The notes beneath the pieces were generated by a model, which made no database searches, was not told the DNA's origin, and saw nothing but the letters and a program-made list of their open reading frames with translations. A stretch of DNA of 64,000 nucleotides from Nitrospirota bacterium (lineage in GTDB: Bacteria > Nitrospirota > Nitrospiria > SBBL01 > JAADHI01), in NCBI GenBank assembly GCA_029261195.1, contig JAJDBU010000072.1, forward strand, positions 1 through 64,000, read 5' to 3'. Position numbers and translations under genes: made by a program. Position 1 is the first letter of the stretch; every line of letters begins with the position of its first letter. Shown piece after piece: positions 1 through 64,000 of the stretch.

Positions 1-71
1 CCAACTGCTAGGCCTCCCTCTGCTTGTTTCAATATCCCTACAATCTGACTTTCGCTAAATCGCTGCTTCAT
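1..71 (-). mobile_element. 5' end of IS3-family (OrfA-like) transposase, truncated by window start
   Basis: Reverse complement of 1..71 reads MKQRFSESQIVGILKQAEGGLAV, typical IS3/IS407-group OrfA N-terminus, preceded by GGGAGG; absent from ORF track because it is cut by the window edge. Confidence 0.8.
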
Positions 72-91
72 CGTAAAACCTCCCTCAAATA

Positions 92-790
92 ATGATAGAA
101 AATTCTACTCCCAATCACTACTATTTTTCGGGGGGATTACCGGCCGAGAATCTTCAGAAATATATGATTTGGTTTGCCTTTTTTACATTACTTTCAGGCG
201 CGGGTTCCTTTGCGCTTGCTTGGACAACGATACAGCGCGAGGAGGCTGAAAAAAAACTACAAGAAGAAGTGCAGCGCTATGCAGACCTCTTTCAACATGG
301 CAATGACGCGATCTTCATCGTCGATCCGGAAACAAGGTCTTTTCTTGATGTGAATGAAACAGCCGCACAATATTTAGGATATAGCCGGGCAGAACTGCTC
401 CACTTAAAACTGGAGAACCTTTATGCACCGGAAGATGCCGGTCGAAATGCGGCGATCATCAAAGCCTTGAAAGAGAAGGGTGAGATCGTATTTGAGCATG
501 TTCAAATCCGAAAGGATGGCTCGAAGGTCCCCGTGGAGATCAGCAGCCGGGTTGTCTACTACGGAGAACGCTCTGCCTTACAGAGTTTTGTTCGGGATAT
601 CAGCGAGAGAAAACAGTCTGAAAAAGCACGGGAAGACTTGTTGTCTGAGCCGGAAAAAAGAAACGCAGAATTGGAGCGTTTTACCTACACCGTGTCTCAT
701 GACCTGAAGAGTCCACTTGTGACCATAAAAGGCTTCCTCGGTCTATTGAAAGAAGACATCGTATCTGAATCGAAGCACAGGATGCCTTGA
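92..790 (+). pseudogene. Truncated PAS-domain sensor histidine kinase (stops just after the HisKA H-box)
   Basis: PAS domain (YADLFQHGNDAIFIVDPETRSFLDVNETAAQYLGYSRAEL...) then TYTVSHDLKSPLVTIKGFL H-box and abrupt stop; no ATPase domain; start lies in or next to IS sequence. Confidence 0.75.
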
Positions 791-981
791 TCGGTGCCAG
801 CATCGGCATTGTCATCATACCGGATGACGGAGACGAGGTTGTCGATCTTCTGGGGAAGGCCGACAGGGCGATGCACAGGGCAAAGCAAGGCGGCCGCAAT
901 CGCTTCCATTTTTTTACCGGCGAAAATGAGAGCACAGACAGACCTGAAGTGAGATCTCCATCGCGCAACAGTAAAGCGTGA
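760..981 (+). pseudogene. C-terminal remnant of a GGDEF (diguanylate cyclase) domain
   Basis: Frame reads IEAQDALIGASIGIVIIPDDGDEVVDLLGKADRAMHRAKQGGRNRFHFF, the C-terminal third of GGDEF domains; no upstream GGDEF motif. Confidence 0.75.
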
Positions 982-1096
982 TCTCTTGCCCTGAATCCGA
1001 CCATCCCTTACAAATTAAATTTGTGCTAAAATCTTTTGCGGTTCAGGGTTTGAGAACCCATTTCTAACCGACTATTACGTAAGGAGTTTTAAGAAC

Positions 1097-1879
1097 ATGC
1101 GGGTCATTTCTTGGAATGTGAATGGTATTCGTGCAACGATGAAAAAAGGTTTTGCGGCTTCACTTGAAGCCATGAAACCCGACATACTTTGCATTCAGGA
1201 AACAAAAGCACAGGATGATCAAGTGGCCGAGGCATTGACCGAGATTAATGGCTATCACCTGTATAGCAATTCGGCAGTGAAAAAGGGCTATTCGGGGACC
1301 GCTGTTCTCACAAAAAAAGAGCCGCTCTCTGTGGGTTATGACATGGGCATTGAGGTGCATGACCAGGAGGGACGCGTGATTGCCCTTGAATTTGAATCCT
1401 TTTATCTTGTCACGGTCTATACGCCGAATTCCGGAAGCGAACTCAAACGCCTTGAATATCGACAAGGATGGGATGCTGAATTTCTGGACTATCTAAAAAC
1501 CTTGGAACAAGAAAAACCCGTCATCGCCTGTGGAGATCTCAATGTGGCCCATCGACCCATAGATCTGGCCCGTCCCAAAGCAAACTATAATAAGAGCGCT
1601 GGTTATATGCAGGAGGAAATCAACGGACTGGACAACTTGGTGGCTGCTGACTTTATTGACACCTTTAGGTGCATCCACCCGGACAAAGTGAAATACTCCT
1701 GGTGGAGTTTCCGGGCGGGCGCACGTGCCAGAAATGTCGGCTGGAGGATTGATTATCACCTTGTTTCAGCCAGCATGGCCGGACGGATCAAAGATGCGGA
1801 TATCCTGAATGAGGTCATGGGTTCCGACCATTGCCCCGTTACCCTGGATTTGGATGTGTCAGATTTCTGTAAGACTTAA
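1097..1879 (+). CDS. xth: Exodeoxyribonuclease III
   Basis: MRVISWNVNGIRA...ILCIQETKAQ...GDLNVAH...GSDHCPV motifs. Confidence 0.95.
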   Translation: MRVISWNVNGIRATMKKGFAASLEAMKPDILCIQETKAQDDQVAEALTEINGYHLYSNSAVKKGYSGTAVLTKKEPLSVGYDMGIEVHDQEGRVIALEFESFYLVTVYTPNSGSELKRLEYRQGWDAEFLDYLKTLEQEKPVIACGDLNVAHRPIDLARPKANYNKSAGYMQEEINGLDNLVAADFIDTFRCIHPDKVKYSWWSFRAGARARNVGWRIDYHLVSASMAGRIKDADILNEVMGSDHCPVTLDLDVSDFCKT

Positions 1880-1882
1880 AAG

Positions 1883-2665
1883 ATGACCCCCACTAACTTC
1901 CATACACATACCTTCAGATGCAATCATGCCACAGGCGATGTCATTGATTATGCCAAGTGTGCTTTCGAACAAGGGTCTCTGGCACTGGGCATCTCTGATC
2001 ATGTGGCATTGCCGGACAACCGCTGGCCGGAAGTGCGTATGCCTTTTGATCAATTAGATGACTACGAACAGGCAATTGAATCGGCAAGAAATATGATGCC
2101 TCAGATGAAAATCTATAAAGGCATGGAGTGTGAGTATGACGCAGCCTACCATAGCTACTTTCAAGATGAATTGCTGGGAGAACGCGCGTATGATTATCTC
2201 ATTGGTGCAGCTCACTACGCACCACTGAAGGGAAAGTGGCTTTTCGCTTTTGACAAACTGGGGACTGCAGAAGCGCTGCTTGCTTACGGGAAGTACTTGA
2301 CCTTGATGATGGAAACAGGCTTGTTTGCTTTTATTGCTCATCCTGATGTTTTTGGTTGCAGTAACGAGACTTGGAATTCGGATCTAACGGCCTGTTCACG
2401 AGATATTCTTGGGGCCGCCGAGGCGACAAACACACCCTTGGAAATCAATGGAAACGGATTTAGAAAAACAATGAAACAAACAAAGGAGGGATTGAGACAC
2501 CCTTACCCCTGGACTCCCTTTTGGGCTTTGGCCGCCGACTATAAAATTAAGGTCATCTGCACATCAGATGCCCATCGACCTGAAGATGTCCTTGCGAATA
2601 TAGATGATGGGCTGGCCTTTGCAAAAAAATTGAATTTAGAAACAATAGAGAATCCCCTTTTTTAA
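1883..2665 (+). CDS. PHP-domain histidinol-phosphatase-like phosphoesterase
   Basis: NFHTHTFRCNHATG...GISDHVALP...GMECEYD...FAFIAHPD...TSDAH PHP metal-ligand motifs. Confidence 0.85.
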   Translation: MTPTNFHTHTFRCNHATGDVIDYAKCAFEQGSLALGISDHVALPDNRWPEVRMPFDQLDDYEQAIESARNMMPQMKIYKGMECEYDAAYHSYFQDELLGERAYDYLIGAAHYAPLKGKWLFAFDKLGTAEALLAYGKYLTLMMETGLFAFIAHPDVFGCSNETWNSDLTACSRDILGAAEATNTPLEINGNGFRKTMKQTKEGLRHPYPWTPFWALAADYKIKVICTSDAHRPEDVLANIDDGLAFAKKLNLETIENPLF

Positions 2666-2686
2666 ACCTTTTTTTAGGAGCAATAC

Positions 2687-4492
2687 ATGTCAACATCGGA
2701 AACAGAAACAAACACAGTCACAGGATCAGAAAACGAAGACACAGGCTTTGAGCAATTCGGACTGATTCCTGGCGTTTTAAAGGCCATCAAAGATGCGGGC
2801 TATGAAACGCCCTCTCCCATTCAAAAAGCGACAATTCCATATGTCCTGGCGGGGAAAGATGTTGTGGGTCAGGCGCATACCGGCACAGGGAAAACGGCCG
2901 CCTTCGCTTTGCCGTTATTGTCACGTATCAATCTTAAATTGCTTAAACCTCAGGTTTTTGTACTGACCCCCACACGGGAACTCGCTATTCAAGTTGCAGA
3001 ATCCTTTCAGCATTATGCAGCTCATCTGAGACAATTTCATGTGGTGCCGATTTATGGCGGTCAGGAATATGGCGGACAAATCAGACAACTTAGACGTGGC
3101 GTCCATGTTGTCGTTGGCACACCGGGCCGCGTAATGGACCATATGCGACGTGGCACCTTACAGTTGGATGCCTTGATGTGCCTTGTGCTTGATGAAGCAG
3201 ACGAAATGCTCCGTATGGGTTTTATTGATGATGTCGAATGGATTTTAGAACAGACGCCCGAAAGCCGTCAGACCGCACTCTTTTCCGCCACCATGCCAAA
3301 ACAGATTCTACGCATTGCCAAAAAATACCTGAATGATCCGAAAGAAGTCTCCATAAAAATGCCGACCGCTACAGCCGGAACAATTAGACAACGCTACTGG
3401 ATGGTCAGCGGCGCTCATAAGCTAGATGCTTTGACTCGGATATTAGAAGCAGAGTCACTGGATGCCGTTTTAATCTTTGTGAGAACAAAAGTCTCAACCG
3501 TTGAGTTATCGGAAAAACTGGAGGCGCGGGGTTATGCCTCATCTGCCTTAAATGGAGACCTGCCTCAAGCGAGGCGAGAGCGAACGATCAGCCAATTAAA
3601 AAGCGGGAAACTTGACATTATCGTTGCGACCGATGTTGCCGCACGGGGTCTGGATGTAGAACGCATCAGTCATGTCATTAATTACGATATTCCCTATGAC
3701 ACCGAAGCCTATGTTCACCGCATCGGGCGAACCGGTCGGGCAGGGCGAACCGGCGAAGCCATTTTATTCGCCTCTCCGAGAGAACGGCGCATGTTGTATG
3801 AGATCGAAAGGGCCACAAAACAAAAAATTGCCCTCATGTCTTTGCCTTCGACAAATGTCATTAATAACAAGCGCATTGCCAACTTTAAACAGAAGATTAC
3901 CGACATGCTCGCTCAAGAGGATTTTGAGTTTTATGCCGAACTGATCGAACAATATCGACAGGAACATGATGTACCGGCACTGGACATTGCCGCCGCCCTG
4001 GCGAAGTTATTTCAGGGAAAGCGTCCTTTGCTTTTAAAAGATGATCCCAAGCCTGCAAGAGCGCCGATTGCTTCAAGGGCTTCAGGATATGACTCAAGCG
4101 TCAAAAAGGGAAGCTTGAGGGCAAGGAAAAGCCCTGCTTCTCAGGCTCCGCCTTCAGCAGGTATGGCACGGTATCGTGTCGAAGTCGGCCACATTCACGG
4201 GGCGAGTGCACGACATCTGGTCGGCGCAATCTCCAACGAGGCTGATCTGGACAGCAAGCATATCGGCAAAATCGAAGTGCATGAAAATTTCAGCACCGTT
4301 GATCTGCCGGAAGGTATGCCGAGAGAGACTTTTCGACTTCTGAAAACAGTGTGGGTGCTGGGTCAGCAACTCAACCTCTCAAAGCCGAGCGCGACAAAAA
4401 AATGGCTGGATCTGAAAAAGAAAGACCCTGCCAATGAAAAGGAGATCAAGAAGAGGGGTGTTGGTTTTAAGAGAGAAGCACAAGAGAGCTGA
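2687..4492 (+). CDS. deaD: DEAD-box ATP-dependent RNA helicase (DeaD/CsdA-like, with C-terminal RNA-binding domain)
   Basis: AHTGTGKTAA, PTRELAIQV, LDEADEML, SATMPK, ARGLDVERISHVINYD, HRIGRTGRAGRTG; DbpA/CsdA-like C-terminal region. Confidence 0.93.
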   Translation: MSTSETETNTVTGSENEDTGFEQFGLIPGVLKAIKDAGYETPSPIQKATIPYVLAGKDVVGQAHTGTGKTAAFALPLLSRINLKLLKPQVFVLTPTRELAIQVAESFQHYAAHLRQFHVVPIYGGQEYGGQIRQLRRGVHVVVGTPGRVMDHMRRGTLQLDALMCLVLDEADEMLRMGFIDDVEWILEQTPESRQTALFSATMPKQILRIAKKYLNDPKEVSIKMPTATAGTIRQRYWMVSGAHKLDALTRILEAESLDAVLIFVRTKVSTVELSEKLEARGYASSALNGDLPQARRERTISQLKSGKLDIIVATDVAARGLDVERISHVINYDIPYDTEAYVHRIGRTGRAGRTGEAILFASPRERRMLYEIERATKQKIALMSLPSTNVINNKRIANFKQKITDMLAQEDFEFYAELIEQYRQEHDVPALDIAAALAKLFQGKRPLLLKDDPKPARAPIASRASGYDSSVKKGSLRARKSPASQAPPSAGMARYRVEVGHIHGASARHLVGAISNEADLDSKHIGKIEVHENFSTVDLPEGMPRETFRLLKTVWVLGQQLNLSKPSATKKWLDLKKKDPANEKEIKKRGVGFKREAQES

Positions 4493-4573
4493 AGAGTCTT
4501 AAGGAACTGAAGTAAGACATCATTTAGTAATTCCATGGGCTTCTGTGTGTCGACAGATTTTGATTAGGTTAAA

Positions 4574-4975
4574 TCAGACACAATTCTTAAAAAGAGCATT
4601 TTTATGCCCCGGATCGGGATCACCTGTATTGACATCAAGTAAGAAATGAAGGACTTCGTGTTTCCAGACATAGAGTGAGCCCACCTTTAAGAAATTGGGA
4701 TTGACATACTCTCCGCTACAGCCGGACGCATAGTGCTTGCAGGGAAATGTAGGCGGCATAAATACAACTGAAATATCCTCAAAGGCCCCTTTTTCAAAAG
4801 TGCCGCATTCTTTGGTCTCGGAAAAGGCTTTCTTTAGAAAAGTTTCTGTTGAAGAGTCGACAAAAACGCCTGTCGGTCCTGCGGAGACATTGGTTCCACA
4901 CCCGGCGATGCTGAACATGAGCAGTCCGAATAAGGCAAAAAATATGGGCTGTGTGTGCGTCGTCATTTTGATCAA
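4574..4975 (-). CDS. Small putative lipoprotein with HExxH metalloprotease-like motif
   Basis: Signal/lipobox (LLMFSIAGCG), WKHEVLHFLLDVNTGDPDPGHKN near C-terminus. Confidence 0.6.
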   Translation of the reverse strand: MIKMTTHTQPIFFALFGLLMFSIAGCGTNVSAGPTGVFVDSSTETFLKKAFSETKECGTFEKGAFEDISVVFMPPTFPCKHYASGCSGEYVNPNFLKVGSLYVWKHEVLHFLLDVNTGDPDPGHKNALFKNCV

Positions 4976-5276
4976 ACCTGCAAAACCAAAGCTCCTGAAT
5001 GCCCCTCTTCACTCTAACTGCTCGGGGTATTCTGCAGGTTTGATGCCATTTCTCATTTCCCTATAAAATACTGATTTTCTTCCAGAAATACGGGGAATAT
5101 CTAAAAATAAATAAAGAAACAAGACAGGAATGTCCTCATGCGACCGGCAAAAAATTCCCGGCATCCGGGCACTGGGCACTTTTTGTCAAAATAGAACCTG
5201 AGCTACCCATTTTTGGGCGGACATTTTTGATTGAGTTCAAAAGAAAGTGGAAAGAAAAGAACAGGGGGGCAAGTCG

Positions 5277-5987
5277 TCAGTTGATCGCAGCTGACTTAGC
5301 CTTCGTCCCCATGATTTTTCGATGAACAAAGAAGTAGATCAATGTAACGAAGGATAGACTCAGCAAAATCCATGGAAAATAATCATGCAGTCGGCGACCG
5401 CCATCGCGGACAAGATCTGCGTAGCTCATTCCGCCGGCAAGGCTGGCCATGTAGTAACCGATTGCAGCAAGAATAATAGACCAGATCCCCGCACCCAGGC
5501 CGGTAAAGAGCGTAAAACGTGCAAGCGGCATTCTCGAAAGTCCGGCAGGAATCGAAATGAGCTGGCGAATCCCCGGAAGTAGGCGACAGACGAATGTCGC
5601 GATGTCGCCGTAACGATTAAAGATTTCTTCAGCCCTCGCAATGGCAGGAGGCGAAAGGAAAAAATATTTTCCGTATCGGTATAAAAACGGCCGCCCCAGC
5701 TTTAAAAAAAGGAAGTAGTTGATATAGGCCCCGACGATGGAGCCGATTGTGCCGCAAATAATAACAATGAGTAAATCCGTTATCGGTATCCCAAAAAAAA
5801 GTTCCGCGCGATAGGCCAGAAAACCGGCGGGGATCATCACTACTTCGCTTGGAAAGGGAATGAAGGAGCTTTCGACCGTCATCAACAGAAAGACGATTAG
5901 AAAACCCCAAAGGGTCGCGTATGCGACCCCTAATTCGACATATTGAATTAAATACTGTGTCATACAATCGGGGCCTTCCGGCGTCAT
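5277..5987 (-). CDS. DedA family membrane protein
   Basis: FIPFPSEVVMIPAGFLA..., GTIGSIVGAYINYFLFLKLGRPF, FVCRLLPGIRQLISIPAGLSRM. Confidence 0.92.
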   Translation of the reverse strand: MTPEGPDCMTQYLIQYVELGVAYATLWGFLIVFLLMTVESSFIPFPSEVVMIPAGFLAYRAELFFGIPITDLLIVIICGTIGSIVGAYINYFLFLKLGRPFLYRYGKYFFLSPPAIARAEEIFNRYGDIATFVCRLLPGIRQLISIPAGLSRMPLARFTLFTGLGAGIWSIILAAIGYYMASLAGGMSYADLVRDGGRRLHDYFPWILLSLSFVTLIYFFVHRKIMGTKAKSAAIN

Positions 5988-6060
5988 TCCAGCATTTTTC
6001 TAGCTGGAATCCATGTCCTTCAGGCGCTAGATTCCCGCCAGGGGCATGCGGGAATGACGA
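5983..6060. repeat. Composite dispersed inverted repeat (CGTCATTCC...GGAATGACG type)
   Basis: cgtcattccagc...gctggaat followed by attcccgcc..gcgggaatgacg; related copies near 10052 and 59942. Confidence 0.7.
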
Positions 6061-6092
6061 GAAAAATTAAGATAACATTACTTCCCGACAAG

Positions 6093-7196
6093 CTATTTCA
6101 TAGTAGTTGTTTTTGCTAGGGCTTTTTTTTCGATCGATTCGGCGATGTCAAAGTGTTCTTCGGAACCGATTAACTCGCGTAAATCTTCCGGATCTTCGTC
6201 ACGCGAACCCATCAAAAACTGCTCCTTTAAAAAGAGGATGCGAGCGAGCGATTGTACGAGCCTTTTTTCTGAAATCTTTCCACTTTTTACTGCAGCAGTC
6301 AGAGCATCCACAACAGCATACTGCTCAGCAGGCGTGTGACAAACTAAGGCCATGTCGGAGCCGACCTGAATAGCGCGCACAGCCGCTTCTGCAACCGTAA
6401 AGGAATCGGTAATGCCCTTCATTTCAAGATCATCTGTGATGACAACACCCTCATATTCCAATGTTCTACGCAATAAGTCCGTGACCACACTTGCTGAAAG
6501 TGAGGCTGGAAGCTCATCATCGAACGCGGAGCAGCAAATATGTGCGGTCATCAAGCAGGGGAGGCGGTTTTCGATCGCATGGACAAAAGGCCGGAGTTCC
6601 AGGTCGGTCAGGCGAATAATTTCATGCTGAACCCGGGGCAGACCCTCATGTGAATCAAGGTCCGTGTCTCCATGCCCTGGAAAATGTTTTCCGCAGGGGA
6701 TGATTTTTTGATCCAGCATCGCCGCGATGATGGATAAACTGTGCTTTGAAACCTGGGTCGGATTGGTGCCGAAGGCCCGGTCCCCGATCACTGGATTCTT
6801 CGGATTAGTATCGACATCCAAGACCGGCGCAAAATTCATATTGATGCCAACCCCCAGAAGCTCCTTGGAAATTGCCTCTCCAAACTGATAGGTCAAGGGA
6901 ACGGAATCGCATTGGCCTACAGTTCGGGCTGAAGGAAATTGCGTGAAGGGCAAGGGCATGCGAGAAACCCGGCCACCTTCCTGATCGACCGCAATCAAGA
7001 GGGGGGCATCCGGAGCAAGCTTTTGGAGGGAAGCCGTTAACTCGGCACACTGTTCAGGGCTTTCAATATTCCGGGAAAAAAGGATCACCCCTCCGACATA
7101 ACGGTTCTGAATTAAATCTTTGATCTCTTTTGAGGGCGTTAAGCCTTCAAATCCGGCCATCAGGAGTTGGCCGATTTTATGTGTCAGCTTCATCAT
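6093..7196 (-). CDS. nagZ: Beta-N-acetylhexosaminidase (glycoside hydrolase family 3)
   Basis: IGQLLMAGFEG, GGVILFSRN, AVDQEGGRVSR, GKHFPGHGDTDLDSH, VVITDDLEMKGI. Confidence 0.93.
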   Translation of the reverse strand: MMKLTHKIGQLLMAGFEGLTPSKEIKDLIQNRYVGGVILFSRNIESPEQCAELTASLQKLAPDAPLLIAVDQEGGRVSRMPLPFTQFPSARTVGQCDSVPLTYQFGEAISKELLGVGINMNFAPVLDVDTNPKNPVIGDRAFGTNPTQVSKHSLSIIAAMLDQKIIPCGKHFPGHGDTDLDSHEGLPRVQHEIIRLTDLELRPFVHAIENRLPCLMTAHICCSAFDDELPASLSASVVTDLLRRTLEYEGVVITDDLEMKGITDSFTVAEAAVRAIQVGSDMALVCHTPAEQYAVVDALTAAVKSGKISEKRLVQSLARILFLKEQFLMGSRDEDPEDLRELIGSEEHFDIAESIEKKALAKTTTMK

Positions 7197-7201
7197 TTTT
7201 C

Positions 7202-8737
7202 CTATTTCGTGCTTGGTTTTTTCCGTTTCGCACTTGCGCTCAGGTAGTTGATAAGGAGGCGAACGCCGATCCCGGTCGCCCCCTTCGGAATATAAGCATG
7301 TCGGGCGTCACTGTACCAAGAAGTCCCGGCAATGTCGAGATGAACCCAGGGGATCTCTCCGACAAACTGCTTCAAAAAAAGGCCTGCTGTAATTGTCCCG
7401 GCAGAGCGGCCGCCGACATTTTTCAGGTCGGCGACATCTCCTTCGATCTGATTGAAATATTCGTCCCAGAGCGGCAGAGGCCAGAGTCGCTCACCGCAGG
7501 CTTCCCCGGCCCCTTGTATCCTGGAAATCAGAGCCGGATTATTTCCCATGAGCCCAATCGCGTGGTGGCCAAGCGCGATCACACAAGCGCCGGTTAGAGT
7601 GGCCAAGTCGATCATTGCAGTCGGCTTGTAGCGGGCTGCGTAGCTCAGGGCATCGGCAAGAAGCAGTCTCCCTTCCGCATCGGTATTGTCAATCTGAACC
7701 GTCTTGCCGGAGAGCGTTGTCACGACATCTCCCGGATGAACTGCGGTGCCGCTCGGCATATTGTCCGTTGAGGGAATCAGGGCAACGACGTTGATGGGAA
7801 GTTTAAGCTCAACCAGGACCTTCATCACGCCCAGCACTGTTGCACCGCCAGACATGTCGTATTTCATTTGATCCATGTTGGCAGAGGGCTTTATGGAGAT
7901 GCCGCCGGAATCGAAGGTGACGGCCTTTCCAACCAAGGCGACCGGACGGCTCTTAAGCGACGCGCTTCCCCGGTATTCAATGACGATAAATTTCGGGTCT
8001 TCTTCTGTTCCAAGCGTGACGGCGTGGAAGGCGCCCATGCCGAGTTTTTTGATATTGGCGCGCTCAAGGATTTCAACCTGTACCTCGTCATGCTCTGCAA
8101 GCAGAGTCGCTTCTTTTGCCAGATAACCCGGCGTCACAATATTTGCCGGAGCATTACAAAGATCACGCACATAGCGCACACCCTCTGCGATAGCCTTTCC
8201 AGCTTGTCCTCCCTGTTCAGCATCGACGCAAAGCTTTTCATCCGGGACAATGAGGGTGCAGGATTTAATTTCTTTGCCCTCTTTATTTTTTGATTCCTTC
8301 GATTTAAAACGATCAAATCGATACAGGCTTAAAAGCACCCCTTCAACAAGGACCTGTGCCAGCTCTGTCACCGTTCCCTTCTTCGCAAGCAACTTGGGAT
8401 CGCAATGGACAAGCAATGCCGTCGTACCGATTTTTTTAGCAACGCTCGTTCCCTTTCCGACCGCCTGTCGTAGCCGATCAGCGCTTAGCTCTCCTCGCTC
8501 GCCCAGGCCAACAAGAACAAGCCGTTTCACCCCGACGGGCGCCGTAGGCCGGATCAGAATGGTTTCCAGAAATTTGCCCTCAAAGCCATCGGAGCTTAGG
8601 ATCTTTTTTAAGCCTCCCTCCATCGCCCGATCAATTGAAGCGGCAGGGCCTCGAATCCCTTCCCCCTCAAAAAGCCCCAGAACCAAACACTCCCCTGAAA
8701 CCTTCTCCAGACTTCCGCTCGTCACAGTAATTTCCAT
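7202..8737 (-). CDS. pepA: Leucyl aminopeptidase (M17)
   Basis: GKAVTFDSGGISIKPS, NTDAEGRLLLADAL, TLTGACVIALGHHA. Confidence 0.95.
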   Translation of the reverse strand: MEITVTSGSLEKVSGECLVLGLFEGEGIRGPAASIDRAMEGGLKKILSSDGFEGKFLETILIRPTAPVGVKRLVLVGLGERGELSADRLRQAVGKGTSVAKKIGTTALLVHCDPKLLAKKGTVTELAQVLVEGVLLSLYRFDRFKSKESKNKEGKEIKSCTLIVPDEKLCVDAEQGGQAGKAIAEGVRYVRDLCNAPANIVTPGYLAKEATLLAEHDEVQVEILERANIKKLGMGAFHAVTLGTEEDPKFIVIEYRGSASLKSRPVALVGKAVTFDSGGISIKPSANMDQMKYDMSGGATVLGVMKVLVELKLPINVVALIPSTDNMPSGTAVHPGDVVTTLSGKTVQIDNTDAEGRLLLADALSYAARYKPTAMIDLATLTGACVIALGHHAIGLMGNNPALISRIQGAGEACGERLWPLPLWDEYFNQIEGDVADLKNVGGRSAGTITAGLFLKQFVGEIPWVHLDIAGTSWYSDARHAYIPKGATGIGVRLLINYLSASAKRKKPSTK

Positions 8738-8761
8738 TATTTTTTATACTCCCTCTATGCT

Positions 8762-9397
8762 CTACACGCCTAAGGTGGATGGGTCCCAAATATATTTGTG
8801 GATCTGTAATTGAAGCCTGACAGGCAGATGATCTTTTAAAATAGACGCCGCCAATGTCCGGGGGTCCATCTCCCCGAAAACCGGAGAAAAATGGATAATT
8901 CGACCCAGCAAAAGCGGGTATCGCTTCAGCACTGCTTTGGCCCAATTGTAATCGGCCTGATCGGAAATGACAAATTTCAGTTCGTCCTGTGTTTTAAGAT
9001 GCTTCAGGTTATCCCAAAGCATGTGCTCTGCCATTCCGCTTCCGGGGCATTTGATATCAAGAATAATCGTTGCCCGTTGATCCACCCTGTCGATTAAAAT
9101 TGATCCGCTCGTTTCAAGCAAAACGCGATAGCCTTCGTCAAGCAAGGCTGTAATGAGTGTGAGGCTTTCCTTTTGGAGGAGCGGTTCACCTCCTGTGACT
9201 TCAAGCAGGTGACACCCGAAAGTCCTGACTGTGTTCAGGATTGAGAGGAGAGACTGATTTTCTCCCTCTTCAAAGGCATGAGCGGTGTCACACCAGCGGC
9301 AACGCAGGTTGCAGCCGCTTGTCCGCACAAAGACGCAGGGAAGACCTGCATAGCTCGATTCCCCCTGTATGCTTTGATAGATCTCATTGATTTTCAC
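8762..9397 (-). CDS. queE: 7-carboxy-7-deazaguanine synthase (radical SAM)
   Basis: IYQSIQGESSYAGLPCVFVRTSGCNLRCRWCDT, EVTGGEPLLQ. Confidence 0.93.
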   Translation of the reverse strand: MKINEIYQSIQGESSYAGLPCVFVRTSGCNLRCRWCDTAHAFEEGENQSLLSILNTVRTFGCHLLEVTGGEPLLQKESLTLITALLDEGYRVLLETSGSILIDRVDQRATIILDIKCPGSGMAEHMLWDNLKHLKTQDELKFVISDQADYNWAKAVLKRYPLLLGRIIHFSPVFGEMDPRTLAASILKDHLPVRLQLQIHKYIWDPSTLGV

Positions 9398-9482
9398 ACA
9401 AAGGTCGGTCCGTCCGCTCCCTGATTATCGGGGCGGATTCTAACAACTCGAAATCAAAGAGGTCAAGGTGAAGCAAGAGGGA

Positions 9483-9950
9483 TTAAAAGGGGTGTTTCAA
9501 GGAAGTCAGTCCGAGAAAAATAAGACCGACTAATAAGACAATCATATTGAGGATCATCGAAAAACCGTGCAAGCGACTAAACTGTTGCTGCTTTTCTTCT
9601 CGATCAGTGCCCTCTTCCGCTGCCCTCAAATCTGCTTTGAGTCGTCGAACTTTTGGTCCGATTCTGAATGCGGAGAAAAAGGTTAAGAGAGTCATCAGTC
9701 CGAGAGCGACCAGCCGCCAGTTGTCGGGCGGCGAACCTTCTGAAAGGAATAGAAGAGAGGCAATAGCAAAGACTCCACAAAAACTACCGATTTTATAATA
9801 TTGAGGAAAGATCTTTCCAACCACGTCGCCTGCCGTCTCACGCGGCAGCATTTTAAAAATTGCCGGTGCGGCAATAAACGAAAAAAAGATGATTGACCCA
9901 ATCCAGACTACAACCGATAAGAGATGGATAAAATGCAAAACTGAAACCAT
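9483..9950 (-). CDS. DUF4149-like integral membrane protein
   Basis: Four hydrophobic segments; LHFIHLLSVVVWIGSIIFFSFIAAPAIFK N-terminus. Confidence 0.6.
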   Translation of the reverse strand: MVSVLHFIHLLSVVVWIGSIIFFSFIAAPAIFKMLPRETAGDVVGKIFPQYYKIGSFCGVFAIASLLFLSEGSPPDNWRLVALGLMTLLTFFSAFRIGPKVRRLKADLRAAEEGTDREEKQQQFSRLHGFSMILNMIVLLVGLIFLGLTSLKHPF

Positions 9951-10051
9951 GCCGACTACCCTTAAGGAGAAAAACAGATAGTGACATAGCGCTTTGATGG
10001 AATCAAACGACCGGGAATAGACCCGAGCAAAAGATCAAGACCTCAGCAAAC

Positions 10052-10084
10052 CGTCATTCCGGCATGTTTTAGGCCGGAATGACG
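10052..10084. repeat. Dispersed inverted repeat, 12-bp perfect arms
   Basis: cgtcattccggc (10052-10063) / gccggaatgacg (10073-10084), 9-nt loop. Confidence 0.8.
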
Positions 10085-10110
10085 CTATTAGGGATACACA
10101 AACTCCTCCC

Positions 10111-11217
10111 TCAAACCGCCTCTTCCCCTTCTTCAGAAAATTTTGGATGCAGTAACTTTTGCACCATCTCTTCATCGACATGACATGCGTTACCTGTGGC
10201 ATTTTCCGGCAACTCGTACATGAGGTCGAGCAGGATTTCTTCGAGAATCGACCGCAAGCCCCTTGCCCCCGTGCCTAAGGCAATCGACTCTTTTGCAATC
10301 GCAACGAGGGCTTCTCCTGAAAATTGGAGTTTCATCCCTTCAAGTTCAAAGAGCTGTTCATACTGTTTGATGATCGCATTTTTGGGTTTTGTTAAGATGT
10401 GAACCAGGTCATTTACGCGCAACCGGTTCAAGGGGGCGATGATCGGGAGACGGCCGATAAACTCCGGGATCATTCCGAACCTCAGCAGATCCTCCGGCAA
10501 AATCCGGGTATTCTTAATTTCCTGCAAGGCACTCATACTGCCGAAACCGATTGTTTTGTTCTTAATGCGTTGCGCAACGATGGCTTCAATCCCTTCAAAG
10601 GCGCCCCCGCAAATAAACAAAATATTTCGTGTATTGACCGGGATCAATTTTTCATGTGGATGTTTTCTCCCGCCATGCGGCGGCACATTCACCACCGTCC
10701 CTTCGATCATCTTCAGAAGGGCCTGCTGCACCCCCTCACCTGAGACATCCCGCGTAAGAGAAGGGCTCTCATCCTTGCGGCCTGCCTTGTCGATTTCGTC
10801 AATGTAGATAATGCCCTGTTCACATTTTTCGACATTGCCGTCAGCCGACTGTAGCAGCCTTAAAACCACATTTTCGACATCCTCCCCGACATAGCCGGAC
10901 TGCGTCAGTGTCGTCGCATCTGAAATTGAAAGGGGCACCCCGACGAAACGCGCCAGGGTCTCCGCAAAAAGCGTTTTCCCCGTTCCCGTCGGACCAATCA
11001 AGAGGACATTGCCTTTCTGCATTGTTAACATCGGGTCTTTCTGCTTAAGGAAAACCCGTTTATAATGATTGTAAACAGCAACCGAAAGGGTCTTTTTTGC
11101 GCGCTCCTGACCGACAATATATTCATCCAGGTAGGCCTTGATCTTAGGCGGCCTTGGTAGGTTCCGTTTGGGCACTTCTTCGTTTTGACTGTTGTTTTGC
11201 CTGCCGTAGTCAAACAT
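10111..11217 (-). CDS. clpX: ClpX-type AAA+ unfoldase lacking the N-terminal zinc-binding domain
   Basis: [35 protein letters not shown] pore loop, IGFGS ClpP loop, [12 protein letters not shown] sensor 2; no C4 zinc finger upstream. Confidence 0.88.
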
Positions 11218-11232
11218 CTCCCGACTCCTTTT

Positions 11233-11739
11233 CTAGCCCACAGGGCTGAAGCGCTTCCTGCTGCGTCGTGCCTGTCTATAAATATCCAGGCCTTTCTGTA
11301 CCCTTGCCTCGTGTGCCTTGTAAGACCTGGACAGAAAAATAAAGCGACTCAGTACTTTGGAATCTGTCGCCTTGAGAAGCGATTTAAAAAGGCGGTTATC
11401 GCATGCCTCAATAGACACCAGAATTTCCAGCGCCTCTGCCTCACTCACCCCATCTGCTATCTTTTGATCACACTCTGCGAGCAGTTGATCAATCTCCTTT
11501 CGCGTTTCGAGATCGATTTCAACAGGTTTTTTGACACGGGTCCCGGTCTGCAGCAGCGCTTTTTCGATTAAAAGCAATGCGGCGTGATCCGACTCGTCCT
11601 GCGCCAGATTTTCCCACAAGGCCGTTCGCTCCTGATGGTTGCCCCCAAACGATAGTACCTGTGTTGCAATCTGCTCATAGATATGAGCAATCCGCTTTTC
11701 CAGCCCGATCTGATAATCCAGCGTCCCTTCCGTGTTCAT
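11233..11739 (-). CDS. Ferritin-like/rubrerythrin-like helical protein
   Basis: EKRIAHIYEQIA and AQDESDHAALLLIEKAL helical motifs; start placed at MNTEGTLD behind GGGAGGG. Confidence 0.5.
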   Translation of the reverse strand: MNTEGTLDYQIGLEKRIAHIYEQIATQVLSFGGNHQERTALWENLAQDESDHAALLLIEKALLQTGTRVKKPVEIDLETRKEIDQLLAECDQKIADGVSEAEALEILVSIEACDNRLFKSLLKATDSKVLSRFIFLSRSYKAHEARVQKGLDIYRQARRSRKRFSPVG

Positions 11740-11799
11740 AAAATCCCTCCCTGGCCTTCTTTGTCGTTTCGACTGAATGAGAACACCTGCAGACACCGC

Positions 11800-12405
11800 C
11801 TAAAACCCGCTCACTTTTTTGAGCGGCTCCAAGACAAAGTGGTTGACTGAGGGAAGGACTATGTGAATGTAGTCTTGATATCGCATCTCAATCACCACCC
11901 GGTGAGTCCCTGCGGCAAAAAAGATCACAGGCTCATGGGCCAGTGAAGCGTCGCAATAAACCGGCAGGCCATAAAATCCGCCGAAGGGCGGCATCGCCCC
12001 CGCTTCGCAGTCGGGAAAACGCTTGCTCATCGTCTCTTCATCTTCCAAAGTCACCTTCCTTTTGCCGGTGACTTCGGCAAAACGTTTCAAATCAATCTGG
12101 CGATGAGAAGGCAGCACAGCCATGACATCTTCATTAAAACTTTTTACGATGACGACCTTCACCACTTTCCGTCCCGGAACATGGATGGATTCCGCCAACT
12201 CAGAGGCCGTATACACCGCCTCATGAGAAATCACCCGATAGGGAATGCTCTCTCTCTTAAAAAGCACCTTCAAACGCGCAAGAATTAAAGGCGCTTTTTC
12301 CTGCCGTTCATTTGGACTCCTTATATAACTCCTGGTTCTATTCTGTTCACCTTGATTCTTCTTTGCTTGACTCTTCTTGGCTCGATTCATGCTCGCAAGA
12401 CGCAT
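11800..12405 (-). CDS. YbaK/EbsC-type aminoacyl-tRNA deacylase domain protein
   Basis: ISHEAVYTASELAESIHVPGRKVVKVVIVK...VLPSHRQIDLKRFAEVTGKRKVTLEDEE...PDCEAGAMPPFGGFYGLPVYCD; start at MRLASMN preferred over 12501. Confidence 0.8.
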   Translation of the reverse strand: MRLASMNRAKKSQAKKNQGEQNRTRSYIRSPNERQEKAPLILARLKVLFKRESIPYRVISHEAVYTASELAESIHVPGRKVVKVVIVKSFNEDVMAVLPSHRQIDLKRFAEVTGKRKVTLEDEETMSKRFPDCEAGAMPPFGGFYGLPVYCDASLAHEPVIFFAAGTHRVVIEMRYQDYIHIVLPSVNHFVLEPLKKVSGF

Positions 12406-12466
12406 CGTCCTACCCTCCTCTCTCTGTAACAAACCCTCTGCAATAAACTGTTGCGTAACGATTGGA

Positions 12467-12499
12467 GTCCATCCCGCTTTTCTGCAAAGCGGGATGGAC
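12467..12499. repeat. Perfect 14-bp inverted repeat (5-nt loop)
   Basis: gtccatcccgcttt / aaagcgggatggac. Confidence 0.8.
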
Positions 12500-12527
12500 A
12501 AAAGTGATCACCGGAACTAAAAGCCGA

Positions 12528-13052
12528 TTAAGCGGCCCTCTGGTAAGCCCAGGCAGTCTCTTGAATCTCTTCCGGATGGTGGACATCGAAGGCATTCCGA
12601 GCCATGAGATAGCCCACGAAAAGAAAGGACAGAATGGCCCCAAGCCCGTATTCGAAGAACCCTCCCCATCCAGTGGAAACGCCTGCACCGCTCCGCGTAC
12701 CGCCCGTCTTGATCACATCCAGTGCCGGCGGTAAAATTTCCGTCATCGGCATCCCCGTTTCAGCAGCGATAAGGCTCATCGCAAGCCTGAAATTCTGCTC
12801 AGTCTCAAAGGCTCTCGCAGAGCGAAGCAAGTCGAACAGCTCTACGGGAATCACTTCGGTACTTTTGCCTTCAAGCGTGTCGAAAGCCATCTGAGCCATC
12901 ATTTCTCCAGCCAGGCTGATCTGATTGGCCCGGGCTTCCGGCGGGATCTCTGCCGCTTCTGTCGGCATAACCGTCAAAAATAAAGCCAGGCCAAAAAAAG
13001 CCAGGCCCATAGACACCGCAAGCATTCCTTTTATTTTTCTTGTCGTATACAT
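12528..13052 (-). CDS. Exported/membrane hypothetical protein
   Basis: N-terminal signal/TM and C-terminal TM segment; intact 174-aa ORF with upstream GGGGG. Confidence 0.5.
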   Translation of the reverse strand: MYTTRKIKGMLAVSMGLAFFGLALFLTVMPTEAAEIPPEARANQISLAGEMMAQMAFDTLEGKSTEVIPVELFDLLRSARAFETEQNFRLAMSLIAAETGMPMTEILPPALDVIKTGGTRSGAGVSTGWGGFFEYGLGAILSFLFVGYLMARNAFDVHHPEEIQETAWAYQRAA

Positions 13053-13109
13053 AACAATAACCCCCCTAAGCGTTATGTTTGTGTGAAACCTTCCCCCTGA
13101 AAATGCTGT

Positions 13110-13343
13110 TCAAGAGAGAAAGCACTTCTTTGCCGGAAACCGGGTCGCATGTTCCTTCGGTCTCCCGCCTCGAATCCGATTGATCCGTATCAGGGAGTCG
13201 ATGACCTCTCCGCAGGAGACACAACGCCAGCCCTTGTAACGCCAGCAACCGGCGATGCCCGCCTTCCCTGCAAACCATTCAAAGGTCATCCGTCCGCCGC
13301 AACGCCCACAAACCGCTTCTCTTTTCTTCGCTTCACTCCGCAT
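13110..13343 (-). CDS. Small zinc-ribbon-like protein (two CxxC pairs)
   Basis: VCGRCGGRMTF...WRCVSCGEVID. Confidence 0.5.
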   Translation of the reverse strand: MRSEAKKREAVCGRCGGRMTFEWFAGKAGIAGCWRYKGWRCVSCGEVIDSLIRINRIRGGRPKEHATRFPAKKCFLS

Positions 13344-13593
13344 GGCCCGGACCCGGAATCCCTAAAAGTATGTACCCCCATAGAGAGCAAAGAGAGTGCC
13401 GTGGACGCACTAAAGCTAAAATGAAAACTTATGTTAAATATCAAGGGTTTAAGATGTAAGAATGCACAGTGAAGGCACATAATATGTGGCATTATGCCCC
13501 GGTTCGGGGAGAAAACAGACCTCTGGAGGCTATGCTTGAATGTGTATAGGGTAAATGATATGTTTGGCTTCGAATTCGTAAAAGGGAGGGATC

Positions 13594-15138
13594 TTGAGCG
13601 GTATGTTTCTCATGAATAAAGCGATTTTTTTCGCAAGCATCTTTGCGATACTGATTATACCGACCGAGCGACTCTATGCCGAAGTGCTTGCCAAAGTCCT
13701 GCCCGCAATGCCCCTTTCCCTCGCAGAGGCGATTGAGCAGAGCCTTGAAAATAATGTCGATATTCACATTGAACGAGAAAACATTCGACGACAGGGCTTT
13801 GCGCTTTTTTTGGAAAAAGCAAAATTTGATGCGACGCTGAGTCTCGACGCACGAAGCAATCGAAGCGTTCGCAGTTCCACCTCCGGTATTGAAACGGGCC
13901 CTTCCGGCACAAGCCGAATCATTCGTGAAAACCAGCAGATCAATGCCGGACTCAATCAGCGTTTTCCCTGGGGCGGGGATTATGATCTGACGCTGGGACA
14001 GTTCCGTTCGAAGGCAAGTTTCCAGACAGTCAACCCGACTCTGAGCAGCAATCTCATTTTTTCTTTCACTCAGCCCCTGCTCCAGGGCTACGGGAAAGAG
14101 ATCAACGAAACACCCCTGCGCATCGCGCAAACCTCAGAGCGTATTTCACAAGCCGCCTTTCAGTCACAGCTTATGGCGATCATCCTGGAAGTGGGCGTCG
14201 CCTATTGGGATCTTGTTTTTCAGCTCAACAATCTCGAAGTCGCACAACAGACCGGCCAATCAGCCGCACAAGTACTGGATGCCATTCGGGAAAAAGTAAA
14301 AATCGGCCTGCTTGCACCGATTGAAATCCTGGTCGCAGAATCAGCCCTTGCCGCTCGGGAAGAAGCCATTGTCATCGCCAAAAAAGACGTGCAGGATACC
14401 GAAGACAAACTCCGCCTTTTGATGAACCTACCGGAACAATCTCTACTGAAGCCCCCGGCACTCCATCCCAGCGATCAAGCGACCACAAGCAGGGAGGCCA
14501 TTGACGAAGAGGCCTTGCTCCGTTGGGCGATTTCTCAGCGACCGGAATTGAAGGAGAAGCAACTCCTGCTTGATAACTTGAGTTTATCGGTCAAACTGGC
14601 GGAAGACCGTCTCGCCCCCTCGCTCGACCTTGTTGGCAATGTCGGCTTAAACGGTCTTGGCAGCAATTTCCCCAATCAAACAGAGCAGCTCAGTTCCGGC
14701 AGTTTCTATCAATGGGAAGCCGGCCTCGTCCTGTCTCTTCCTATTGGAAACCGTGAAGCCAGGGCAAGGCTTCAAATAGAAAAAGTTGCACTTAAGCAAG
14801 AAATACTGGAGCGAAAAAAACAGGTTCAGACGATTTTAAAAGAGACAAAAGAAGGTCTTCGACGCGTCAGTACCGATTTCAGGCGGATTGCAAGTACAGG
14901 GCGAGCACAGCGTCTCGCCGAAGAAAAACTTAAGTCCGGAAACGAACGCTTTGATCTTGGTCTCCTCAGCAGCCACGACCTCCTTGAGTTTCAAGATGAC
15001 TTGGCTGGAGCAAAAGGAAAAGCTCTCAAAGCCCTCACCGACTATAATAAATCCCTGATCAACCTTGAAAAGGTCAGTGGCAGACTCTTGAGTCGCTACG
15101 GCATCAAGACGGTCTCGCCGGAGGCCTTGCTGCACTAA
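13594..15138 (+). CDS. TolC-family outer membrane efflux protein
   Basis: LSLAEAIEQSLENN, repeated OEP coiled-coil pattern, FDLGLLSSHDLLEFQDDLAGA. Confidence 0.88.
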   Translation: MSGMFLMNKAIFFASIFAILIIPTERLYAEVLAKVLPAMPLSLAEAIEQSLENNVDIHIERENIRRQGFALFLEKAKFDATLSLDARSNRSVRSSTSGIETGPSGTSRIIRENQQINAGLNQRFPWGGDYDLTLGQFRSKASFQTVNPTLSSNLIFSFTQPLLQGYGKEINETPLRIAQTSERISQAAFQSQLMAIILEVGVAYWDLVFQLNNLEVAQQTGQSAAQVLDAIREKVKIGLLAPIEILVAESALAAREEAIVIAKKDVQDTEDKLRLLMNLPEQSLLKPPALHPSDQATTSREAIDEEALLRWAISQRPELKEKQLLLDNLSLSVKLAEDRLAPSLDLVGNVGLNGLGSNFPNQTEQLSSGSFYQWEAGLVLSLPIGNREARARLQIEKVALKQEILERKKQVQTILKETKEGLRRVSTDFRRIASTGRAQRLAEEKLKSGNERFDLGLLSSHDLLEFQDDLAGAKGKALKALTDYNKSLINLEKVSGRLLSRYGIKTVSPEALLH

Positions 15139-15156
15139 TGCTTGAATCGTAAGCCA

Positions 15157-16470
15157 ATGACGCTCTTTCAATATTACCAGGAAACACTTGCAGTGATCGC
15201 AGGCTTCGCACTGGTCGCCTTAGCCTCAAAAGAGATCGGGCGCTTCTTTGTAAAAATCAAACTGCCCCTGGTCAGCGGTTTTTTATTTACAGGCATCCTG
15301 GCCGGACCTTCCGTACTGGAACTTCTGCCGGTTGAAGCAGCAAGCGGTTTACGCTTTGTGGATGAAATCTCACTTGCGTTCATTGCTTTTGCCGCCGGAA
15401 GCGAACTCCACATGAAAAAATTACGTGGTCGATTAAGGAGCATTATCTGTACAATTTCCGGGCTCGTTGTCATCACATTTATCCTCGGAAGTGTGACCAT
15501 GTTCATGCTGTGTGATTTTATCCCCTTCACCAAAGATATGCCGGTGGCAAGCCGCATCGCGATCTCTATTCTATCTGGAGTCATCCTTGTTGCACGCTCT
15601 CCCTCCTCCGCCATTGCGGTGATTCATGAACTCCGGGCACGGGGGCCCTTCACACAGACCATATTGGGCGTTACAGTATTGGGAGATATTGTCGTCATTA
15701 TTTTCTTTGCGGTGAACTCTTCAATTGCCGATGGGCTTTTGACCCAAATGGGGTTCAACTTCGGTTTCATACTTGTGGTCTTGGCAGAGCTATTGGTTTC
15801 CTTAGCTATCGGACTATTCATTGGACGGCTTCTGCAAGTCATCATCTCCCAAAAATTTGCTCGATCCCTAACTACGCTCCTGGTCTTACTTTTCGGTTAT
15901 AGCGTGTTTTTCCTGAGCGATTTTGTTCAACACCAGAGTCAAGCACGTTTGAGTTTTGAAATTTTATTAGAACCTCTGCTCATCTGCATGGTCGCAGGTT
16001 ATTTATTAACCAACCACAGCAAGTATCGTCACGAATTCATGACGATACTGCATAATATCGGACCACCCATTTACACAGCCTTTTTCACTCTCACCGGAGC
16101 CTCACTGCTCTTGGGTGATTTGGCCGACACAGGGCTGGTTGCGCTTGCGCTCTTTGGTGTTCGCCTGATCGGCATCATGCTGGGTGCCTTTGCGGGTGGG
16201 GCAGTGGCCGGAGATCCGATGTCGCATAACAGGGTGAGTTGGATGGCCTATATTACGCAAGCTGGAATTAGTCTCGCTTTGGCAAAAGACGTTGCAGTCG
16301 CATTTCCAGAGTGGGGGAGCGCCTTCGCCAGCCTGATGATTTCCGTCATCGTACTTAACCAGATTGTCGGTCCCCCGTTTTTCAAGTGGGCGATCCACCT
16401 GGCCGGGGAAGTGCGGCCTCATGGTGATGAAGACGATCACCTGGTCTTTAAACTGCCTTCGACTTTGTGA
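15157..16470 (+). CDS. CPA2/Kef-type cation:proton antiporter
   Basis: 12-TM-like hydrophobic protein; KLPLVSGFLFTGILAGPS, SRIAISILSGVILVARSPSSAIAVI. Confidence 0.8.
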   Translation: MTLFQYYQETLAVIAGFALVALASKEIGRFFVKIKLPLVSGFLFTGILAGPSVLELLPVEAASGLRFVDEISLAFIAFAAGSELHMKKLRGRLRSIICTISGLVVITFILGSVTMFMLCDFIPFTKDMPVASRIAISILSGVILVARSPSSAIAVIHELRARGPFTQTILGVTVLGDIVVIIFFAVNSSIADGLLTQMGFNFGFILVVLAELLVSLAIGLFIGRLLQVIISQKFARSLTTLLVLLFGYSVFFLSDFVQHQSQARLSFEILLEPLLICMVAGYLLTNHSKYRHEFMTILHNIGPPIYTAFFTLTGASLLLGDLADTGLVALALFGVRLIGIMLGAFAGGAVAGDPMSHNRVSWMAYITQAGISLALAKDVAVAFPEWGSAFASLMISVIVLNQIVGPPFFKWAIHLAGEVRPHGDEDDHLVFKLPSTL

Positions 16471-16574
16471 AGCGGTTTCAAGCTACTTTTTCAAAAAGAG
16501 GGAAGGCACAACCGGGAAGCGCAGCATTCAGGCGTCTCTTTGGCGACTCTCCTTGTTCGTCGTTTTCAGTCTTG

Positions 16575-16988
16575 TCAATGGCTGACAACCAAAAGGCCTT
16601 CCATGCCAAGGGCTCGATGGCCCTCCAGAATACAGAAATATCCATACCCACCTGTTTTAAATGGAACAAAGGTCATCACGGTTTTGCTTCCTTTTTCAGA
16701 AACCTCTTCTGATGTGATAAAAAAGCTAGGCAATGTAATATGGTGATTGAGCCCGTCATCATTGATCAAGGTAATCTTGACGACATCCCATGCCCGCACG
16801 GGGAGAGTTGGATTCACGACACCATCAATTTTTCCACCCACTCCGACAAAGAGTCGCCTTTCTCCCTCCATCACTGTCTTGAGCGTAAAGAATGAAACAG
16901 GATGATCCTGATCGGATGTTTCTGCCTCCGCTTTTCCACCTACAAAAAATATCACCACAATAAACAAAAATACTATTTGAGTTTTCAC
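16575..16988 (-). CDS. Secreted cupredoxin-domain copper protein
   Basis: Signal peptide; GLNHHITLPSF and YFCILEGHRALGMEGLLVV type-1 copper ligand set (H...C-x4-H-x4-M). Confidence 0.75.
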   Translation of the reverse strand: MKTQIVFLFIVVIFFVGGKAEAETSDQDHPVSFFTLKTVMEGERRLFVGVGGKIDGVVNPTLPVRAWDVVKITLINDDGLNHHITLPSFFITSEEVSEKGSKTVMTFVPFKTGGYGYFCILEGHRALGMEGLLVVSH

Positions 16989-17071
16989 GGCATGTTCCTC
17001 CTTTCATATTGTTGTGATTCATTCAAACACAAATTTTTCAAGCATTTACAAATAGATGACAGTACTTCACT

Positions 17072-18454
17072 TTATCGGTCAATCTCATGTTTCAGGCTCA
17101 ACATGTAGTCTGTTAAATCATGGAGGGCTTGTTCTTCCAAGCCATAGGCCGGCATCATGGAATCGGGGACCAGCGACTGCGGATCTTTGAAGTGCTGGAT
17201 GAACCAATCGCGGCTTCGAAGCTCTCCAATGTACGAGAGATCGGGCCCGAAGGCCTCTCCGGCCCCATGAATACGATGGCAGGCGGCGCAATCGAGTTCA
17301 TGATAGACCGCCTTGCCACGTAACACCGAGGGGCTGAGGGTCGGCAGGGAGGAAATATCCCGTATTGAAATCGCTATCAATGTGAAGACCATGGTGAGAA
17401 ACAGCCCTCCTCCGACGAAAAAAAACCGTCGAGAGATAGGGCGGCGGTCTTTGCGCCGATCAAGCCACGGGAGAAAGAAGAGGATCAGGAAAAAGAGTGA
17501 CGGCAGGATCAGCGTGCCGACCACCTCCCACGGTCCGGAAAAATATTTCAATAACTGATAGTAAAAAAGGAAGAACCACTCCGGAATCGGGTTAAACGTC
17601 GTGTCGGTTGGATTGGCCGGATCTGATAGGGGGGCCGGAAACCAGACGGCCAATCCTGCAACGATCATGAATGCGATGAGGATGCCGACGGCATCCATCG
17701 CCACCTGTTTCGGCCAAAACGGTTCCCTGATCCTGGCGGCCCTTGCCTTGTCCCATGGCCCCGCAGGGCCGACCCTTCTGAGGATGAAGAGATGAAGAGT
17801 CACAAGGAGTATCAAGAGCCAGGGCAGAAAGAGGGTGTGAAGGGCGAAAAACCGGTTCAGCGTCATCGCACCAAGATCCTGTCCTCCCCGAATGATCCTG
17901 AGCAGAGACGTGCCCACCAGGGGGAGGGTACCGACAATATTGATTCCTACCTGTGTGGCCCAATAGGCCCGCTGATCCCACGGAAGGAGGTAGCCGCTGA
18001 ACCCGAATGCAAGGGTGATGATAAAAAGGACCACCCCGACAAGCCACATCAGTTCGCGAGGCCTTTTATAGGCGCCGTAGAGAAAGACCTGGAGCATGTG
18101 AAGCCCAATCATCACCATCATGCCACTGGCACCCCAATGATGCAGTCCCCTGACAAAGGAACCAAATTCAACCTCTTCCATGATGTAGCGGATCGACTCA
18201 TGGGCATGCTCAATAGAAGGGGAGTAATAGATGGCGAGAAACATCCCGGTGATCATCTGAAGCAGGAAGAAAAAGAGGGTAATACTCCCAAAGATGTAGA
18301 CCCAGCTGGCCCCGCCCGGGATCGCTTCATCCAGGAGTGCAATCTTGATCGGCCTCAGCTTCAGACGTTCATCGAACCATCGATAGAGCATCTTCTTCAT
18401 TTTCTTTCTGAAAGCCTCACCACGATGAGGCAATCTCTTTCTGCTACAACGCAA
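17072..18454 (-). CDS. Cytochrome b (b6/petD-like fused) with C-terminal cytochrome c domain
   Basis: Heme-ligand His pairs (HHWGASGMMVMIGLH; ALHTLFLPWLLILLVTLH), PEWF Qo motif, C-terminal LDCAACHRIHGAG...MMPAYG. Confidence 0.9.
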   Translation of the reverse strand: MRCSRKRLPHRGEAFRKKMKKMLYRWFDERLKLRPIKIALLDEAIPGGASWVYIFGSITLFFFLLQMITGMFLAIYYSPSIEHAHESIRYIMEEVEFGSFVRGLHHWGASGMMVMIGLHMLQVFLYGAYKRPRELMWLVGVVLFIITLAFGFSGYLLPWDQRAYWATQVGINIVGTLPLVGTSLLRIIRGGQDLGAMTLNRFFALHTLFLPWLLILLVTLHLFILRRVGPAGPWDKARAARIREPFWPKQVAMDAVGILIAFMIVAGLAVWFPAPLSDPANPTDTTFNPIPEWFFLFYYQLLKYFSGPWEVVGTLILPSLFFLILFFLPWLDRRKDRRPISRRFFFVGGGLFLTMVFTLIAISIRDISSLPTLSPSVLRGKAVYHELDCAACHRIHGAGEAFGPDLSYIGELRSRDWFIQHFKDPQSLVPDSMMPAYGLEEQALHDLTDYMLSLKHEIDR

Positions 18455-18950
18455 TCTGACGAGAAATCCCTGCCTTGAATTCTTTATAACGCGTTAGAAT
18501 CCTGTCCCCATCCATCTTGACAGGAAGCCGGTCTAAGGGACGAGGGGCAGGCCCCTTGATGACTTTGCCATCCAGGGCGAAGACGCTGTTGTGGCAAGGG
18601 CACAGGAACGATTGTTTTTTCTGTACCCATCGATACCCACATCCAAGATGTGTACAGATCGGGGAATAGACAATGATTTGACCGGTGCTGTCCTTCGCGG
18701 CCCAGACCGATTTTTTTTTGTTGGTTTTGTGCCATCCATCCTTGACGGAGAGGACCAGTTCCAGCTCGGTCGGAACCCCTGTTCGTAGTGCTTCTACAGG
18801 ACCGATGTCCATCCAAACGGGCTTTCGCCGCTTGAATGCAGGAATGATCGTATATCCCGCAAGGGGGATCCCTATTGTTACGCCGACGAGGGCAGCGATG
18901 GCGCCGGTCGCCCTAGCCAGAAATCTCCTGCGACCTTCATGCTCTTTCAT
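18444..18950 (-). CDS. Rieske 2Fe-2S protein
   Basis: CTHLGCGYRWV...FLCPCHNSVFALDG, N-terminal Tat-like RRRFLARATG. Confidence 0.93.
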   Translation of the reverse strand: MKEHEGRRRFLARATGAIAALVGVTIGIPLAGYTIIPAFKRRKPVWMDIGPVEALRTGVPTELELVLSVKDGWHKTNKKKSVWAAKDSTGQIIVYSPICTHLGCGYRWVQKKQSFLCPCHNSVFALDGKVIKGPAPRPLDRLPVKMDGDRILTRYKEFKAGISRQIAL

Positions 18951-19723
18951 CTTCTCCTCTCATTATGTTCGGGAAGCAGCCTGGTTGACCGGAACCACAT
19001 CTCCCAGAGTGAAATAAAAATCTGAAGTAACAAGGCAAGTCCCATCAATACCCCACCGATGATCACGGTATAAGCAAAAACAGGTTGCAGTTTAGTAAAC
19101 CACCAGGAGCCGATATCAACCCATATCGCGACAAATGGCGTGGCGATCAAGAAGACACGCCACCGGACTTTGATCGCACTGAGCGCAAAAATGCCGCCGG
19201 TCAAGAAGAATATAAAACTCATTCCAAATAGATGGACGTGGGAGACGCGAACGAGGGACTTGACTGACTGACCCATATCGACCTCTGTATAAACGAGCAC
19301 TTCTTCATACGAAGTCAGGGGCTCAACCGGCATCCCGGATTCCGGGCTGTGACACATGACGCAATTACGCTCTAAAATCGGCTTGAGTGCTGAAAATCCG
19401 GATTCTTGGGCACCTGCTTCCAGCCACTGAAAGATGGTTTCTTTTTCACCTGCTGTAATATTGTCACCCATTGAACCCTTTAAGGCAGCACCAAGCCTTG
19501 TGCCTTGTTGTTTTCCATAATACTTGCCGACAACCGCAGCCACGGGTCCATCTCCCTGCTCGGTGTGGGGTTCGATTTCGATAAGATAGAGATAAGCCAA
19601 CGCAAAGAGATACCCAATGCCTATTGTCAACAAAAGGCAGGTAAAGAGTGTCTTAAGCGGCAAGGGAATGTGGCTTAGAGTCATTCGATCTTCTTTTTGT
19701 GAAGTCATTGACTCGCTCCCCAT
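18947..19723 (-). CDS. Membrane protein with single CxxCH heme site and about five TM helices
   Basis: ILERNCVMCHSPESGMP; hydrophobic segments before and after; overlaps Rieske start. Confidence 0.7.
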   Translation of the reverse strand: MGSESMTSQKEDRMTLSHIPLPLKTLFTCLLLTIGIGYLFALAYLYLIEIEPHTEQGDGPVAAVVGKYYGKQQGTRLGAALKGSMGDNITAGEKETIFQWLEAGAQESGFSALKPILERNCVMCHSPESGMPVEPLTSYEEVLVYTEVDMGQSVKSLVRVSHVHLFGMSFIFFLTGGIFALSAIKVRWRVFLIATPFVAIWVDIGSWWFTKLQPVFAYTVIIGGVLMGLALLLQIFISLWEMWFRSTRLLPEHNERRR

Positions 19724-20088
19724 TATTGTTGAGACAAAAGATAAGTTGTCAGGGCTGAGAGGTCTGCATCAGAGCCCTTCACCGGCATCATCTTTGCCCC
19801 TGGAACCATTTTTTTTGGATTCTTCATGAAAGCGATCAGCCATTCACGGTCACGCTTACTAGCAATGTGAGAGAGGTCCGGCCCCATCTTGCCGCCCTTT
19901 CCCTCAATCATATGGCACATGCCGCATCGTTTTTTTGCATAGAAGGCCTTCCCCACATCAACATCTGAATCTGAGACATGCACCGGCTCTGAGGCATACA
20001 GCGGCTGGAGGCCGGTCATCATACTGATCAATGAAAACACCATCACAATGATTAATCCTTGCATCTCCATCTCCTTTCTCCCTGACAT
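19723..20088 (-). CDS. Monoheme cytochrome c
   Basis: KKRCGMCHMIEGKGGKMGPDLSHI...MVPGAKMMPVKG. Confidence 0.85.
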   Translation of the reverse strand: MSGRKEMEMQGLIIVMVFSLISMMTGLQPLYASEPVHVSDSDVDVGKAFYAKKRCGMCHMIEGKGGKMGPDLSHIASKRDREWLIAFMKNPKKMVPGAKMMPVKGSDADLSALTTYLLSQQ

Positions 20089-20126
20089 TTCTCTTTTTTA
20101 CCGACCTGATCATCATTCTCTCGACA

Positions 20127-20160
20127 AAGGCAAAGGAGGAACGCCGCCCTCCTTTGCCTT
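20127..20160. repeat. Intercistronic 13-bp perfect hairpin
   Basis: aaggcaaaggagg / cctcctttgcctt with 8-nt loop, between one-heme porin and cytochrome c genes; no following U tract on the coding strand. Confidence 0.75.
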
Positions 20161-20173
20161 CCGCTTGACTCGC

Positions 20174-21361
20174 CTAAAAGTTGATCATCGCTTCAGCCAG
20201 GGCCTGATAGTCCGTCGCCCCCTTGGCGTCATCTGTTGAACGATTTACCTCTAAGGCAAGCCGGAGGTTCCTCTGGAAGGAGTGAACCGCCCCGATCATC
20301 TCCTTCTGACGGACATCTTTACCGGCACCATCATTCGGATCAATCCAGTCGAAGCGGGCCAGAAGGGTCGTCTCTTTTCCTTTGAGGAACTGTTGCAGTT
20401 CTACATAAAAACTGTTCCCTTCGACATCAGACCCGGCCGCAGTCGGAACACTGTCTTCGCTACGGAAGTAGCCACCGATGATCTCTGTCCCGGAAGAAAA
20501 GATCTTGTTGGCCACCATGCCATAGCGATAGAACATATAATCATCCGGAAGGGTTCCATCGTGCCAGACCCCTCGATAGCCGTAGAGCGTAAACCCCGAG
20601 GCCAGTTCATCAAGGATGTGTTCATAGGCGAACAGGAAATCTTTTTCCCTGTCTTCATCACCCACAATTCCGGATTTCCCCCCGATGACAAGACCGTTTA
20701 GAACCTGAGCCAGGATCCGGGCGTTGCCAATCACATGTGCGACTTCGACTCCTTTCTGATTTTCTCTGATCCTGAAACGAATCGGGCTGGTGGTCAGGTC
20801 TCTTGATGAGAGGGGTTCTGGGCGGCTAATCCCGGTCGGTCGGTCGAAGCCTCCGATCCCCACCCCCTGGATCGGGTGGAATTGACCAAATCGAATGGTG
20901 GTGAAGTGCCTTGGTTTTCCAAAAAGGGCTCGAACCTGGGCAACGACCTTGATTTCATCTTCTCCTTCCCATTCGAGTTCCGTAAACGAAGAGATGTTCT
21001 CTGACAGCGCTCCGGCATAAAAGAATGTCGTGTCATGCCATTCGAACCTGTTGACGTCACTGGCATTTTCTTTTGCCTGGTAGCGTGCCCGTCCGCGACC
21101 CCGGAGGGAGAGAAAGTGCCCGACATTTGAGATGTCCTGGGCCTGATCAAATTCATCCGACATTCGGTAGCCCGCCCAGCGGAATTGCTGACCCTTTTTA
21201 TTCAAATGGGGAACCGCGGGATAATGGCAAAGGCTACAATCGGCGTTATATTTTCTCCCCCATGCAGGTAGGGCAGAGGCTTCCTGGGGGAGAAACATCC
21301 CATAAAGGCAAGAAAATCCAATGCCAAGCATGATCAAAATCCAAGTCGTTTTATGCTTCAT
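20174..21361 (-). CDS. Porin-cytochrome fusion (Cyc2-like): N-terminal single heme plus predicted outer-membrane beta-barrel
   Basis: Signal peptide, ALPAWGRKYNADCSLCHYPAVPHLNKKGQQFRWAGYRM, then alternating amphipathic strands to a C-terminal ALAEAMINF (terminal aromatic). Confidence 0.7.
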   Translation of the reverse strand: MKHKTTWILIMLGIGFSCLYGMFLPQEASALPAWGRKYNADCSLCHYPAVPHLNKKGQQFRWAGYRMSDEFDQAQDISNVGHFLSLRGRGRARYQAKENASDVNRFEWHDTTFFYAGALSENISSFTELEWEGEDEIKVVAQVRALFGKPRHFTTIRFGQFHPIQGVGIGGFDRPTGISRPEPLSSRDLTTSPIRFRIRENQKGVEVAHVIGNARILAQVLNGLVIGGKSGIVGDEDREKDFLFAYEHILDELASGFTLYGYRGVWHDGTLPDDYMFYRYGMVANKIFSSGTEIIGGYFRSEDSVPTAAGSDVEGNSFYVELQQFLKGKETTLLARFDWIDPNDGAGKDVRQKEMIGAVHSFQRNLRLALEVNRSTDDAKGATDYQALAEAMINF

Positions 21362-21831
21362 TTTACCCTCCTATTTAATTGAGGTTGTCTGGAGTGCGGT
21401 GATTGTTTCTGGAATACCGTGACGGGGCAGGAGGACAGCTGGACAACCCGCTCGGCCTGACTCCCCATCAGAAAATGGTCGAATCCCGTCCTCCCATGGG
21501 TTCCCATCATGATTAGATCGACCTTCAAGGCCTTGGATAACCGTACAATCTCGATGTGAGGGACGCCGATGCCCAACTCTGCGCTTGCCTCGATGCCGCT
21601 TTGCCTGGCCAGGATCGCCAGGTCGTTCAACAGTGCGTTTGCCTGATCTTTCATATAGGCATAGCCTTCGTCAAAAAGGGCCGTCATTTCATCCGGATGA
21701 TCGAGACGCGCCAACACGTGGACAAAGACCACATCCGCTCCAAGCTGTTTGGCCATTGATATGGCGGCCTTATTTGTCTTGTTGGACAATTCAGAAAAGT
21801 CAGTTGGAATCATCACCTTTTTGATCTTCAC
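21358..21831 (-). CDS. Universal stress protein A domain protein
   Basis: VMIPTDFSELSNKT...GVPHIEIVRLSKALKVDLIMMGTHGRTGFDHFLMGSQAERVVQLSSCPV; GTG start at 21831 behind AGGAGG. Confidence 0.9.
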   Translation of the reverse strand: MKIKKVMIPTDFSELSNKTNKAAISMAKQLGADVVFVHVLARLDHPDEMTALFDEGYAYMKDQANALLNDLAILARQSGIEASAELGIGVPHIEIVRLSKALKVDLIMMGTHGRTGFDHFLMGSQAERVVQLSSCPVTVFQKQSPHSRQPQLNRRVK

Positions 21832-21888
21832 CTGCTCCCTCCTGTTCTTTGTAAAGCGTTTCGCTATTACCAATTAGCAATACAGATA

Positions 21889-21904
21889 GCAATACAGATG
21901 CCAA
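21889..21904 (-). promoter_or_regulatory. Sigma-54 (-24/-12) promoter candidate for usp/porin-cytochrome/bc operon
   Basis: TGGCATCTGTATTGCT on minus strand (consensus TGGCAC-N5-TTGCW; GG-N10-GC), about 58 nt upstream of usp GTG. Confidence 0.75.
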
Positions 21905-21977
21905 GGAAAATGTGGATTTCTGGAAGAGGTTTTCGACTAAACATTCTGTATAAGTCATTGTAAATATGTGTATTTAT

Positions 21978-21991
21978 ATGACATCAGTCAT
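21978..21991. promoter_or_regulatory. Candidate NtrC-type activator site
   Basis: ATGACATCAGTCAT, imperfect palindrome upstream of the 21889 promoter. Confidence 0.5.
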
Positions 21992-22044
21992 TTCTTCGGG
22001 GAGGAGAGGGACAGGCTCTTCTCCCTTGCGCAATATCTCTGTTT

Positions 22045-22060
22045 CATGACAACTGTCATG
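22045..22060. promoter_or_regulatory. Candidate NtrC-type activator site
   Basis: CATGACAACTGTCATG palindrome, upstream of the 21889 promoter. Confidence 0.6.
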
Positions 22061-22100
22061 GTCCGGTGACAATGCCCCTATCGGCTATCTCCTCCAAATG

Positions 22101-22145
22101 AAATGGGCCCGCCCAGCAAACAGCTGAGCGGGCCCATTTTTCAGC
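22101..22145. terminator. GC-rich hairpin terminator candidate downstream of mtrB
   Basis: aaatgggcccgc (22101-22112) / gcgggcccattt (22128-22139) followed by TT on +. Confidence 0.55.
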
Positions 22146-22299
22146 CTCTGGTATCATTTTCTCTCTAATCGCGCTTGCCGGAACCATCGAAGAAACTTCC
22201 GCCACCGACGGTGTGGTCGTCCCCCGGTGAGCACCTAGCTCTGTCCAACCCGTCCCGCAGTTTTGACATCTGGTAGGTCACATTGAAATGTCTCATCCG

Positions 22300-24450
22300 T
22301 TAGTCTTTCGATAAGGCGTAAGAAAACCAAAGCCCAATCACACTGACTTTGTAATTGGGGCTTTCCGCCCCGCTTGCTAAGACGTTTGAAACGGTATTCA
22401 CGGCAAGGCCGTCAAGCGTCCAATCCCTCGTCTTATACGCTTCGTAAAAGTATCGTGCCTTCATCGTCAAACGCGGGTTTATTTGATAATTCGCAGAGAG
22501 CCTTGCACTATAAAGTCTGGTTTTTAGCTCAGGAAAGGTTTCTGCGGTGCGGCCGAGTGTGCGTGCCTCAATTGCTCCGATTGATTTTGAATAAGTAAAG
22601 TCAAGCCCCACGTTCCAAAGGCCGTTTATATTTGAAAAAGAAAACCCGCTGCTGAGTGTGTTAATCATATCCCGATTGTGAGCAAACCAATCCGGTGCGC
22701 CAAAGCTCTGGCTTCCTGCTTGATCAGACTTGATCTTTTCGTGACTGAATAGGGTATAAAAACTGCCATTTTCAAAAAGTAGTAGAGAGACATCAATGAC
22801 GATATTCAAGCGATCACTACCTGTCAGACCCAGGACCGAATCTTTATAGTCATCTGAATTGACTTCTGAGGACAAAGCAACATTCAAACGCTGATGTGGT
22901 GTGAGTGAAAACTTTAGCCTTGCTTGGTCTCGGGTCCGATCCGCCAGGTTGAATTTTCTCAAAAGTGGATTTTGAAAGGTCTCAATTTCATCGGTTCCCC
23001 TGTAACGCTTACCATCGCGATCAGCATGTAAGATCTCCAGGCTGACGGGTCTTTTTCCTTTGTTGCCTGAAGCGGATATTTTTATCCAGACCGTTTTCTC
23101 TTCAGTTTTTGAGACTTCTTGAAAGTTCCGTTTATAGATTTCGTAGTTGAGGCCACCTGAAAATCGTTTCCGACGTCCAAAACGATAATTACTTTTGAGA
23201 TCGATATTCTGTCGTTGAAAGCTGTAGGGGATATTTGTTCGTGTATCGGAAAAAAAAGTATCCGATTCTATGAAATCGTAGACTTTTCGCGCGGTTTTAT
23301 TCTTGCGATTATTGAGGTCATAGAGCAGATTGAGTGTCAGCTTCGCCCTAGGTCTCGAATGTAATCGAAGATGGAGTCGGGTGGTATTTACTTTTGCGTC
23401 CAATGAAGAAATCGGCAATGGACCTACCAGGTTTGCATTGATAGTAGAGGGGATAAAGGCCTCATCCTGAGTCATACGGCCGAAGGAGAGCATGCCGCTC
23501 GCCTGTGTTTGAATCGTGAGTTGGTAAGTTCCTGACAGGGTGATTTGATGTGCCTGATTATCGGGCGCAAGCGCACTTCGCCCGCGGTCGCCCCCGGTGG
23601 TCAGGGGGGTAAATGGATTTTCCCAGGTGATGCTTGGATGTTGACTGTCGAAAAAAGAGCCATAATATTCAAGACTTAGAAGTCCTTGTTTATTCGTGTA
23701 AGTGATGGATGCATCAATTTCATCCGTGGTGTAATCAATCGGTTTCGCTAAGATTGAAGTGAAGATGATAAAATTTCCCGTGTGAAGACCTTGGCCTTCA
23801 CGTCTTTCCCGCCGGTAATCAAGCACATATTTAAGTTGGGGCGTCAGAAGATACGAAAACCCAAACTGGGTATTTTCACGCTCATGCGCTATCGGCATTG
23901 GACGAAGCGCGTTTGTGAGTTGACTCATTCCCCCCGTACTTGTAGCCCTCGTCCAGCCTGTAGGCAAAGTCATGTTTGTGCCGCCCGATCCGAGAAAGGG
24001 GCTTTTCCCGGAATCGTCTCCTTGTTTTTGGAGTAAGTCATAAGCCAATCTCACTTCGTATTGCCCCTGCTGCCCCCCCTCTATTTTCAGGCTGCGTGAA
24101 TCAAGGCCAAGGTCGGAACCGAGCATTTCCCAATAGGAATTTCCCTTCCCCCAATAACGAAGGTCGATTTCTCCAATCGCATAAGGCCCTTTGTCTTCGA
24201 GTCCACGATAGTCCCCGAATTTGAAGGAATCATCCGAAATATAGGCCGAACCCAGTTCAAACCGCCCGTGCAAACCTTTTGTATGAGGGCACAATTCACA
24301 TATCCATCCTGAGGGTTTAATGTCTTCCTTAAGCATGTTTTTTTCCACGGACTCAGCGGTGGAGGAAGAAGGCGTTAGGACATGAGGAAGAAGAAACACC
24401 AGTATGCTTGCAACATTGATCAGATTATTTCGTAAACGTGCTGTGGGCAT
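22300..24450 (-). CDS. mtrB: MtrB/PioB-family decaheme-associated outer membrane beta-barrel
   Basis: N-terminal CELC (CxxC) motif, FELGSAYISDDSFKFGDYRGLEDKGPYAIGEIDLRYW, long repeated beta-strand pattern; start at MPTARLRNN rather than 24624. Confidence 0.85.
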   Translation of the reverse strand: MPTARLRNNLINVASILVFLLPHVLTPSSSTAESVEKNMLKEDIKPSGWICELCPHTKGLHGRFELGSAYISDDSFKFGDYRGLEDKGPYAIGEIDLRYWGKGNSYWEMLGSDLGLDSRSLKIEGGQQGQYEVRLAYDLLQKQGDDSGKSPFLGSGGTNMTLPTGWTRATSTGGMSQLTNALRPMPIAHERENTQFGFSYLLTPQLKYVLDYRRERREGQGLHTGNFIIFTSILAKPIDYTTDEIDASITYTNKQGLLSLEYYGSFFDSQHPSITWENPFTPLTTGGDRGRSALAPDNQAHQITLSGTYQLTIQTQASGMLSFGRMTQDEAFIPSTINANLVGPLPISSLDAKVNTTRLHLRLHSRPRAKLTLNLLYDLNNRKNKTARKVYDFIESDTFFSDTRTNIPYSFQRQNIDLKSNYRFGRRKRFSGGLNYEIYKRNFQEVSKTEEKTVWIKISASGNKGKRPVSLEILHADRDGKRYRGTDEIETFQNPLLRKFNLADRTRDQARLKFSLTPHQRLNVALSSEVNSDDYKDSVLGLTGSDRLNIVIDVSLLLFENGSFYTLFSHEKIKSDQAGSQSFGAPDWFAHNRDMINTLSSGFSFSNINGLWNVGLDFTYSKSIGAIEARTLGRTAETFPELKTRLYSARLSANYQINPRLTMKARYFYEAYKTRDWTLDGLAVNTVSNVLASGAESPNYKVSVIGLWFSYALSKD

Positions 24451-24467
24451 GCAATGCTCCTTCTCCT

Positions 24468-25472
24468 CTATCTCGTTAAGCGTGCACCCGATGGATGATT
24501 TGAGCCATGCACTTGAGTGTGGCAATTCATGCACCCTCTCGCTAAAAGCAAAGCAGAGCCTCCAGAGGGCGGAAGTCCACTCGGTAATCCAGAAACACTG
24601 GGATGTCCGGCCCGGGAATGACATTGCTGACAGAGAAACGGCGGACGTTTACTCAAAAGCGAAGGATGGTTAGAGCCGTGGACCTGATGGCAAAGCGTAC
24701 AATCCTCTGATGCGGGCGCATGTTCCCAGAGGAAGGGGCCGCGTTTCTCGGTATGGCAGCTATAACAGGTTTCGTTCAGGGTTTGACGAATGAGCTGGAA
24801 TTCAGTGTTTGATCCATGGGCTTGATGGCAAGCCGTGCAGGCCATTTTTCCGTAACGAATCGGATGGGAGCTGGCCTTAAAACTGTCAGCACGTTTCTGT
24901 TGATGACAAGTAAAACAGACTTTTGGCTGATCTTTGATGCTAAAAACCGGGTCACGTTCTGCATGAATGCGATGACAGGATGCGCAGGAAACATCTTCTC
25001 TTTCATGGGTGCTGCCATGCCAGGCCATTCCGAGCTTCGATTTGTGACAAGTCTCACAGACCTGGTTTTGTTCACGAATCGATGTACGGGCTCCGAGGCC
25101 GAAGCTTCGGATACCAATATTTTTTTCCCCGGTCATCACAGCCTCGGGGTGTAAGGCTCCTGGGCCGTGACAACTTTCACATTCGAGACCGGCAAAAGGT
25201 GTTCGGGCATCCGAAGTTTCAGCATGTCGTGTTTTAAAGATGGAAAGCACCGGAAACGCTGACCCTTCTCCGTGACATTGAAGGCAGAGATCCGAGCCAT
25301 ACTCGCTATATTGAGGTGGAGCCTCTTTTTTCGGCGCATCGCTCATGGCACCCTGTAAGGCATCCTGACTGAAGAGAAGTTCTGGCCAAAAAACCATTAA
25401 AAATACCTCCGCAACGGAAAATAAAATCGTGACAAAAAAAACCGTTCTGAGTATTTTGGCCATTGTAATCAA
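24468..25472 (-). CDS. mtrA: DmsE/MtrA-family decaheme c-type cytochrome
   Basis: Ten CxxCH counted: CLQCH CESCH CETCH CASCH CFTCH CTACH CYSCH CTLCH CQQCH CMNCH; N-terminal signal/TM. Confidence 0.92.
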   Translation of the reverse strand: MITMAKILRTVFFVTILFSVAEVFLMVFWPELLFSQDALQGAMSDAPKKEAPPQYSEYGSDLCLQCHGEGSAFPVLSIFKTRHAETSDARTPFAGLECESCHGPGALHPEAVMTGEKNIGIRSFGLGARTSIREQNQVCETCHKSKLGMAWHGSTHEREDVSCASCHRIHAERDPVFSIKDQPKVCFTCHQQKRADSFKASSHPIRYGKMACTACHQAHGSNTEFQLIRQTLNETCYSCHTEKRGPFLWEHAPASEDCTLCHQVHGSNHPSLLSKRPPFLCQQCHSRAGHPSVSGLPSGLPPSGGSALLLARGCMNCHTQVHGSNHPSGARLTR

Positions 25473-25498
25473 CCCCTTCTAAGCTTTGCTCTCTCTCC

Positions 25499-25545
25499 AA
25501 AGCCGTCTTAGCTCTGATTTTTCCGAGCAGGTATCAGACGGCTTT
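25499..25545. repeat. Intercistronic inverted repeat between mtrC-like and mtrA-like genes
   Basis: aaagccgtct / agacggcttt, 10-bp arms, 27-nt loop. Confidence 0.65.
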
Positions 25546-25550
25546 TATTT

Positions 25551-27734
25551 TTACTGAAACTGATGAACGGTTTTGATATCTGCGAGCGCACCTTTTCCGT
25601 GACAGACCGCACAGGTTTCGACCACTAGGCCTGCCGAGGTAGAAGTCAATGCCCCGTTCGCTGCCTGAGTCACATCGAAAGCCCCACCATTCTGCTTCAT
25701 ATGTTCAGTTGCCAAGATGCTGGTGTGGCAGGAGGAGCAGACGGCTGTGTTCGGAGTGATATTGACATCATCCAATGGGTCGGCAAGGTTGACACCGGTA
25801 TCAACCGTTGTTGCCAGGACACCTGTTCCAACGGGATAGTAGGTATCGCCCAGGTGGCATTGGGAACAATTGTTCAGGTTACCCGGAAATACCACCCCCG
25901 TGAAATCGTGAAGACGACTGCCGAATCCATAAACGTAAAGCCCCATCCCGTCAGCGCCTGCATGAAGGGCATGAATCATCCGTTTAAAATCGATGGATTC
26001 TTCCTTCTTTCCGTCGGGGGTCGTTGTTGGATCGGCAGGACGCCGACTCACATCGGTGTTATTTGCATTATGGCAACCGAGGCAGAGATCGACATTGTCG
26101 GTTCGGTTTGAACCATGGAGACTCAGCGATTTATGACAATTGTTGCATTTGTCCATGTCGACAACGGCTCTCCTTTTCACAGGCGTCGCATCCGTGATGG
26201 AAAAGAAGTCCGTCGCTCCCTTCACAGCGATCCTCTCGACAATGCCGTCACTATCGACATCTACCGCTGGATGTCCCTCTAATGTCGCCATACCCGAACC
26301 TGTGGCGCCCGTCGGAATCGCAACAGTAGAAGTCATTGTGAAAGTTCCATCACCATTGGCAATGGCTGCGCCTCCTAAAGGATTAAGGCTAACCATTGAA
26401 GCAGGCGTTTGACCACTTCCCGTGTTATCGAAATCACTTGAACTCCAGGCAAGATCAATTGCTAGACGACTTGCCCCTCCTCCCTGAACAAATGGCGCAT
26501 CGCTTTGAACATTGTAGGCTGCATCGCCATTACTTGGGTCTGTGACCGAGAAGGTAATCATGGGGAATGTCCCTGGGGTTCCATTGGTGACCGAGTGAAT
26601 ATTAAACTTAAATGCGGCGGCGGCAGTATCAGTAAGGATGGCGTGACTTGTGTCGATTCGCCCGATCAAACCGCCATCACTGTGGCAGCTAGTGCAGTCT
26701 GCATTACTGGCAACTACAATATTGGCGAGGCTATGATTTGCGCCAGTTGCAAAGTTCACGTCGTCGTGGCAGGAAGCGCAGGCTTCCATCGTGGGGGTCT
26801 TAAGCCAATTCTGGGCATCCGGCGTTTCGGTGTCGGTTTCGTTGTGACAGGTTCGGCAGTTGCGGATATCCTGAGGCCAAACGACTTTGGAATAGTCATG
26901 TTTCGTGTCTCGGAAGCCCCATATTGCATATTCTCCACCAGCGACGACGCTGGGCAATGTTGATCCCCGGTGTATTTTGTGGATCATGACCTTGAAATCG
27001 AGGGTGTTTCCACTATTTGCATCGGTAGAACCAGGATTGTGACAGCTCACACAATATTCGGTATCGAAGCGGGCGCTGCCATGCATGGATAATTTGTCGT
27101 GGCAGACATTGCAGGATTCCGTCTTAACAATTTCGCGGGTGAAAATTCCTGTTGTTGCGCCATCCGAGGGACGAAAAGTGTAGACCGCGTTGCCTATTGA
27201 GGTGGCCCCGCCGCGGATTTCAAATCCAACACGGTGAGTCAGTGCCGCATCGTAGGGTAGGGCGGCATTGTTCAAGTCGACTGCAAAGGTATAGCTGTAA
27301 GTGCCGTCCAGGTGATCTACAAGGGTTCCGCTTGCGCCGCTTTCAGTTGCCGCCTGGATTTGAGCAACCGTGCCCGATCCCCCTCCTCCCGGCTCTTCGG
27401 TCCGCGTGATGTAGTTTTGCCACTCACTGGCACCGCCATTAATGCCCGGTACCAAACGCGAAATAGAAAAACTGATGTTACTGTCCGATAAACCGGTAAC
27501 CAGATTCTCTTTGTCATCCTTAAGGGTGAACTGAACCACTGCGGGGCTGTTGATCGTTACATCGGTGATGCTTGGCGTAATTTTTCCGGCATCAGCAAGT
27601 CGTATGCTTGCAGATCTTCCCGGCTGTCCCTGAGGACCTACAGCGCCCTGATCACCATCGCTGCATCCCAAAAAAATGAGTGCGGGTAAGAGCAGAAGGA
27701 AAGCCCCTTGAAATTTACATAAGCGATTCATCAT
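25551..27734 (-). CDS. mtrC: OmcA/MtrC-family decaheme outer-surface lipoprotein cytochrome
   Basis: Lipobox LIFLGCSDGD; ten CxxCH counted: CNVCH CVSCH CRTCH CASCH CTSCH CNNCH CLGCH CSQCH CSSCH CAVCH; ORF extends to 27755 but AAAGGAGG favours a start at 27734/27731. Confidence 0.92.
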   Translation of the reverse strand: MMNRLCKFQGAFLLLLPALIFLGCSDGDQGAVGPQGQPGRSASIRLADAGKITPSITDVTINSPAVVQFTLKDDKENLVTGLSDSNISFSISRLVPGINGGASEWQNYITRTEEPGGGGSGTVAQIQAATESGASGTLVDHLDGTYSYTFAVDLNNAALPYDAALTHRVGFEIRGGATSIGNAVYTFRPSDGATTGIFTREIVKTESCNVCHDKLSMHGSARFDTEYCVSCHNPGSTDANSGNTLDFKVMIHKIHRGSTLPSVVAGGEYAIWGFRDTKHDYSKVVWPQDIRNCRTCHNETDTETPDAQNWLKTPTMEACASCHDDVNFATGANHSLANIVVASNADCTSCHSDGGLIGRIDTSHAILTDTAAAAFKFNIHSVTNGTPGTFPMITFSVTDPSNGDAAYNVQSDAPFVQGGGASRLAIDLAWSSSDFDNTGSGQTPASMVSLNPLGGAAIANGDGTFTMTSTVAIPTGATGSGMATLEGHPAVDVDSDGIVERIAVKGATDFFSITDATPVKRRAVVDMDKCNNCHKSLSLHGSNRTDNVDLCLGCHNANNTDVSRRPADPTTTPDGKKEESIDFKRMIHALHAGADGMGLYVYGFGSRLHDFTGVVFPGNLNNCSQCHLGDTYYPVGTGVLATTVDTGVNLADPLDDVNITPNTAVCSSCHTSILATEHMKQNGGAFDVTQAANGALTSTSAGLVVETCAVCHGKGALADIKTVHQFQ

Positions 27735-27789
27735 CAACCTCCTTTGCATTTTCATTCAAATGATTCTCTTTTTCTTACCACTTAGGCTT

Positions 27790-27805
27790 CGCAAACCTCA
27801 TACCA
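27790..27805 (-). promoter_or_regulatory. Sigma-54 (-24/-12) promoter candidate for mtrCAB
   Basis: TGGTATGAGGTTTGCG on minus strand (GG-N10-GC), about 45-50 nt before the mtrC start. Confidence 0.65.
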
Positions 27806-27947
27806 AATGCAAGGCATTCTTGACAGAAAAGACTTCCATTCTTATTATTCAATAATAACGCTTAAAATTTAATGAGTTACATCATATGGAGTTTTGTTTT
27901 GATAAGAGACTTTTTCATTTTTGCCTTTTAGGCGCCCTCTAATATTA

Positions 27948-27961
27948 GTGACAATTGTCAT
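27948..27961. promoter_or_regulatory. Candidate NtrC-type activator site
   Basis: GTGACAATTGTCAT, contains 12-bp perfect palindrome TGACAATTGTCA, about 145 bp upstream of the mtrC promoter. Confidence 0.6.
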
Positions 27962-28120
27962 TCTTTAATGACGATATCCCTTGATTGGAAGATCATCATT
28001 CGAACTACTGTCAAGACTGTCGTCGTTGTTGCGATCATCTAAATCGCCGATTTTCAGCTTCATCTTATTAAATGTCCCATCAGAAGGTTTCATTCAGAGA
28101 GATAGATTCTGACAAGGGAT

Positions 28121-28561
28121 TTAATCGGACGGTTCCTGAGATGTTTCTTGCCTTTTATTCAATGTGTCCCTTAATCGCTTGGTTTCCCGGTAGGCACGAT
28201 CCAGCGCGAGTCCTTTCTCGACCGCTGCTTCCAATATTTCCAGATTTTTAAATGGTTTTGTGAGATAGTCGAAAAGACCTTCTCGAACTACACGGACGAA
28301 ATTACTCTCATCCGGATATCCAGTCATCAGGATTGCAACTTGTCCGGGACGATCCTTCAGCATATCCTGCAAAATATTCAGCCCCTGTTCATCCGGCAGA
28401 CGCTGGTCCATCAGGATAAGATTAAAGTCCTTTTCCCGAAAGAGGCGCCGGGCCTCCGATCCCGTGGATGCGAGTTGAAGATCAATCGGCTTGCCGCGAA
28501 AGAGTCTTTCAAATAATTTTAAAGTGTAGGGGTCGTCATCAACGACAAGGATCCTAAGCAT
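28121..28561 (-). CDS. Stand-alone REC-domain response regulator
   Basis: ILVVDDDPYTLKLFERLFRGKPI...LILMDQRLPDEQGL...VAILMTGYPDE...FDYLTKPF. Confidence 0.9.
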   Translation of the reverse strand: MLRILVVDDDPYTLKLFERLFRGKPIDLQLASTGSEARRLFREKDFNLILMDQRLPDEQGLNILQDMLKDRPGQVAILMTGYPDESNFVRVVREGLFDYLTKPFKNLEILEAAVEKGLALDRAYRETKRLRDTLNKRQETSQEPSD

Positions 28562-28590
28562 TCCTACTCACTCACTGTTTTAAGAGCTTG

Positions 28591-29040
28591 TTAGTTCCCT
28601 TTATGTGAACTATATACAAAGGTTGAACCATCTTTTCTGATTGCAATCACTCTGAAGTCGTCTTTCCTGTTTCCCTGTTCCATTCCGGGCGCCCCTGTCG
28701 GCATCCCCCGAACAGCCAAGCCCCTTATATCGGGTCTTTCTTTTAGCAGTCGCCGAAGATCACTGACAGGCACATGGCCTTCGAGCACATATCCCTCCAC
28801 GACCGCCGTATGGCAAGAACTTAAATGCTGCGGTATTCCAAATTTTTTTTTGAGGGATGCCACATTTTCGACTGGCTTTTCAGTCACATTGAAGCCATTG
28901 TCATTCATATAGCGGGTCCAGTTTGAGCAACATCCACAAAATCGGCTTTTGTAGACCGTGATCTCTTTTGCTTGAACCACTGTCCAAACATTCTGGACCA
29001 GAAACGCAACGACCAATACAAACAAGATTTTTTTTATCAT
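28591..29040 (-). CDS. DUF411 family (CcgAII-type) putative metal-binding periplasmic protein
   Basis: ITVYKSRFCGCCSNWTRYMNDNGFNVTEKPVENVASLKKKFGIPQHLSSCHTAVVEGYVLEGHVPVSDLRRLLKERPDIRGLAVRGMPTGAPGME. Confidence 0.9.
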   Translation of the reverse strand: MIKKILFVLVVAFLVQNVWTVVQAKEITVYKSRFCGCCSNWTRYMNDNGFNVTEKPVENVASLKKKFGIPQHLSSCHTAVVEGYVLEGHVPVSDLRRLLKERPDIRGLAVRGMPTGAPGMEQGNRKDDFRVIAIRKDGSTFVYSSHKGN

Positions 29041-29069
29041 CCTCGTCCTCCGTTTATCGGTGTGTATCA

Positions 29070-29093
29070 GCCATCCTGCCTATGCAGGATGGC
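29070..29093. repeat. 10-bp perfect hairpin in predicted DUF411 leader
   Basis: gccatcctgc / gcaggatggc, 4-nt loop. Confidence 0.7.
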
Positions 29094-29147
29094 ATGGTTT
29101 TTATCTCTATTATTTTAGTAGCCTAAACAGTTACTTATTTTGAATAC

Positions 29148-29163
29148 AGCAATCGGAATGCCA
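29148..29163 (-). promoter_or_regulatory. Sigma-54 (-24/-12) promoter candidate for DUF411-REC operon
   Basis: TGGCATTCCGATTGCT on minus strand (GG-N10-GC). Confidence 0.75.
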
Positions 29164-29246
29164 AATAAGGGGGGAGAAGGCCGGATGCCTATTCCCTGCC
29201 GACGATGCAGGGATCCTGGCAGGTGCTTGAACGTTGTCACTGATCA

Positions 29247-29260
29247 ATGACATCTATCAT
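29247..29260. promoter_or_regulatory. Candidate NtrC-type activator site
   Basis: ATGACATCTATCAT about 85 bp upstream of the 29148 promoter. Confidence 0.5.
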
Positions 29261-29305
29261 GATTCGGTGACGGTGGACCACTTGGTGTACTTGGTGTTGA
29301 AGCAA

Positions 29306-30688
29306 TTATGATGTAGGGGGTTTCCCCCACCGTTTCATCCGAACATACAGGTTTTGGCGTGGTATGCCGCTTAATCGGGCGGCCTCAGAGATATTGCCGT
29401 CGGTGGCCTTCAGAAGACGTTTGAGATAGTCAGACTCAAATACTTCACGCTCTTTCTGGTACAGGGAGATCTCTCCGGATTTCAGTATCGGAGCTTGCGT
29501 CTGCTGTGCTTTATTTTCAATCTGGTCTGGATATTCAATCTGAAATGCCTTGATCGGTCCGCCGGAATGGAGTGCGACAATCCGCTCAATGGTGTGTTGG
29601 AGTTGTCGGACATTTCCCGGCCACGAAATCGTTTCCAATACCTCTATGGCCTCAGGCGTAATAGGACCAACCTTCTTGCCGAAGCGGGTATTGAACTGGT
29701 CGAGAAAATAAAGCGCCAGAAGGGTAATATCTCCCCCTCTCTCTCGCAAGGGAGGAATTTTAATCGTGATCACATTAATCCGGTAGAATAGATCTTCTCT
29801 GAAATGCCCCTTTCTGACCTCCTCAATAAGCCGTTTGTTCGTTGCGAATATCAAACGGAAATTGCTGGAACGCAGCTTTGAGCTGCCAAGTCGAGAAAAG
29901 GTCCTTTCCTGTAGCACATGGAGCAGACTGCTTTGCATTTTTTCGCTCATATTGGAGATTTCGTCGAAAAAGAGAGTCCCGCCATCGGCCTTCTCAAAAT
30001 AACCTGGCGTGGTCTTGATGGCGCCGGTAAACGCCCCCCGCTCGTAACCGAAAAGGGCGCTCTCTAGGAGTGATTCGGACAAACCCCCGCAGTTGACCAC
30101 CAGAAAATCTCTTTTGGCATTTTGACTCAAGTCATGGAGATATTTTGCGGCTAGGCTTTTTCCGGTGCCGCTCTCCCCTTCCAGCAACACCGTTGCATCG
30201 AGGGAGGCGATCTGCTCCATTTGCGCCATCAGTTTCGCCATCGCCGGTGAATGGCCGATGAGCGTTAGTCCGGCCTTCCGAGTGTCGAGGACATTGCGCA
30301 AGCGCTTGATTTCACGGTATGCGCGATCAAGCTCAAGGGCCTTTTCGATCACGGCCTCCAATGCTTCCAGATTCTTGAATGGCTTGGTCAGGTAGTCAAA
30401 GAGGCCTTCCCGAACGGCCCGGATGGCGTCACTGACATCGGCATATCCGGTAATCAGGATGGCGACCTGCTGCGGGCGTTCCTTCCGCATCTCCTTCAGG
30501 ATTTCGAGTCCCCGTTCTCCGGGAAGCCGCTGGTCCATCAGGATAAGGTTGTAGTCATGTGTTTGAAAGAGCCGGCGGGCCTCCGAACCGTCCGATGCAA
30601 GATCAAGCTTGATCGGTTTTCCCCGGAAAAGTCTTTCGAATAATTTTAAGGTGTAGGGGTCGTCATCGACGACCAGAATTTTAACCAT
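29306..30688 (-). CDS. Sigma-54-dependent response regulator (REC-AAA+-Fis HTH, NtrC family)
   Basis: REC domain; GESGTGKSLAAKYLH, GAFTGA loop, GTLFFDEISNM, RRLPGNVRQL-type SWPGNVRQL, Fis-type HTH EAARLSGIPRQNLYVRMKR. Confidence 0.95.
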   Translation of the reverse strand: MVKILVVDDDPYTLKLFERLFRGKPIKLDLASDGSEARRLFQTHDYNLILMDQRLPGERGLEILKEMRKERPQQVAILITGYADVSDAIRAVREGLFDYLTKPFKNLEALEAVIEKALELDRAYREIKRLRNVLDTRKAGLTLIGHSPAMAKLMAQMEQIASLDATVLLEGESGTGKSLAAKYLHDLSQNAKRDFLVVNCGGLSESLLESALFGYERGAFTGAIKTTPGYFEKADGGTLFFDEISNMSEKMQSSLLHVLQERTFSRLGSSKLRSSNFRLIFATNKRLIEEVRKGHFREDLFYRINVITIKIPPLRERGGDITLLALYFLDQFNTRFGKKVGPITPEAIEVLETISWPGNVRQLQHTIERIVALHSGGPIKAFQIEYPDQIENKAQQTQAPILKSGEISLYQKEREVFESDYLKRLLKATDGNISEAARLSGIPRQNLYVRMKRWGKPPTS

Positions 30689-32171
30689 GCACTGTCTCAT
30701 GAAGGTTGTCGGGCAGCCAAAGCGTAAACGCTGCGCCGCCTCCGGGATGATTGGTGGCGGTAATCAGCCCGCCATGCAGGATCGCAACATGCTGGACGAG
30801 TGACAAGCCCAAGCCGGTTCCTCTTGAACGGGTGGTAAAAAAAGGGGTGAAGATTTTATCGATGATTTCTTCGGAGAGACCCGGCCCCTTGTCCAGAACA
30901 GAAAGAGCCCATCCTTCTCCCCCTTCTCCGTCCCTTGATTCTGCGGAAAGGCGAACGGTCACCTTTCCCTTCTCGTCTGCCTGAAATGCATTTGAGATGA
31001 GGTTAAACAGGGCGTGACGGATCAGGATCGGGTCCACTTCAAGCATGACCGGCTGTTCCGGGAGTTCTGCTTCCATTGAGAGTGCATGTGTGGCACTCTG
31101 CTGGCAGAGGGCCATGATCTCCCCAATCAAGGACTTCATTTCAGTCGGTTTGCGATCGAAACATGAAACTTTTGTAAATTCCATCATACGTTGCAGGAAG
31201 CTTCGGCAATCCTCTCCTGCGTTCTGGATATCCTCCAGCAATTCTCTTGTATTTTCCGGGTTCTTTCCCTCCCGCAGGGCGAGTTGCGCCATGTTGACGA
31301 CACCGACCAGGGGATTGTTGATCTGATGCGCGATTTCCCCGATCATCAGGCCCATCGCCGAGAGTTTTTCAAGCTGTACAATTCTTTGATGTTCCATGTT
31401 TAATTTAGAAAACTGTGTCTCGATCTCTTCCTTGCGTTTTGTAATGTCCCTCATGATACCCACGGAAATCCATTTTCCGGAAATTTCCGAAGCAGAGAAG
31501 GCATGTTCCATGGGAAATTCAGTCCCATTCTTCCTTTGCACCATCGTTTCAAAGGTATGTCCCAACAAAGGTTCCGTTCCTGTTCTCCTGAGTGCTTCGA
31601 CATGTTCCCGAAACACGCCATGATATTTTTCAGGGATGATTGTCGAGAGCATGCTGCGTCCGATGACTTCCGAGGCCTGATAGCCGAACAGCTTTTCTGC
31701 AGCGGTATTCCAATACAATACAGTTATTTCGTGGTCGATCATGGTAATTGCATCCAGAGACTTTTCAGTGACAGTACGAAGTTTAGCTTCGCTCTCGCGA
31801 AGCGCCGTCTCCGCCATCTTTGATGCTATGCTTGCCGACCGATATTGATTAACCAGAATTGCGGTGATCCAGATGACCACCAGTGCGAGCGCCCGATTCA
31901 AAAGCACAACCCAGAGGACACCCCCCGGAGGAGATAAAAAATAACCCAGAAGAGTCAGTAATGAAGCGGCAACAGCCGTTAGATAAGTAAAGCGAGCCTG
32001 CGGAGAAAAAAAGGAGAGAAGCACCAGAAGCACGTAAGGCACCCCGCCTGCGTATCCCAGTTGAATGGCAAGATCAAATACAAAGATCCCGTAGCCCCAC
32101 ATGATGATAAGAATAATCAGCTGCCTGTGGGGGAACTCTCCTCTCAAGGCAATTTTCACACGATCGTTCAT
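30681..32171 (-). CDS. Membrane PAS-domain sensor histidine kinase
   Basis: N-terminal TM helices, PAS, EIAHQINNPLVGVVNMAQ H-box, NLISNAFQAD N-box, GTGLGLSLVQHV G-box; overlaps the regulator gene. Confidence 0.93.
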   Translation of the reverse strand: MNDRVKIALRGEFPHRQLIILIIMWGYGIFVFDLAIQLGYAGGVPYVLLVLLSFFSPQARFTYLTAVAASLLTLLGYFLSPPGGVLWVVLLNRALALVVIWITAILVNQYRSASIASKMAETALRESEAKLRTVTEKSLDAITMIDHEITVLYWNTAAEKLFGYQASEVIGRSMLSTIIPEKYHGVFREHVEALRRTGTEPLLGHTFETMVQRKNGTEFPMEHAFSASEISGKWISVGIMRDITKRKEEIETQFSKLNMEHQRIVQLEKLSAMGLMIGEIAHQINNPLVGVVNMAQLALREGKNPENTRELLEDIQNAGEDCRSFLQRMMEFTKVSCFDRKPTEMKSLIGEIMALCQQSATHALSMEAELPEQPVMLEVDPILIRHALFNLISNAFQADEKGKVTVRLSAESRDGEGGEGWALSVLDKGPGLSEEIIDKIFTPFFTTRSRGTGLGLSLVQHVAILHGGLITATNHPGGGAAFTLWLPDNLHETVHG

Positions 32172-32359
32172 GCACCCCTTTCTATAATGTGAACTGAAGC
32201 GCTTCGTTGTAGATAAGGTCTGACTTCATTTTCCCTGGTTAGTTCAAAGCCCCTGCTTAGTTCAAAGTAAAAACCTACTTCTTTTAGATAAATTTTTCAA
32301 TTTATACTTTCAGTCTGAGTATAATGACCGGTTATAGTATTTAAAGGCATTCAGGTTTT

Positions 32360-33826
32360 ATGAGATCAGGGGTTTGCTGCTTGAGTATCGACCCGAAACA
32401 TCGTCTTTTTCTCACAATTGATCAGGGCGGACATGCAAGCCGTGCTTTCGTATTTGACGCGCAAGGCGCAGTGCTTGCCAAAGCATCCTGTACGATCAAA
32501 ACAGACCGTCCCTTACCGTACTGGGTCGAGCACGATGCTGAAGACTTAATCGCTTCAATCCAAGAAGCGATTAATCAAGCGGTCTCACAATTAGGTAAAA
32601 ATCAGGACAGGCTCTATGCCGCTGGTCTCGCCACGCAACGGGCCAGTATTGTGTGCTGGAATCGCTTTACAGGAGAGGCCTTGTCCAAAGTCCTCTCCTG
32701 GCAGGACCGGCGTGCGGCAGACTGGATGGAAGCGCTTACGCTGGATTCCTCAGATCTCCACCGGCGCACAGGTCTCTTCCCTTCAGCCCATTATGGTGCA
32801 AGCAAACTCCGATGGTGTCTTGAACACCTCCCTGCTGTGCAAACAGCCTTGCAAAACGGAACACTCCTTATGGGTCCTTTGGCCGGTTTTATTATTGCCC
32901 GTCTGACGGAAGAAGGGCAAAGCTATGCTGATCCGGCAAATGCCTCAAGGACACTGCTATGGGATATCCTGACTGAAAATTGGGACAATCTTTTATTGAA
33001 GAGGTTTAAAATTCCGATCACTGCCCTGCCCTTATGTGTGCCGTCCCGCCATGCATTCGGGCATATTGTCCTTTCCAAAAATCGCATTCCTCTTACCCTT
33101 GTTACAGGAGACCAGTCTGCGTCCCTTTTTCATGAGGGTCAGCCTAAGAGAAATGCGGTTTACATTAACCTTGGAACCGGCGGTTTTCTTCAAGGTCTGC
33201 AAAAACAGCCAATAAAATCAGAGCGCTTATTATCGAGCGTTGTACTCTGTGAAAAAAAGGAAAGGGTCTATGCACTAGAAGGAACAATTAATGGCGCAGG
33301 TTCAGCCCTTGCGTGGTTTTCCGGTCAATACCAGGTGGACAAGTGGTTTGAGTCTGCCGAAGACTGGTTGGGAAAAACGCTTGCGCCACCGCTTTTTATC
33401 AATGCCGTTGGCGGTCTGGCTTCTCCTTATTGGATACCCCGCCTATCATCACAGTTTATCGGCGATGGAGATCTCACTTCACGATTTACTGCCGTGATTG
33501 AAAGCATCCTTTTTTTGATACAGGTTAATCTGGATGAGATGAGGAAGGTGATTGAAGCTCCCTCAGAATTGATTCTCAGCGGAGGTCTCTCCGCAATAGA
33601 CGGCCTCTCCCAGAGGCTTTCAAATCTTTCCGGAATTTCAGTGAATCGTTCTGAAGCCTCGGAGGCAACAGCACGCGGTCTCGCCTTCCTCTTGACAAAG
33701 CCAGACTCTGCCTGGACAGCGGGCCTTAAAACAAGGCGGTTTTTTCCGGAAGATGACCAAGGACTGAGATCTCGTTATGCCCGCTGGCAACAGGAAATGA
33801 AGAAAGCGATTGAGCAAGAGCGATAA
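32360..33826 (+). CDS. FGGY-family carbohydrate (glycerol-kinase-like) kinase
   Basis: LTIDQGGHASRAFVFD, ATQRASIVCWNR, WQDRRAADWM, GDQSASLF, LGTGGFLQ. Confidence 0.85.
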   Translation: MRSGVCCLSIDPKHRLFLTIDQGGHASRAFVFDAQGAVLAKASCTIKTDRPLPYWVEHDAEDLIASIQEAINQAVSQLGKNQDRLYAAGLATQRASIVCWNRFTGEALSKVLSWQDRRAADWMEALTLDSSDLHRRTGLFPSAHYGASKLRWCLEHLPAVQTALQNGTLLMGPLAGFIIARLTEEGQSYADPANASRTLLWDILTENWDNLLLKRFKIPITALPLCVPSRHAFGHIVLSKNRIPLTLVTGDQSASLFHEGQPKRNAVYINLGTGGFLQGLQKQPIKSERLLSSVVLCEKKERVYALEGTINGAGSALAWFSGQYQVDKWFESAEDWLGKTLAPPLFINAVGGLASPYWIPRLSSQFIGDGDLTSRFTAVIESILFLIQVNLDEMRKVIEAPSELILSGGLSAIDGLSQRLSNLSGISVNRSEASEATARGLAFLLTKPDSAWTAGLKTRRFFPEDDQGLRSRYARWQQEMKKAIEQER

Positions 33827-33853
33827 GACCAAAACAAAGGAGAAGGAATAACG

Positions 33854-34633
33854 ATGGAGAAAGAGCCACAAAAAAAGCAAAAAAAAGAAAAATTCCCTGC
33901 TCTTGTCGCCCATCGCGGTTATGCCGCCTGTTTTCCGGAAAACACCCTGCTTTCTCTCAGTGAGGCCCTCAAGGCCGGAGCCTGTTTTATAGAATTCGAT
34001 GTCCAACTTTGTGCAGATCACACCCCCTTTGTGATTCATGATCGTTCGCTTGATCGCACCTGTGGCATAGAAAAAGACCTTTTCACCTTGTCTTCCGAAG
34101 CGCTAAAACAGATTCAAGCCTGTGAACCGGCGCGTTTTGGCAAACAGTTTCAGAATAGGGGCATTTACATTCCCACACTGGCTGAAGTGGTCGATTTATT
34201 ACAAGACTGGCCTGAGGCGACTGCCTTTGTTGAAATCAAAAGAGAGAGCCTCAGGTATCATGGCCTGGAGTACACTGTCGAGAAGGTGATGACGGTCATC
34301 GAAGTTGTGCTTAAGCAATGCTGCATTATTTCAAAATCGACCTCGGCAATCGGCTATGCCAGAAGCCTGGGTGCAAGCAGTATTGGCTGGGTTGTAACTG
34401 AATGGACAGAAAACTCACGGCATCAAATAACGGAATTGGCACCTGATGTGCTCATTTGTAATTATGAAAAAATTCCCTCACCGACAACTCAATTGTGGCC
34501 AGGACCCTGGATTTGGGCCTTTTACGAAGTCATTCATCCTGAGTTGGCGGCAATGCTTTACGCGCAAGGCGCCACACTAATTGAAACAAAAGACATCGGA
34601 AAGATGCTGGAAAATTTCGGAAGCTCTGATTGA
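33854..34633 (+). CDS. Glycerophosphodiester phosphodiesterase
   Basis: LVAHRGYAACFPENTLLSLSEAL...FIEFDVQLCADHTPFVIHDRSLDRTC. Confidence 0.92.
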   Translation: MEKEPQKKQKKEKFPALVAHRGYAACFPENTLLSLSEALKAGACFIEFDVQLCADHTPFVIHDRSLDRTCGIEKDLFTLSSEALKQIQACEPARFGKQFQNRGIYIPTLAEVVDLLQDWPEATAFVEIKRESLRYHGLEYTVEKVMTVIEVVLKQCCIISKSTSAIGYARSLGASSIGWVVTEWTENSRHQITELAPDVLICNYEKIPSPTTQLWPGPWIWAFYEVIHPELAAMLYAQGATLIETKDIGKMLENFGSSD

Positions 34634-34865
34634 ATCCGAGTTGAATTTTCCAAGAGAAACAAATCAGGTTCAAGGCAGAAATTTCGGAGAATAGTCGGTT
34701 ATTTCCATGATTTGGGGCGTAAAACCTGAAAGTTTTTGACTCAAAAACAAGGCATGACTTATTCAAAGCTTCCTTGTAGATGCGGTTCCTTTTCCTAAAC
34801 CTTGAATCAAATATTCAATGACTGTTAGACTCACAACATTGATTCACTTGGCCTGAAATGATCTG

Positions 34866-35282
34866 ATGAAAAAAGCAAGTTCTCATCGCGTAATTTTTTG
34901 GACTGTCTTGCTGGCCTTTGGCTTGATGCTGACAGGAAAAGCGATTGCCTGTTTCGCGCCTTCCGCGATGGAGATGAGCCAGGGAAAATCGATGGACTGC
35001 TGCATGGAGCGCTGCCGGATGGAAACGACGCACGAGGCCGCGCAAAAGGCCTGTGAGCAGAGCCTTCAGGCCTTTAGTCTGCAAGAAACCCTTTCAAACC
35101 CCGACAAAAATTGTAACCCTTCAGCTCAAATCATTTTGTCGGACATCAATCCGCTGCCGCTTTTTTCCTCAGCCTTGCTTGAACCGAATCATCGCATCAA
35201 TCCGCTTCGGAACGAAGCGCCGATTAAGCGGCACAGTTCAGGTATCCCAATCTATACCTCGATACAAAGCTTTCTGATTTAG
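34866..35282 (+). CDS. Small secreted Cys/Met-rich protein upstream of Cus-type efflux genes
   Basis: Signal peptide; CFAPSAMEMSQGKSMDCCMERCRMETT. Confidence 0.55.
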   Translation: MKKASSHRVIFWTVLLAFGLMLTGKAIACFAPSAMEMSQGKSMDCCMERCRMETTHEAAQKACEQSLQAFSLQETLSNPDKNCNPSAQIILSDINPLPLFSSALLEPNHRINPLRNEAPIKRHSSGIPIYTSIQSFLI

Positions 35283-35402
35283 ACCTCTTTTTACACTTCC
35301 TTAGCTCAACCTTTGTCCACGCGTTTCATCTATTGCGCTGTGTGGCATGGGGTGAACTCCGTCTTTAAGACTATTTTTTATCGGATCAAGAGAGGATGAC
35401 CC

Positions 35403-36692
35403 ATGAAATGTTTTTGGATTTTGCCTTTATTTCTGACAGTGATGCTTTTGCCTGCCCTGTTTCCCGAAAAAGGGAGAGCGGAAGACAAGCTTTTTTTATC
35501 CTCGCTCATTGAGGAAGCGCTAGAGGCCAATCCGAATATTGCGGCGGCCAATGCTGCGTGGGAGGCGCACTTAGCACGCATTGCTCAGGTGAATGTCCTG
35601 GATGACCCTGAGATCGGTTTCGACACCTGGAATATTCCAAATACCCTTGATTTAAGTCAAACACGCAATTGGATTTTTTTTGCCCGACAACGTTTTCCGG
35701 CGGCGGGAACGCTGAAGCTACGCGCGGAGCTGGCAGAAACTGTGGCGACGCGGGCCGAAGCGCAAATCAGCATGACGGTTAGATCCATCATCGCGGCGGT
35801 CAAAATTGCTTATGACTCACTTTATCTGGCGCACAAAGCCATTGAGGTCAATGCAGAACACCTCGATATTTTGAAACGTTTCGAGGAAATTGCCGAAATT
35901 AAGTATCAAACCGCCGCAGTCTCAGAGCAGGATGTGCTCAAGGCGCGCGTGGCCCTGGCACGTTTGGAAAACGAGCAAGTCACTCTTGAACAGCGCCAGC
36001 ACACCGCGCGTGCGGCTTTGAATACCCTTTTGAAACGTTCGCCTCGTTCTCCACTGGCAATACCCGAAAACTTGCGGCGAATTGACCTGCCCTCAGACTT
36101 AGTGGCCCTGGCATCCAAAGCCCTGCGTGTACGACCTGAATTGAAAGCAGCCAAAGCGGCGATTAAACGTAGTGAGCAAGAGCTTGCGCTGGCGAAGCTT
36201 AAATTTAAGCCCGACTATCAAGTCTCCGTTAAGCGATTTCAAAATCAGGGCACGCCCCAGCCGAGTGGCTGGGGTATTTCGGCCAGCATCAATCTGCCCT
36301 GGTTTTTTCATCAAAAACACGACCATCGGATTCAGGAAACACGGCATCGCACGACACAGCAAGAGGCGATGTACGAAAACCTGAAAGATCAGACCCGTTT
36401 TGCCATAGAAGATTTGATTGTAAAGATTCAAACGGCGGGTCGGCTTGCGGCGCTCTTTCAGGAGAATGTGATCCCACAAGCAGAACAGTCGGTGGCCTCA
36501 GCACAAACGGGCTATCAGACCGACCAGGTTGATTTTCTGGATCTGCTCGAAAGTCAGCGTCAGTTGGTGACTTTTCGGCTTGAATATTTTCAGGCGCTGG
36601 CCTTGCAAAATCAGGAGGTGGCGCGTTTGGAACAGGTGATGGGTTCAGATCTCTCTGATTTTAAAAATAAAACGGATGGAGGTTTAAAATGA
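35403..36692 (+). CDS. CusC/CzcC-like outer membrane efflux protein
   Basis: LIEEALEANPNIAAANAAWEA..., DPEIGFDTW, YQTDQVDFLDLLESQRQLV. Confidence 0.88.
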   Translation: MKCFWILPLFLTVMLLPALFPEKGRAEDKLFLSSLIEEALEANPNIAAANAAWEAHLARIAQVNVLDDPEIGFDTWNIPNTLDLSQTRNWIFFARQRFPAAGTLKLRAELAETVATRAEAQISMTVRSIIAAVKIAYDSLYLAHKAIEVNAEHLDILKRFEEIAEIKYQTAAVSEQDVLKARVALARLENEQVTLEQRQHTARAALNTLLKRSPRSPLAIPENLRRIDLPSDLVALASKALRVRPELKAAKAAIKRSEQELALAKLKFKPDYQVSVKRFQNQGTPQPSGWGISASINLPWFFHQKHDHRIQETRHRTTQQEAMYENLKDQTRFAIEDLIVKIQTAGRLAALFQENVIPQAEQSVASAQTGYQTDQVDFLDLLESQRQLVTFRLEYFQALALQNQEVARLEQVMGSDLSDFKNKTDGGLK

Positions 36693-37969
36693 AACGATTC
36701 TTTGTTGTGAGATTGCTTAGCTGTGTTGTTTTGAATATGAGTCCTTTCGGAGGCGCTGCTTTTGCGCAAATGGATCAGATGAAAGGCATGGAGGGTGGAA
36801 AGATGTCTTTGCCGATGTCTCAAACATCCTCCGGAAATAAAGTACCCGAAGGACAAGTGCCCGTGATGCTCACGCCGCACAAACAAAAACTGGTGGGTAT
36901 AAAGACCAAAGCTGTACGCCAAAAAGTCATGACTAAACGGATCCGCACCATCGGGCGGGTGGATTATGACGAACGGACCTTAACGACCGTGACGACCAAA
37001 ATTGAGGGCTGGATCGAAGCGCTCACCGTGGATGCGACGGGCATGGCCGTTAAAAAAGGCAAACCGCTCTTTTCAGTCTACAGCCCGAAACTGCTTCAAA
37101 CGCAGGAGGAATACCTCTTGGCTTTTAAAACGCAAAAAAAAATGAAGCAAAAAAAAGTCAGAGAAAACCTGATTTCCGCCAGTCGCCGACGCTTGCTGCT
37201 TTGGGATGTCACGCCGCAACAGGTTCGGGAACTGGAAAAACGCGGAAAAGTGATTCGTGCCTTGCCCGTACTCTCTCCTGCCAGCGGTATTATCACGGAA
37301 AAAATGGCCTTGCCCGGCATGTATGTCAAACCCGGCATGGCACTCTATAAAATCGCGGATCTATCCAAGGTCTGGGTGTTGGTCGATATTTATGAACACG
37401 AGCTGGTCTGGATTGAACTTGGACAGCTGTCTGAACTCACTCTGGCCTCCCTGCCCGGCCAGGTCTTTCGGGGAAAAGTGACTTACATCTATCCCTATCT
37501 GAACGAGGGCAGTCGAACGGCGACCCTTCGTATTGAGTTGGATAACAAAGACGGAAAACTTAAACCCGGCATGTATGCGAATGTTACTTTTACCATAAAG
37601 GCAGCGGAAGGCCTGGTCGTGCCGGAAAGTGCCGTACTCGATTCCGGTCTTCGACAAGTCGCTTTTGTGGCGAAAGCGGGAGGACTATTTGAGCCCCGTG
37701 TGATTAAAACCGGACGGCGCTTCAATCACGAGATTGAAATACTGGAAGGTCTGGAAGCGGGTGAACAGGTCGTCACGCAGGGCACTTTTTTGATCGATTC
37801 CGAAAGTAAACTCATGGCCTCCACGGAAGGCATGATGGGCCTCGTGGGTATGGGCGACTGGAAAATGGAAGGCTCCAAAATGGGCGGCATGGACATGGGA
37901 GATGGCAAGATGGACAAGATGCCGAACATGCCGAACATGCCAAACATGAATGGAATGAATCATGATTGA
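36689..37969 (+). CDS. cusB: CusB-like periplasmic adaptor with Met/His-rich termini
   Basis: VGIKTKAVRQKVMTKRIRTIGRVDYDERTL, SGIITEKMALPGMYVKPGMALYKIADLSKVWVLVDIYE; Met-rich C-terminal tail. Confidence 0.88.
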   Translation: MKRFFVVRLLSCVVLNMSPFGGAAFAQMDQMKGMEGGKMSLPMSQTSSGNKVPEGQVPVMLTPHKQKLVGIKTKAVRQKVMTKRIRTIGRVDYDERTLTTVTTKIEGWIEALTVDATGMAVKKGKPLFSVYSPKLLQTQEEYLLAFKTQKKMKQKKVRENLISASRRRLLLWDVTPQQVRELEKRGKVIRALPVLSPASGIITEKMALPGMYVKPGMALYKIADLSKVWVLVDIYEHELVWIELGQLSELTLASLPGQVFRGKVTYIYPYLNEGSRTATLRIELDNKDGKLKPGMYANVTFTIKAAEGLVVPESAVLDSGLRQVAFVAKAGGLFEPRVIKTGRRFNHEIEILEGLEAGEQVVTQGTFLIDSESKLMASTEGMMGLVGMGDWKMEGSKMGGMDMGDGKMDKMPNMPNMPNMNGMNHD

Positions 37970-40900
37970 GCGCATCATTGAAGCCTGTGGCCGCAATCGC
38001 TTCATGGTCTTTCTGGGTGTCTTCTTTTTCTCGGCCTGGGGAATCTGGGCGATGGCACGCATTCCCCTGGATGCCATTCCCGATTTGTCTGACGTGCAGG
38101 TCATCGTCTTTACCGATTGGCCGGGGCGTAGCCCCACGCTGATTGAGGATCAAATTACCTATCCCATTGTCACGGCCATGACCGCCGCGCCGAAAGTGAA
38201 ATATGCGCGCGGGCAGTCTTTTTTGGGTCTCTCCTTTGTGAATGTGGTCTTTGAAGACGGCACGGACATGTACTGGGCGAGAAGCCGCGTCATGGAATAT
38301 ATGCAATCCGTCTCAGGCAAGCTGCCGGAAGGCGTTACGCCCACGCTGGGACCGGATGCGACCGGCGTCGGCTGGGTTTTTGAATATGCACTCGTCGATG
38401 AATCGGGTGAACACGATCTCTGGGAGTTGACCTCCTTTCAGGATTGGACGCTGCGTTACTGGCTGCAATCTGTGCCGGGTGTGGCCGAGGTCGCCACCAT
38501 TGGCGGCATGGTCAAGCAATATCAAATCGTACTCGATCCGAACAAACTCCTGGCCTACAAGATCCCCTTACTTACAGTCATTCAAGCCGTTCGAGAGAGT
38601 AATAACGATGTCGGCGGACGCGTGGTTGAGCTTTCGGAGCGGGAATACATGCTGCGGGGTCTGGGCTATATCCAAAACCTGGATGATCTGCGCGATATTT
38701 CTCTGGCCCTGCGCGGTGATGGCACGCCCATCTTTTTAGGCGATGTTGCGCGTGTGCAGATCGGGCCGGACATGCGACGCGGGCTTGCGGATTTGGACGG
38801 AGAAGGGGAGGTGGTCGGAGGCGTTGTCATCATGCGTTTCGGCGAAAATGCCTTGAATGTCATCGAAGGCGTGAAAGCCAAACTCAAAGAAATCGAAAGC
38901 TCACTGCCCAAAGGCGTGAAGATTGTCACGACTTACGACCGCTCCGATCTTATTTACGGCGCGATTGACACTCTGCGTGAAAAACTGGTCGAGATTACCG
39001 TCGTCGTCAGTATCATTTGTATTCTGTTTTTGCTGCATTTTCGTTCGGCGCTGGTGGCGATTTTAACCCTGCCTGTCGCCATTTTGATTTCTTTTATTGC
39101 GATGTATTATTTGGGACTCAGCTCCAACGTCATGTCTTTGGGCGGCATTGCGATTGCCGTGGGGGCGATGGTGGATGCCTCCATCGTCATGATCGAAAAT
39201 GCCCATAGCCGCTTGGAGGAGAAACCCGATGCCGACCGTACCACGGTCATCATCGAAGCCGCAAAAGAACTGGGCCGACCTCTGTTTTTTTCACTGCTCA
39301 TCATCACCGTTTCTTTCATGCCCATCTTTACGCTCGAATTTCAGGAGGGACGGCTGTTTAAACCCCTGGCCTATACCAAAACCTTCGCCATGTTTTTTGC
39401 GGCCATTGTTTCCATTACCCTGGTTCCGGCTCTCATGACCCTGTTGATTCGCGGCAAGATCACCCCCGCCGCCAAGAACCCGGCCAATCGTTTGCTCGTG
39501 TGGATCTATCGCCCCTTTTTGAAAGCCGTACTGCGGTTTCGTTTCATTACATTGATCCTGGCCTTGGTGGGCTTGGCTGCGACCCTGCCCGTTTTTCAAG
39601 AACTCGGTACCGAATTCATGCCGCCTTTAAACGAAGGCACGATGCTCTACATGCCGACCACGCTGCCGGGACTCTCCATCCGCGAAGCCAAGGCGATCTT
39701 GCAAAAACAAAATAGGATGCTGAAGGAATTCCCCGAAGTCGAACATGTGTTCGGGAAAATCGGACGCGCCAAGACCTCGACAGATCCCGCGCCACTCAAC
39801 ATGGTCGAAACCGTTGTCACCTTCAAAGCCCGCGATCAATGGCGAGCGGGTTTGACTTGGGACGAACTCATTGACGAGATGGACGCCAAGTTGCAATTTC
39901 CGGGCATGCCCAATATCTGGTGGATGCCCATTCAAACCCGGAACGAAATGCTGGCGACCGGGATTCGCAGCACCCTCGGCATTAAAATTTTAGGGCCGGA
40001 TTTGGCGGAGATTGAAAAAATTGCCATTGAGATGGAAGGCATTCTTAAACACAAAACAGATGCACGTTCGGTATTTGCCGAACGTGTCACCGGGGGCTAT
40101 TACATTGATTTTAAAATCAAACGCCGCGAAGCCGCGCGTTATGGCCTGCGCGTGAAAGACTTGAACGACGTTATCGAATCGGCCATCGGCGGTAAAAACA
40201 TTGCTCAAACGGTCGAAGGGCGCGAACGCTATCCCATCAACGTGCGCTACGCGCGTGAACTTCGAGATAATCCGGAATCTCTGCGCCGGGTCTTGGTCGC
40301 CACATCGACCGGTGCGCAAATTCCGCTGGGACAAGTGGCCGAAATCTCTATCAATCAAGGCCCGCCGATGGTGCGGGATGAAAATGGTTCATTGGCCGGT
40401 TTTGTGTTTGTGGACGGCGTGAGCGGTGACCTCGGCAGCTTCGTAGAAAAGGCAAAAAAAATTGTACAGGAGAACCTAAAGTTGCCCGCAGGCTATTCCT
40501 TAGTTTGGGCAGGACAATATCAATACATGTTACGCGCTAAAGAAAAACTGGCCGTGGTTGTTCCCATGACCCTGCTCATTATCTTTGTGGCGCTCTACAT
40601 CAATTTTAAGTCCATCGCACGCAGCATGATCGTGCTCTTCAGCGTGCCCTTCGCCCTCATCGGCGGCATTTGGGCCTTGAAATTATTGAACTACAACATG
40701 AGTGTCGCCGTCTGGGTGGGCTTGATCGCACTGGCGGGTGTGGCCTCCGAAATGGGGGTGGTCATGGTGTCCTTTTTAGACGAAGCTCTGTCCTCAAAAA
40801 AAGAAGCTTTGACGGGAGAGAACCTACTTACTTTCATCGCAGAAGGCGCGGCTAAACGCGTGCGCCCAGTCATGATGACTGCCGCGACCACCTTTATCGG

Positions 40901-41057
40901 CTTGATTCCTATTTTATGGAGTACGGGCACTGGCGCAGACGTCATGAAACGTATCGCCGCACCCATGGTCGGCGGCATGATCTCAGCGACGGTGTTGACC
41001 TTGTTGTTGATTCCGGCGATTTATTCACTGTTTCGTCAATGGGAGCTGCGATCTTGA
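37962..41057 (+). CDS. cusA: CusA-like heavy-metal RND transporter (Cu/Ag type)
   Basis: IPDLSDVQVIVFTDWPGRSPTLIEDQITYPI, GAMVDASIVMIENAH; Met in LYMPTTLPGLS and EMLATGIRS as in CusA. Confidence 0.92.
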   Translation: MIERIIEACGRNRFMVFLGVFFFSAWGIWAMARIPLDAIPDLSDVQVIVFTDWPGRSPTLIEDQITYPIVTAMTAAPKVKYARGQSFLGLSFVNVVFEDGTDMYWARSRVMEYMQSVSGKLPEGVTPTLGPDATGVGWVFEYALVDESGEHDLWELTSFQDWTLRYWLQSVPGVAEVATIGGMVKQYQIVLDPNKLLAYKIPLLTVIQAVRESNNDVGGRVVELSEREYMLRGLGYIQNLDDLRDISLALRGDGTPIFLGDVARVQIGPDMRRGLADLDGEGEVVGGVVIMRFGENALNVIEGVKAKLKEIESSLPKGVKIVTTYDRSDLIYGAIDTLREKLVEITVVVSIICILFLLHFRSALVAILTLPVAILISFIAMYYLGLSSNVMSLGGIAIAVGAMVDASIVMIENAHSRLEEKPDADRTTVIIEAAKELGRPLFFSLLIITVSFMPIFTLEFQEGRLFKPLAYTKTFAMFFAAIVSITLVPALMTLLIRGKITPAAKNPANRLLVWIYRPFLKAVLRFRFITLILALVGLAATLPVFQELGTEFMPPLNEGTMLYMPTTLPGLSIREAKAILQKQNRMLKEFPEVEHVFGKIGRAKTSTDPAPLNMVETVVTFKARDQWRAGLTWDELIDEMDAKLQFPGMPNIWWMPIQTRNEMLATGIRSTLGIKILGPDLAEIEKIAIEMEGILKHKTDARSVFAERVTGGYYIDFKIKRREAARYGLRVKDLNDVIESAIGGKNIAQTVEGRERYPINVRYARELRDNPESLRRVLVATSTGAQIPLGQVAEISINQGPPMVRDENGSLAGFVFVDGVSGDLGSFVEKAKKIVQENLKLPAGYSLVWAGQYQYMLRAKEKLAVVVPMTLLIIFVALYINFKSIARSMIVLFSVPFALIGGIWALKLLNYNMSVAVWVGLIALAGVASEMGVVMVSFLDEALSSKKEALTGENLLTFIAEGAAKRVRPVMMTAATTFIGLIPILWSTGTGADVMKRIAAPMVGGMISATVLTLLLIPAIYSLFRQWELRS

Positions 41058-41182
41058 GCGAGGAGTCTAGGATTTAAAATTCGAAAAAGACAGTAAAATA
41101 CTTATAAGGAAATTTCCCATATGCTTACCGCTATGTTAATATCTCTTGGGGATAATCTGCTAAGCTCATATATGGAGTCAAG

Positions 41183-41806
41183 GTGATCTGGGTTGGTTTA
41201 ACCGGGGGCATTGCGAGCGGGAAAAGCACGGTCTCTCAGTTTCTAAAACAAGAGGGAGCCTTCATCATTGATGCCGATAATATCGTCCATAGGCTGCTTT
41301 CTCAAAAGAGCGAAGTGATCGAATCGATAGTCGGGCATTTCGGGAAAAAAGTTGTGAATGCCGCTGGACAGATTGACCGCAAGCGTCTTGGCAAAATCAT
41401 TTTTCGTGACCCGGAAAAACGCATGACCCTGAACAAGATCGTTCACCCCTGCGTTTTTGAAGAATCGGAGGCCGAAAAAAATCGCATTGCGAATCAAGAT
41501 CCGAAGGCCGTGATCATTTTTGATGCGGCTCTTTTAATTGAAACCGGGGCTTATCAAAAAATGGACTGGAACCTTTTGGTCTATTTGGATCATAGGACTC
41601 AAATCAATCGCTTGATCAAACGAGATCATCTGACACAAGAGGATGCAGAGCGACGGATCAAGGCGCAAATATCTATCGATGATAAAATAAGACGGGTCAA
41701 TGAAGTCATCGATAACCGATATCCCCGTCATGAGGTAGAAAATGCTGTACATCAAATCTACCTCAGACTGAAAAGAAAGGCCGGAACATCTATTACCTGT
41801 TCATGA
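41183..41806 (+). CDS. coaE: Dephospho-CoA kinase
   Basis: VGLTGGIASGKSTVSQFL, DADNIVH, FDAALLIETG. Confidence 0.95.
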   Translation: MIWVGLTGGIASGKSTVSQFLKQEGAFIIDADNIVHRLLSQKSEVIESIVGHFGKKVVNAAGQIDRKRLGKIIFRDPEKRMTLNKIVHPCVFEESEAEKNRIANQDPKAVIIFDAALLIETGAYQKMDWNLLVYLDHRTQINRLIKRDHLTQEDAERRIKAQISIDDKIRRVNEVIDNRYPRHEVENAVHQIYLRLKRKAGTSITCS

Positions 41807-41847
41807 CTTAATTATCTTAATTCCATAAAAAGGGAGAAAACAAAATA

Positions 41848-42750
41848 ATGCATACACATAAAATCACAAAAGCCGTCATTCCCGCAGCCGGATTAGGTAC
41901 ACGATTTTTACCGGCCACAAAGGCCTCTCCAAAAGAGATGCTGCCCCTCGTCGATAAACCTCTGATTCAATACGTCGTCGAAGAGGCCGTTGCCTCGGGC
42001 ATCGAACAAATCATCATCGTCACGGGCCGGGGAAAGCGAGCCATTGAGGATCACTTTGATATCTCTTTTGAGTTGGAAGAAACACTGAAACAAACGGGTA
42101 AAGAACGCTTGATCCCCGGCTTGCGACAAATTTCTGACATGGCCGATTTTTGTTATATTCGCCAAAGCGAGCCACGTGGCCTGGGTCATGCCATCCTCTG
42201 CGCAAAACACGTTATCGGGGACGAGCCTTTTGCGGTATTACTGGGAGATGACATCATTGATGTGGATCATGGTGTTCCCGCCCTGAAACAGATGGTCAAT
42301 ATTTTCAAATCCAACCCCACCCCCCTCATCGGGATTCAGCGCGTTTTGAAATCAGAGGTTCACCATTACGGCATTCTTGATGCCGTAGCGACACACGACG
42401 ATCTTTATAAAATCAATGACCTGGTTGAAAAACCGTCAGTGGAAGACGCCCCTTCAGACCTTGCCGTCATCGGAAGATACATCCTGATTCCTGAAATCTT
42501 CGAACTGCTCGAAAAGACTCCGCCCGGAAAAGGCAATGAAATCCAGCTCACCGACGCACTTAAGGAACTTGTCAGATTGAAAACAATGTATGGCTACCTA
42601 ATAGAAGGGAACCGCTATGATGCCGGTGACAAACTCGGTTTTCTTAAAGCCACCGTCGAGATCGGCCTAAAAAACACCGAGTTAGGAAAAAGCTTCGAAG
42701 AGTATATCAAAGGACTTTCTTTGGTGAGAGAAGGCCTGCTCAAGGCCTGA
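41848..42750 (+). CDS. galU: UTP-glucose-1-phosphate uridylyltransferase
   Basis: KAVIPAAGLGTRFLPATKASPKEMLPLVDKPLIQYVVEEA. Confidence 0.96.
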   Translation: MHTHKITKAVIPAAGLGTRFLPATKASPKEMLPLVDKPLIQYVVEEAVASGIEQIIIVTGRGKRAIEDHFDISFELEETLKQTGKERLIPGLRQISDMADFCYIRQSEPRGLGHAILCAKHVIGDEPFAVLLGDDIIDVDHGVPALKQMVNIFKSNPTPLIGIQRVLKSEVHHYGILDAVATHDDLYKINDLVEKPSVEDAPSDLAVIGRYILIPEIFELLEKTPPGKGNEIQLTDALKELVRLKTMYGYLIEGNRYDAGDKLGFLKATVEIGLKNTELGKSFEEYIKGLSLVREGLLKA

Positions 42751-42883
42751 TTTGTTTTCAGAAGACGAAATTCAACTCAGACTTTGTCAGAGCTTCCTTA
42801 AGCGCTAAGATACATTGCCTTGGCTTCTTTCCCTCGTGTACAATGCGCTTTTTTTGTTGCCAACCCTCCTAGAGGAGTACTGC

Positions 42884-45271
42884 GTGTCTGAGCCGAGCGA
42901 AAACGAAATCAAAGAGATTGAAATCCCGACTAAACTGCCTCTGCTGCCTGTCAGGGATATTGTTGTTTTTCCTCACATGGTTCTTCCGCTCTTTGTTGGC
43001 CGTGCGATGTCGGTCAAGGCCATCGAAAAGGCGGTCTCCGAAAACCGGATGGTCCTACTCGTTGCGCAAAAATCTTTAGAGGTGGAATCCCCGAAACCCG
43101 CCGACATCTACAGGCTGGGCACCGTCGGCACAATCATGCGGATGCTGAAGCTTTCAGACGGTCGCATTAAAATATTGGTTCAAGGACTCTCAAAAGCAAA
43201 GATTACCTCCTTTTCAAAAAGAACGCCTTATTATCAAGTCAAGATTCAAAATATCGAAGAGACCCCTTTTGTAAAGATACCGCCTGAAGTCGAGGCCATT
43301 GTTCGCATGGTGAAGGAACAGATGGAGAAAGCCATCTCCTTCGGAAAATTTCTTGTGCCTGATGTGATTGCCTTAATTGAAAATCTGGAAGATCCCGGCC
43401 GCTTGGCCGACCTGATCGCATCCAACCTGGGCCTTAAAGTTGAGGCAGCCCAGGAAATTCTTGAAACGATCGACCCTGTTGAGCGCCTCCGGAAAGTCAG
43501 TGCCCTCATGGCAAAAGAACTTCATGTGATGGGCATGCAACAAAAGATTCAGACAGAAGCCAAGGGAGAAATGGACAAGGTTCAGCGGGAATATTATTTA
43601 AGAGAACAAGTCAAAGCCATCCAAAAAGAGCTGGGAGAGGTTGATGAGCGCGCCAAGGAAGTCGAAGAATTCCGTGAGAAAATTACCGCGGCGAAAATGC
43701 CTCAGAAAGTTTTAAAAGAAGCGAATAAGCAACTCCGGCGTCTTGAACAGATGCACCCCGACTCATCGGAGGCCTCGACGGTTCGGACCTATCTTGAGTG
43801 GATGGCGGAGCTGCCCTGGAGTAAACAGACAAAGGATAAACTCGATATTGGCGCAGCCCAAAAAGTACTGGATGCCGATCACTACGACCTTGAAAAAGTC
43901 AAAGAACGCATACTCGAATACCTTGCCGTGCGAAAGATGAAGGGGAAAATGAAAGGGACGATTCTCTGTTTTGTCGGACCGCCCGGCGTTGGCAAAACCT
44001 CACTCGGGAAGTCCATCGCACGTGCACTCGGTAGGAAATTTGTACGGATTTCCCTTGGCGGCATGCGGGATGAAGCGGAGATTCGCGGACACCGTCGGAC
44101 CTATGTGGGAGCCCTCCCGGGCCGTTTGATCCAGGGAATGAAGCAGGCGGGCACAATGAACCCGGTTTTTATGATGGATGAAATCGACAAGATCGGCAGC
44201 GATTTTCGGGGAGATCCCGCATCGGCCCTGTTGGAGGTCCTCGACCCGGAACAGAACCGAGACTTTTCCGACCACTACCTTGCAGTCCCTTACGATCTTT
44301 CCCGGGTCATGTTTATCACCACGGCCAACCAGATTGACCCGATTCCGATTCCCCTGCGTGACCGGATGGAAATGATTGATCTTTCTGGTTACACAACGGA
44401 AGAAAAAGTCGGTATCGCAAAGCACTTTTTACTTCCGAGACAACTTGAAGAACATGGCACTTCGCCGAAGCGGGTTAAAATTTCAGATGGGGCAATTGAG
44501 AAAATTGTAACCGATTACACCCGTGAAGCCGGCGTTCGGAATCTGGAGCGGAAAATCGCCCAGGTGCTCAGAAAAGTTGCTCGCCGTCTCGCCGAGGGAG
44601 AAAAAAAGCACACGTCGGTGACACCGGCCAACCTCCACCGTTTTCTGGGCATTCCCAAATTTTTACCGGAGATGGAGATTGAGACCGATGAAGTGGGTGT
44701 GGCAACCGGGATGGCCTGGACGCCTACCGGAGGGGATATCATTCGAATCGAGGCGGCCATGATGTCCGGCAAGGGAGCCCTTACGCTCACCGGTTCCCTG
44801 GGTGACGTTATGAAGGAATCTGCCCAGACCGCCCTTTCTTTTATCCGCTCTCAGGAAAAAAGTCTCAAGATCAACGCCGACATCTTTGCTAAAAATGATC
44901 TTCATCTGCATGTCCCGGCAGGCGCCATCCCGAAAGATGGTCCCTCTGCCGGCATTACCATCGCCTCCGCCTTAGCCTCCGCCCTGACCGAAACTGCCCT
45001 AAGGCGAGACATTGCCATGACCGGAGAGATTACGCTTCGTGGCAGGGTACTTCCCATCGGTGGACTGAAAGAAAAGATTCTGGCCGCAAAACGCGCAGGT
45101 TTGGAGAGTATCATCCTTCCGAAGCAAAACGAAAAAGACCTTGAAGAGATTCCAAAGCACCTGCAAAAAGGTCTGAAGTTTATCTTCGCCGCCCATATGG
45201 AAGATGTGCTTGCAGTGATCTTTCAGAAAAAAAGACCGGCAAGAAAGCCGCCCGGCAAGAAGACTATATGA
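42884..45271 (+). CDS. lon: ATP-dependent protease Lon (class La)
   Basis: [58 protein letters not shown] start at 42884 behind GAGGAG. Confidence 0.95.
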
Positions 45272-45339
45272 AAACTCCCATGAACGCCTTGACAGCTAAA
45301 GCTGCGCCCATGGAAGGTTATATGACCCTATGAAAGCTG

Positions 45340-46368
45340 ATGACAATGAAGGGAATGGGCGAATTCGACTTCATTGAGCGGATTCAAAAACGATTTCCAT
45401 CATCTGAAAAAATTCCTGTAGGCATCGGGGACGATGCCGCAGCGCTAAGCTTCTCCCCGAATAATCTCACCCTTCTGACTACAGACAGCCTCATTGAAAA
45501 AACCCATTTCGATCGCGCTTACTGCACCTTTTTTCAGGTCGGGTATAAGGCTGTCTCCGTCAATTTAAGTGACATTGCCGCAATGGGCGGGAGGCCTCGT
45601 TATTTTCTGATCTCCTTAGGTTTGCCGCCTGACATTCAAATCAACGATCTTGATGCCCTCTACCGTGGCATCGCAAGGGCTAGCCGTGAAGCGGGTATTC
45701 ACTTGGTCGGCGGGAACACCACAGTGACGCAAGGCAATTTTTTTATTTCCATTACCCTCGCCGGAGAGGTTGCTCCCAAAAGACTGGTCCGGAGGTCAGG
45801 AGCCAGTGAGGGCGATAGACTGTATGTGACCGGGACTTTAGGGGATGCCGCCGCCGGACTTGCACTGCTCAGGTCGGGAGACGACCCGTACTCTTTTTCA
45901 AGGCTTGTTCACAGGCAGCAGAGCCCTATGGCGCGTGTGAATGAAGGTTTGCTTCTGGCGGATCAGGAGATTGCATCCGCCATGATTGATATTTCGGATG
46001 GTCTCACTGCCGACCTTGGACACATGATGAAGCAGAGTCATGTCGGTGCGACACTTGAGTTAGCGCAGATCCCAATCTCTCCCGCATTGAAACGCTACGC
46101 CTTAAAGGCTGGAGTCGATGCCTTGGACTTTGCTTTGTATGGCGGAGAAGATTACGAATTACTTTTTTCTGTGCCGGAGAAAAGGCTTCATAAGCTGGAG
46201 CGCTTGATTGGGGAAGACGTGATTCAGGCGATTCAAATAGGCAGGCTGATATCAACAAGAAAAGGGCTTGTTGGTCGGGATGACAAAGGAAAACTCAATA
46301 AAATAAGCCCAAAGGGCTATGACCATCTTCGATTGAATCAGGAAAAGACGCAATCGACTCAAAGTTGA
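45340..46368 (+). CDS. thiL: Thiamine-monophosphate kinase
   Basis: GEFDFIERI, VGIGDDAAAL, TTDSLIEKTHFD, GGNTT, ALYGGEDYELLF. Confidence 0.93.
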   Translation: MTMKGMGEFDFIERIQKRFPSSEKIPVGIGDDAAALSFSPNNLTLLTTDSLIEKTHFDRAYCTFFQVGYKAVSVNLSDIAAMGGRPRYFLISLGLPPDIQINDLDALYRGIARASREAGIHLVGGNTTVTQGNFFISITLAGEVAPKRLVRRSGASEGDRLYVTGTLGDAAAGLALLRSGDDPYSFSRLVHRQQSPMARVNEGLLLADQEIASAMIDISDGLTADLGHMMKQSHVGATLELAQIPISPALKRYALKAGVDALDFALYGGEDYELLFSVPEKRLHKLERLIGEDVIQAIQIGRLISTRKGLVGRDDKGKLNKISPKGYDHLRLNQEKTQSTQS

Positions 46369-46563
46369 GTCCCTCGGCTAAGGCGCTAAGCCGTAACTCT
46401 AAACGCTTAGCTGTACAAAACACCCCGAATTGCCTCTGTATCTGTTGCACCGGGAAATTACTAAGGCATTTTCCGCAATGTTTAAGAGAAGAAGGTTAAG
46501 TATCGGGCTGGTGAAATTGATGCTTACCGAAGTGTCCGCAATAAAAAGAGCCTGGTCTTCAGT

Positions 46564-46680
46564 TTACTGATTGGCAAAAAGATTTGTCGTGGGCGATATG
46601 ACGATGACCAATTGGAAGATGATAAATCCGACGAGCAACATTGCAGCAACGTAGGCGGCTGATTTCAAATGCTTTTTCAT
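46564..46680 (-). CDS. Small single-TM membrane protein (38 aa, not in ORF track)
   Basis: ATG preceded by GGAGGTTAGC; MKKHLKSAAYVAAMLLVGFIIFQLVIVISPTTNLFANQ*. Confidence 0.6.
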   Translation of the reverse strand: MKKHLKSAAYVAAMLLVGFIIFQLVIVISPTTNLFANQ

Positions 46681-46766
46681 GCTAACCTCCAAAATATAAA
46701 TGCTAGACCCTACCGAAAAAAGACCTTCCTTGTCAATGTGCCTGACTGTCTCCTTAAATTTTTGTG

Positions 46767-47597
46767 CTAGTCTCCATCCTGGGTGAAGGCATAGCTGCCG
46801 GTTTTTTCAGTGAAGGGGAGGAGTAATATTTTTGGTAGTGTCAGCTTCATCGGGTCTCTGAATTGATCCAGTCCGATGGTCATGCCGAGATAACCCTCTT
46901 GTGGATGGTGTTTATAGGTTCCCAATAGCATGTCCCACCAGGGCAGGTTAAAACCGAAGTTGCGGTTGGTCTCTTCACGAATGACGGAGTGGTGAATGAG
47001 GTGCATGTCGGGCGTCACGATGAAGCAGCGTAGAATCCCATCAATTTTTTTCGGGATCTGCACATTGCTGTGATTGAACATCGCCGTCATGTTGAGCAGC
47101 ACTTCAAAGATCAGGACAGCTTCCGGCGAGGCGCCGATGAATACGACACTGGCCAGTTTGATGCCCATTGACAGGATGATTTCAATGGGATGAAAACGGG
47201 AACCCGAGGTGACATCCAGGTCGAGGTCGGCATGATGGACCATGTGGAGTCTCCACAAGGCCGGCACGGCATGGAACATGACATGTTGAAGGTAGATGAT
47301 GAGGTCGAGCGTGATGACGGCCAAGAACAGGGATAGCCATTCAGGACAGCGCCAGTAGTTTAATATGCCCCAGCCCTCTTGATCTGCAAGCACGGCTGCA
47401 CCGACTGCGGCGCTTGAAAAGAGGGCTCGAAGCAAAAGAGTGTTAATCAGCGTGATGCCGATATTGGTAAGCCAGCGTTTCGGTTTTGAAGTGCTAAGGG
47501 GTCGCCTTGGGGACAGGGACTCCCAAAGGGCCATCAGGGCAAAAACACCCAAGAAGCAAAGCGCCCGGATTGTGGGTTCATGCTCAATCATGGTCAC
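46767..47597 (-). CDS. Fatty acid hydroxylase / sterol desaturase family membrane protein
   Basis: His clusters QHVMFHAVPALWRLHMVHHADLDLD...HLIHHS. Confidence 0.87.
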   Translation of the reverse strand: MTMIEHEPTIRALCFLGVFALMALWESLSPRRPLSTSKPKRWLTNIGITLINTLLLRALFSSAAVGAAVLADQEGWGILNYWRCPEWLSLFLAVITLDLIIYLQHVMFHAVPALWRLHMVHHADLDLDVTSGSRFHPIEIILSMGIKLASVVFIGASPEAVLIFEVLLNMTAMFNHSNVQIPKKIDGILRCFIVTPDMHLIHHSVIREETNRNFGFNLPWWDMLLGTYKHHPQEGYLGMTIGLDQFRDPMKLTLPKILLLPFTEKTGSYAFTQDGD

Positions 47598-47618
47598 TGT
47601 AGAAGCCCCCGGCCAGGG

Positions 47619-48656
47619 CTATTGTTCCGCCAGGATTGCAGCGCTTTTTTGATGAACCCTATCAATGACCGCTTCCACGGCCTCTAAAGGCGTTTCAGGC
47701 AAGATGCCGTGGCCTAAGTTGAAGATGTGTCCGGGGCGTTTTCCCGCACGCTTGAGGATGTTATCCACCCGTTTTTCAATCTCCGGAATCGGGGCAAAAA
47801 GAGTCAGGGGGTCGAGGTTACCCTGGACGGCGACATCGTGTCCTAAGCGATTCCAGGCTTCATCAAGCTCAACTCGCCAGTCCAGGCCGATGACATCGCC
47901 ACCGGCCTCTTTTTGCTGATCAAGCAGGGTTGAGGTTCCGGTTCCAAAATGGAGGACCGGCACACCAAAGGTATGGAGTTCGGTCATGAGTTGTTTCATA
48001 TGGGGGAAAACGTATCGACGGTAATCTCCGGGAGAAAGGGTGCCAATCCAGCTGTCAAAAATCTGAATGGCCTGTGCTCCTGCTTTGACTTGGGCGGCAA
48101 GGTAGTCTGCGATGACACGGCCCAGTTTTGACATTAATTGAGTCCAGAGCTCCGGTGCGCCATACATCATTTTTTTTGTATGGAGATAGTTTCGGGAAGA
48201 GCTGCCTTCGATCATGTAACTGGCCAGGGTAAAAGGCGCCCCTGAAAATCCGATTAAGGGCACATTGAGGGCGGCGCGAACCTGGCGGATTGACTGGAGC
48301 ACAAAGGCTAATGATTCTTCGGGTTCAACCGGTTTCAATGCCTCGATATCTTTTTTATCTCGAAGCGGATTGTGGATGACCGGGCCCTCCCCTTTGACAA
48401 ACTCAAGATTGAGACCCATCGGCTCTAGCGGCAGCAGGATGTCGGCGAAGATAATTGAGGCGTCAAAATCGAAGCGTTCAATCGGTTGCAGGGTGACTTC
48501 GGTGGCCAGATCGGGAGTTTTACAGACGGTCAAGAGTGAATGTTTCGCCCGGATGTCACGAAAGGCCTTCATGTAACGCCCAGCTTGGCGCATAAACCAG
48601 ACCGGGGTGGCGTCTACCGGTTCACGCCGACAAGCCCTTAAAAATCGATCATTCAT
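47619..48656 (-). CDS. hemE: Uroporphyrinogen decarboxylase
   Basis: FLRACRREPVDATPVWFMRQAGRYMKAFR, IIFADILLPLEPMG, HFGTGTSTLL; start at MNDRF. Confidence 0.96.
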   Translation of the reverse strand: MNDRFLRACRREPVDATPVWFMRQAGRYMKAFRDIRAKHSLLTVCKTPDLATEVTLQPIERFDFDASIIFADILLPLEPMGLNLEFVKGEGPVIHNPLRDKKDIEALKPVEPEESLAFVLQSIRQVRAALNVPLIGFSGAPFTLASYMIEGSSSRNYLHTKKMMYGAPELWTQLMSKLGRVIADYLAAQVKAGAQAIQIFDSWIGTLSPGDYRRYVFPHMKQLMTELHTFGVPVLHFGTGTSTLLDQQKEAGGDVIGLDWRVELDEAWNRLGHDVAVQGNLDPLTLFAPIPEIEKRVDNILKRAGKRPGHIFNLGHGILPETPLEAVEAVIDRVHQKSAAILAEQ

Positions 48657-48778
48657 TTTTACTCCTAAGTAATGGTTATCGCTGAGAAAAAGTCGGCGGA
48701 TTTTAGCACTCCCCTTTGGGGGAGTCAATGACGCTTTGGAAGCCAATTTTCCTGGTTTGAGCCTTCTAAAAGACTTGT

Positions 48779-48829
48779 CATATCCCTTCTCTGTAGGGAC
48801 GGTTTTTATTCTTACAGAGAAGGGATATG
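48779..48829. terminator. 17-bp perfect inverted repeat between convergent-independent genes; terminator or repeat
   Basis: catatcccttctctgta (48779-48795) / tacagagaagggatatg (48813-48829). Confidence 0.6.
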
Positions 48830-48842
48830 GGAATTCGGGCGA

Positions 48843-49976
48843 TTAGGCCGGGTGGTTTTGGAAATGTTTTCTCATGGCTTTTCGACCGGCCTCAAGCAAG
48901 GCTGTCAGGCGGGCATCACTCATATCGAACTCAGTTGTTCCGTATCCCTTTGCAGGGAGTCGGCAAATTTCAGCTTCATGGGCCTCCATAATCTGCCTGT
49001 CATGGGCGTCGGTCATCGTGTCGATTAACCTTGAAATCCGCTGCACTGTTTTTAAGCGTCGCACATTGTGCAGCATCCCCCTTTCGAGGTCTTCATCTCC
49101 GGCCTCTTCATCCCGTTTAGCTAAACTTGTGGCAACCTCAAGTTTTTCATCAATCAAAAACCCAAGGTTAGGCACGGCATTCGGGTCAGTATCGCCCATG
49201 ACAGTACGGACGGATTCGTCTGTAGATGTGAGTAAATGGATCGGAAAGTTGGAGAGGACGCCTCCGTCAACAATGGTATCTCCTGTGATATTCTTTGATC
49301 GATAGCTTCCCCAGTTTTCTTTCCAACGCACCTCCTGCCAAACGAAGGGGATGCTCATCGACATTCGCACCGCCCAGACGACAGGGCAATCCGGCGCTGT
49401 CCGATGATTTAAAATCAGCATTTCATTGGCCGCTGTGTCAGAAGCAATTAATGTCAGGTCGCTCCCGGTTTGTTGCTGAAACTCTGCAAGGGTGCTGTCT
49501 CCCAAACCAGCGATTTTTACGTCGAGTTTTTCTCGAAGCCAATTGACAAAAGCATTGCCAGCATAAAGCCCTCCACGCTCTATGAAAGAGAACATCTCTC
49601 GATACGCGTCGATTTTCATCAGTTGCTCGAATATTCTACCATCGACGTAGTTTTCCGCCATCCCTGGTACCCAGGGGATGTCAACCTTTTTAAAGATCGA
49701 ATAGGTTAAACTGTTTTCAATGTCGTGCTTTTTAAATTTAGCGGGGATATCCATGAAAGAGGAGAAACGCGGTTTGCCATCCGGCAGTTTCTCGTTTACT
49801 GCCTCAAGCAATTCTCCCGAACGATATTTGGCTGCGAGCAGGGTCGCGGTAATTGCCCCGGCGGATGTACCCACAAAGCGTCGTGCGTGATGTCCCTGCT
49901 CTTCAAACACCTCAAGTGCGCCGACAAATACTGACCCTTTTGCGCCGCCTCCCTCAAATACAAGATCAAATTCCAT
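48843..49976 (-). CDS. Patatin-like phospholipase
   Basis: LVFEGGGAKGSVFVGAL, FVGTSAGAITATLLA, DGGVLSNFP. Confidence 0.92.
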   Translation of the reverse strand: MEFDLVFEGGGAKGSVFVGALEVFEEQGHHARRFVGTSAGAITATLLAAKYRSGELLEAVNEKLPDGKPRFSSFMDIPAKFKKHDIENSLTYSIFKKVDIPWVPGMAENYVDGRIFEQLMKIDAYREMFSFIERGGLYAGNAFVNWLREKLDVKIAGLGDSTLAEFQQQTGSDLTLIASDTAANEMLILNHRTAPDCPVVWAVRMSMSIPFVWQEVRWKENWGSYRSKNITGDTIVDGGVLSNFPIHLLTSTDESVRTVMGDTDPNAVPNLGFLIDEKLEVATSLAKRDEEAGDEDLERGMLHNVRRLKTVQRISRLIDTMTDAHDRQIMEAHEAEICRLPAKGYGTTEFDMSDARLTALLEAGRKAMRKHFQNHPA

Positions 49977-50009
49977 TTTTACCTCCTTTTTTATGGGTGA
50001 AGTGATGTT

Positions 50010-50024
50010 GTGTCATAATGACAC
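50010..50024. promoter_or_regulatory. Palindromic operator candidate upstream of patatin gene
   Basis: GTGTCATAATGACAC (7-bp arms, 1-nt centre). Confidence 0.4.
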
Positions 50025-50224
50025 TGACTATACAAAATAGGTGTATGGCGAATGCGATGTTATTGTTCATACAATTAAGAAGGAAGATCTGTCAAGTCGA
50101 ATATTGTCGGTTGTGGCTCCGATACTTCGGAGTCAGGTGAAAAAATGCAGATTTCCATTCTTGACTTGCTTATGATGGCCCACTATACTCCCCCCTGTTT
50201 TTTCTATAATAAGATGTCTCTATC

Positions 50225-51556
50225 ATGTTGGAAAATATAACAAAAAAGCTCGATTCCCTTTTAAAAAAACTTAAAGGGCGAGGTCTTTTAACCGAGCAAA
50301 ATATTGATGATGCCCTCAAGGAGGTTCGCATTGCCCTTCTGGAGGCAGACGTCCATTACAAGGTTGCCATATCCTTCTGCGAATCTGTCCGGAAAAAGGC
50401 GGTTGGCAAGGAGGTCTTAGAAAGCCTCACGCCAGGCCAGCAAGTCGTGAAGGTGGTCTGGGAAGAGTTGACCGAGTTGATGGGTTCGAAAGAGCGGGGG
50501 ATCGCCCTCGCCTCGAAACCGCCGACCGTCCTCATGCTGGTGGGGCTGCAAGGTTCCGGAAAGACAACGACGGCGGGGAAGCTCTCCCGATTTTTCCAGA
50601 AAAAAGACAAACGTGTTCTGCTCGTTGGTGCCGATTTGCAGCGGCCCGCAGCCTTAGATCAATTACAGATTTTGGGCAAGGAGATCGGCGTTTCGGTGCT
50701 TTCACCGGACGGACAAAAAGATCCTGTCGTTGTTGCAAAAAATGGGATCGAATACGCCCGGGTCGAGTGTTTTGATGTCGTGATTATTGACACGGCCGGT
50801 CGAATCGAAATTGATCAGGATTTAATGGCGGAACTGGTCCGGATGAAAAAGGAGATTTCGCCGGATGAGACCCTTCTGATTGCTGATGCGATGACGGGGC
50901 AGGTTGCCGTCAATGTGGCGCAGGTTTTCCATGAACAACTCCATGTGACTGGTGTGATCTTGAGCAAGGCGGAAGGGGATGCGCGGGGCGGTGCGATTTT
51001 GTCGATTCGCTCGGTCACAGGTGCGCCTGTTCGTTTTATTGGGACAGGTGAAAAACCGGACGCGCTGGAACTCTTTCATCCTGATCGGATGGCTTCCCGT
51101 ATTCTCGGCATGGGTGATATTCTCTCTCTTGTCGAGTTGGCAGAGGAAAAGGTTGATAAAGCGGAAGCTGCCCAAATTGAGAAGAAGCTCGGGAAAAATC
51201 GTTTTACCCTTGAAGATTTTAGCCAGCAACTGAAGCAGATCAAAAAGATGGGCGGCGCTGCAAAACTGCTCGACATGGTGCCGGGCATGAATCGGATGAA
51301 GGCCCTTCCCGATCAAGACAAGGTCGAGAGAGAAATGAAATCGGTTGAGGCCATTATTTCGTCGATGACTCAGAAAGAGCGGCGAGATCCAACTGTGATC
51401 AACGGCAGCCGTAGAAAGCGGATCTCAAAAGGGAGTGGCACTTCTGTTCAAGAGATAAACCGACTGCTCAAGCAGTTTCAGCAGGCGAAGAAAATGATGA
51501 AGCGGATGTCGTCCGGAAAGGGACGAGGTCTGAAGGGTATGCCGATGTCATTTTGA
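50225..51556 (+). CDS. ffh: Signal recognition particle GTPase
   Basis: LVGLQGSGKTTTAGKL, DTAGRIEID, KAEGDARGGAILSI, FIGTGEKPDALELFHPDR. Confidence 0.97.
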   Translation: MLENITKKLDSLLKKLKGRGLLTEQNIDDALKEVRIALLEADVHYKVAISFCESVRKKAVGKEVLESLTPGQQVVKVVWEELTELMGSKERGIALASKPPTVLMLVGLQGSGKTTTAGKLSRFFQKKDKRVLLVGADLQRPAALDQLQILGKEIGVSVLSPDGQKDPVVVAKNGIEYARVECFDVVIIDTAGRIEIDQDLMAELVRMKKEISPDETLLIADAMTGQVAVNVAQVFHEQLHVTGVILSKAEGDARGGAILSIRSVTGAPVRFIGTGEKPDALELFHPDRMASRILGMGDILSLVELAEEKVDKAEAAQIEKKLGKNRFTLEDFSQQLKQIKKMGGAAKLLDMVPGMNRMKALPDQDKVEREMKSVEAIISSMTQKERRDPTVINGSRRKRISKGSGTSVQEINRLLKQFQQAKKMMKRMSSGKGRGLKGMPMSF

Positions 51557-51636
51557 CATAAGAAGCTTAGGGGCTTACAAGCAGTATTGTAAGGCTGTTA
51601 TAATGGCAAAAATATATATAAACAGAGGGAATGTGA

Positions 51637-51912
51637 ATGTCAGTAACAATTAGATTGACCCGAAAAGGAAGACATAAAAGACCGTTTTACCGAATGGTTG
51701 TTGCGGATACAGAGGCACCGAGGGATGGAAAGTTTATTGAGATTTTGGGCACATATAACCCTCTTGGTCAGGAAACAGCCGTTCAAATTAAGGAAGAACG
51801 GGCAATCCACTGGATCAATCAAGGTGCCTTGGTTAGCGACACGGTAAAGTCACTCTTCAAAAAATCGAAATTATTTAGACAAGCAGCCGAACAGAAACAG
51901 AAGCCATCGTAA
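51637..51912 (+). CDS. rpsP: 30S ribosomal protein S16
   Basis: [43 protein letters not shown]. Confidence 0.97.
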
Positions 51913-51970
51913 TTCGCTAAGACAAAAGATTTGTCTTTTTCCTATAGATCTGCCAATGGAGGTGTCGTCG

Positions 51971-52201
51971 ATGAGAGAGTTGATTGAGTTTATTGCAAAA
52001 TCGCTTGTAGATAGACCTGAAAATGTCGTCGTAAAAGACACAGAGGGCGAAAAAACAACGATTATTGAGTTGAGAGTGGCGCAAGAAGACTTGGGAAAAG
52101 TGATCGGAAAACAGGGACGGACGGCAAGGGCGATGCGAACGATCTTGAATGCCGCAGGTACAAAAATTGGAAAAAGGTGTGTCCTCGAAATTTTGGAGTA
52201 G
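51971..52201 (+). CDS. khpA: KH-domain RNA-binding protein
   Basis: [21 protein letters not shown]...[20 protein letters not shown]. Confidence 0.93.
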
Positions 52202-52264
52202 GTGCCGTTCTTGCCTTGTTGCCTTGTTGCCTGTCTGCCGTCTTAAGGTGTGTGAATCTCAAAT

Positions 52265-52780
52265 TTGCAGGAAGATAAAGTCACAATCGGAAAGGTTCTC
52301 AAGCCCTTCGGTGTACGTGGAGAGGTTAAAGTCTTTCCTTTAACCGATAAGCCGGAACGGTTTCAGGATCTTGAAGAAGTCACGATTAAAACAAAGGAGG
52401 AGCAGCATCTGCGATATCGACTTTTGCAGGTGGCATTGCGGCCTCCATTTGTTTATGTCGCTTTTGAGGGGATAAATTGCCCAGAGGATGTTGATCCGAT
52501 ACGGGGTGGCTTGATTCAAGTGCCGGTGTCGGAACGGATCTCTCTACCGGAGGGAGAATATTTTCAGTCCGATTTGATCGGTCTTGAGGTTTACCGGGTC
52601 GATGGTGCATACGTGGGAAGAATTACTGAAATTGTAGAAACAGGGGTGAATGATCTCTTCGTTGTAAAAAATGGGAAACGTGAGATGCTGATTCCGGCGC
52701 TTCGGAAGATCGTTAAGGCAATTGATTTGAAGCAGAACCGGATGGAGATTGATCCACCGGAAGGTTTGTTAACATTGTGA
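52265..52780 (+). CDS. rimM: Ribosome maturation factor RimM
   Basis: VTIGKVLKPFGVRGEVKVFPLTD; TTG start; operon context. Confidence 0.93.
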   Translation: MQEDKVTIGKVLKPFGVRGEVKVFPLTDKPERFQDLEEVTIKTKEEQHLRYRLLQVALRPPFVYVAFEGINCPEDVDPIRGGLIQVPVSERISLPEGEYFQSDLIGLEVYRVDGAYVGRITEIVETGVNDLFVVKNGKREMLIPALRKIVKAIDLKQNRMEIDPPEGLLTL

Positions 52781-53526
52781 TTCACTGCGATATCCTCACT
52801 CTATTTCCAGGGATGCTCGAACCGATTTTTGGACAGAGCATCTTAAAACGAGCAATCGACAAAGGGCTCCTCAATGTTTGCATTCGTGACCTGCGTGATT
52901 TTGCCTACGACAAGCATCGTGTGACAGATGATGTGCCTTACGGCGGCGGTGGCGGGATGCTCTTAAAACCCGAACCCATTTTTGCTGCCCTGGATCTTAT
53001 CCGGGAGGAAAGAGGTGAGATTCGTGTGATTCTTCCCTCACCGCAGGGAAAGCATTTTGATCAGACTTTGGCAGAGGACTTTTCCAATGAGAAGCTGCCC
53101 CTGGTTTTTATTTGCGGACATTACGAAGGGATTGATGCGCGAGTGAACGACGGAATATCGCTCGAAGAGGTTTCTGTTGGAGATTATATCCTGACCGGGG
53201 GAGAGATACCGGCTGCCTTGATGATTGATGCGGCGGTCAGACTGGTTCCGGGCGTTCTTGGCGGGGCGCTTTCTGCTCAGGAAGAATCTTTTTCCACCTC
53301 ACTTTTAGAACACCCGCACTACACACGACCTTTTGAATACAGAGGCATGAAAGTGCCGGAGATTCTCACCTCCGGTCACCACTCAAAGATTCAAGGCTGG
53401 CGTCGGGAGAAGTCCTTGATCAATACCCTGGAAAAGCGACCCGATTTGTTGGAAGAAGCCCCTTTAACAAAGGCGGAGAGGCTTTGGGTCGCGGGGCTTG
53501 ACCTTGAGCAAGAGGGTTTGAGGTGA
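52777..53526 (+). CDS. trmD: tRNA (guanine-N1)-methyltransferase
   Basis: CDILTLFPGMLEPIFGQSILKRA, VTDDVPYGGGGGMLLKPEPI, CGHYEGIDAR. Confidence 0.97.
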   Translation: MIHCDILTLFPGMLEPIFGQSILKRAIDKGLLNVCIRDLRDFAYDKHRVTDDVPYGGGGGMLLKPEPIFAALDLIREERGEIRVILPSPQGKHFDQTLAEDFSNEKLPLVFICGHYEGIDARVNDGISLEEVSVGDYILTGGEIPAALMIDAAVRLVPGVLGGALSAQEESFSTSLLEHPHYTRPFEYRGMKVPEILTSGHHSKIQGWRREKSLINTLEKRPDLLEEAPLTKAERLWVAGLDLEQEGLR

Positions 53527-53618
53527 GTGAAAAATCACATTGAAGTTTATTCTAAGAATGAATCAATCTGGAGCACTTTAAAAGTAATCTAATAGACCAA
53601 GAGGGAGAAATAGAAAAA

Positions 53619-54056
53619 ATGAATCGGCTTGAGCAAATTGAACAGGGTTATTTAAAAAAAGACGTCCCTAAAGTGATCATCGGTAGCACAGTGAGAGTAC
53701 ACGTTCGCATCAAAGAAGGGGAAAAGGAGCGCATCCAGATTTATGAAGGGGTCGTCATCCGAAAAAAAGGCGGGAGTAATCGGGAAACCTTTACGGTGAG
53801 AAAGGTTTCTTACGGGATCGGCGTCGAGCGGATTTTCCCGCTTCATTCTCCTTTTGTGACCCAGGTGGAGACCATTCGTGAAGGGAAGGTTCGGCGGGCG
53901 AAACTCTATTATATCCGAACAAGAACCGGTAAAGCCGCCCGGATTCCAGAGAAAGAACGCGTCTATGCCACCAAGAAGAAGAAAGGCCCTGCGACCACAC
54001 AGTCTGTTCAGCTTGCCCCGCCAGCTGCGGCCCCGGAAGCGGATACGCCTTCATAA
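53619..54056 (+). CDS. rplS: 50S ribosomal protein L19
   Basis: [31 protein letters not shown]...[13 protein letters not shown]. Confidence 0.96.
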
Positions 54057-54094
54057 ACTTAAATCCTCAACAAGCTGAGGAGATCCGTCAGTCT

Positions 54095-54706
54095 TTGACG
54101 ATGACCTCGAATGAAGAGAGACTTTATGCCGCTGGGCGCCGGACGGTCTGCGGCATTGATGAGGCGGGCCGTGGCCCGCTTGCAGGTCCCGTGGTTGCGG
54201 CAGCGGTTGTTCTGCCGCAAGCCCCTGTTTTAGCTCAAGACGATCTCCTCCTCGGACTGATGGATTCAAAAAAACTGAGCCCACGGAAACGGGACCGGTT
54301 TTTTGAACAAATTTCACAGACGGCCCGATCCATCGGAATCGGGGTCGTCGAACACGAGACAATTGACCACATCAACATCCTGCAGGCGACAATTCTTGCG
54401 ATGCAGCGAGCTGTTGAGGGACTTCACCTCCCCGCCGATTACCTGCTCATTGATGCCCTCAAGCTACCTGAAATTGATATCCCTCAAGAGGGAATTATTC
54501 ATGGAGATGATCTGTCCCTCAGTATCGCTGCTGCGTCTGTCATTGCGAAAGTAACACGGGATCGGCTGATGCTGAAATACCATAGGCTCTTCCCGAAATA
54601 TGGATTTGATCGACATAAAGGTTACGGAACTCCGGAGCATTTAGAGAAGATCAAGTCCTTCGGCCCGTGCCGGATTCACAGAAAGACCTTTCGAGGGGTG
54701 ACATGA
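54095..54706 (+). CDS. rnhB: Ribonuclease HII
   Basis: VCGIDEAGRGPLAGPVVAAAVVL...DSKKLSPRKRDRFFE. Confidence 0.95.
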   Translation: MTMTSNEERLYAAGRRTVCGIDEAGRGPLAGPVVAAAVVLPQAPVLAQDDLLLGLMDSKKLSPRKRDRFFEQISQTARSIGIGVVEHETIDHINILQATILAMQRAVEGLHLPADYLLIDALKLPEIDIPQEGIIHGDDLSLSIAAASVIAKVTRDRLMLKYHRLFPKYGFDRHKGYGTPEHLEKIKSFGPCRIHRKTFRGVT

Positions 54707-55065
54707 CTCTAAGCGGAGCAGAAGGTGAATCCTTTGCCGCGAACTATTTAATTAAAAATGGCTACCGAATCTTGGAACGGAACTTCCGTACCTCACTCGG
54801 AGAGATCGATATCATTGCGCGTGATGGAGAAACCCTCGTCTTTATTGAAGTTAAAGCACGGTCGAGCACTCGTTTCGGGCCGCCGCAGTTGGCTGTTGAT
54901 CACCGTAAACAAGTCAAAATCACCCGTGTTGCCCTGGCCTATCTCAGTCAAAAAAAAGACCCCCCCGGCCTCTGCAGATTTGATGTCCTTGCCCTTCGGA
55001 AAGATCAAGGAAATTTTAAAATTGAGCTGATCCGGAATGCCTTTGACGGAGTCTTTTACCCGTGA
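54703..55065 (+). CDS. UPF0102/YraN family endonuclease-like protein
   Basis: GEIDIIARDGETLVFIEVKARSSTRFG; ATGA overlap with rnhB. Confidence 0.93.
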   Translation: MTLSGAEGESFAANYLIKNGYRILERNFRTSLGEIDIIARDGETLVFIEVKARSSTRFGPPQLAVDHRKQVKITRVALAYLSQKKDPPGLCRFDVLALRKDQGNFKIELIRNAFDGVFYP

Positions 55066-55478
55066 AAATGTCAATGGGAATGAACACCAATGTGAAGTAC
55101 AAAGGACGGGTCTATCACATTCAAACGGAGGACGGCGGAGAGGATAACCCGAGCATCGCAACGTTGCTGTTCAAGGACGGAGGGGCGGTTGCATCTGCAA
55201 AAAAAAGGGATTATGTCGACTTGCTTCAGAGCGATTCCTGCAGGGAAACCGTTGCGGCTTTGATGAAGGAACAGCATAAAACAATGATCAGAAAGCTGGT
55301 GCGAGGGGAAATAGAAGGTCTCGACACGCTTGAGCAGGAGGATCCCCTTCAAACGGTGTTTGTAAAAGATGTGCCGGAAGCAGAGCAGGTTGATCGCTTG
55401 GTGCTCAGCGGAGATGAAAAGGATCTCGATGCCTTGATTCTTGAGTATCTGGCGAAAAGGGATGGCAATGTCGCTTGA
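55062..55478 (+). CDS. Conserved hypothetical protein
   Basis: MNTNVKYKGRVYHIQTEDGGEDNPSIATLLFKDGGAV..., translationally coupled to upstream gene. Confidence 0.6.
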   Translation: MKMSMGMNTNVKYKGRVYHIQTEDGGEDNPSIATLLFKDGGAVASAKKRDYVDLLQSDSCRETVAALMKEQHKTMIRKLVRGEIEGLDTLEQEDPLQTVFVKDVPEAEQVDRLVLSGDEKDLDALILEYLAKRDGNVA

Positions 55479-55592
55479 TCTACTACCCTTTCGCATACTT
55501 ATATTTCCCCCCAACTCATGCTTATCTTTACATTTCCACCCTCCGCATCATAAAATCATTCAATTTTAATTACCTCTTTTTCTGGAATTTTT

Positions 55593-56261
55593 ATGATTCA
55601 GATGTACCATGTCTATAAATATTTTCGAAAAGACTTTGTCGCCTTAAATGATCTGAACCTGAAGATTGAGAAGGGGGAATTTGTTTTTGTCATGGGCGCT
55701 AGCGGAGCGGGAAAGACGACGCTGCTCAAGCTCCTCTTTTGTCAGGAACGGGCGGATGAGGGACAGGTCATTATCGGTGGACAGAATATCTCACGTCTTA
55801 CGGAGGCGGATATTCCCTATCTTCGCCGGAAGATCGGTTTTGTTTTTCAAGATTTTAAGCTGATTCAACGCAAGACGGTCTTTGAGAATGTTGCCCTGCC
55901 TTTAGAAATCAGCGGTATGACGAGAGCCGACATTAAAAAACGAGTCAATGATGTGCTCAAGCAGGTCCGAATTGAACATCGCCATGATCACCGTCCTTCC
56001 TATCTGTCGGGCGGAGAACAACAACGGGTTGCCATTGCACGTGCCCTTGTGAATCGCCCCGCAATCCTGCTGGCTGACGAACCGACCGGTAACCTTGATG
56101 ATGATCTTTCACTCGACATTGTCGAACTACTTCGAAATATTCATACCACCGGCACCACCGTGATTGTCGCAACACATGATCGACATCTCTTTTCAAAGGT
56201 CATTCGGAGAACCCTTGTATTGAGCAAGGGCACTATCGTCTCGGACGGCCTGCCCGCATGA
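55593..56261 (+). CDS. ftsE: Cell division ATP-binding protein FtsE
   Basis: [42 protein letters not shown]. Confidence 0.95.
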
Positions 56262-58420
56262 AGTCGTTTTTCTATCACCTGAAGTCGGCGCTTGAGAACA
56301 TCAAGCTCAATCAGACCATGGCTTTTTTTTCCCTCGTTTCTTTAAGTCTCACCCTGATGCTCTTCGGCATCTTCCTGTTGTTTTATTACAATGTGCAGGA
56401 TTTTGTTCAAATCATGCGGGAGAGTGTTCAATTCAGTATCTATCTCAGAGAAGAGAGCTCAAAAGGAAAGCGTTCAGAGAAAACGGTGCAGACGCCGTTA
56501 GTTAGAGCCATTGAGGCGGACCTGAAAAATGATGTCCGTATTGCTTCCTTTATCTATATTTCAAAAGAGGAGGCGCTTGAAACTTTTAACACCGCTTTTC
56601 AAGATAAAGCCTTGCTGGAACGCCTGGGCGAAAACCCCTTCCCCGCCTCCTTTGAAGTCAAGGTCAAGGCATTACACCAGGAGCCAGAAAAGATGAAGGG
56701 CATTATTGAGCATTTTGAAGCGATGCCTGCGGTCGAAGAGGTACGCTACGGTTCAGAATGGCTCAATAACCTTTTGACTTTCCTGAAGTTTTTGAAGGCG
56801 ATGGGCATTGGCATCGGAGCTTTTCTTGCTCTCACCGTCACAAGTAATATTGCCAACACCATTAGACTTCACTTTTATAACCGACGGGAAGAGATTGAAA
56901 TCATGAAGCTGATCGGGGCGACTCATGGTTTTATTAAAATTCCTTTTGTCCTGGAAGGGCTGTTCATGGGGGGCATCAGTGGGCTCTTTTCCCTTCTTTT
57001 TCTCTTCCTGGGCTTTGAGTACTCAAAGGACTACATGCTCTCGATTGTCGGAGCGATGGGGAGAAATCAGGGACTACAATTTTTACCTGTGAATACTTTG
57101 ATCGGCCTGATTCTCTTCGGATCGCTACTCGGAGGTGCTGGCAGCTTCATTTCCTTAAGCCACCTATTGACGCTGAGAAACCCGGAATTAGCGAGGAAAA
57201 AATTTAGAAGCGGGAATCCGCTTCTTTTGTTTGTGACTCTCATCATTGCTTGTGTGTGTTTTTTTCTGATTTTTATGCCGCCATTGAGCGAAGCAAAAAA
57301 GACATCGACTCAAGGGATAGTCAGTTTAAGAAAACAAATTCAAAAGGAAAGGTCGGCACTCAAAAAATTAGAATCGGAAATCAAAAACAAGAAAGAAAAA
57401 CAGCGCAAGGCAAAAAAAAAAGAACGGTCAATTCTTTCCGACTTGGAAAGGATTGACCGACGTTCGAGGCTTTACCGGAAAGAAGCGCATCTCCTCGAAG
57501 CCGAAATTAGCGAGAAGGAAGAGGAAGAAACTTCACTTGTATCAAAAATCAGCATCCTGAAGACAGAGATTGAAACCAGCCGTCAATTGATTTCAAAACG
57601 CTTGACTACCCTCTACAAAGAAAAACAATCGGGGGGACTGAAGATCCTGTTCTCCTCTAAGGACTATCCCGATCTGCTCAGAACTCTCTATTACCTGAAT
57701 ACCGCTGCAAAAAAAGAGGACGAAATCCTCTCTGAATTTAAAATAAACCATGTCGAATTGTCGGGAGAAAAAGACCGTTTGCAGGAGGTCAAAGGCAGCT
57801 TGCTCGAAGATCGTAGCGCCCTTGCTAAGAAGCTTTCGGAGAGTCGGACAGAGAGGAGACAAAAAAAACGGCTCTTGACCCGGGTACAACGAGAACGGAC
57901 ACTCTACAAAAGGGCGATTTTAGAAATGACCGGGGCGTCTCAGCAGGTGCGTTCATTGATCGCTCGACTTCAAAAAGAGAAAAAAACAGAGTCTACAAGT
58001 CCGACCGTAAAATTTTCAATGGCCAGGGGTCGGCTGACTTGGCCGAATGAGGGGAAAATTGTCAGTCGCTACGGGCGGCAGAAGCACCCGAAGTTTGACA
58101 CTATCATCAACAAGAAAGGGATCGAAATCTCTCCCGGCAAAGGGAATGTCGTCAGAAATATATTTGACGGCACCGTCGTTTACGCTGACTGGTTTCGAGG
58201 CTACGGCATGATGATCATGATTGATCACGGAGAAAATTATTATTCCCTCTATGCTCATCTGGAAAAACTGTTGGTTGGCATCGGCGACCGGATCAAGACA
58301 AGGCGTGTCATCGGTCAAATCGGTGGGACAGGGCTTTCACAGGGCTCAAAGCTCTATTTCGAAATCAGATACCAGGGGAAGCCGATCAATCCGACGACCT
58401 GGCTGAAAAAAAGGGGTTAG
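56258..58420 (+). CDS. ftsX: FtsX-EnvC fusion: FtsX permease domain + extra TM + coiled coil + degenerate LytM (M23) domain
   Basis: FtsX signature (SALENIKLNQTMAFFSLVSLSLTLMLFGIFLL..., RREEIEIMKLIGATHGFIKIPFVLEGLFMG) continuous with long coiled coil and VSRYGRQKHPKFDTIINKKGIEISPGKGNVV...YGMMIMIDHGENYYSLYAHL. Confidence 0.92.
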   Translation: MKSFFYHLKSALENIKLNQTMAFFSLVSLSLTLMLFGIFLLFYYNVQDFVQIMRESVQFSIYLREESSKGKRSEKTVQTPLVRAIEADLKNDVRIASFIYISKEEALETFNTAFQDKALLERLGENPFPASFEVKVKALHQEPEKMKGIIEHFEAMPAVEEVRYGSEWLNNLLTFLKFLKAMGIGIGAFLALTVTSNIANTIRLHFYNRREEIEIMKLIGATHGFIKIPFVLEGLFMGGISGLFSLLFLFLGFEYSKDYMLSIVGAMGRNQGLQFLPVNTLIGLILFGSLLGGAGSFISLSHLLTLRNPELARKKFRSGNPLLLFVTLIIACVCFFLIFMPPLSEAKKTSTQGIVSLRKQIQKERSALKKLESEIKNKKEKQRKAKKKERSILSDLERIDRRSRLYRKEAHLLEAEISEKEEEETSLVSKISILKTEIETSRQLISKRLTTLYKEKQSGGLKILFSSKDYPDLLRTLYYLNTAAKKEDEILSEFKINHVELSGEKDRLQEVKGSLLEDRSALAKKLSESRTERRQKKRLLTRVQRERTLYKRAILEMTGASQQVRSLIARLQKEKKTESTSPTVKFSMARGRLTWPNEGKIVSRYGRQKHPKFDTIINKKGIEISPGKGNVVRNIFDGTVVYADWFRGYGMMIMIDHGENYYSLYAHLEKLLVGIGDRIKTRRVIGQIGGTGLSQGSKLYFEIRYQGKPINPTTWLKKRG

Positions 58421-58497
58421 GATATAATGGCTTTATGTTAAAGTGTGCTGAATTATTGCACGATGATTCTATTTTTTGATGACATTATGGTATTTTC

Positions 58498-59901
58498 ATG
58501 AGCAGTTTGAAGGACTTGGAGGATAAAAAAATGAAGTTTATCAAGAAGATACGAGTTACTTTTTTGCTCACAGCCATTTTTGGCACAATCGCAATGACCC
58601 TTTTTGTCGGGAAGGGACTGGAGACAAAGGTCTCAGCGGAGACAGAGCAATATAAAGATCTTAAAATTTTTTCTGAAGTCTTGTCCTCTCTCAAAAAAAG
58701 TTATGTCGAACCGCTTGATACAAAAGATTTGGTCTATGGGGCCATCAAGGGCATGCTTGGCTCCCTCGATGCCCATTCTGCATTCATGCCTCCCGAAGTT
58801 TATAAGGAAATGCAGGTCGATACCAAGGGGGAATTCGGTGGCCTGGGGCTTCAAGTGGGCATCCGTGACAAAAGGCTTGTCGTTGTCGCTCCCATTGCCG
58901 ACACGCCCGCTGCGGAAGCGGGCTTAAAGGCGGGAGACATCATCCTTAAGGTAGACGAGGCTGAAATGACTCTAGAAACCACCCTGATGGATGCCGTGCA
59001 AATGATGCGTGGCGCAAAAGGGACTGCCGTTACGTTAACGGTTAAACGGAAATCAGAAACAAAACCGCTCACTTTCACCCTCATCAGAGCCATTATCCGT
59101 ATCAATAGCGTAAAATCGAAGGTGATTGAGGCGGGGATTGGCTACATCCATCTCAGCCAGTTTCAGGAACATTCGGCACGAGATATGAAAAAGGCTATCT
59201 CAACACTTCTGAACGAAAACATCCACTCCCTTGTCCTTGATCTCAGAAACAATCCCGGCGGGCTTTTAAATGCAGCGGTCAAGATTTCGGACCAGTTTTT
59301 GGAAAGTGGTCAATTAATTGTTTCGATCAAATCACGCGATGGGAATAAGGATGAATATACTGCAAGCAAAAATAGCGAGCTTGGCGGCATCCCGATCATT
59401 GTGCTGGTCAATGAAGGGAGCGCAAGTGCCTCAGAAATTGTCGCCGGAGCCTTGCAGGACTGGAAACGTGCCGTTGTGGTTGGCATGCAGACTTTCGGGA
59501 AAGGCTCTGTCCAGACGATTCTCCCTCTTTCGGATGGCTCAGCTTTACGCTTGACCACCGCAAAATATTATACGCCGAGCGGCCGTTCGATCCAGAACAG
59601 GGGCATCGAGCCGGACATCATTGTTCATCCGGAGGTGACTAAAACGGTGGCGACTTCACCGATTGTTCGAGAGAAAGATCTTGCGCGTCATCTTGTCAAT
59701 GAGCTTGATCCCAATGCTGACAAGACGGCTCCCTCTGCTCAATCCGAATCGGATGACGAAATCAGCCCCGAGGATTTTGATCCTTCTGTCCAGAAAGCAA
59801 ATGAAGACACTCAGTTAAAGAAGGCGATCGATCTCCTGAAGAGTTGGAGAATTTTTAAAGAGATGGATCCAATTCTCTCCGTGAAAAAGAACCTTCGGTA
59901 A
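58498..59901 (+). CDS. ctpA: S41 family C-terminal processing peptidase
   Basis: PDZ plus VLVNEGSASASEIVAGALQDWKRAVVVGMQTFGKGSVQ. Confidence 0.95.
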   Translation: MSSLKDLEDKKMKFIKKIRVTFLLTAIFGTIAMTLFVGKGLETKVSAETEQYKDLKIFSEVLSSLKKSYVEPLDTKDLVYGAIKGMLGSLDAHSAFMPPEVYKEMQVDTKGEFGGLGLQVGIRDKRLVVVAPIADTPAAEAGLKAGDIILKVDEAEMTLETTLMDAVQMMRGAKGTAVTLTVKRKSETKPLTFTLIRAIIRINSVKSKVIEAGIGYIHLSQFQEHSARDMKKAISTLLNENIHSLVLDLRNNPGGLLNAAVKISDQFLESGQLIVSIKSRDGNKDEYTASKNSELGGIPIIVLVNEGSASASEIVAGALQDWKRAVVVGMQTFGKGSVQTILPLSDGSALRLTTAKYYTPSGRSIQNRGIEPDIIVHPEVTKTVATSPIVREKDLARHLVNELDPNADKTAPSAQSESDDEISPEDFDPSVQKANEDTQLKKAIDLLKSWRIFKEMDPILSVKKNLR

Positions 59902-59941
59902 ATTGAACGATGGCGTACCTGAACGCTTGGTCCAAGCTTGA

Positions 59942-59970
59942 GTCATTCCGGTCATCCTTTAGCCGGAATC
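59942..59970. repeat. Diverged copy of dispersed inverted repeat
   Basis: gtcattccggtcatcctttagccggaatcc, similar to 10052-10084. Confidence 0.6.
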
Positions 59971-60119
59971 CATATGATTTAGTCGTTGTATTCCCGTCGG
60001 AAGAATACAGGAGTGAGGAAAAAGTCGTAAGGCTTCAGGCGCTATATCGCTTTGAATGCCTTATTTTTTCAATGTTTTATGAAATAAAATCTCGCCTTGA
60101 AAAATAATCGCAAGTACTC

Positions 60120-60147
60120 TTGATTTACAAAAAATCATTGTTATATA
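60120..60147 (+). promoter_or_regulatory. Sigma-70-like promoter candidate for groESL
   Basis: ttgatt-N16-tatata upstream of groES. Confidence 0.4.
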
Positions 60148-60264
60148 TGCTACTGTCGCTCAAGTAAGGGCGTTCTGATTGTCAACCAAGGCGCTCGATT
60201 TTCGATCAGTTTTGGATCGTGTGAAAACTGCGTATTTTAGTAAAAACTATGAAGGAGGAGAAAA

Positions 60265-60549
60265 ATGTCGGAAGCAACTGCAACAGCGGTCAAGTTTAGA
60301 CCCCTTAAAGAGAGGGTATTTGTCAGATACGAAGCTGAGCCTGAAAAAACAGCAAGCGGACTCTACATTCCGGATGCGGCCAAGGAAAAGCCTCAAAAGG
60401 GGACCATTGAGGCGATTGGTAGCGAAGTCAAAGACGTCAAGGTTGGGGAAACCATCCTTTTTGATAAATACTCCGGCAGCAAGATCAATATTGATGACGA
60501 AGAATTCCTCATCATCAAAGAAGAAGATATTCTAGGCGTTGTCGGATAG
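60265..60549 (+). CDS. groES: Co-chaperonin GroES
   Basis: VKFRPLKERVFVRYEAEPEKTASGLYIPDAAKEKPQKG. Confidence 0.97.
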   Translation: MSEATATAVKFRPLKERVFVRYEAEPEKTASGLYIPDAAKEKPQKGTIEAIGSEVKDVKVGETILFDKYSGSKINIDDEEFLIIKEEDILGVVG

Positions 60550-60591
60550 ACGTATAGAAGCAAAGATAAAATTATTTCTAAGGAGGAAGAA

Positions 60592-62241
60592 ATGGCAAAG
60601 CAGATACTGTTCGGGGATGAAGCCCGTGCAAAGGTTCTTAAAGGAATCAATCAACTCAGCAACGCGGTGAAGGCAACCCTGGGACCTAAGGGCCGAAACG
60701 CCGTCATCGAGAAAAAATTCGGTGCGCCGACCATCACAAAAGACGGCGTGACTGTCGCGAAAGAGGTCGAATTACAAGATCCTTTTGAAAATATGGGCGC
60801 GCAATTGGTCAAAGAGGTTTCGAGTAAAACTTCTGATGTCGCCGGAGACGGGACAACAACAGCAACCATTCTTGCACAGGCCATCTTCAGAGAAGGTGCG
60901 AAAAACCTCAGCGCCGGTGCCAACGCAATGGAATTAAAGCGTGGGATCGACAAGGCAGTCGCTTCTGTGACGGATGAGCTGCTTGCGATGTCCAAACCGT
61001 GTCAGTCGAATAAAGAGATCTCACAAATCGGCACCATTTCAGCCAACAATGACGAAACCATTGGTGAGTTGATTGCCGAAGCAATGGAAAAGGTCGGCAA
61101 AGACGGTGTCATCACGGTCGAAGAAGCAAAGAGTGCAGAGACTTCTCTGGAAGTTGTTGAAGGCATGCAGTTTGACCGTGGATATCTTTCACCTTATTTC
61201 GTGACGGATTCCGAACGAATGGAAGTCCACCTGGACGATGCCATCATTCTCATTCACGAAAAGAAGATCTCTTCAATGAAGGACCTTCTGCCAGTACTAG
61301 AGCAGGTTGCAAAAGCAAGTCGTCCTCTGATGATTATCGCTGAAGACATTGATGGTGAAGCCCTTGCGACCCTCGTCGTGAATAAACTTCGCGGTACTTT
61401 GAATGTCGCAGCAGTCAAGGCGCCTGGTTTTGGTGACCGACGGAAGGCGATGCTTGAAGATATCGCCATCCTGACCGGTGGTCAGGTCATCTCTGAGGAT
61501 CTTGGCCTGAAACTTGAGAATATCAAGTTGGAGGATCTGGGTCGTGCAAAGCGGATTAGCATCGACAAAGACAATACGACTATCGTCGAGGGAGCGGGTG
61601 AGACCACAAAAATTCAGGCGCGCGTCAAGCAGATCAAGGCACAGGTCGAGGAGACCACCTCCGATTATGACCGTGAAAAACTCCAGGAAAGACTGGCAAA
61701 GCTGGTCGGCGGCGTTGCGGTCATCAATGTGGGTGCCGTTACCGAAACTGAGATGAAAGAGCGTAAAGCGCGTGTTGAAGATGCGCTTCATGCCACAAAG
61801 GCAGCGGTCGAAGAAGGTATTGTTGCCGGTGGCGGCGTTGCTCTCCTGCGTTGTCTTCCTGTGCTTGATAAACTTCAGCTTGAGGGTGATCAGCAGATCG
61901 GGGTTGATATTATCAGAAGAGCGATTGAAGAGCCGATTCGCCAGATTACGGCAAATGCCGGTTTAGAAAGTTCTGTCGTTGTCGATCGCGTTAAAAAAGA
62001 GAGCGGAGCCGTCGGTTTTGACGCCAACACAGAGACCTATAAAGATCTCGTTGAGGCTGGCATCATCGACCCGACCAAGGTCACACGAACCGCTTTGCAG
62101 AACGCGGCCAGTGTTTCCGGTCTGATGCTGACCACTGAAGTCATGATCGCAGACATCCCTGAAAAGAAGGATGGCGGTACGGCAATGCCTCCGGACATGG
62201 GTGGCATGGGCGGCATGGGTGGTATGGGCGGCATGATGTAG
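60592..62241 (+). CDS. groEL: Chaperonin GroEL
   Basis: [33 protein letters not shown]..., [20 protein letters not shown]-terminal repeats. Confidence 0.98.
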
Positions 62242-62281
62242 GCCTCGCTTCCCAAGCGTTCGAAGAACCATCAAGAAACAT

Positions 62282-62325
62282 AAAAAAGCCCTCTGCTGAG
62301 ATCTATCCAGCGGGGGGCTTTTTGC
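62282..62325 (+). terminator. Rho-independent terminator after groEL
   Basis: aaaaaagccctctgctg...cagcggggggctttttg. Confidence 0.8.
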
Positions 62326-62499
62326 GTTCTACTACTCTGAAGTCGTGATCTGCTTCCCGTTTCGACTTCAGAGTAGGGGTTTATAGCGTACAAATAAATC
62401 TTGTCAACAAAGAATCGAGGGTGTTACAATTTGCCACTTTTTCACTTGATTTTTTAAGTGCTGTTGGCGATTTTTGTAATTTGTAAAAGGGAGCAAACG

Positions 62500-64000
62500 A
62501 TGTATAAATCAATCTATATTCCGGTAGATAACTCAGACTATTCAAATACGGCCATTGATATTGGGATGATGCTGGCAAAGCAGTACGGTTCAAAGGTTAT
62601 TGGAAGCCATGCCTACGCGGCAAAACTGCATGACAAACGTTTCAAGCAAATGGAGGCAGGATTACCGGAAGAGTACCACGATGAAAATGAGCTGGAACGC
62701 CAGCGCAAAATACACGACTCCCTGATTACCCGTGGTCTTGAAATCATCACCGATTCCTATCTCGACATCATTGATCAAAAGGCGAATGAGAGCAATGTGC
62801 CCATGGAACGGGTGTCCCTGGAGGGAAAAAACTACAAAGTCCTCGTCCAGGACATCGTCAAGAATGGATATGATCTGGTTATTTTGGGCGCACTCGGCGT
62901 CGGAGCCGTGAGAGAAAGCATGATCGGGAGTGTTTGCGAACGCACGATTCGAAGGGTGCGGAAGTCCGATATCTTTGTGGTCAAAGAAACCACGGCACCA
63001 AAGCCCGGAGAGATGGGGAAAATCGTTGTTGCCATTGATGGCAGTCACCATTCCTTCGGCGGTTTCAAAACCGCGCTTGCGCTGGCAAAGACCTACAAAC
63101 TGGAAATGGACGTGATTTCCGCCTTTGATCCCTACTATCATTATGCTGTTTTCAATTCGATCTCCGGGGTATTGAACGAAGAGGCCGGTAAGGTTTTTCG
63201 CTTCAAAGAGCAGGAAAAACTGCATGAAGAGGTGATTGATTCAGGACTCGCGAAGATTTATCAATCTCACTTGGAAGTCTGCAAAAAATTGGCTGAAGAT
63301 GCAGAAGTGAAGATTAATACCTCCCTCTTAGATGGAAAACCCTTCGAAAAGGTGTTGCAATATGTCAAGAAGGAAAGACCTTGGTTGCTCGTGCTCGGTC
63401 GGATCGGCGTTCATTCCGATGAAGAGATGGATGTCGGGAGCAACGCTGAAAATCTGATCCGGATGGCACCCTGTAATGTTCTGGTTTCCAACAAAACCTA
63501 CGTCCCGCCGATCGACGCGATTGCAGAATACACGGTTGCCTGGACAGAAGAAGCCTCCAAACGGATGGAAAAGGTGCCGATCTTTGCGCGAGGCGTTGCC
63601 AAGACAGCGGTCTATCGTTATGCGATTGAGAAAGGTTATTCCATTATTACTAACTCGGTTGTTGACGGTGCGATGGGGGATATCCTTCCGAAATCAGCTG
63701 TGGACATGATGAAAAATATTGGAAAAACCCTGGATGAAAAGGGAATCGACCGGGACAAGATGACTTCTGAAGACAGTGTTTCCGAAACCCTTAAAGGCTC
63801 GGGTATCGCCGGCATGATGACGCAGATCGTCGGTGATCGTGATGTCGAACGTGCGGCGAGCTATGACGACAAGGCCAAGCTGGATTTTTATCTCTGTAAG
63901 GGTTGTGGTTATACGGCAAAAGGGGATCAACCTGTCGAATGTCCTGTTTGTGGCGTAAAGGGCGATCAATTCCAGTTCATTGATAAATCACTCTTCGAAG
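62500..64000 (+). CDS. Tandem universal stress protein fused to PCP_red-like and rubredoxin-like domains (3' truncated by window end)
   Basis: Open frame from ATG 62500 through 64000: MYKSIYIPVDNSDYSNTAIDIGMMLAKQYGSKVIGSH... second USP (IVVAIDGSHHS), WTEEASKRMEKVPIFARGVAKTAVYRYAIEKGYSIIT, CKGCGYTAKGDQPVECPVCG; not in ORF track. Confidence 0.85.
   Translation, partial: MYKSIYIPVDNSDYSNTAIDIGMMLAKQYGSKVIGSHAYAAKLHDKRFKQMEAGLPEEYHDENELERQRKIHDSLITRGLEIITDSYLDIIDQKANESNVPMERVSLEGKNYKVLVQDIVKNGYDLVILGALGVGAVRESMIGSVCERTIRRVRKSDIFVVKETTAPKPGEMGKIVVAIDGSHHSFGGFKTALALAKTYKLEMDVISAFDPYYHYAVFNSISGVLNEEAGKVFRFKEQEKLHEEVIDSGLAKIYQSHLEVCKKLAEDAEVKINTSLLDGKPFEKVLQYVKKERPWLLVLGRIGVHSDEEMDVGSNAENLIRMAPCNVLVSNKTYVPPIDAIAEYTVAWTEEASKRMEKVPIFARGVAKTAVYRYAIEKGYSIITNSVVDGAMGDILPKSAVDMMKNIGKTLDEKGIDRDKMTSEDSVSETLKGSGIAGMMTQIVGDRDVERAASYDDKAKLDFYLCKGCGYTAKGDQPVECPVCGVKGDQFQFIDKSLFE

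Follow-up and report, generated by a model that had tools for sequence, protein, structure and literature searches.

The window, a 64,000-nucleotide stretch of DNA from a Nitrospirota bacterium, contains a gene island lying entirely on the minus strand, from a histidine kinase gene at 32171 to a cupredoxin gene at 16575, in the order histidine kinase, NtrC, DUF411, receiver, mtrC, mtrA, mtrB, usp, PC1, cyc1h, memc, Rieske, cytb-c, and cupredoxin. This single orientation contradicts the divergent regulation that a sequence-only reading of the locus had proposed. The island begins with a membrane PAS histidine kinase (30681..32171), whose gene overlaps that of an NtrC-family sigma-54 activator (29306..30700; Sigma54_activat 1.5e-64) composed of a receiver, an AAA+ domain with GAFTGA, and a Fis-type HTH, followed by a DUF411 protein (28591..29040) and a receiver-only response regulator (28121..28561; Response_reg 7.8e-22). 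The mtr genes encode a decaheme outer-surface cytochrome of the MtrC/OmcA family (25551..27755; TIGR03507 2.5e-165), the decaheme periplasmic cytochrome MtrA (24468..25472; TIGR03508 7.5e-85), each with 10 CxxCH motifs, and the large outer-membrane barrel MtrB (22300..24624; MtrB_PioB 1.2e-153).

Downstream of mtrB, a UspA-family universal stress protein gene (usp, 21358..21873; Pfam Usp 7.9e-28) is the first gene of a likely operon containing PC1 (20174..21361), a periplasmic monoheme cytochrome c (cyc1h, 19723..20088; Cytochrom_C 2.2e-11), a membrane protein with one CxxCH by motif count (memc, 18947..19723), a Rieske iron-sulfur protein (18444..18950; Pfam Rieske 4.2e-10), and a cytochrome b that carries a monoheme cytochrome c at its C terminus, as in a bc-type complex (17072..18454; Cytochrome_B 1.5e-54, Cytochrom_C 3e-10). 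The last gene of the island encodes a cupredoxin-like protein (16575..16988) with weak rusticyanin/plastocyanin similarity, which adjoins the memc module elsewhere. Because usp and PC1 overlap (gap of −4 bp), as do cyc1h and memc (−1 bp), memc and Rieske (−4 bp), and Rieske and cytb (−11 bp), and a gap of only 85 bp separates PC1 from cyc1h, a single transcript is likely. Cyc1h is the probable electron acceptor of PC1. Memc gave no confident family matches and its AlphaFold model was too poor for use (mean pLDDT 50); the protein is strongly conserved alongside either PC1 or mtrAB.

The PC1 open reading frame is real, as had been claimed, is a conserved gene, and encodes a fused monoheme cytochrome-porin of 395 amino acids. 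The protein begins MKHKTTWILIMLGIGFSCLYGMFLPQEASALPAWGRKYNADCSLCHYPAVPHLN (translation of window:20174-21361, minus strand), with a signal peptide read off the sequence, followed by ALPAWGRKYNADCSLCHYPAVPHLN and a predicted 16-strand barrel. Its only CxxCH, found by motif count, is CSLCH at residue 42, and the surrounding motif, AxPA[WF][AG]RKY..CxxCH..PxL, is kept across members that possess the N terminus. Neither the sequence nor the family profile produced a family match in Pfam, NCBIfam, PHROGs, or the PDB sequences.

The AlphaFold2 model of PC1, computed with 15 sequences as input, has exactly 16 strands (pTM 0.73, mean pLDDT 73), with residues 21–50, which include the heme motif, as its least confident part (pLDDT <50). 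The best matches to this model in a Foldseek search of the PDB were 16-strand porins, namely Omp32 (E 3.2e-11), PorB, and OmpF, with OprO ranked lower; OprO/OprP and PorB are the reported templates for Cyc2 and Cyc572 (PMC8406198, PMC10654088). A fold lacking a barrel, which would have spoken against the earlier reading, did not arise. PC1 is thus probably a 16-strand porin of the outer membrane that carries a c-type heme of its own near the N terminus, and this heme would sit inside the pore; no conserved second axial heme ligand was identified in PC1.

Approximately 16 homologues can be aligned with PC1 over most of their length, at 37–67% identity. Within the order (18 genomes), orthologues were found only in genomes G002 (67%) and G004 (63%), the remaining matches being confined wholly or mainly to the heme end. 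Within the class (270 genomes), ∼16 genomes gave long matches with E <1e-66, after which the matches weakened abruptly to 1e-29 and, beyond that, were limited to the N terminus, and a sample of the phylum (396 genomes) added no further full-length members outside class Nitrospiria. A scan of the genome contigs with the single PC1 sequence produced no matches, and one with the family profile produced 14 loci. Among the genomes searched, the clade is therefore confined to class Nitrospiria, apart from one database match labeled Elusimicrobia. This homologue (L116) lies on a short contig and groups with Nitrospira members; the label is possibly a binning error. Named records that carry PC1 include Candidatus Manganitrophaceae M_MetaBat.18 and several Nitrospira MAGs.

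PC1 shares with Cyc2 of Mariprofundus and Acidithiobacillus (Keffer et al. 2021, PMC8406198) a signal peptide, an N-terminal CxxCH, and then a predicted 16-strand porin. In both, the heme site is preceded by AxPx[aromatic][A/G]R[K]Y and followed by PxL, and a cytochrome c gene adjoins. The motif that defines Cyc2 upstream of the heme site is AXPXFAR[Q/K][T/Y] (PMC8406198). Its strict form fails in this PC1, which reads ALPAWGRKY, with W for F and G for A; it is found in 4 of 15 clade members, and the relaxed form in all 15. In place of a PXL 4 residues downstream of CXXCH, PC1 has PHL displaced by one residue, and the CH-to-PxL spacing is 4 residues in 15 of 15 members checked, compared with 3 in the Nitrospirota Cyc2-like proteins of groups G1–G4 and 3 or 5 in plasmid Cyc2 proteins. 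Several other Cyc2 characteristics are present, these being a length of at least 365 residues, an apparent signal peptide, a single N-terminal CxxCH, and, in the model, a C-terminally fused 16-strand outer-membrane porin.

Profile comparisons were made with Cyc2-type sequences from plasmids (Caballeronia, Ideonella, Methylocystis, A. ferrooxidans, Paraburkholderia, and Polymorphobacter), retrieved using a motif peptide composed from the published consensus; a c-type cytochrome gene comes next in five of these six cases. The match between PC1 and this profile covered the first ∼106 columns, at a probability of 97.7%, whereas the PC1 barrel alone reached 18.9%, so that the barrel has no recognizable similarity to that of FARQTG Cyc2; the other Nitrospirota groups likewise have no barrel similarity to the plasmid (FARQTG) profiles. 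In contrast, the alignment with group G4 spanned 301 columns at 99.7%, the barrel by itself reaching 97.4%, and the barrel matched group G3 with 90.8%, compared with 0.2% for MtrB as a control. In the maximum-likelihood tree, PC1 forms one clade with full support and a branch length of 1.13, apart from the six plasmid Cyc2 homologues, and a joint clade of the two was disfavored (p-AU 0.036), although the deeper branching among the groups is weakly supported and influenced by long branches. The Cyc2-like identity proposed from the sequence therefore holds for the one-heme porin architecture, the heme motif at the N terminus, and a homology with Cyc2-like proteins of Nitrospirota that runs through the barrel, but not for direct identity. 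Since the strict motif fails and similarity to proteobacterial (plasmid) Cyc2 ends after the heme region, PC1 is not filed as Cyc2; it is best read from these comparisons as a separate Nitrospiria clade within the same cytochrome-porin superfamily.

The Nitrospirota Cyc2-like KY-type proteins (groups G1–G4) are homologous to PC1 in the heme region, and in G3 and G4 through the barrel as well, but differ from it in their three-residue CH-PxL gap and occupy separate branches of the tree. PC1 is also distinct from the Cyc2-like protein of the f2 genomes (group G2), in which no full-length PC1 matches were found. The genome of the window itself encodes a second Cyc2-like protein on contig C63 (L003:7066-8496; 476 aa, AIPAFSRKY..CTSCH), which resembles PC1 at the N-terminal heme end only; the next gene encodes a cytochrome c that has two CxxCH. 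Leptospirillum Cyt572 (Cyc2 cluster 3) has a PorB-like 16-strand prediction (PMC10654088), a porin prediction like that of PC1, the likeness being to the published description rather than to a named sequence. MtrCAB, MtoAB, and PioAB, like PC1, combine a porin and cytochrome for outer-membrane electron transfer, and mtrCAB both adjoins PC1 and is apparently co-regulated with it; PC1 differs from these systems in that a single polypeptide carries both its one heme and its 16-strand barrel, and its profile has no similarity to that of MtrB. In Ca. Manganitrophaceae, Cyc2 and PCC_1 are candidate Mn(II) oxidation proteins (PMC9040806), giving both conduit types in one genome; the family belongs to the same broad lineage, and one PC1 orthologue lies in a MAG so named.

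In the window, mtrC, mtrA, and mtrB are located upstream of PC1 on the same strand, and the position of PC1 beside mtrCAB is as first described. As a conserved linkage this association does not stand, because the genomes of the two closest relatives (G002 and G004) lack mtrB; no mtr homologues were found among the PC1 neighbors inspected in other genomes, and PC1 does not appear there as a conserved part of an mtr cluster. The gene order is usp-PC1-cyc1h-memc in G004 and histidine kinase-NtrC-PC1-cyc1h-receiver protein in G002, and a monoheme cytochrome gene adjoins PC1 in G002, G004, and G033 and lies nearby in G112. The conserved partners of PC1 are UspA, the monoheme cytochrome c, and the membrane cytochrome; mtr is not among them. 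Without PC1, usp, cyc1h, and memc occur together in G005 and G006, and usp and memc in G003 and G007. The order cyc1h-mtrA-mtrB-memc is found in G009 and G013, memc is next to mtrB in G010 too, and memc is the conserved neighbor of cyc1h in the f1 genomes. Given the occurrence of usp, cyc1h, and memc without PC1 and of the same cytochromes beside mtrAB elsewhere, gene order suggests that PC1 and mtrAB are alternative outer components serving a single inner module, and this genome has both of them.

Other surroundings of PC1 were also seen. In G002, the histidine kinase-NtrC-PC1-cyc1h-receiver block (L029:10032-16730) is placed between inverted copies of an IS-type integrase, 78% identical over 794 bp, which suggests that the PC1 cassette may have moved as a unit. 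In three Nitrospira-type loci (L082:10695-12372, L083:7622-9300, and L078:6987-8679), PC1 is followed by genes for a putative lipoprotein of ∼285 residues with a SHOCT-like end and a CarboxypepD_reg protein of ∼260 residues.

A pattern scan placed a sigma-54-like −24/−12 site (TGGCATCTGTATTGCT, 21888..21903, minus strand) upstream of usp-PC1. A palindrome (TGACAGTTGTCA, 22047..22058, minus strand) that may serve as an NtrC-type activator site lies farther upstream, its start 155 bp ahead of that of the sigma-54-like site. The same arrangement is found upstream of mtrC, where a sigma-54-like site (TGGTATGAGGTTTGCG, 27790..27805, minus strand) is preceded, again at 155 bp, by a palindrome (TGACAATTGTCA, 27949..27960, minus strand). 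The DUF411 gene bears the same pair (29148-29163 and 29248-29259, respectively), with starts 96 bp apart, and may be a third member of this putative regulon.

The putative NtrC-target palindromes have the form TGACANNTGTCA. Within the 3.04-Mb genome, ATGACANNTGTCA occurs at two sites only, upstream of usp and mtrC, and TGAYANNTGTCA gives five strand matches at three places (usp, mtrC, and DUF411), compared with 0.15 expected. The tight sigma-54-like pattern was matched four times in 64 kb, and three of these matches precede DUF411, mtrC, and usp; as this pattern was selected after the candidate sites had been viewed, its own rarity is partly circular, and most weight is placed on the more independent evidence of the palindrome, the equal spacing, and the site in G002. 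There, a palindrome/promoter pair (TGACAACTGTTA, 140 apart) is also present upstream of PC1, with an NtrC gene adjacent; in G003–G007, the region upstream of usp lacks the pair. A loose sigma-54 scan with three mismatches found 76 sites compared with 93 expected, a simple TGGC-N7-TGC pattern gave no signal, and sigma-70 and terminator scans were scarcely above chance. The island activator has the sigma-54 domain, GAFTGA, and Fis-type HTH (Pfam and motif), and the locus appears to combine the −24/−12 promoter, upstream site, and GAFTGA activator of a sigma-54/NtrC regulon, the sites being putative. Taken together, the shared sigma-54-like promoters, the rare palindrome, its equal spacing, and the NtrC of the island suggest that usp-PC1 and mtrCAB are co-induced by one histidine kinase-NtrC pair via sigma-54 promoters. 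The switching between conduits that had been envisaged is not supported, the sites pointing instead to joint induction, and the two conduits probably feed one inner module.

The reading we favor, and consider reasonably likely, is that the PC1 heme oxidizes a small dissolved donor and delivers electrons to cyc1h and the bc-type module, with MtrCAB taking larger or solid partners. A dissolved one-electron donor, presumably Fe(II) or possibly, in this lineage, Mn(II), would enter the barrel and meet the heme of PC1, much as in Cyc2. From there the electron would move inward, first to the monoheme cytochrome of the adjoining gene and then to the module of membrane cytochrome, Rieske protein, and cytochrome b-c. 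MtrCAB would serve as the conduit for minerals and other large partners, PC1 as that for small soluble donors, and both would drain into an inner module that, judging by gene neighborhood, is probably common to the two. A broader version, in which the one-heme porin and MtrCAB form a dual-conduit island under one two-component sigma-54 switch, with a single exchangeable inner module and simultaneous use of dissolved and solid donors, is put forward tentatively.

MtrC/OmcA-type cytochromes serve electron export too, and the family is best known from metal reducers. That PC1 works jointly with MtrCAB in outward flow, respiring a soluble or extracellular acceptor, or that its heme gates the pore, is accordingly the strongest alternative, although we regard it as rather unlikely. 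PC1 adjoins just such a decaheme system, the same monoheme and membrane cytochromes are found with mtrAB elsewhere, and its varied surroundings in Nitrospira-type genomes would suit outward flow or another role; on the other hand, no CymA-type quinol-to-periplasm cytochrome was found in the operon, the adjoining Rieske/cytochrome b complex fits a role in oxidizing a pool of periplasmic cytochromes, or else reverse flow, and Cyc2, the nearest characterized architecture, is an Fe(II) oxidase (PMC8406198). Much less probable is that PC1 is a true Cyc2 orthologue and that the cell toggles between Cyc2 and MtrCAB via divergent promoters. The common architecture, the N-terminal motif, and the presence of both conduit types within one island are what such a scheme would explain, but the tree places PC1 in a clade apart, with full support and a long branch, its barrel lacks similarity to the FARQTG Cyc2 profile (as do the other Nitrospirota groups), and the island has one strand throughout with identical regulatory sites at both promoters. 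Finally, an ordinary porin with a chance CxxCH and no heme attached, to which the lack of a Pfam, NCBIfam, or PHROGs family and the low model confidence at the motif might point, is highly improbable, as members bearing the N terminus, at 37–67% overall identity, retain the motif along with the AxPA..RKY and PxL on either side of it, and a cytochrome c gene adjoins PC1 in several genomes.

Cyc2-like genes serve as iron-oxidation markers, and one Nitrospirota Cyc2-like clade is now defined by sequence and tied to specific electron-transfer partners. The conserved company of PC1 consists of the monoheme and membrane cytochromes, and its adjacency to mtrCAB is to be taken as incidental; the link of this clade to the MtrCAB conduit is through shared regulatory sites. 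A direct test thereby becomes possible, both of the donor that reduces each conduit and of the common inner module that would receive electrons from the two. If the broader dual-conduit version is true, the organism, whose lineage is related to the Mn(II)-oxidizing Manganitrophaceae, could draw on dissolved and solid metal donors at the same time.

Follow-up and report, generated by a model that had tools for sequence, protein, structure and literature searches.

An MtrCAB-type porin-cytochrome conduit of probable horizontal origin beside a Cyc2/bc-complex operon in a Nitrospirota bacterium

A complete mtrCAB gene set in the Nitrospiria

We identified intact mtrC, mtrA and mtrB genes, adjacent to one another and on the same strand, in the 64-kb window (the whole stretch of DNA analyzed) of a Nitrospirota bacterium of the class Nitrospiria (Table 1). 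The sequences of the three genes and the predicted structure of the barrel make it almost certain that they encode an MtrCAB-type porin-cytochrome conduit. Directly downstream lies a packed operon for a universal stress protein (USP), a Cyc2-type protein, a cytochrome c, the predicted membrane protein p258, a Rieske protein, a cytochrome b/c fusion and a cupredoxin, and our best reading is that a borrowed MtrCAB has been wired to a resident Cyc2/bc-complex module, in what looks like a locus for iron oxidation. The Nitrospiria include Nitrospira and the Mn(II)-oxidizing Manganitrophaceae, and the locus places MtrCAB beside Cyc2 in this class. The conduit is of a known kind, in a new phylum and in an unusual combination. 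In a survey of 2022, mtrCAB was confined to three phyla, the Proteobacteria, Acidobacteria and Gemmatimonadetes (PMC8805035), so the Nitrospirota would be the fourth.

Table 1. Features of the mtrCAB locus, in window coordinates.
Feature	Position	Strand	Evidence or remark
Cupredoxin, small; weak rusticyanin/plastocyanin similarity	16575..16988	-	Pfam Copper-bind 22.2 bits
Cytochrome b (b6/PEWF type) with fused C-terminal monoheme cytochrome c	17072..18400	-	Pfam Cytochrome_B 185 bits, Cytochrom_C
Rieske iron-sulfur protein	18444..18950	-	Pfam Rieske 39.8 bits; CTHLGC/CPCH motifs
p258, predicted membrane protein with one CxxCH	18947..19723	-	Beside cytochrome c
Periplasmic monoheme cytochrome c	19723..20088	-	Pfam Cytochrom_C 45 bits
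Cyc2-type fused monoheme cytochrome-porin	20174..21361	-	395 aa; motif ALPAWGRKY...CSLCH...PHL
USP, first gene of the operon	21358..21873	-	Pfam Usp 98 bits
Sigma-54-like site TGGCATCTGTATTGCT	21888..21903	-	Before the USP-Cyc2-bc operon
MtrB barrel with N-terminal CxxC	22300..24450	-	716 aa; NCBIfam TIGR03509, 470.4 bits (cut-off 240.05)
MtrA-type decaheme cytochrome (DmsE/MtrA family)	24468..25463, frame to 25472	-	NCBIfam TIGR03508, 284.5 bits (cut-off 192.2)
MtrC/OmcA-type outer-membrane decaheme lipoprotein	25551..27755	-	734 aa; NCBIfam TIGR03507, 551.7 bits (cut-off 209.3)
Receiver-domain response regulator (RR2)	28121..28561	-	Pfam Response_reg 78 bits
DUF411 protein	28591..29040	-	Pfam DUF411 88 bits
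Sigma-54-like site TGGCATTCCGATTGCT	29148..29163	-	Before DUF411-RR2(-mtrCAB)
NtrC-type sigma-54 activator	29306..30700	-	Sigma54_activat 217 bits, receiver, Fis HTH
PAS sensor histidine kinase	30681..32171	-	HATPase_c, HisKA, PAS

Each of the three products scored above the cut-off of its NCBIfam model, and MtrB also matched Pfam MtrB_PioB with 513.9 bits. A first-pass annotation of this DNA had proposed a complete conduit in the order mtrC-mtrA-mtrB, with ten CxxCH motifs in each cytochrome, a lipobox on the MtrC/OmcA-like protein and a CxxC near the N-terminus of the barrel, and every one of these points held. We counted ten CxxCH in MtrC and ten in the 334-aa frame of MtrA, compared to means of 0.02 and 0.08, respectively, and a maximum of 2 in shuffled sequences. 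The lipobox of MtrC (FLGC) occupies residues 28-31 and the CxxC of MtrB lies near its mature N-terminus (SGWICELCPH). The likely start of MtrA is the ATG at 25463. The longest MtrB frame begins at 24624, but we preferred the ATG at 24450 because the longer frame runs into mtrA and 24450 is where the signal peptide starts.

Sequence matches to PDB 6R2Q were almost full-length for MtrB (301 bits) and MtrA (282 bits), and the best PDB match of MtrC was MtrF (3PMQ, 209 bits). Whether the barrel would model as an MtrB-type porin had been set beforehand as a test; the top Foldseek match of its AlphaFold2 (AF2) model (pLDDT 84.4) was Shewanella MtrB (6r2q_B; E 1.3e-52, TM 0.85/0.94, rmsd 2.6), on which the barrel superposes. 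By analogy with 6R2Q, MtrA would sit inside the MtrB barrel and the MtrC lipoprotein would cap it on the outside. The system is like Shewanella MtrCAB in its three proteins and their order, its 10+10 hemes, the MtrC lipobox and the MtrB CxxC. It is unlike it in phylum, in its neighbors (Cyc2, a cupredoxin and a Rieske/cytochrome b-c complex) and in that no free CymA or FccA/CctA-type partner was found here, the sole PF03264 match being partial and inside a large multiheme protein.

Probable horizontal origin of mtrCAB

The best relatives of MtrA were all from the Pseudomonadota (50-57% identity, the best at 52-57%), compared to 32-42% within its own phylum; MtrC shared 38-51% with most Pseudomonadota MtrC, and the values for MtrB were 33-40%. 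MtrA was nested in the MtrCAB clade of its tree (100/99), and a clade uniting it with its own phylum was rejected (p 0.003). In the MtrB tree, the MtrCAB clade had a support of 99, with our MtrB on its own, long terminal branch, and the AU test of a grouping with its own phylum was marginal (p 0.059). The same grouping was rejected for MtrC with p 8e-8, a value that is overstated since the test also forces other Nitrospirota sequences together. Vertical descent from Nitrospirota MtrAB was therefore rejected for MtrA and MtrC and only marginally for MtrB. MtrC-less Pseudomonadota loci served in these trees as stand-ins for named MtoA and PioA references. The phylogeny, suggested as a check in the first-pass annotation, placed the proteins on the MtrCAB side of the family and not on the PioAB/MtoAB side or in the Nitrospirota clades, and the MtrA and MtrC trees grouped both cytochromes with those of MtrCAB systems, not with periplasmic-only enzymes.

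The CxxC of MtrB was present in all MtrC-linked Pseudomonadota barrels examined except one (L077) and in none of the barrels from its own phylum. Because MtrA, MtrB and MtrC all group with the MtrC-linked, CxxC-bearing MtrCAB of Pseudomonadota, the sequences make it very probable that mtrCAB was acquired horizontally, long ago, from a Pseudomonadota-type pool. An insertion is further indicated by the family relative L247, in which the genes that flank mtrCAB here stand next to each other. A recent transfer was rejected, as the codon use and GC of mtrCAB are ordinary for the window and the end branches are long. Horizontal origin had not been raised in the first-pass annotation.

The nearest relatives are the MtrCAB of Marinobacter, Ectothiorhodospiraceae and Burkholderiales (Baker groups 3, 4 and 7 by taxon), from which our system differs by its own branch in the clade; no bc complex was found within 10 kb of mtrCAB in the loci examined from these groups. 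MtoAB and PioAB, implicated in Fe(II) oxidation, have MtrA and MtrB homologues in common with our system but are without MtrC, and the MtrC-less barrels examined mostly miss the CxxC and branch outside the MtrCAB clade. A PioAB/MtoAB identity was ruled out, since the system has MtrC and the CxxC and its proteins branch elsewhere in the trees. No other canonical mtrCAB was found among the Nitrospirota genomes sampled or in the literature searched. Other Nitrospirota carry MtrAB without an adjacent MtrC, or an alternative cluster of an MtrC-like protein, a porin-sized protein of ~407 aa and a 9-heme protein, both with sequences in other clades.

With its three genes nearest to Pseudomonadota and missing from the close relatives sampled, the mtrCAB segment might be taken for an assembly chimera or a Pseudomonadota contaminant. 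We regard this as extremely improbable, given that the contig is 80 kb long, that flanking genes on either side share 58-75% identity with their counterparts in family relatives, and that the GC3 and codon use of mtrCAB are within the range of the other genes of the window. Moreover, MtrB is at most 40% identical to any Pseudomonadota MtrB found, which leaves no sampled lineage as a contaminant source.

The downstream operon

The USP gene is syntenic in three relatives (L171, L247 and L248). Cyc2 has been defined as a fusion of a monoheme cytochrome with a 16-strand porin, with a length of at least 365 aa (PMC8406198). The Cyc2-type protein has one CxxCH in 395 aa, and its AF2 model (pLDDT 80.7) has 16 strands, with porin folds among the PDB matches. 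We checked for the Cyc2 motif, AXPXFAR[Q/K][T/Y] before and PXL after CXXCH, and found a match to seven of the nine consensus positions in the former (F to W and A to G are the changes) and PHL after the heme motif; the relatives have AIPAFARKY or AIPAWARKY.

Orthologues of the monoheme cytochrome c (45-64% in relatives) adjoin Cyc2 or MtrAB. Its neighbor p258 matched no Pfam or NCBIfam family above cut-off, and is a conserved partner of the cytochrome in relatives and in L095. Order relatives of our bacterium with MtrAB share the cytochrome c, p258 and cupredoxin partners, arranged as cytc-mtrA-mtrB-p258/cupredoxin (L184, L187 and L242). The Rieske and cytochrome b proteins were assigned by CTHLGC, CPCH and PEWF in the translations together with the Pfam matches, and the fusion had PDB matches to cytochrome b6. 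The association with a quinol:cytochrome c type complex that the first-pass annotation had noted is thus present, at 17072-18950; the extent it gave, 22300-27755, covers mtrCAB and leaves out the Cyc2-type gene and the two-component/sigma-54 context. The cupredoxin stayed below the cut-off of the rusticyanin model TIGR03095 (24.5 bits vs 146.7; E 2.6e-5).

In outline, the locus resembles rus/petI of Acidithiobacillus ferrooxidans, with Cyc2, a cytochrome c, a cupredoxin and a dedicated bc complex. The A. ferrooxidans system is without MtrCAB and has a heme-copper oxidase, whereas the Nitrospirota genome has bd-like oxidases and a bc complex of the b6 type with a fused cytochrome c.

Direction of electron flow

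We infer a metal or mineral role for MtrCAB, and a net inward flow of electrons, with Fe(II), Mn(II), a mineral or an electrode as the donor, is moderately probable. Electrons from such an extracellular donor would enter via MtrC and MtrA, with the Cyc2 protein as the entry point for soluble Fe(II), and would then reach the monoheme cytochrome c and/or the cupredoxin. A downhill share would go to a cytochrome-bd-like oxidase; a heme-copper oxidase was rejected as the downhill partner, COX1 being absent from the genome, which has four bd-like proteins. An uphill share would pass through the Rieske/cytochrome b-c complex to quinone, supplying carbon fixation; 2-oxoacid:ferredoxin oxidoreductases are present. 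The context for uptake is the Cyc2-type gene, bc complex and cupredoxin beside mtrCAB, and in A. ferrooxidans Cyc2 and a cupredoxin accompany reverse bc1 flow (PMC2621215). The more specific proposal, that in one sigma-54 circuit the acquired MtrCAB has a direct coupling to Cyc2 and a dedicated bc-type complex, for native uptake feeding reverse electron transport, is put forward tentatively. Against inward flow, MtrC and the MtrB CxxC typify characterized metal reducers, bc complexes may also operate forward, and the matches of the cupredoxin and of the Cyc2 motif are partial (ALPAWGR stands in place of AxPxFAR).

Electrons might instead flow outward, from quinol through the Rieske/cytochrome b-c complex, cytochrome c, MtrA and MtrC, with Fe(III), Mn(IV) or a different extracellular acceptor at the end, in a respiration like that of Shewanella, anaerobic or at low oxygen. 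The canonical MtrC and CxxC-type MtrB fit such a role, as do the other large multiheme cytochromes of the genome and its lack of a heme-copper oxidase; MtrCAB has been studied mainly as a reductive system (PMC8805035), and Fe(III) reduction requires C42 of MtrB (PMC12175506). We nevertheless consider outward flow unlikely, as MtrCAB is accompanied by Cyc2, a cupredoxin and a monoheme cytochrome c and not by CymA, NetBCD or PdsA. The exit of a Rieske/bc complex is of high potential and, at neutral pH, ill suited to Fe(III) oxides. Less probable still is a bidirectional valve that takes up electrons with oxygen and dumps them when oxygen is scarce, with Cyc2 serving only the uptake of soluble Fe(II). 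It would accommodate Cyc2 and MtrCAB in one locus, apparently under a single regulator, and MtrCAB has been run oxidatively in artificial laboratory settings (PMC8805035).

If the proposal of a native uptake device in one circuit is true, MtrCAB would be a natural oxidase conduit besides a reductase conduit. With this locus, what sets the direction of flow in MtrCAB becomes testable in a lineage outside Shewanella. A review of the quinone oxidoreductases of extracellular electron transfer covers CymA, CbcL/MtoC/MtrH and ImcH homologues and leaves bc1/Rieske complexes unmentioned (PMC6295460); a bc complex in this role would be new.

Putative sigma-54 control of the locus

Upstream of mtrCAB are genes for a sensor kinase and a sigma-54 activator, and the window has matching sigma-54-like sites. 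The activator is 72-75% identical in relatives, where it adjoins Cyc2 or the cytochrome c. The exact form TGGCAY-N5-TTGCW occurs twice in the 64 kb, compared to 0.12 expected, a ratio that is suggestive only because this form was defined after the hits were seen; with two mismatches allowed, the whole window had no excess of sites (30 vs 32.6 expected). No site was found directly before mtrC within two mismatches, nor any tRNA or RNA family in the window. The weight of the sigma-54 case is carried by position, as L172 and L247 have the motif at orthologous positions. We therefore think it likely, from the arrangement of genes and sites, that one control is shared across mtrCAB and the Cyc2-bc operon, which the PAS kinase and the sigma-54 activator would exert. 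In the family relative L247, RR2 and USP adjoin, with a sigma-54 site between them and without mtrCAB.

The mtrCAB conduit and its proposed electron partners

One locus of the window holds a complete MtrCAB, a Cyc2-type protein, a bc-type complex, cytochrome c, a cupredoxin and a sigma-54 regulator. The mtrC, mtrA and mtrB frames were intact, and the features claimed in the first-pass annotation (ten CxxCH in each cytochrome, the MtrC lipobox and a CxxC in the MtrB barrel) were all recovered; shuffled MtrC and MtrA sequences contained almost no CxxCH. Each protein passed the curated NCBIfam cut-off of its family (OmcA/MtrC, DmsE/MtrA and MtrB/PioB), and MtrB gave an MtrB_PioB match of 514 bits. 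In a search against solved structures, MtrB and MtrA matched 6R2Q, the Shewanella baltica Mtr complex, over nearly their full length. The barrel was also checked with an AlphaFold2 model of MtrB (pLDDT 84.4), whose top structural match was 6r2q_B (TM 0.85/0.94, rmsd 2.6). The family cut-offs, the 6R2Q matches and the model agree, so at the level of sequence the conduit is complete. The MtrCAB belongs to a known family. What is new, as far as the papers searched extend (few subscription papers, no preprints), is the presence of a canonical mtrCAB in Nitrospirota and the company of Cyc2 and a bc complex around it.

Features of the conduit locus
Feature	Position	Strand	Characteristics
MtrC	25551-27755	minus	ten CxxCH, lipobox
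MtrA	24468-25472	minus	ten CxxCH
MtrB	~24450 to 22300	minus	signal peptide, motif SGWICELCPH
p258	18947-19723	same as mtrCAB	unnamed heme-bearing predicted membrane protein

Directly 3' of mtrCAB, on the same strand, lies a packed seven-gene operon encoding, in order, a universal stress protein, the Cyc2-type protein, a monoheme cytochrome c, p258, a Rieske protein, a cytochrome b/cytochrome c fusion and, last, a cupredoxin. The Rieske protein and this fusion bear out the previously noted association with a quinol:cytochrome c type complex. The Cyc2-type protein, modeled as a 16-strand barrel, has one CxxCH, preceded by ALPAWGRKY and followed by PHL, and agrees with the published description of Cyc2 (PMC8406198) apart from two motif residues.

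We infer that MtrCAB, the Cyc2-type protein, cytochrome c, the cupredoxin and the bc-type complex would exchange electrons, with a net flow inward. MtrC and the MtrB CxxC, both features of characterised metal reducers (PMC12175506), count in favour of outward flow. Inward flow is suggested by the Cyc2-type protein, the high-potential partners and the search for a free CymA-type quinol dehydrogenase, which found none (the sole PF03264 match was partial, in a 554-residue multiheme frame), and by analogy with Acidithiobacillus ferrooxidans, whose uphill path relies on Cyc2, rusticyanin and a dedicated bc1 complex (PMC2621215).

Origin and putative regulation of mtrCAB

MtrB relatives occurred in 24 of 296 Nitrospirota genomes, the window's own included, and were at most 32% identical to the window MtrB, even within the genus; MtrC-family proteins occurred in 14 of 396 genomes. 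No MtrC-family gene adjoined MtrA-MtrB in the Nitrospirota loci read in detail, where such genes were solitary or stood beside a porin-sized protein (~407-431 aa) and other multiheme cytochromes. When GTDB was scanned as a whole, the top MtrA relatives all came from Pseudomonadota (at most 57% identity), and many of their loci share the order mtrC-mtrA-mtrB. In the phylogenies both MtrB and MtrA lay with the MtrC-linked set: MtrB fell in a clade of MtrC-linked, CxxC-bearing barrels (SH-aLRT 99), and MtrA nested in the same set (100/99), with L031 and L037 (99/96). Grouping with the own phylum was rejected for MtrA (p 0.003) and for MtrC; for MtrB alone the AU test was marginal (p 0.059). The MtrB CxxC tells the groups apart: all MtrC-linked Pseudomonadota barrels carry it except that of L077, where MtrC lies beyond MtrB, and every own-phylum barrel lacks it. 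Since codon use and GC of mtrCAB are those of neighbouring genes, its acquisition, judged by composition, is not recent.

The genes 5' of mtrCAB encode a DUF411 protein, a receiver protein, an NtrC-type sigma-54 activator and a PAS kinase. The exact sigma-54-like motif TGGCAY-N5-TTGCW has two occurrences in the 64 kb, one 108 bp ahead of DUF411 and the other immediately ahead of the stress-protein gene. Two relatives' genomes (G305 and G308) carry this motif before their orthologues of the Cyc2, cytochrome c and stress-protein genes, adjoining activators 72-75% identical to the window's. In G308 (L247) the receiver and stress-protein genes adjoin, with a sigma-54-like site between them; the window mtrCAB sits exactly between these two genes. 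CusCBA-type metal efflux genes (35403-41057), named from translations alone, lie close to the cupredoxin/DUF411 locus.

Conduit partners and host genome

No family or PDB match was found for p258. Members of two phyla have it, together with a monoheme cytochrome c, next to Cyc2 or MtrAB (the window, L095:2150-2923, L187, L184 and L171). In three order relatives (L184, L187 and L242) this cytochrome c neighbours an mtrA-mtrB pair that lacks mtrC, with p258 and/or cupredoxin also present, and a Lysobacterales contig (L095) has a p258 homologue 4 kb from mtrAB. On account of this recurrence beside mtrAB, cytochrome c and p258 appear to be regular companions of conduits in the outer membrane, and p258 may be an uncharacterised inner-membrane partner.

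The exact target of the Nitrospira probe Ntspa662 (PMC5256632) was present in 17 of 146 genomes from the host's class, all 17 belonging to a single family, and the three hits inspected were located in 16S rRNA; on this evidence the class is Nitrospiria, phylum Nitrospirota. The host genome, 99% complete, has no heme-copper oxidase and encodes four large cytochrome-bd-like proteins and two gene sets for 2-oxoacid:ferredoxin oxidoreductase, a content resembling the pattern described for Candidatus Manganitrophaceae (PMC9040806). One of the four bd-like proteins, on contig 64 (L235), has 831 aa and is fused to cytochrome c; another Rieske/cytochrome b set comes after it, and the arrangement resembles the terminal-oxidase complexes described for that family. 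The host may be autotrophic. A second cluster on contig 55 (L232, ~66.5-78 kb) encodes 11-, 5-, 4- and 3-heme cytochromes, NHL propellers and a 632 aa protein that matches no family, and is perhaps another porin-cytochrome conduit. Contig 60 (L233, ~29-40 kb) carries clustered 10-, 8- and 5-heme cytochromes and one protein uniting cyclic-nucleotide-binding and Fe-S domains.
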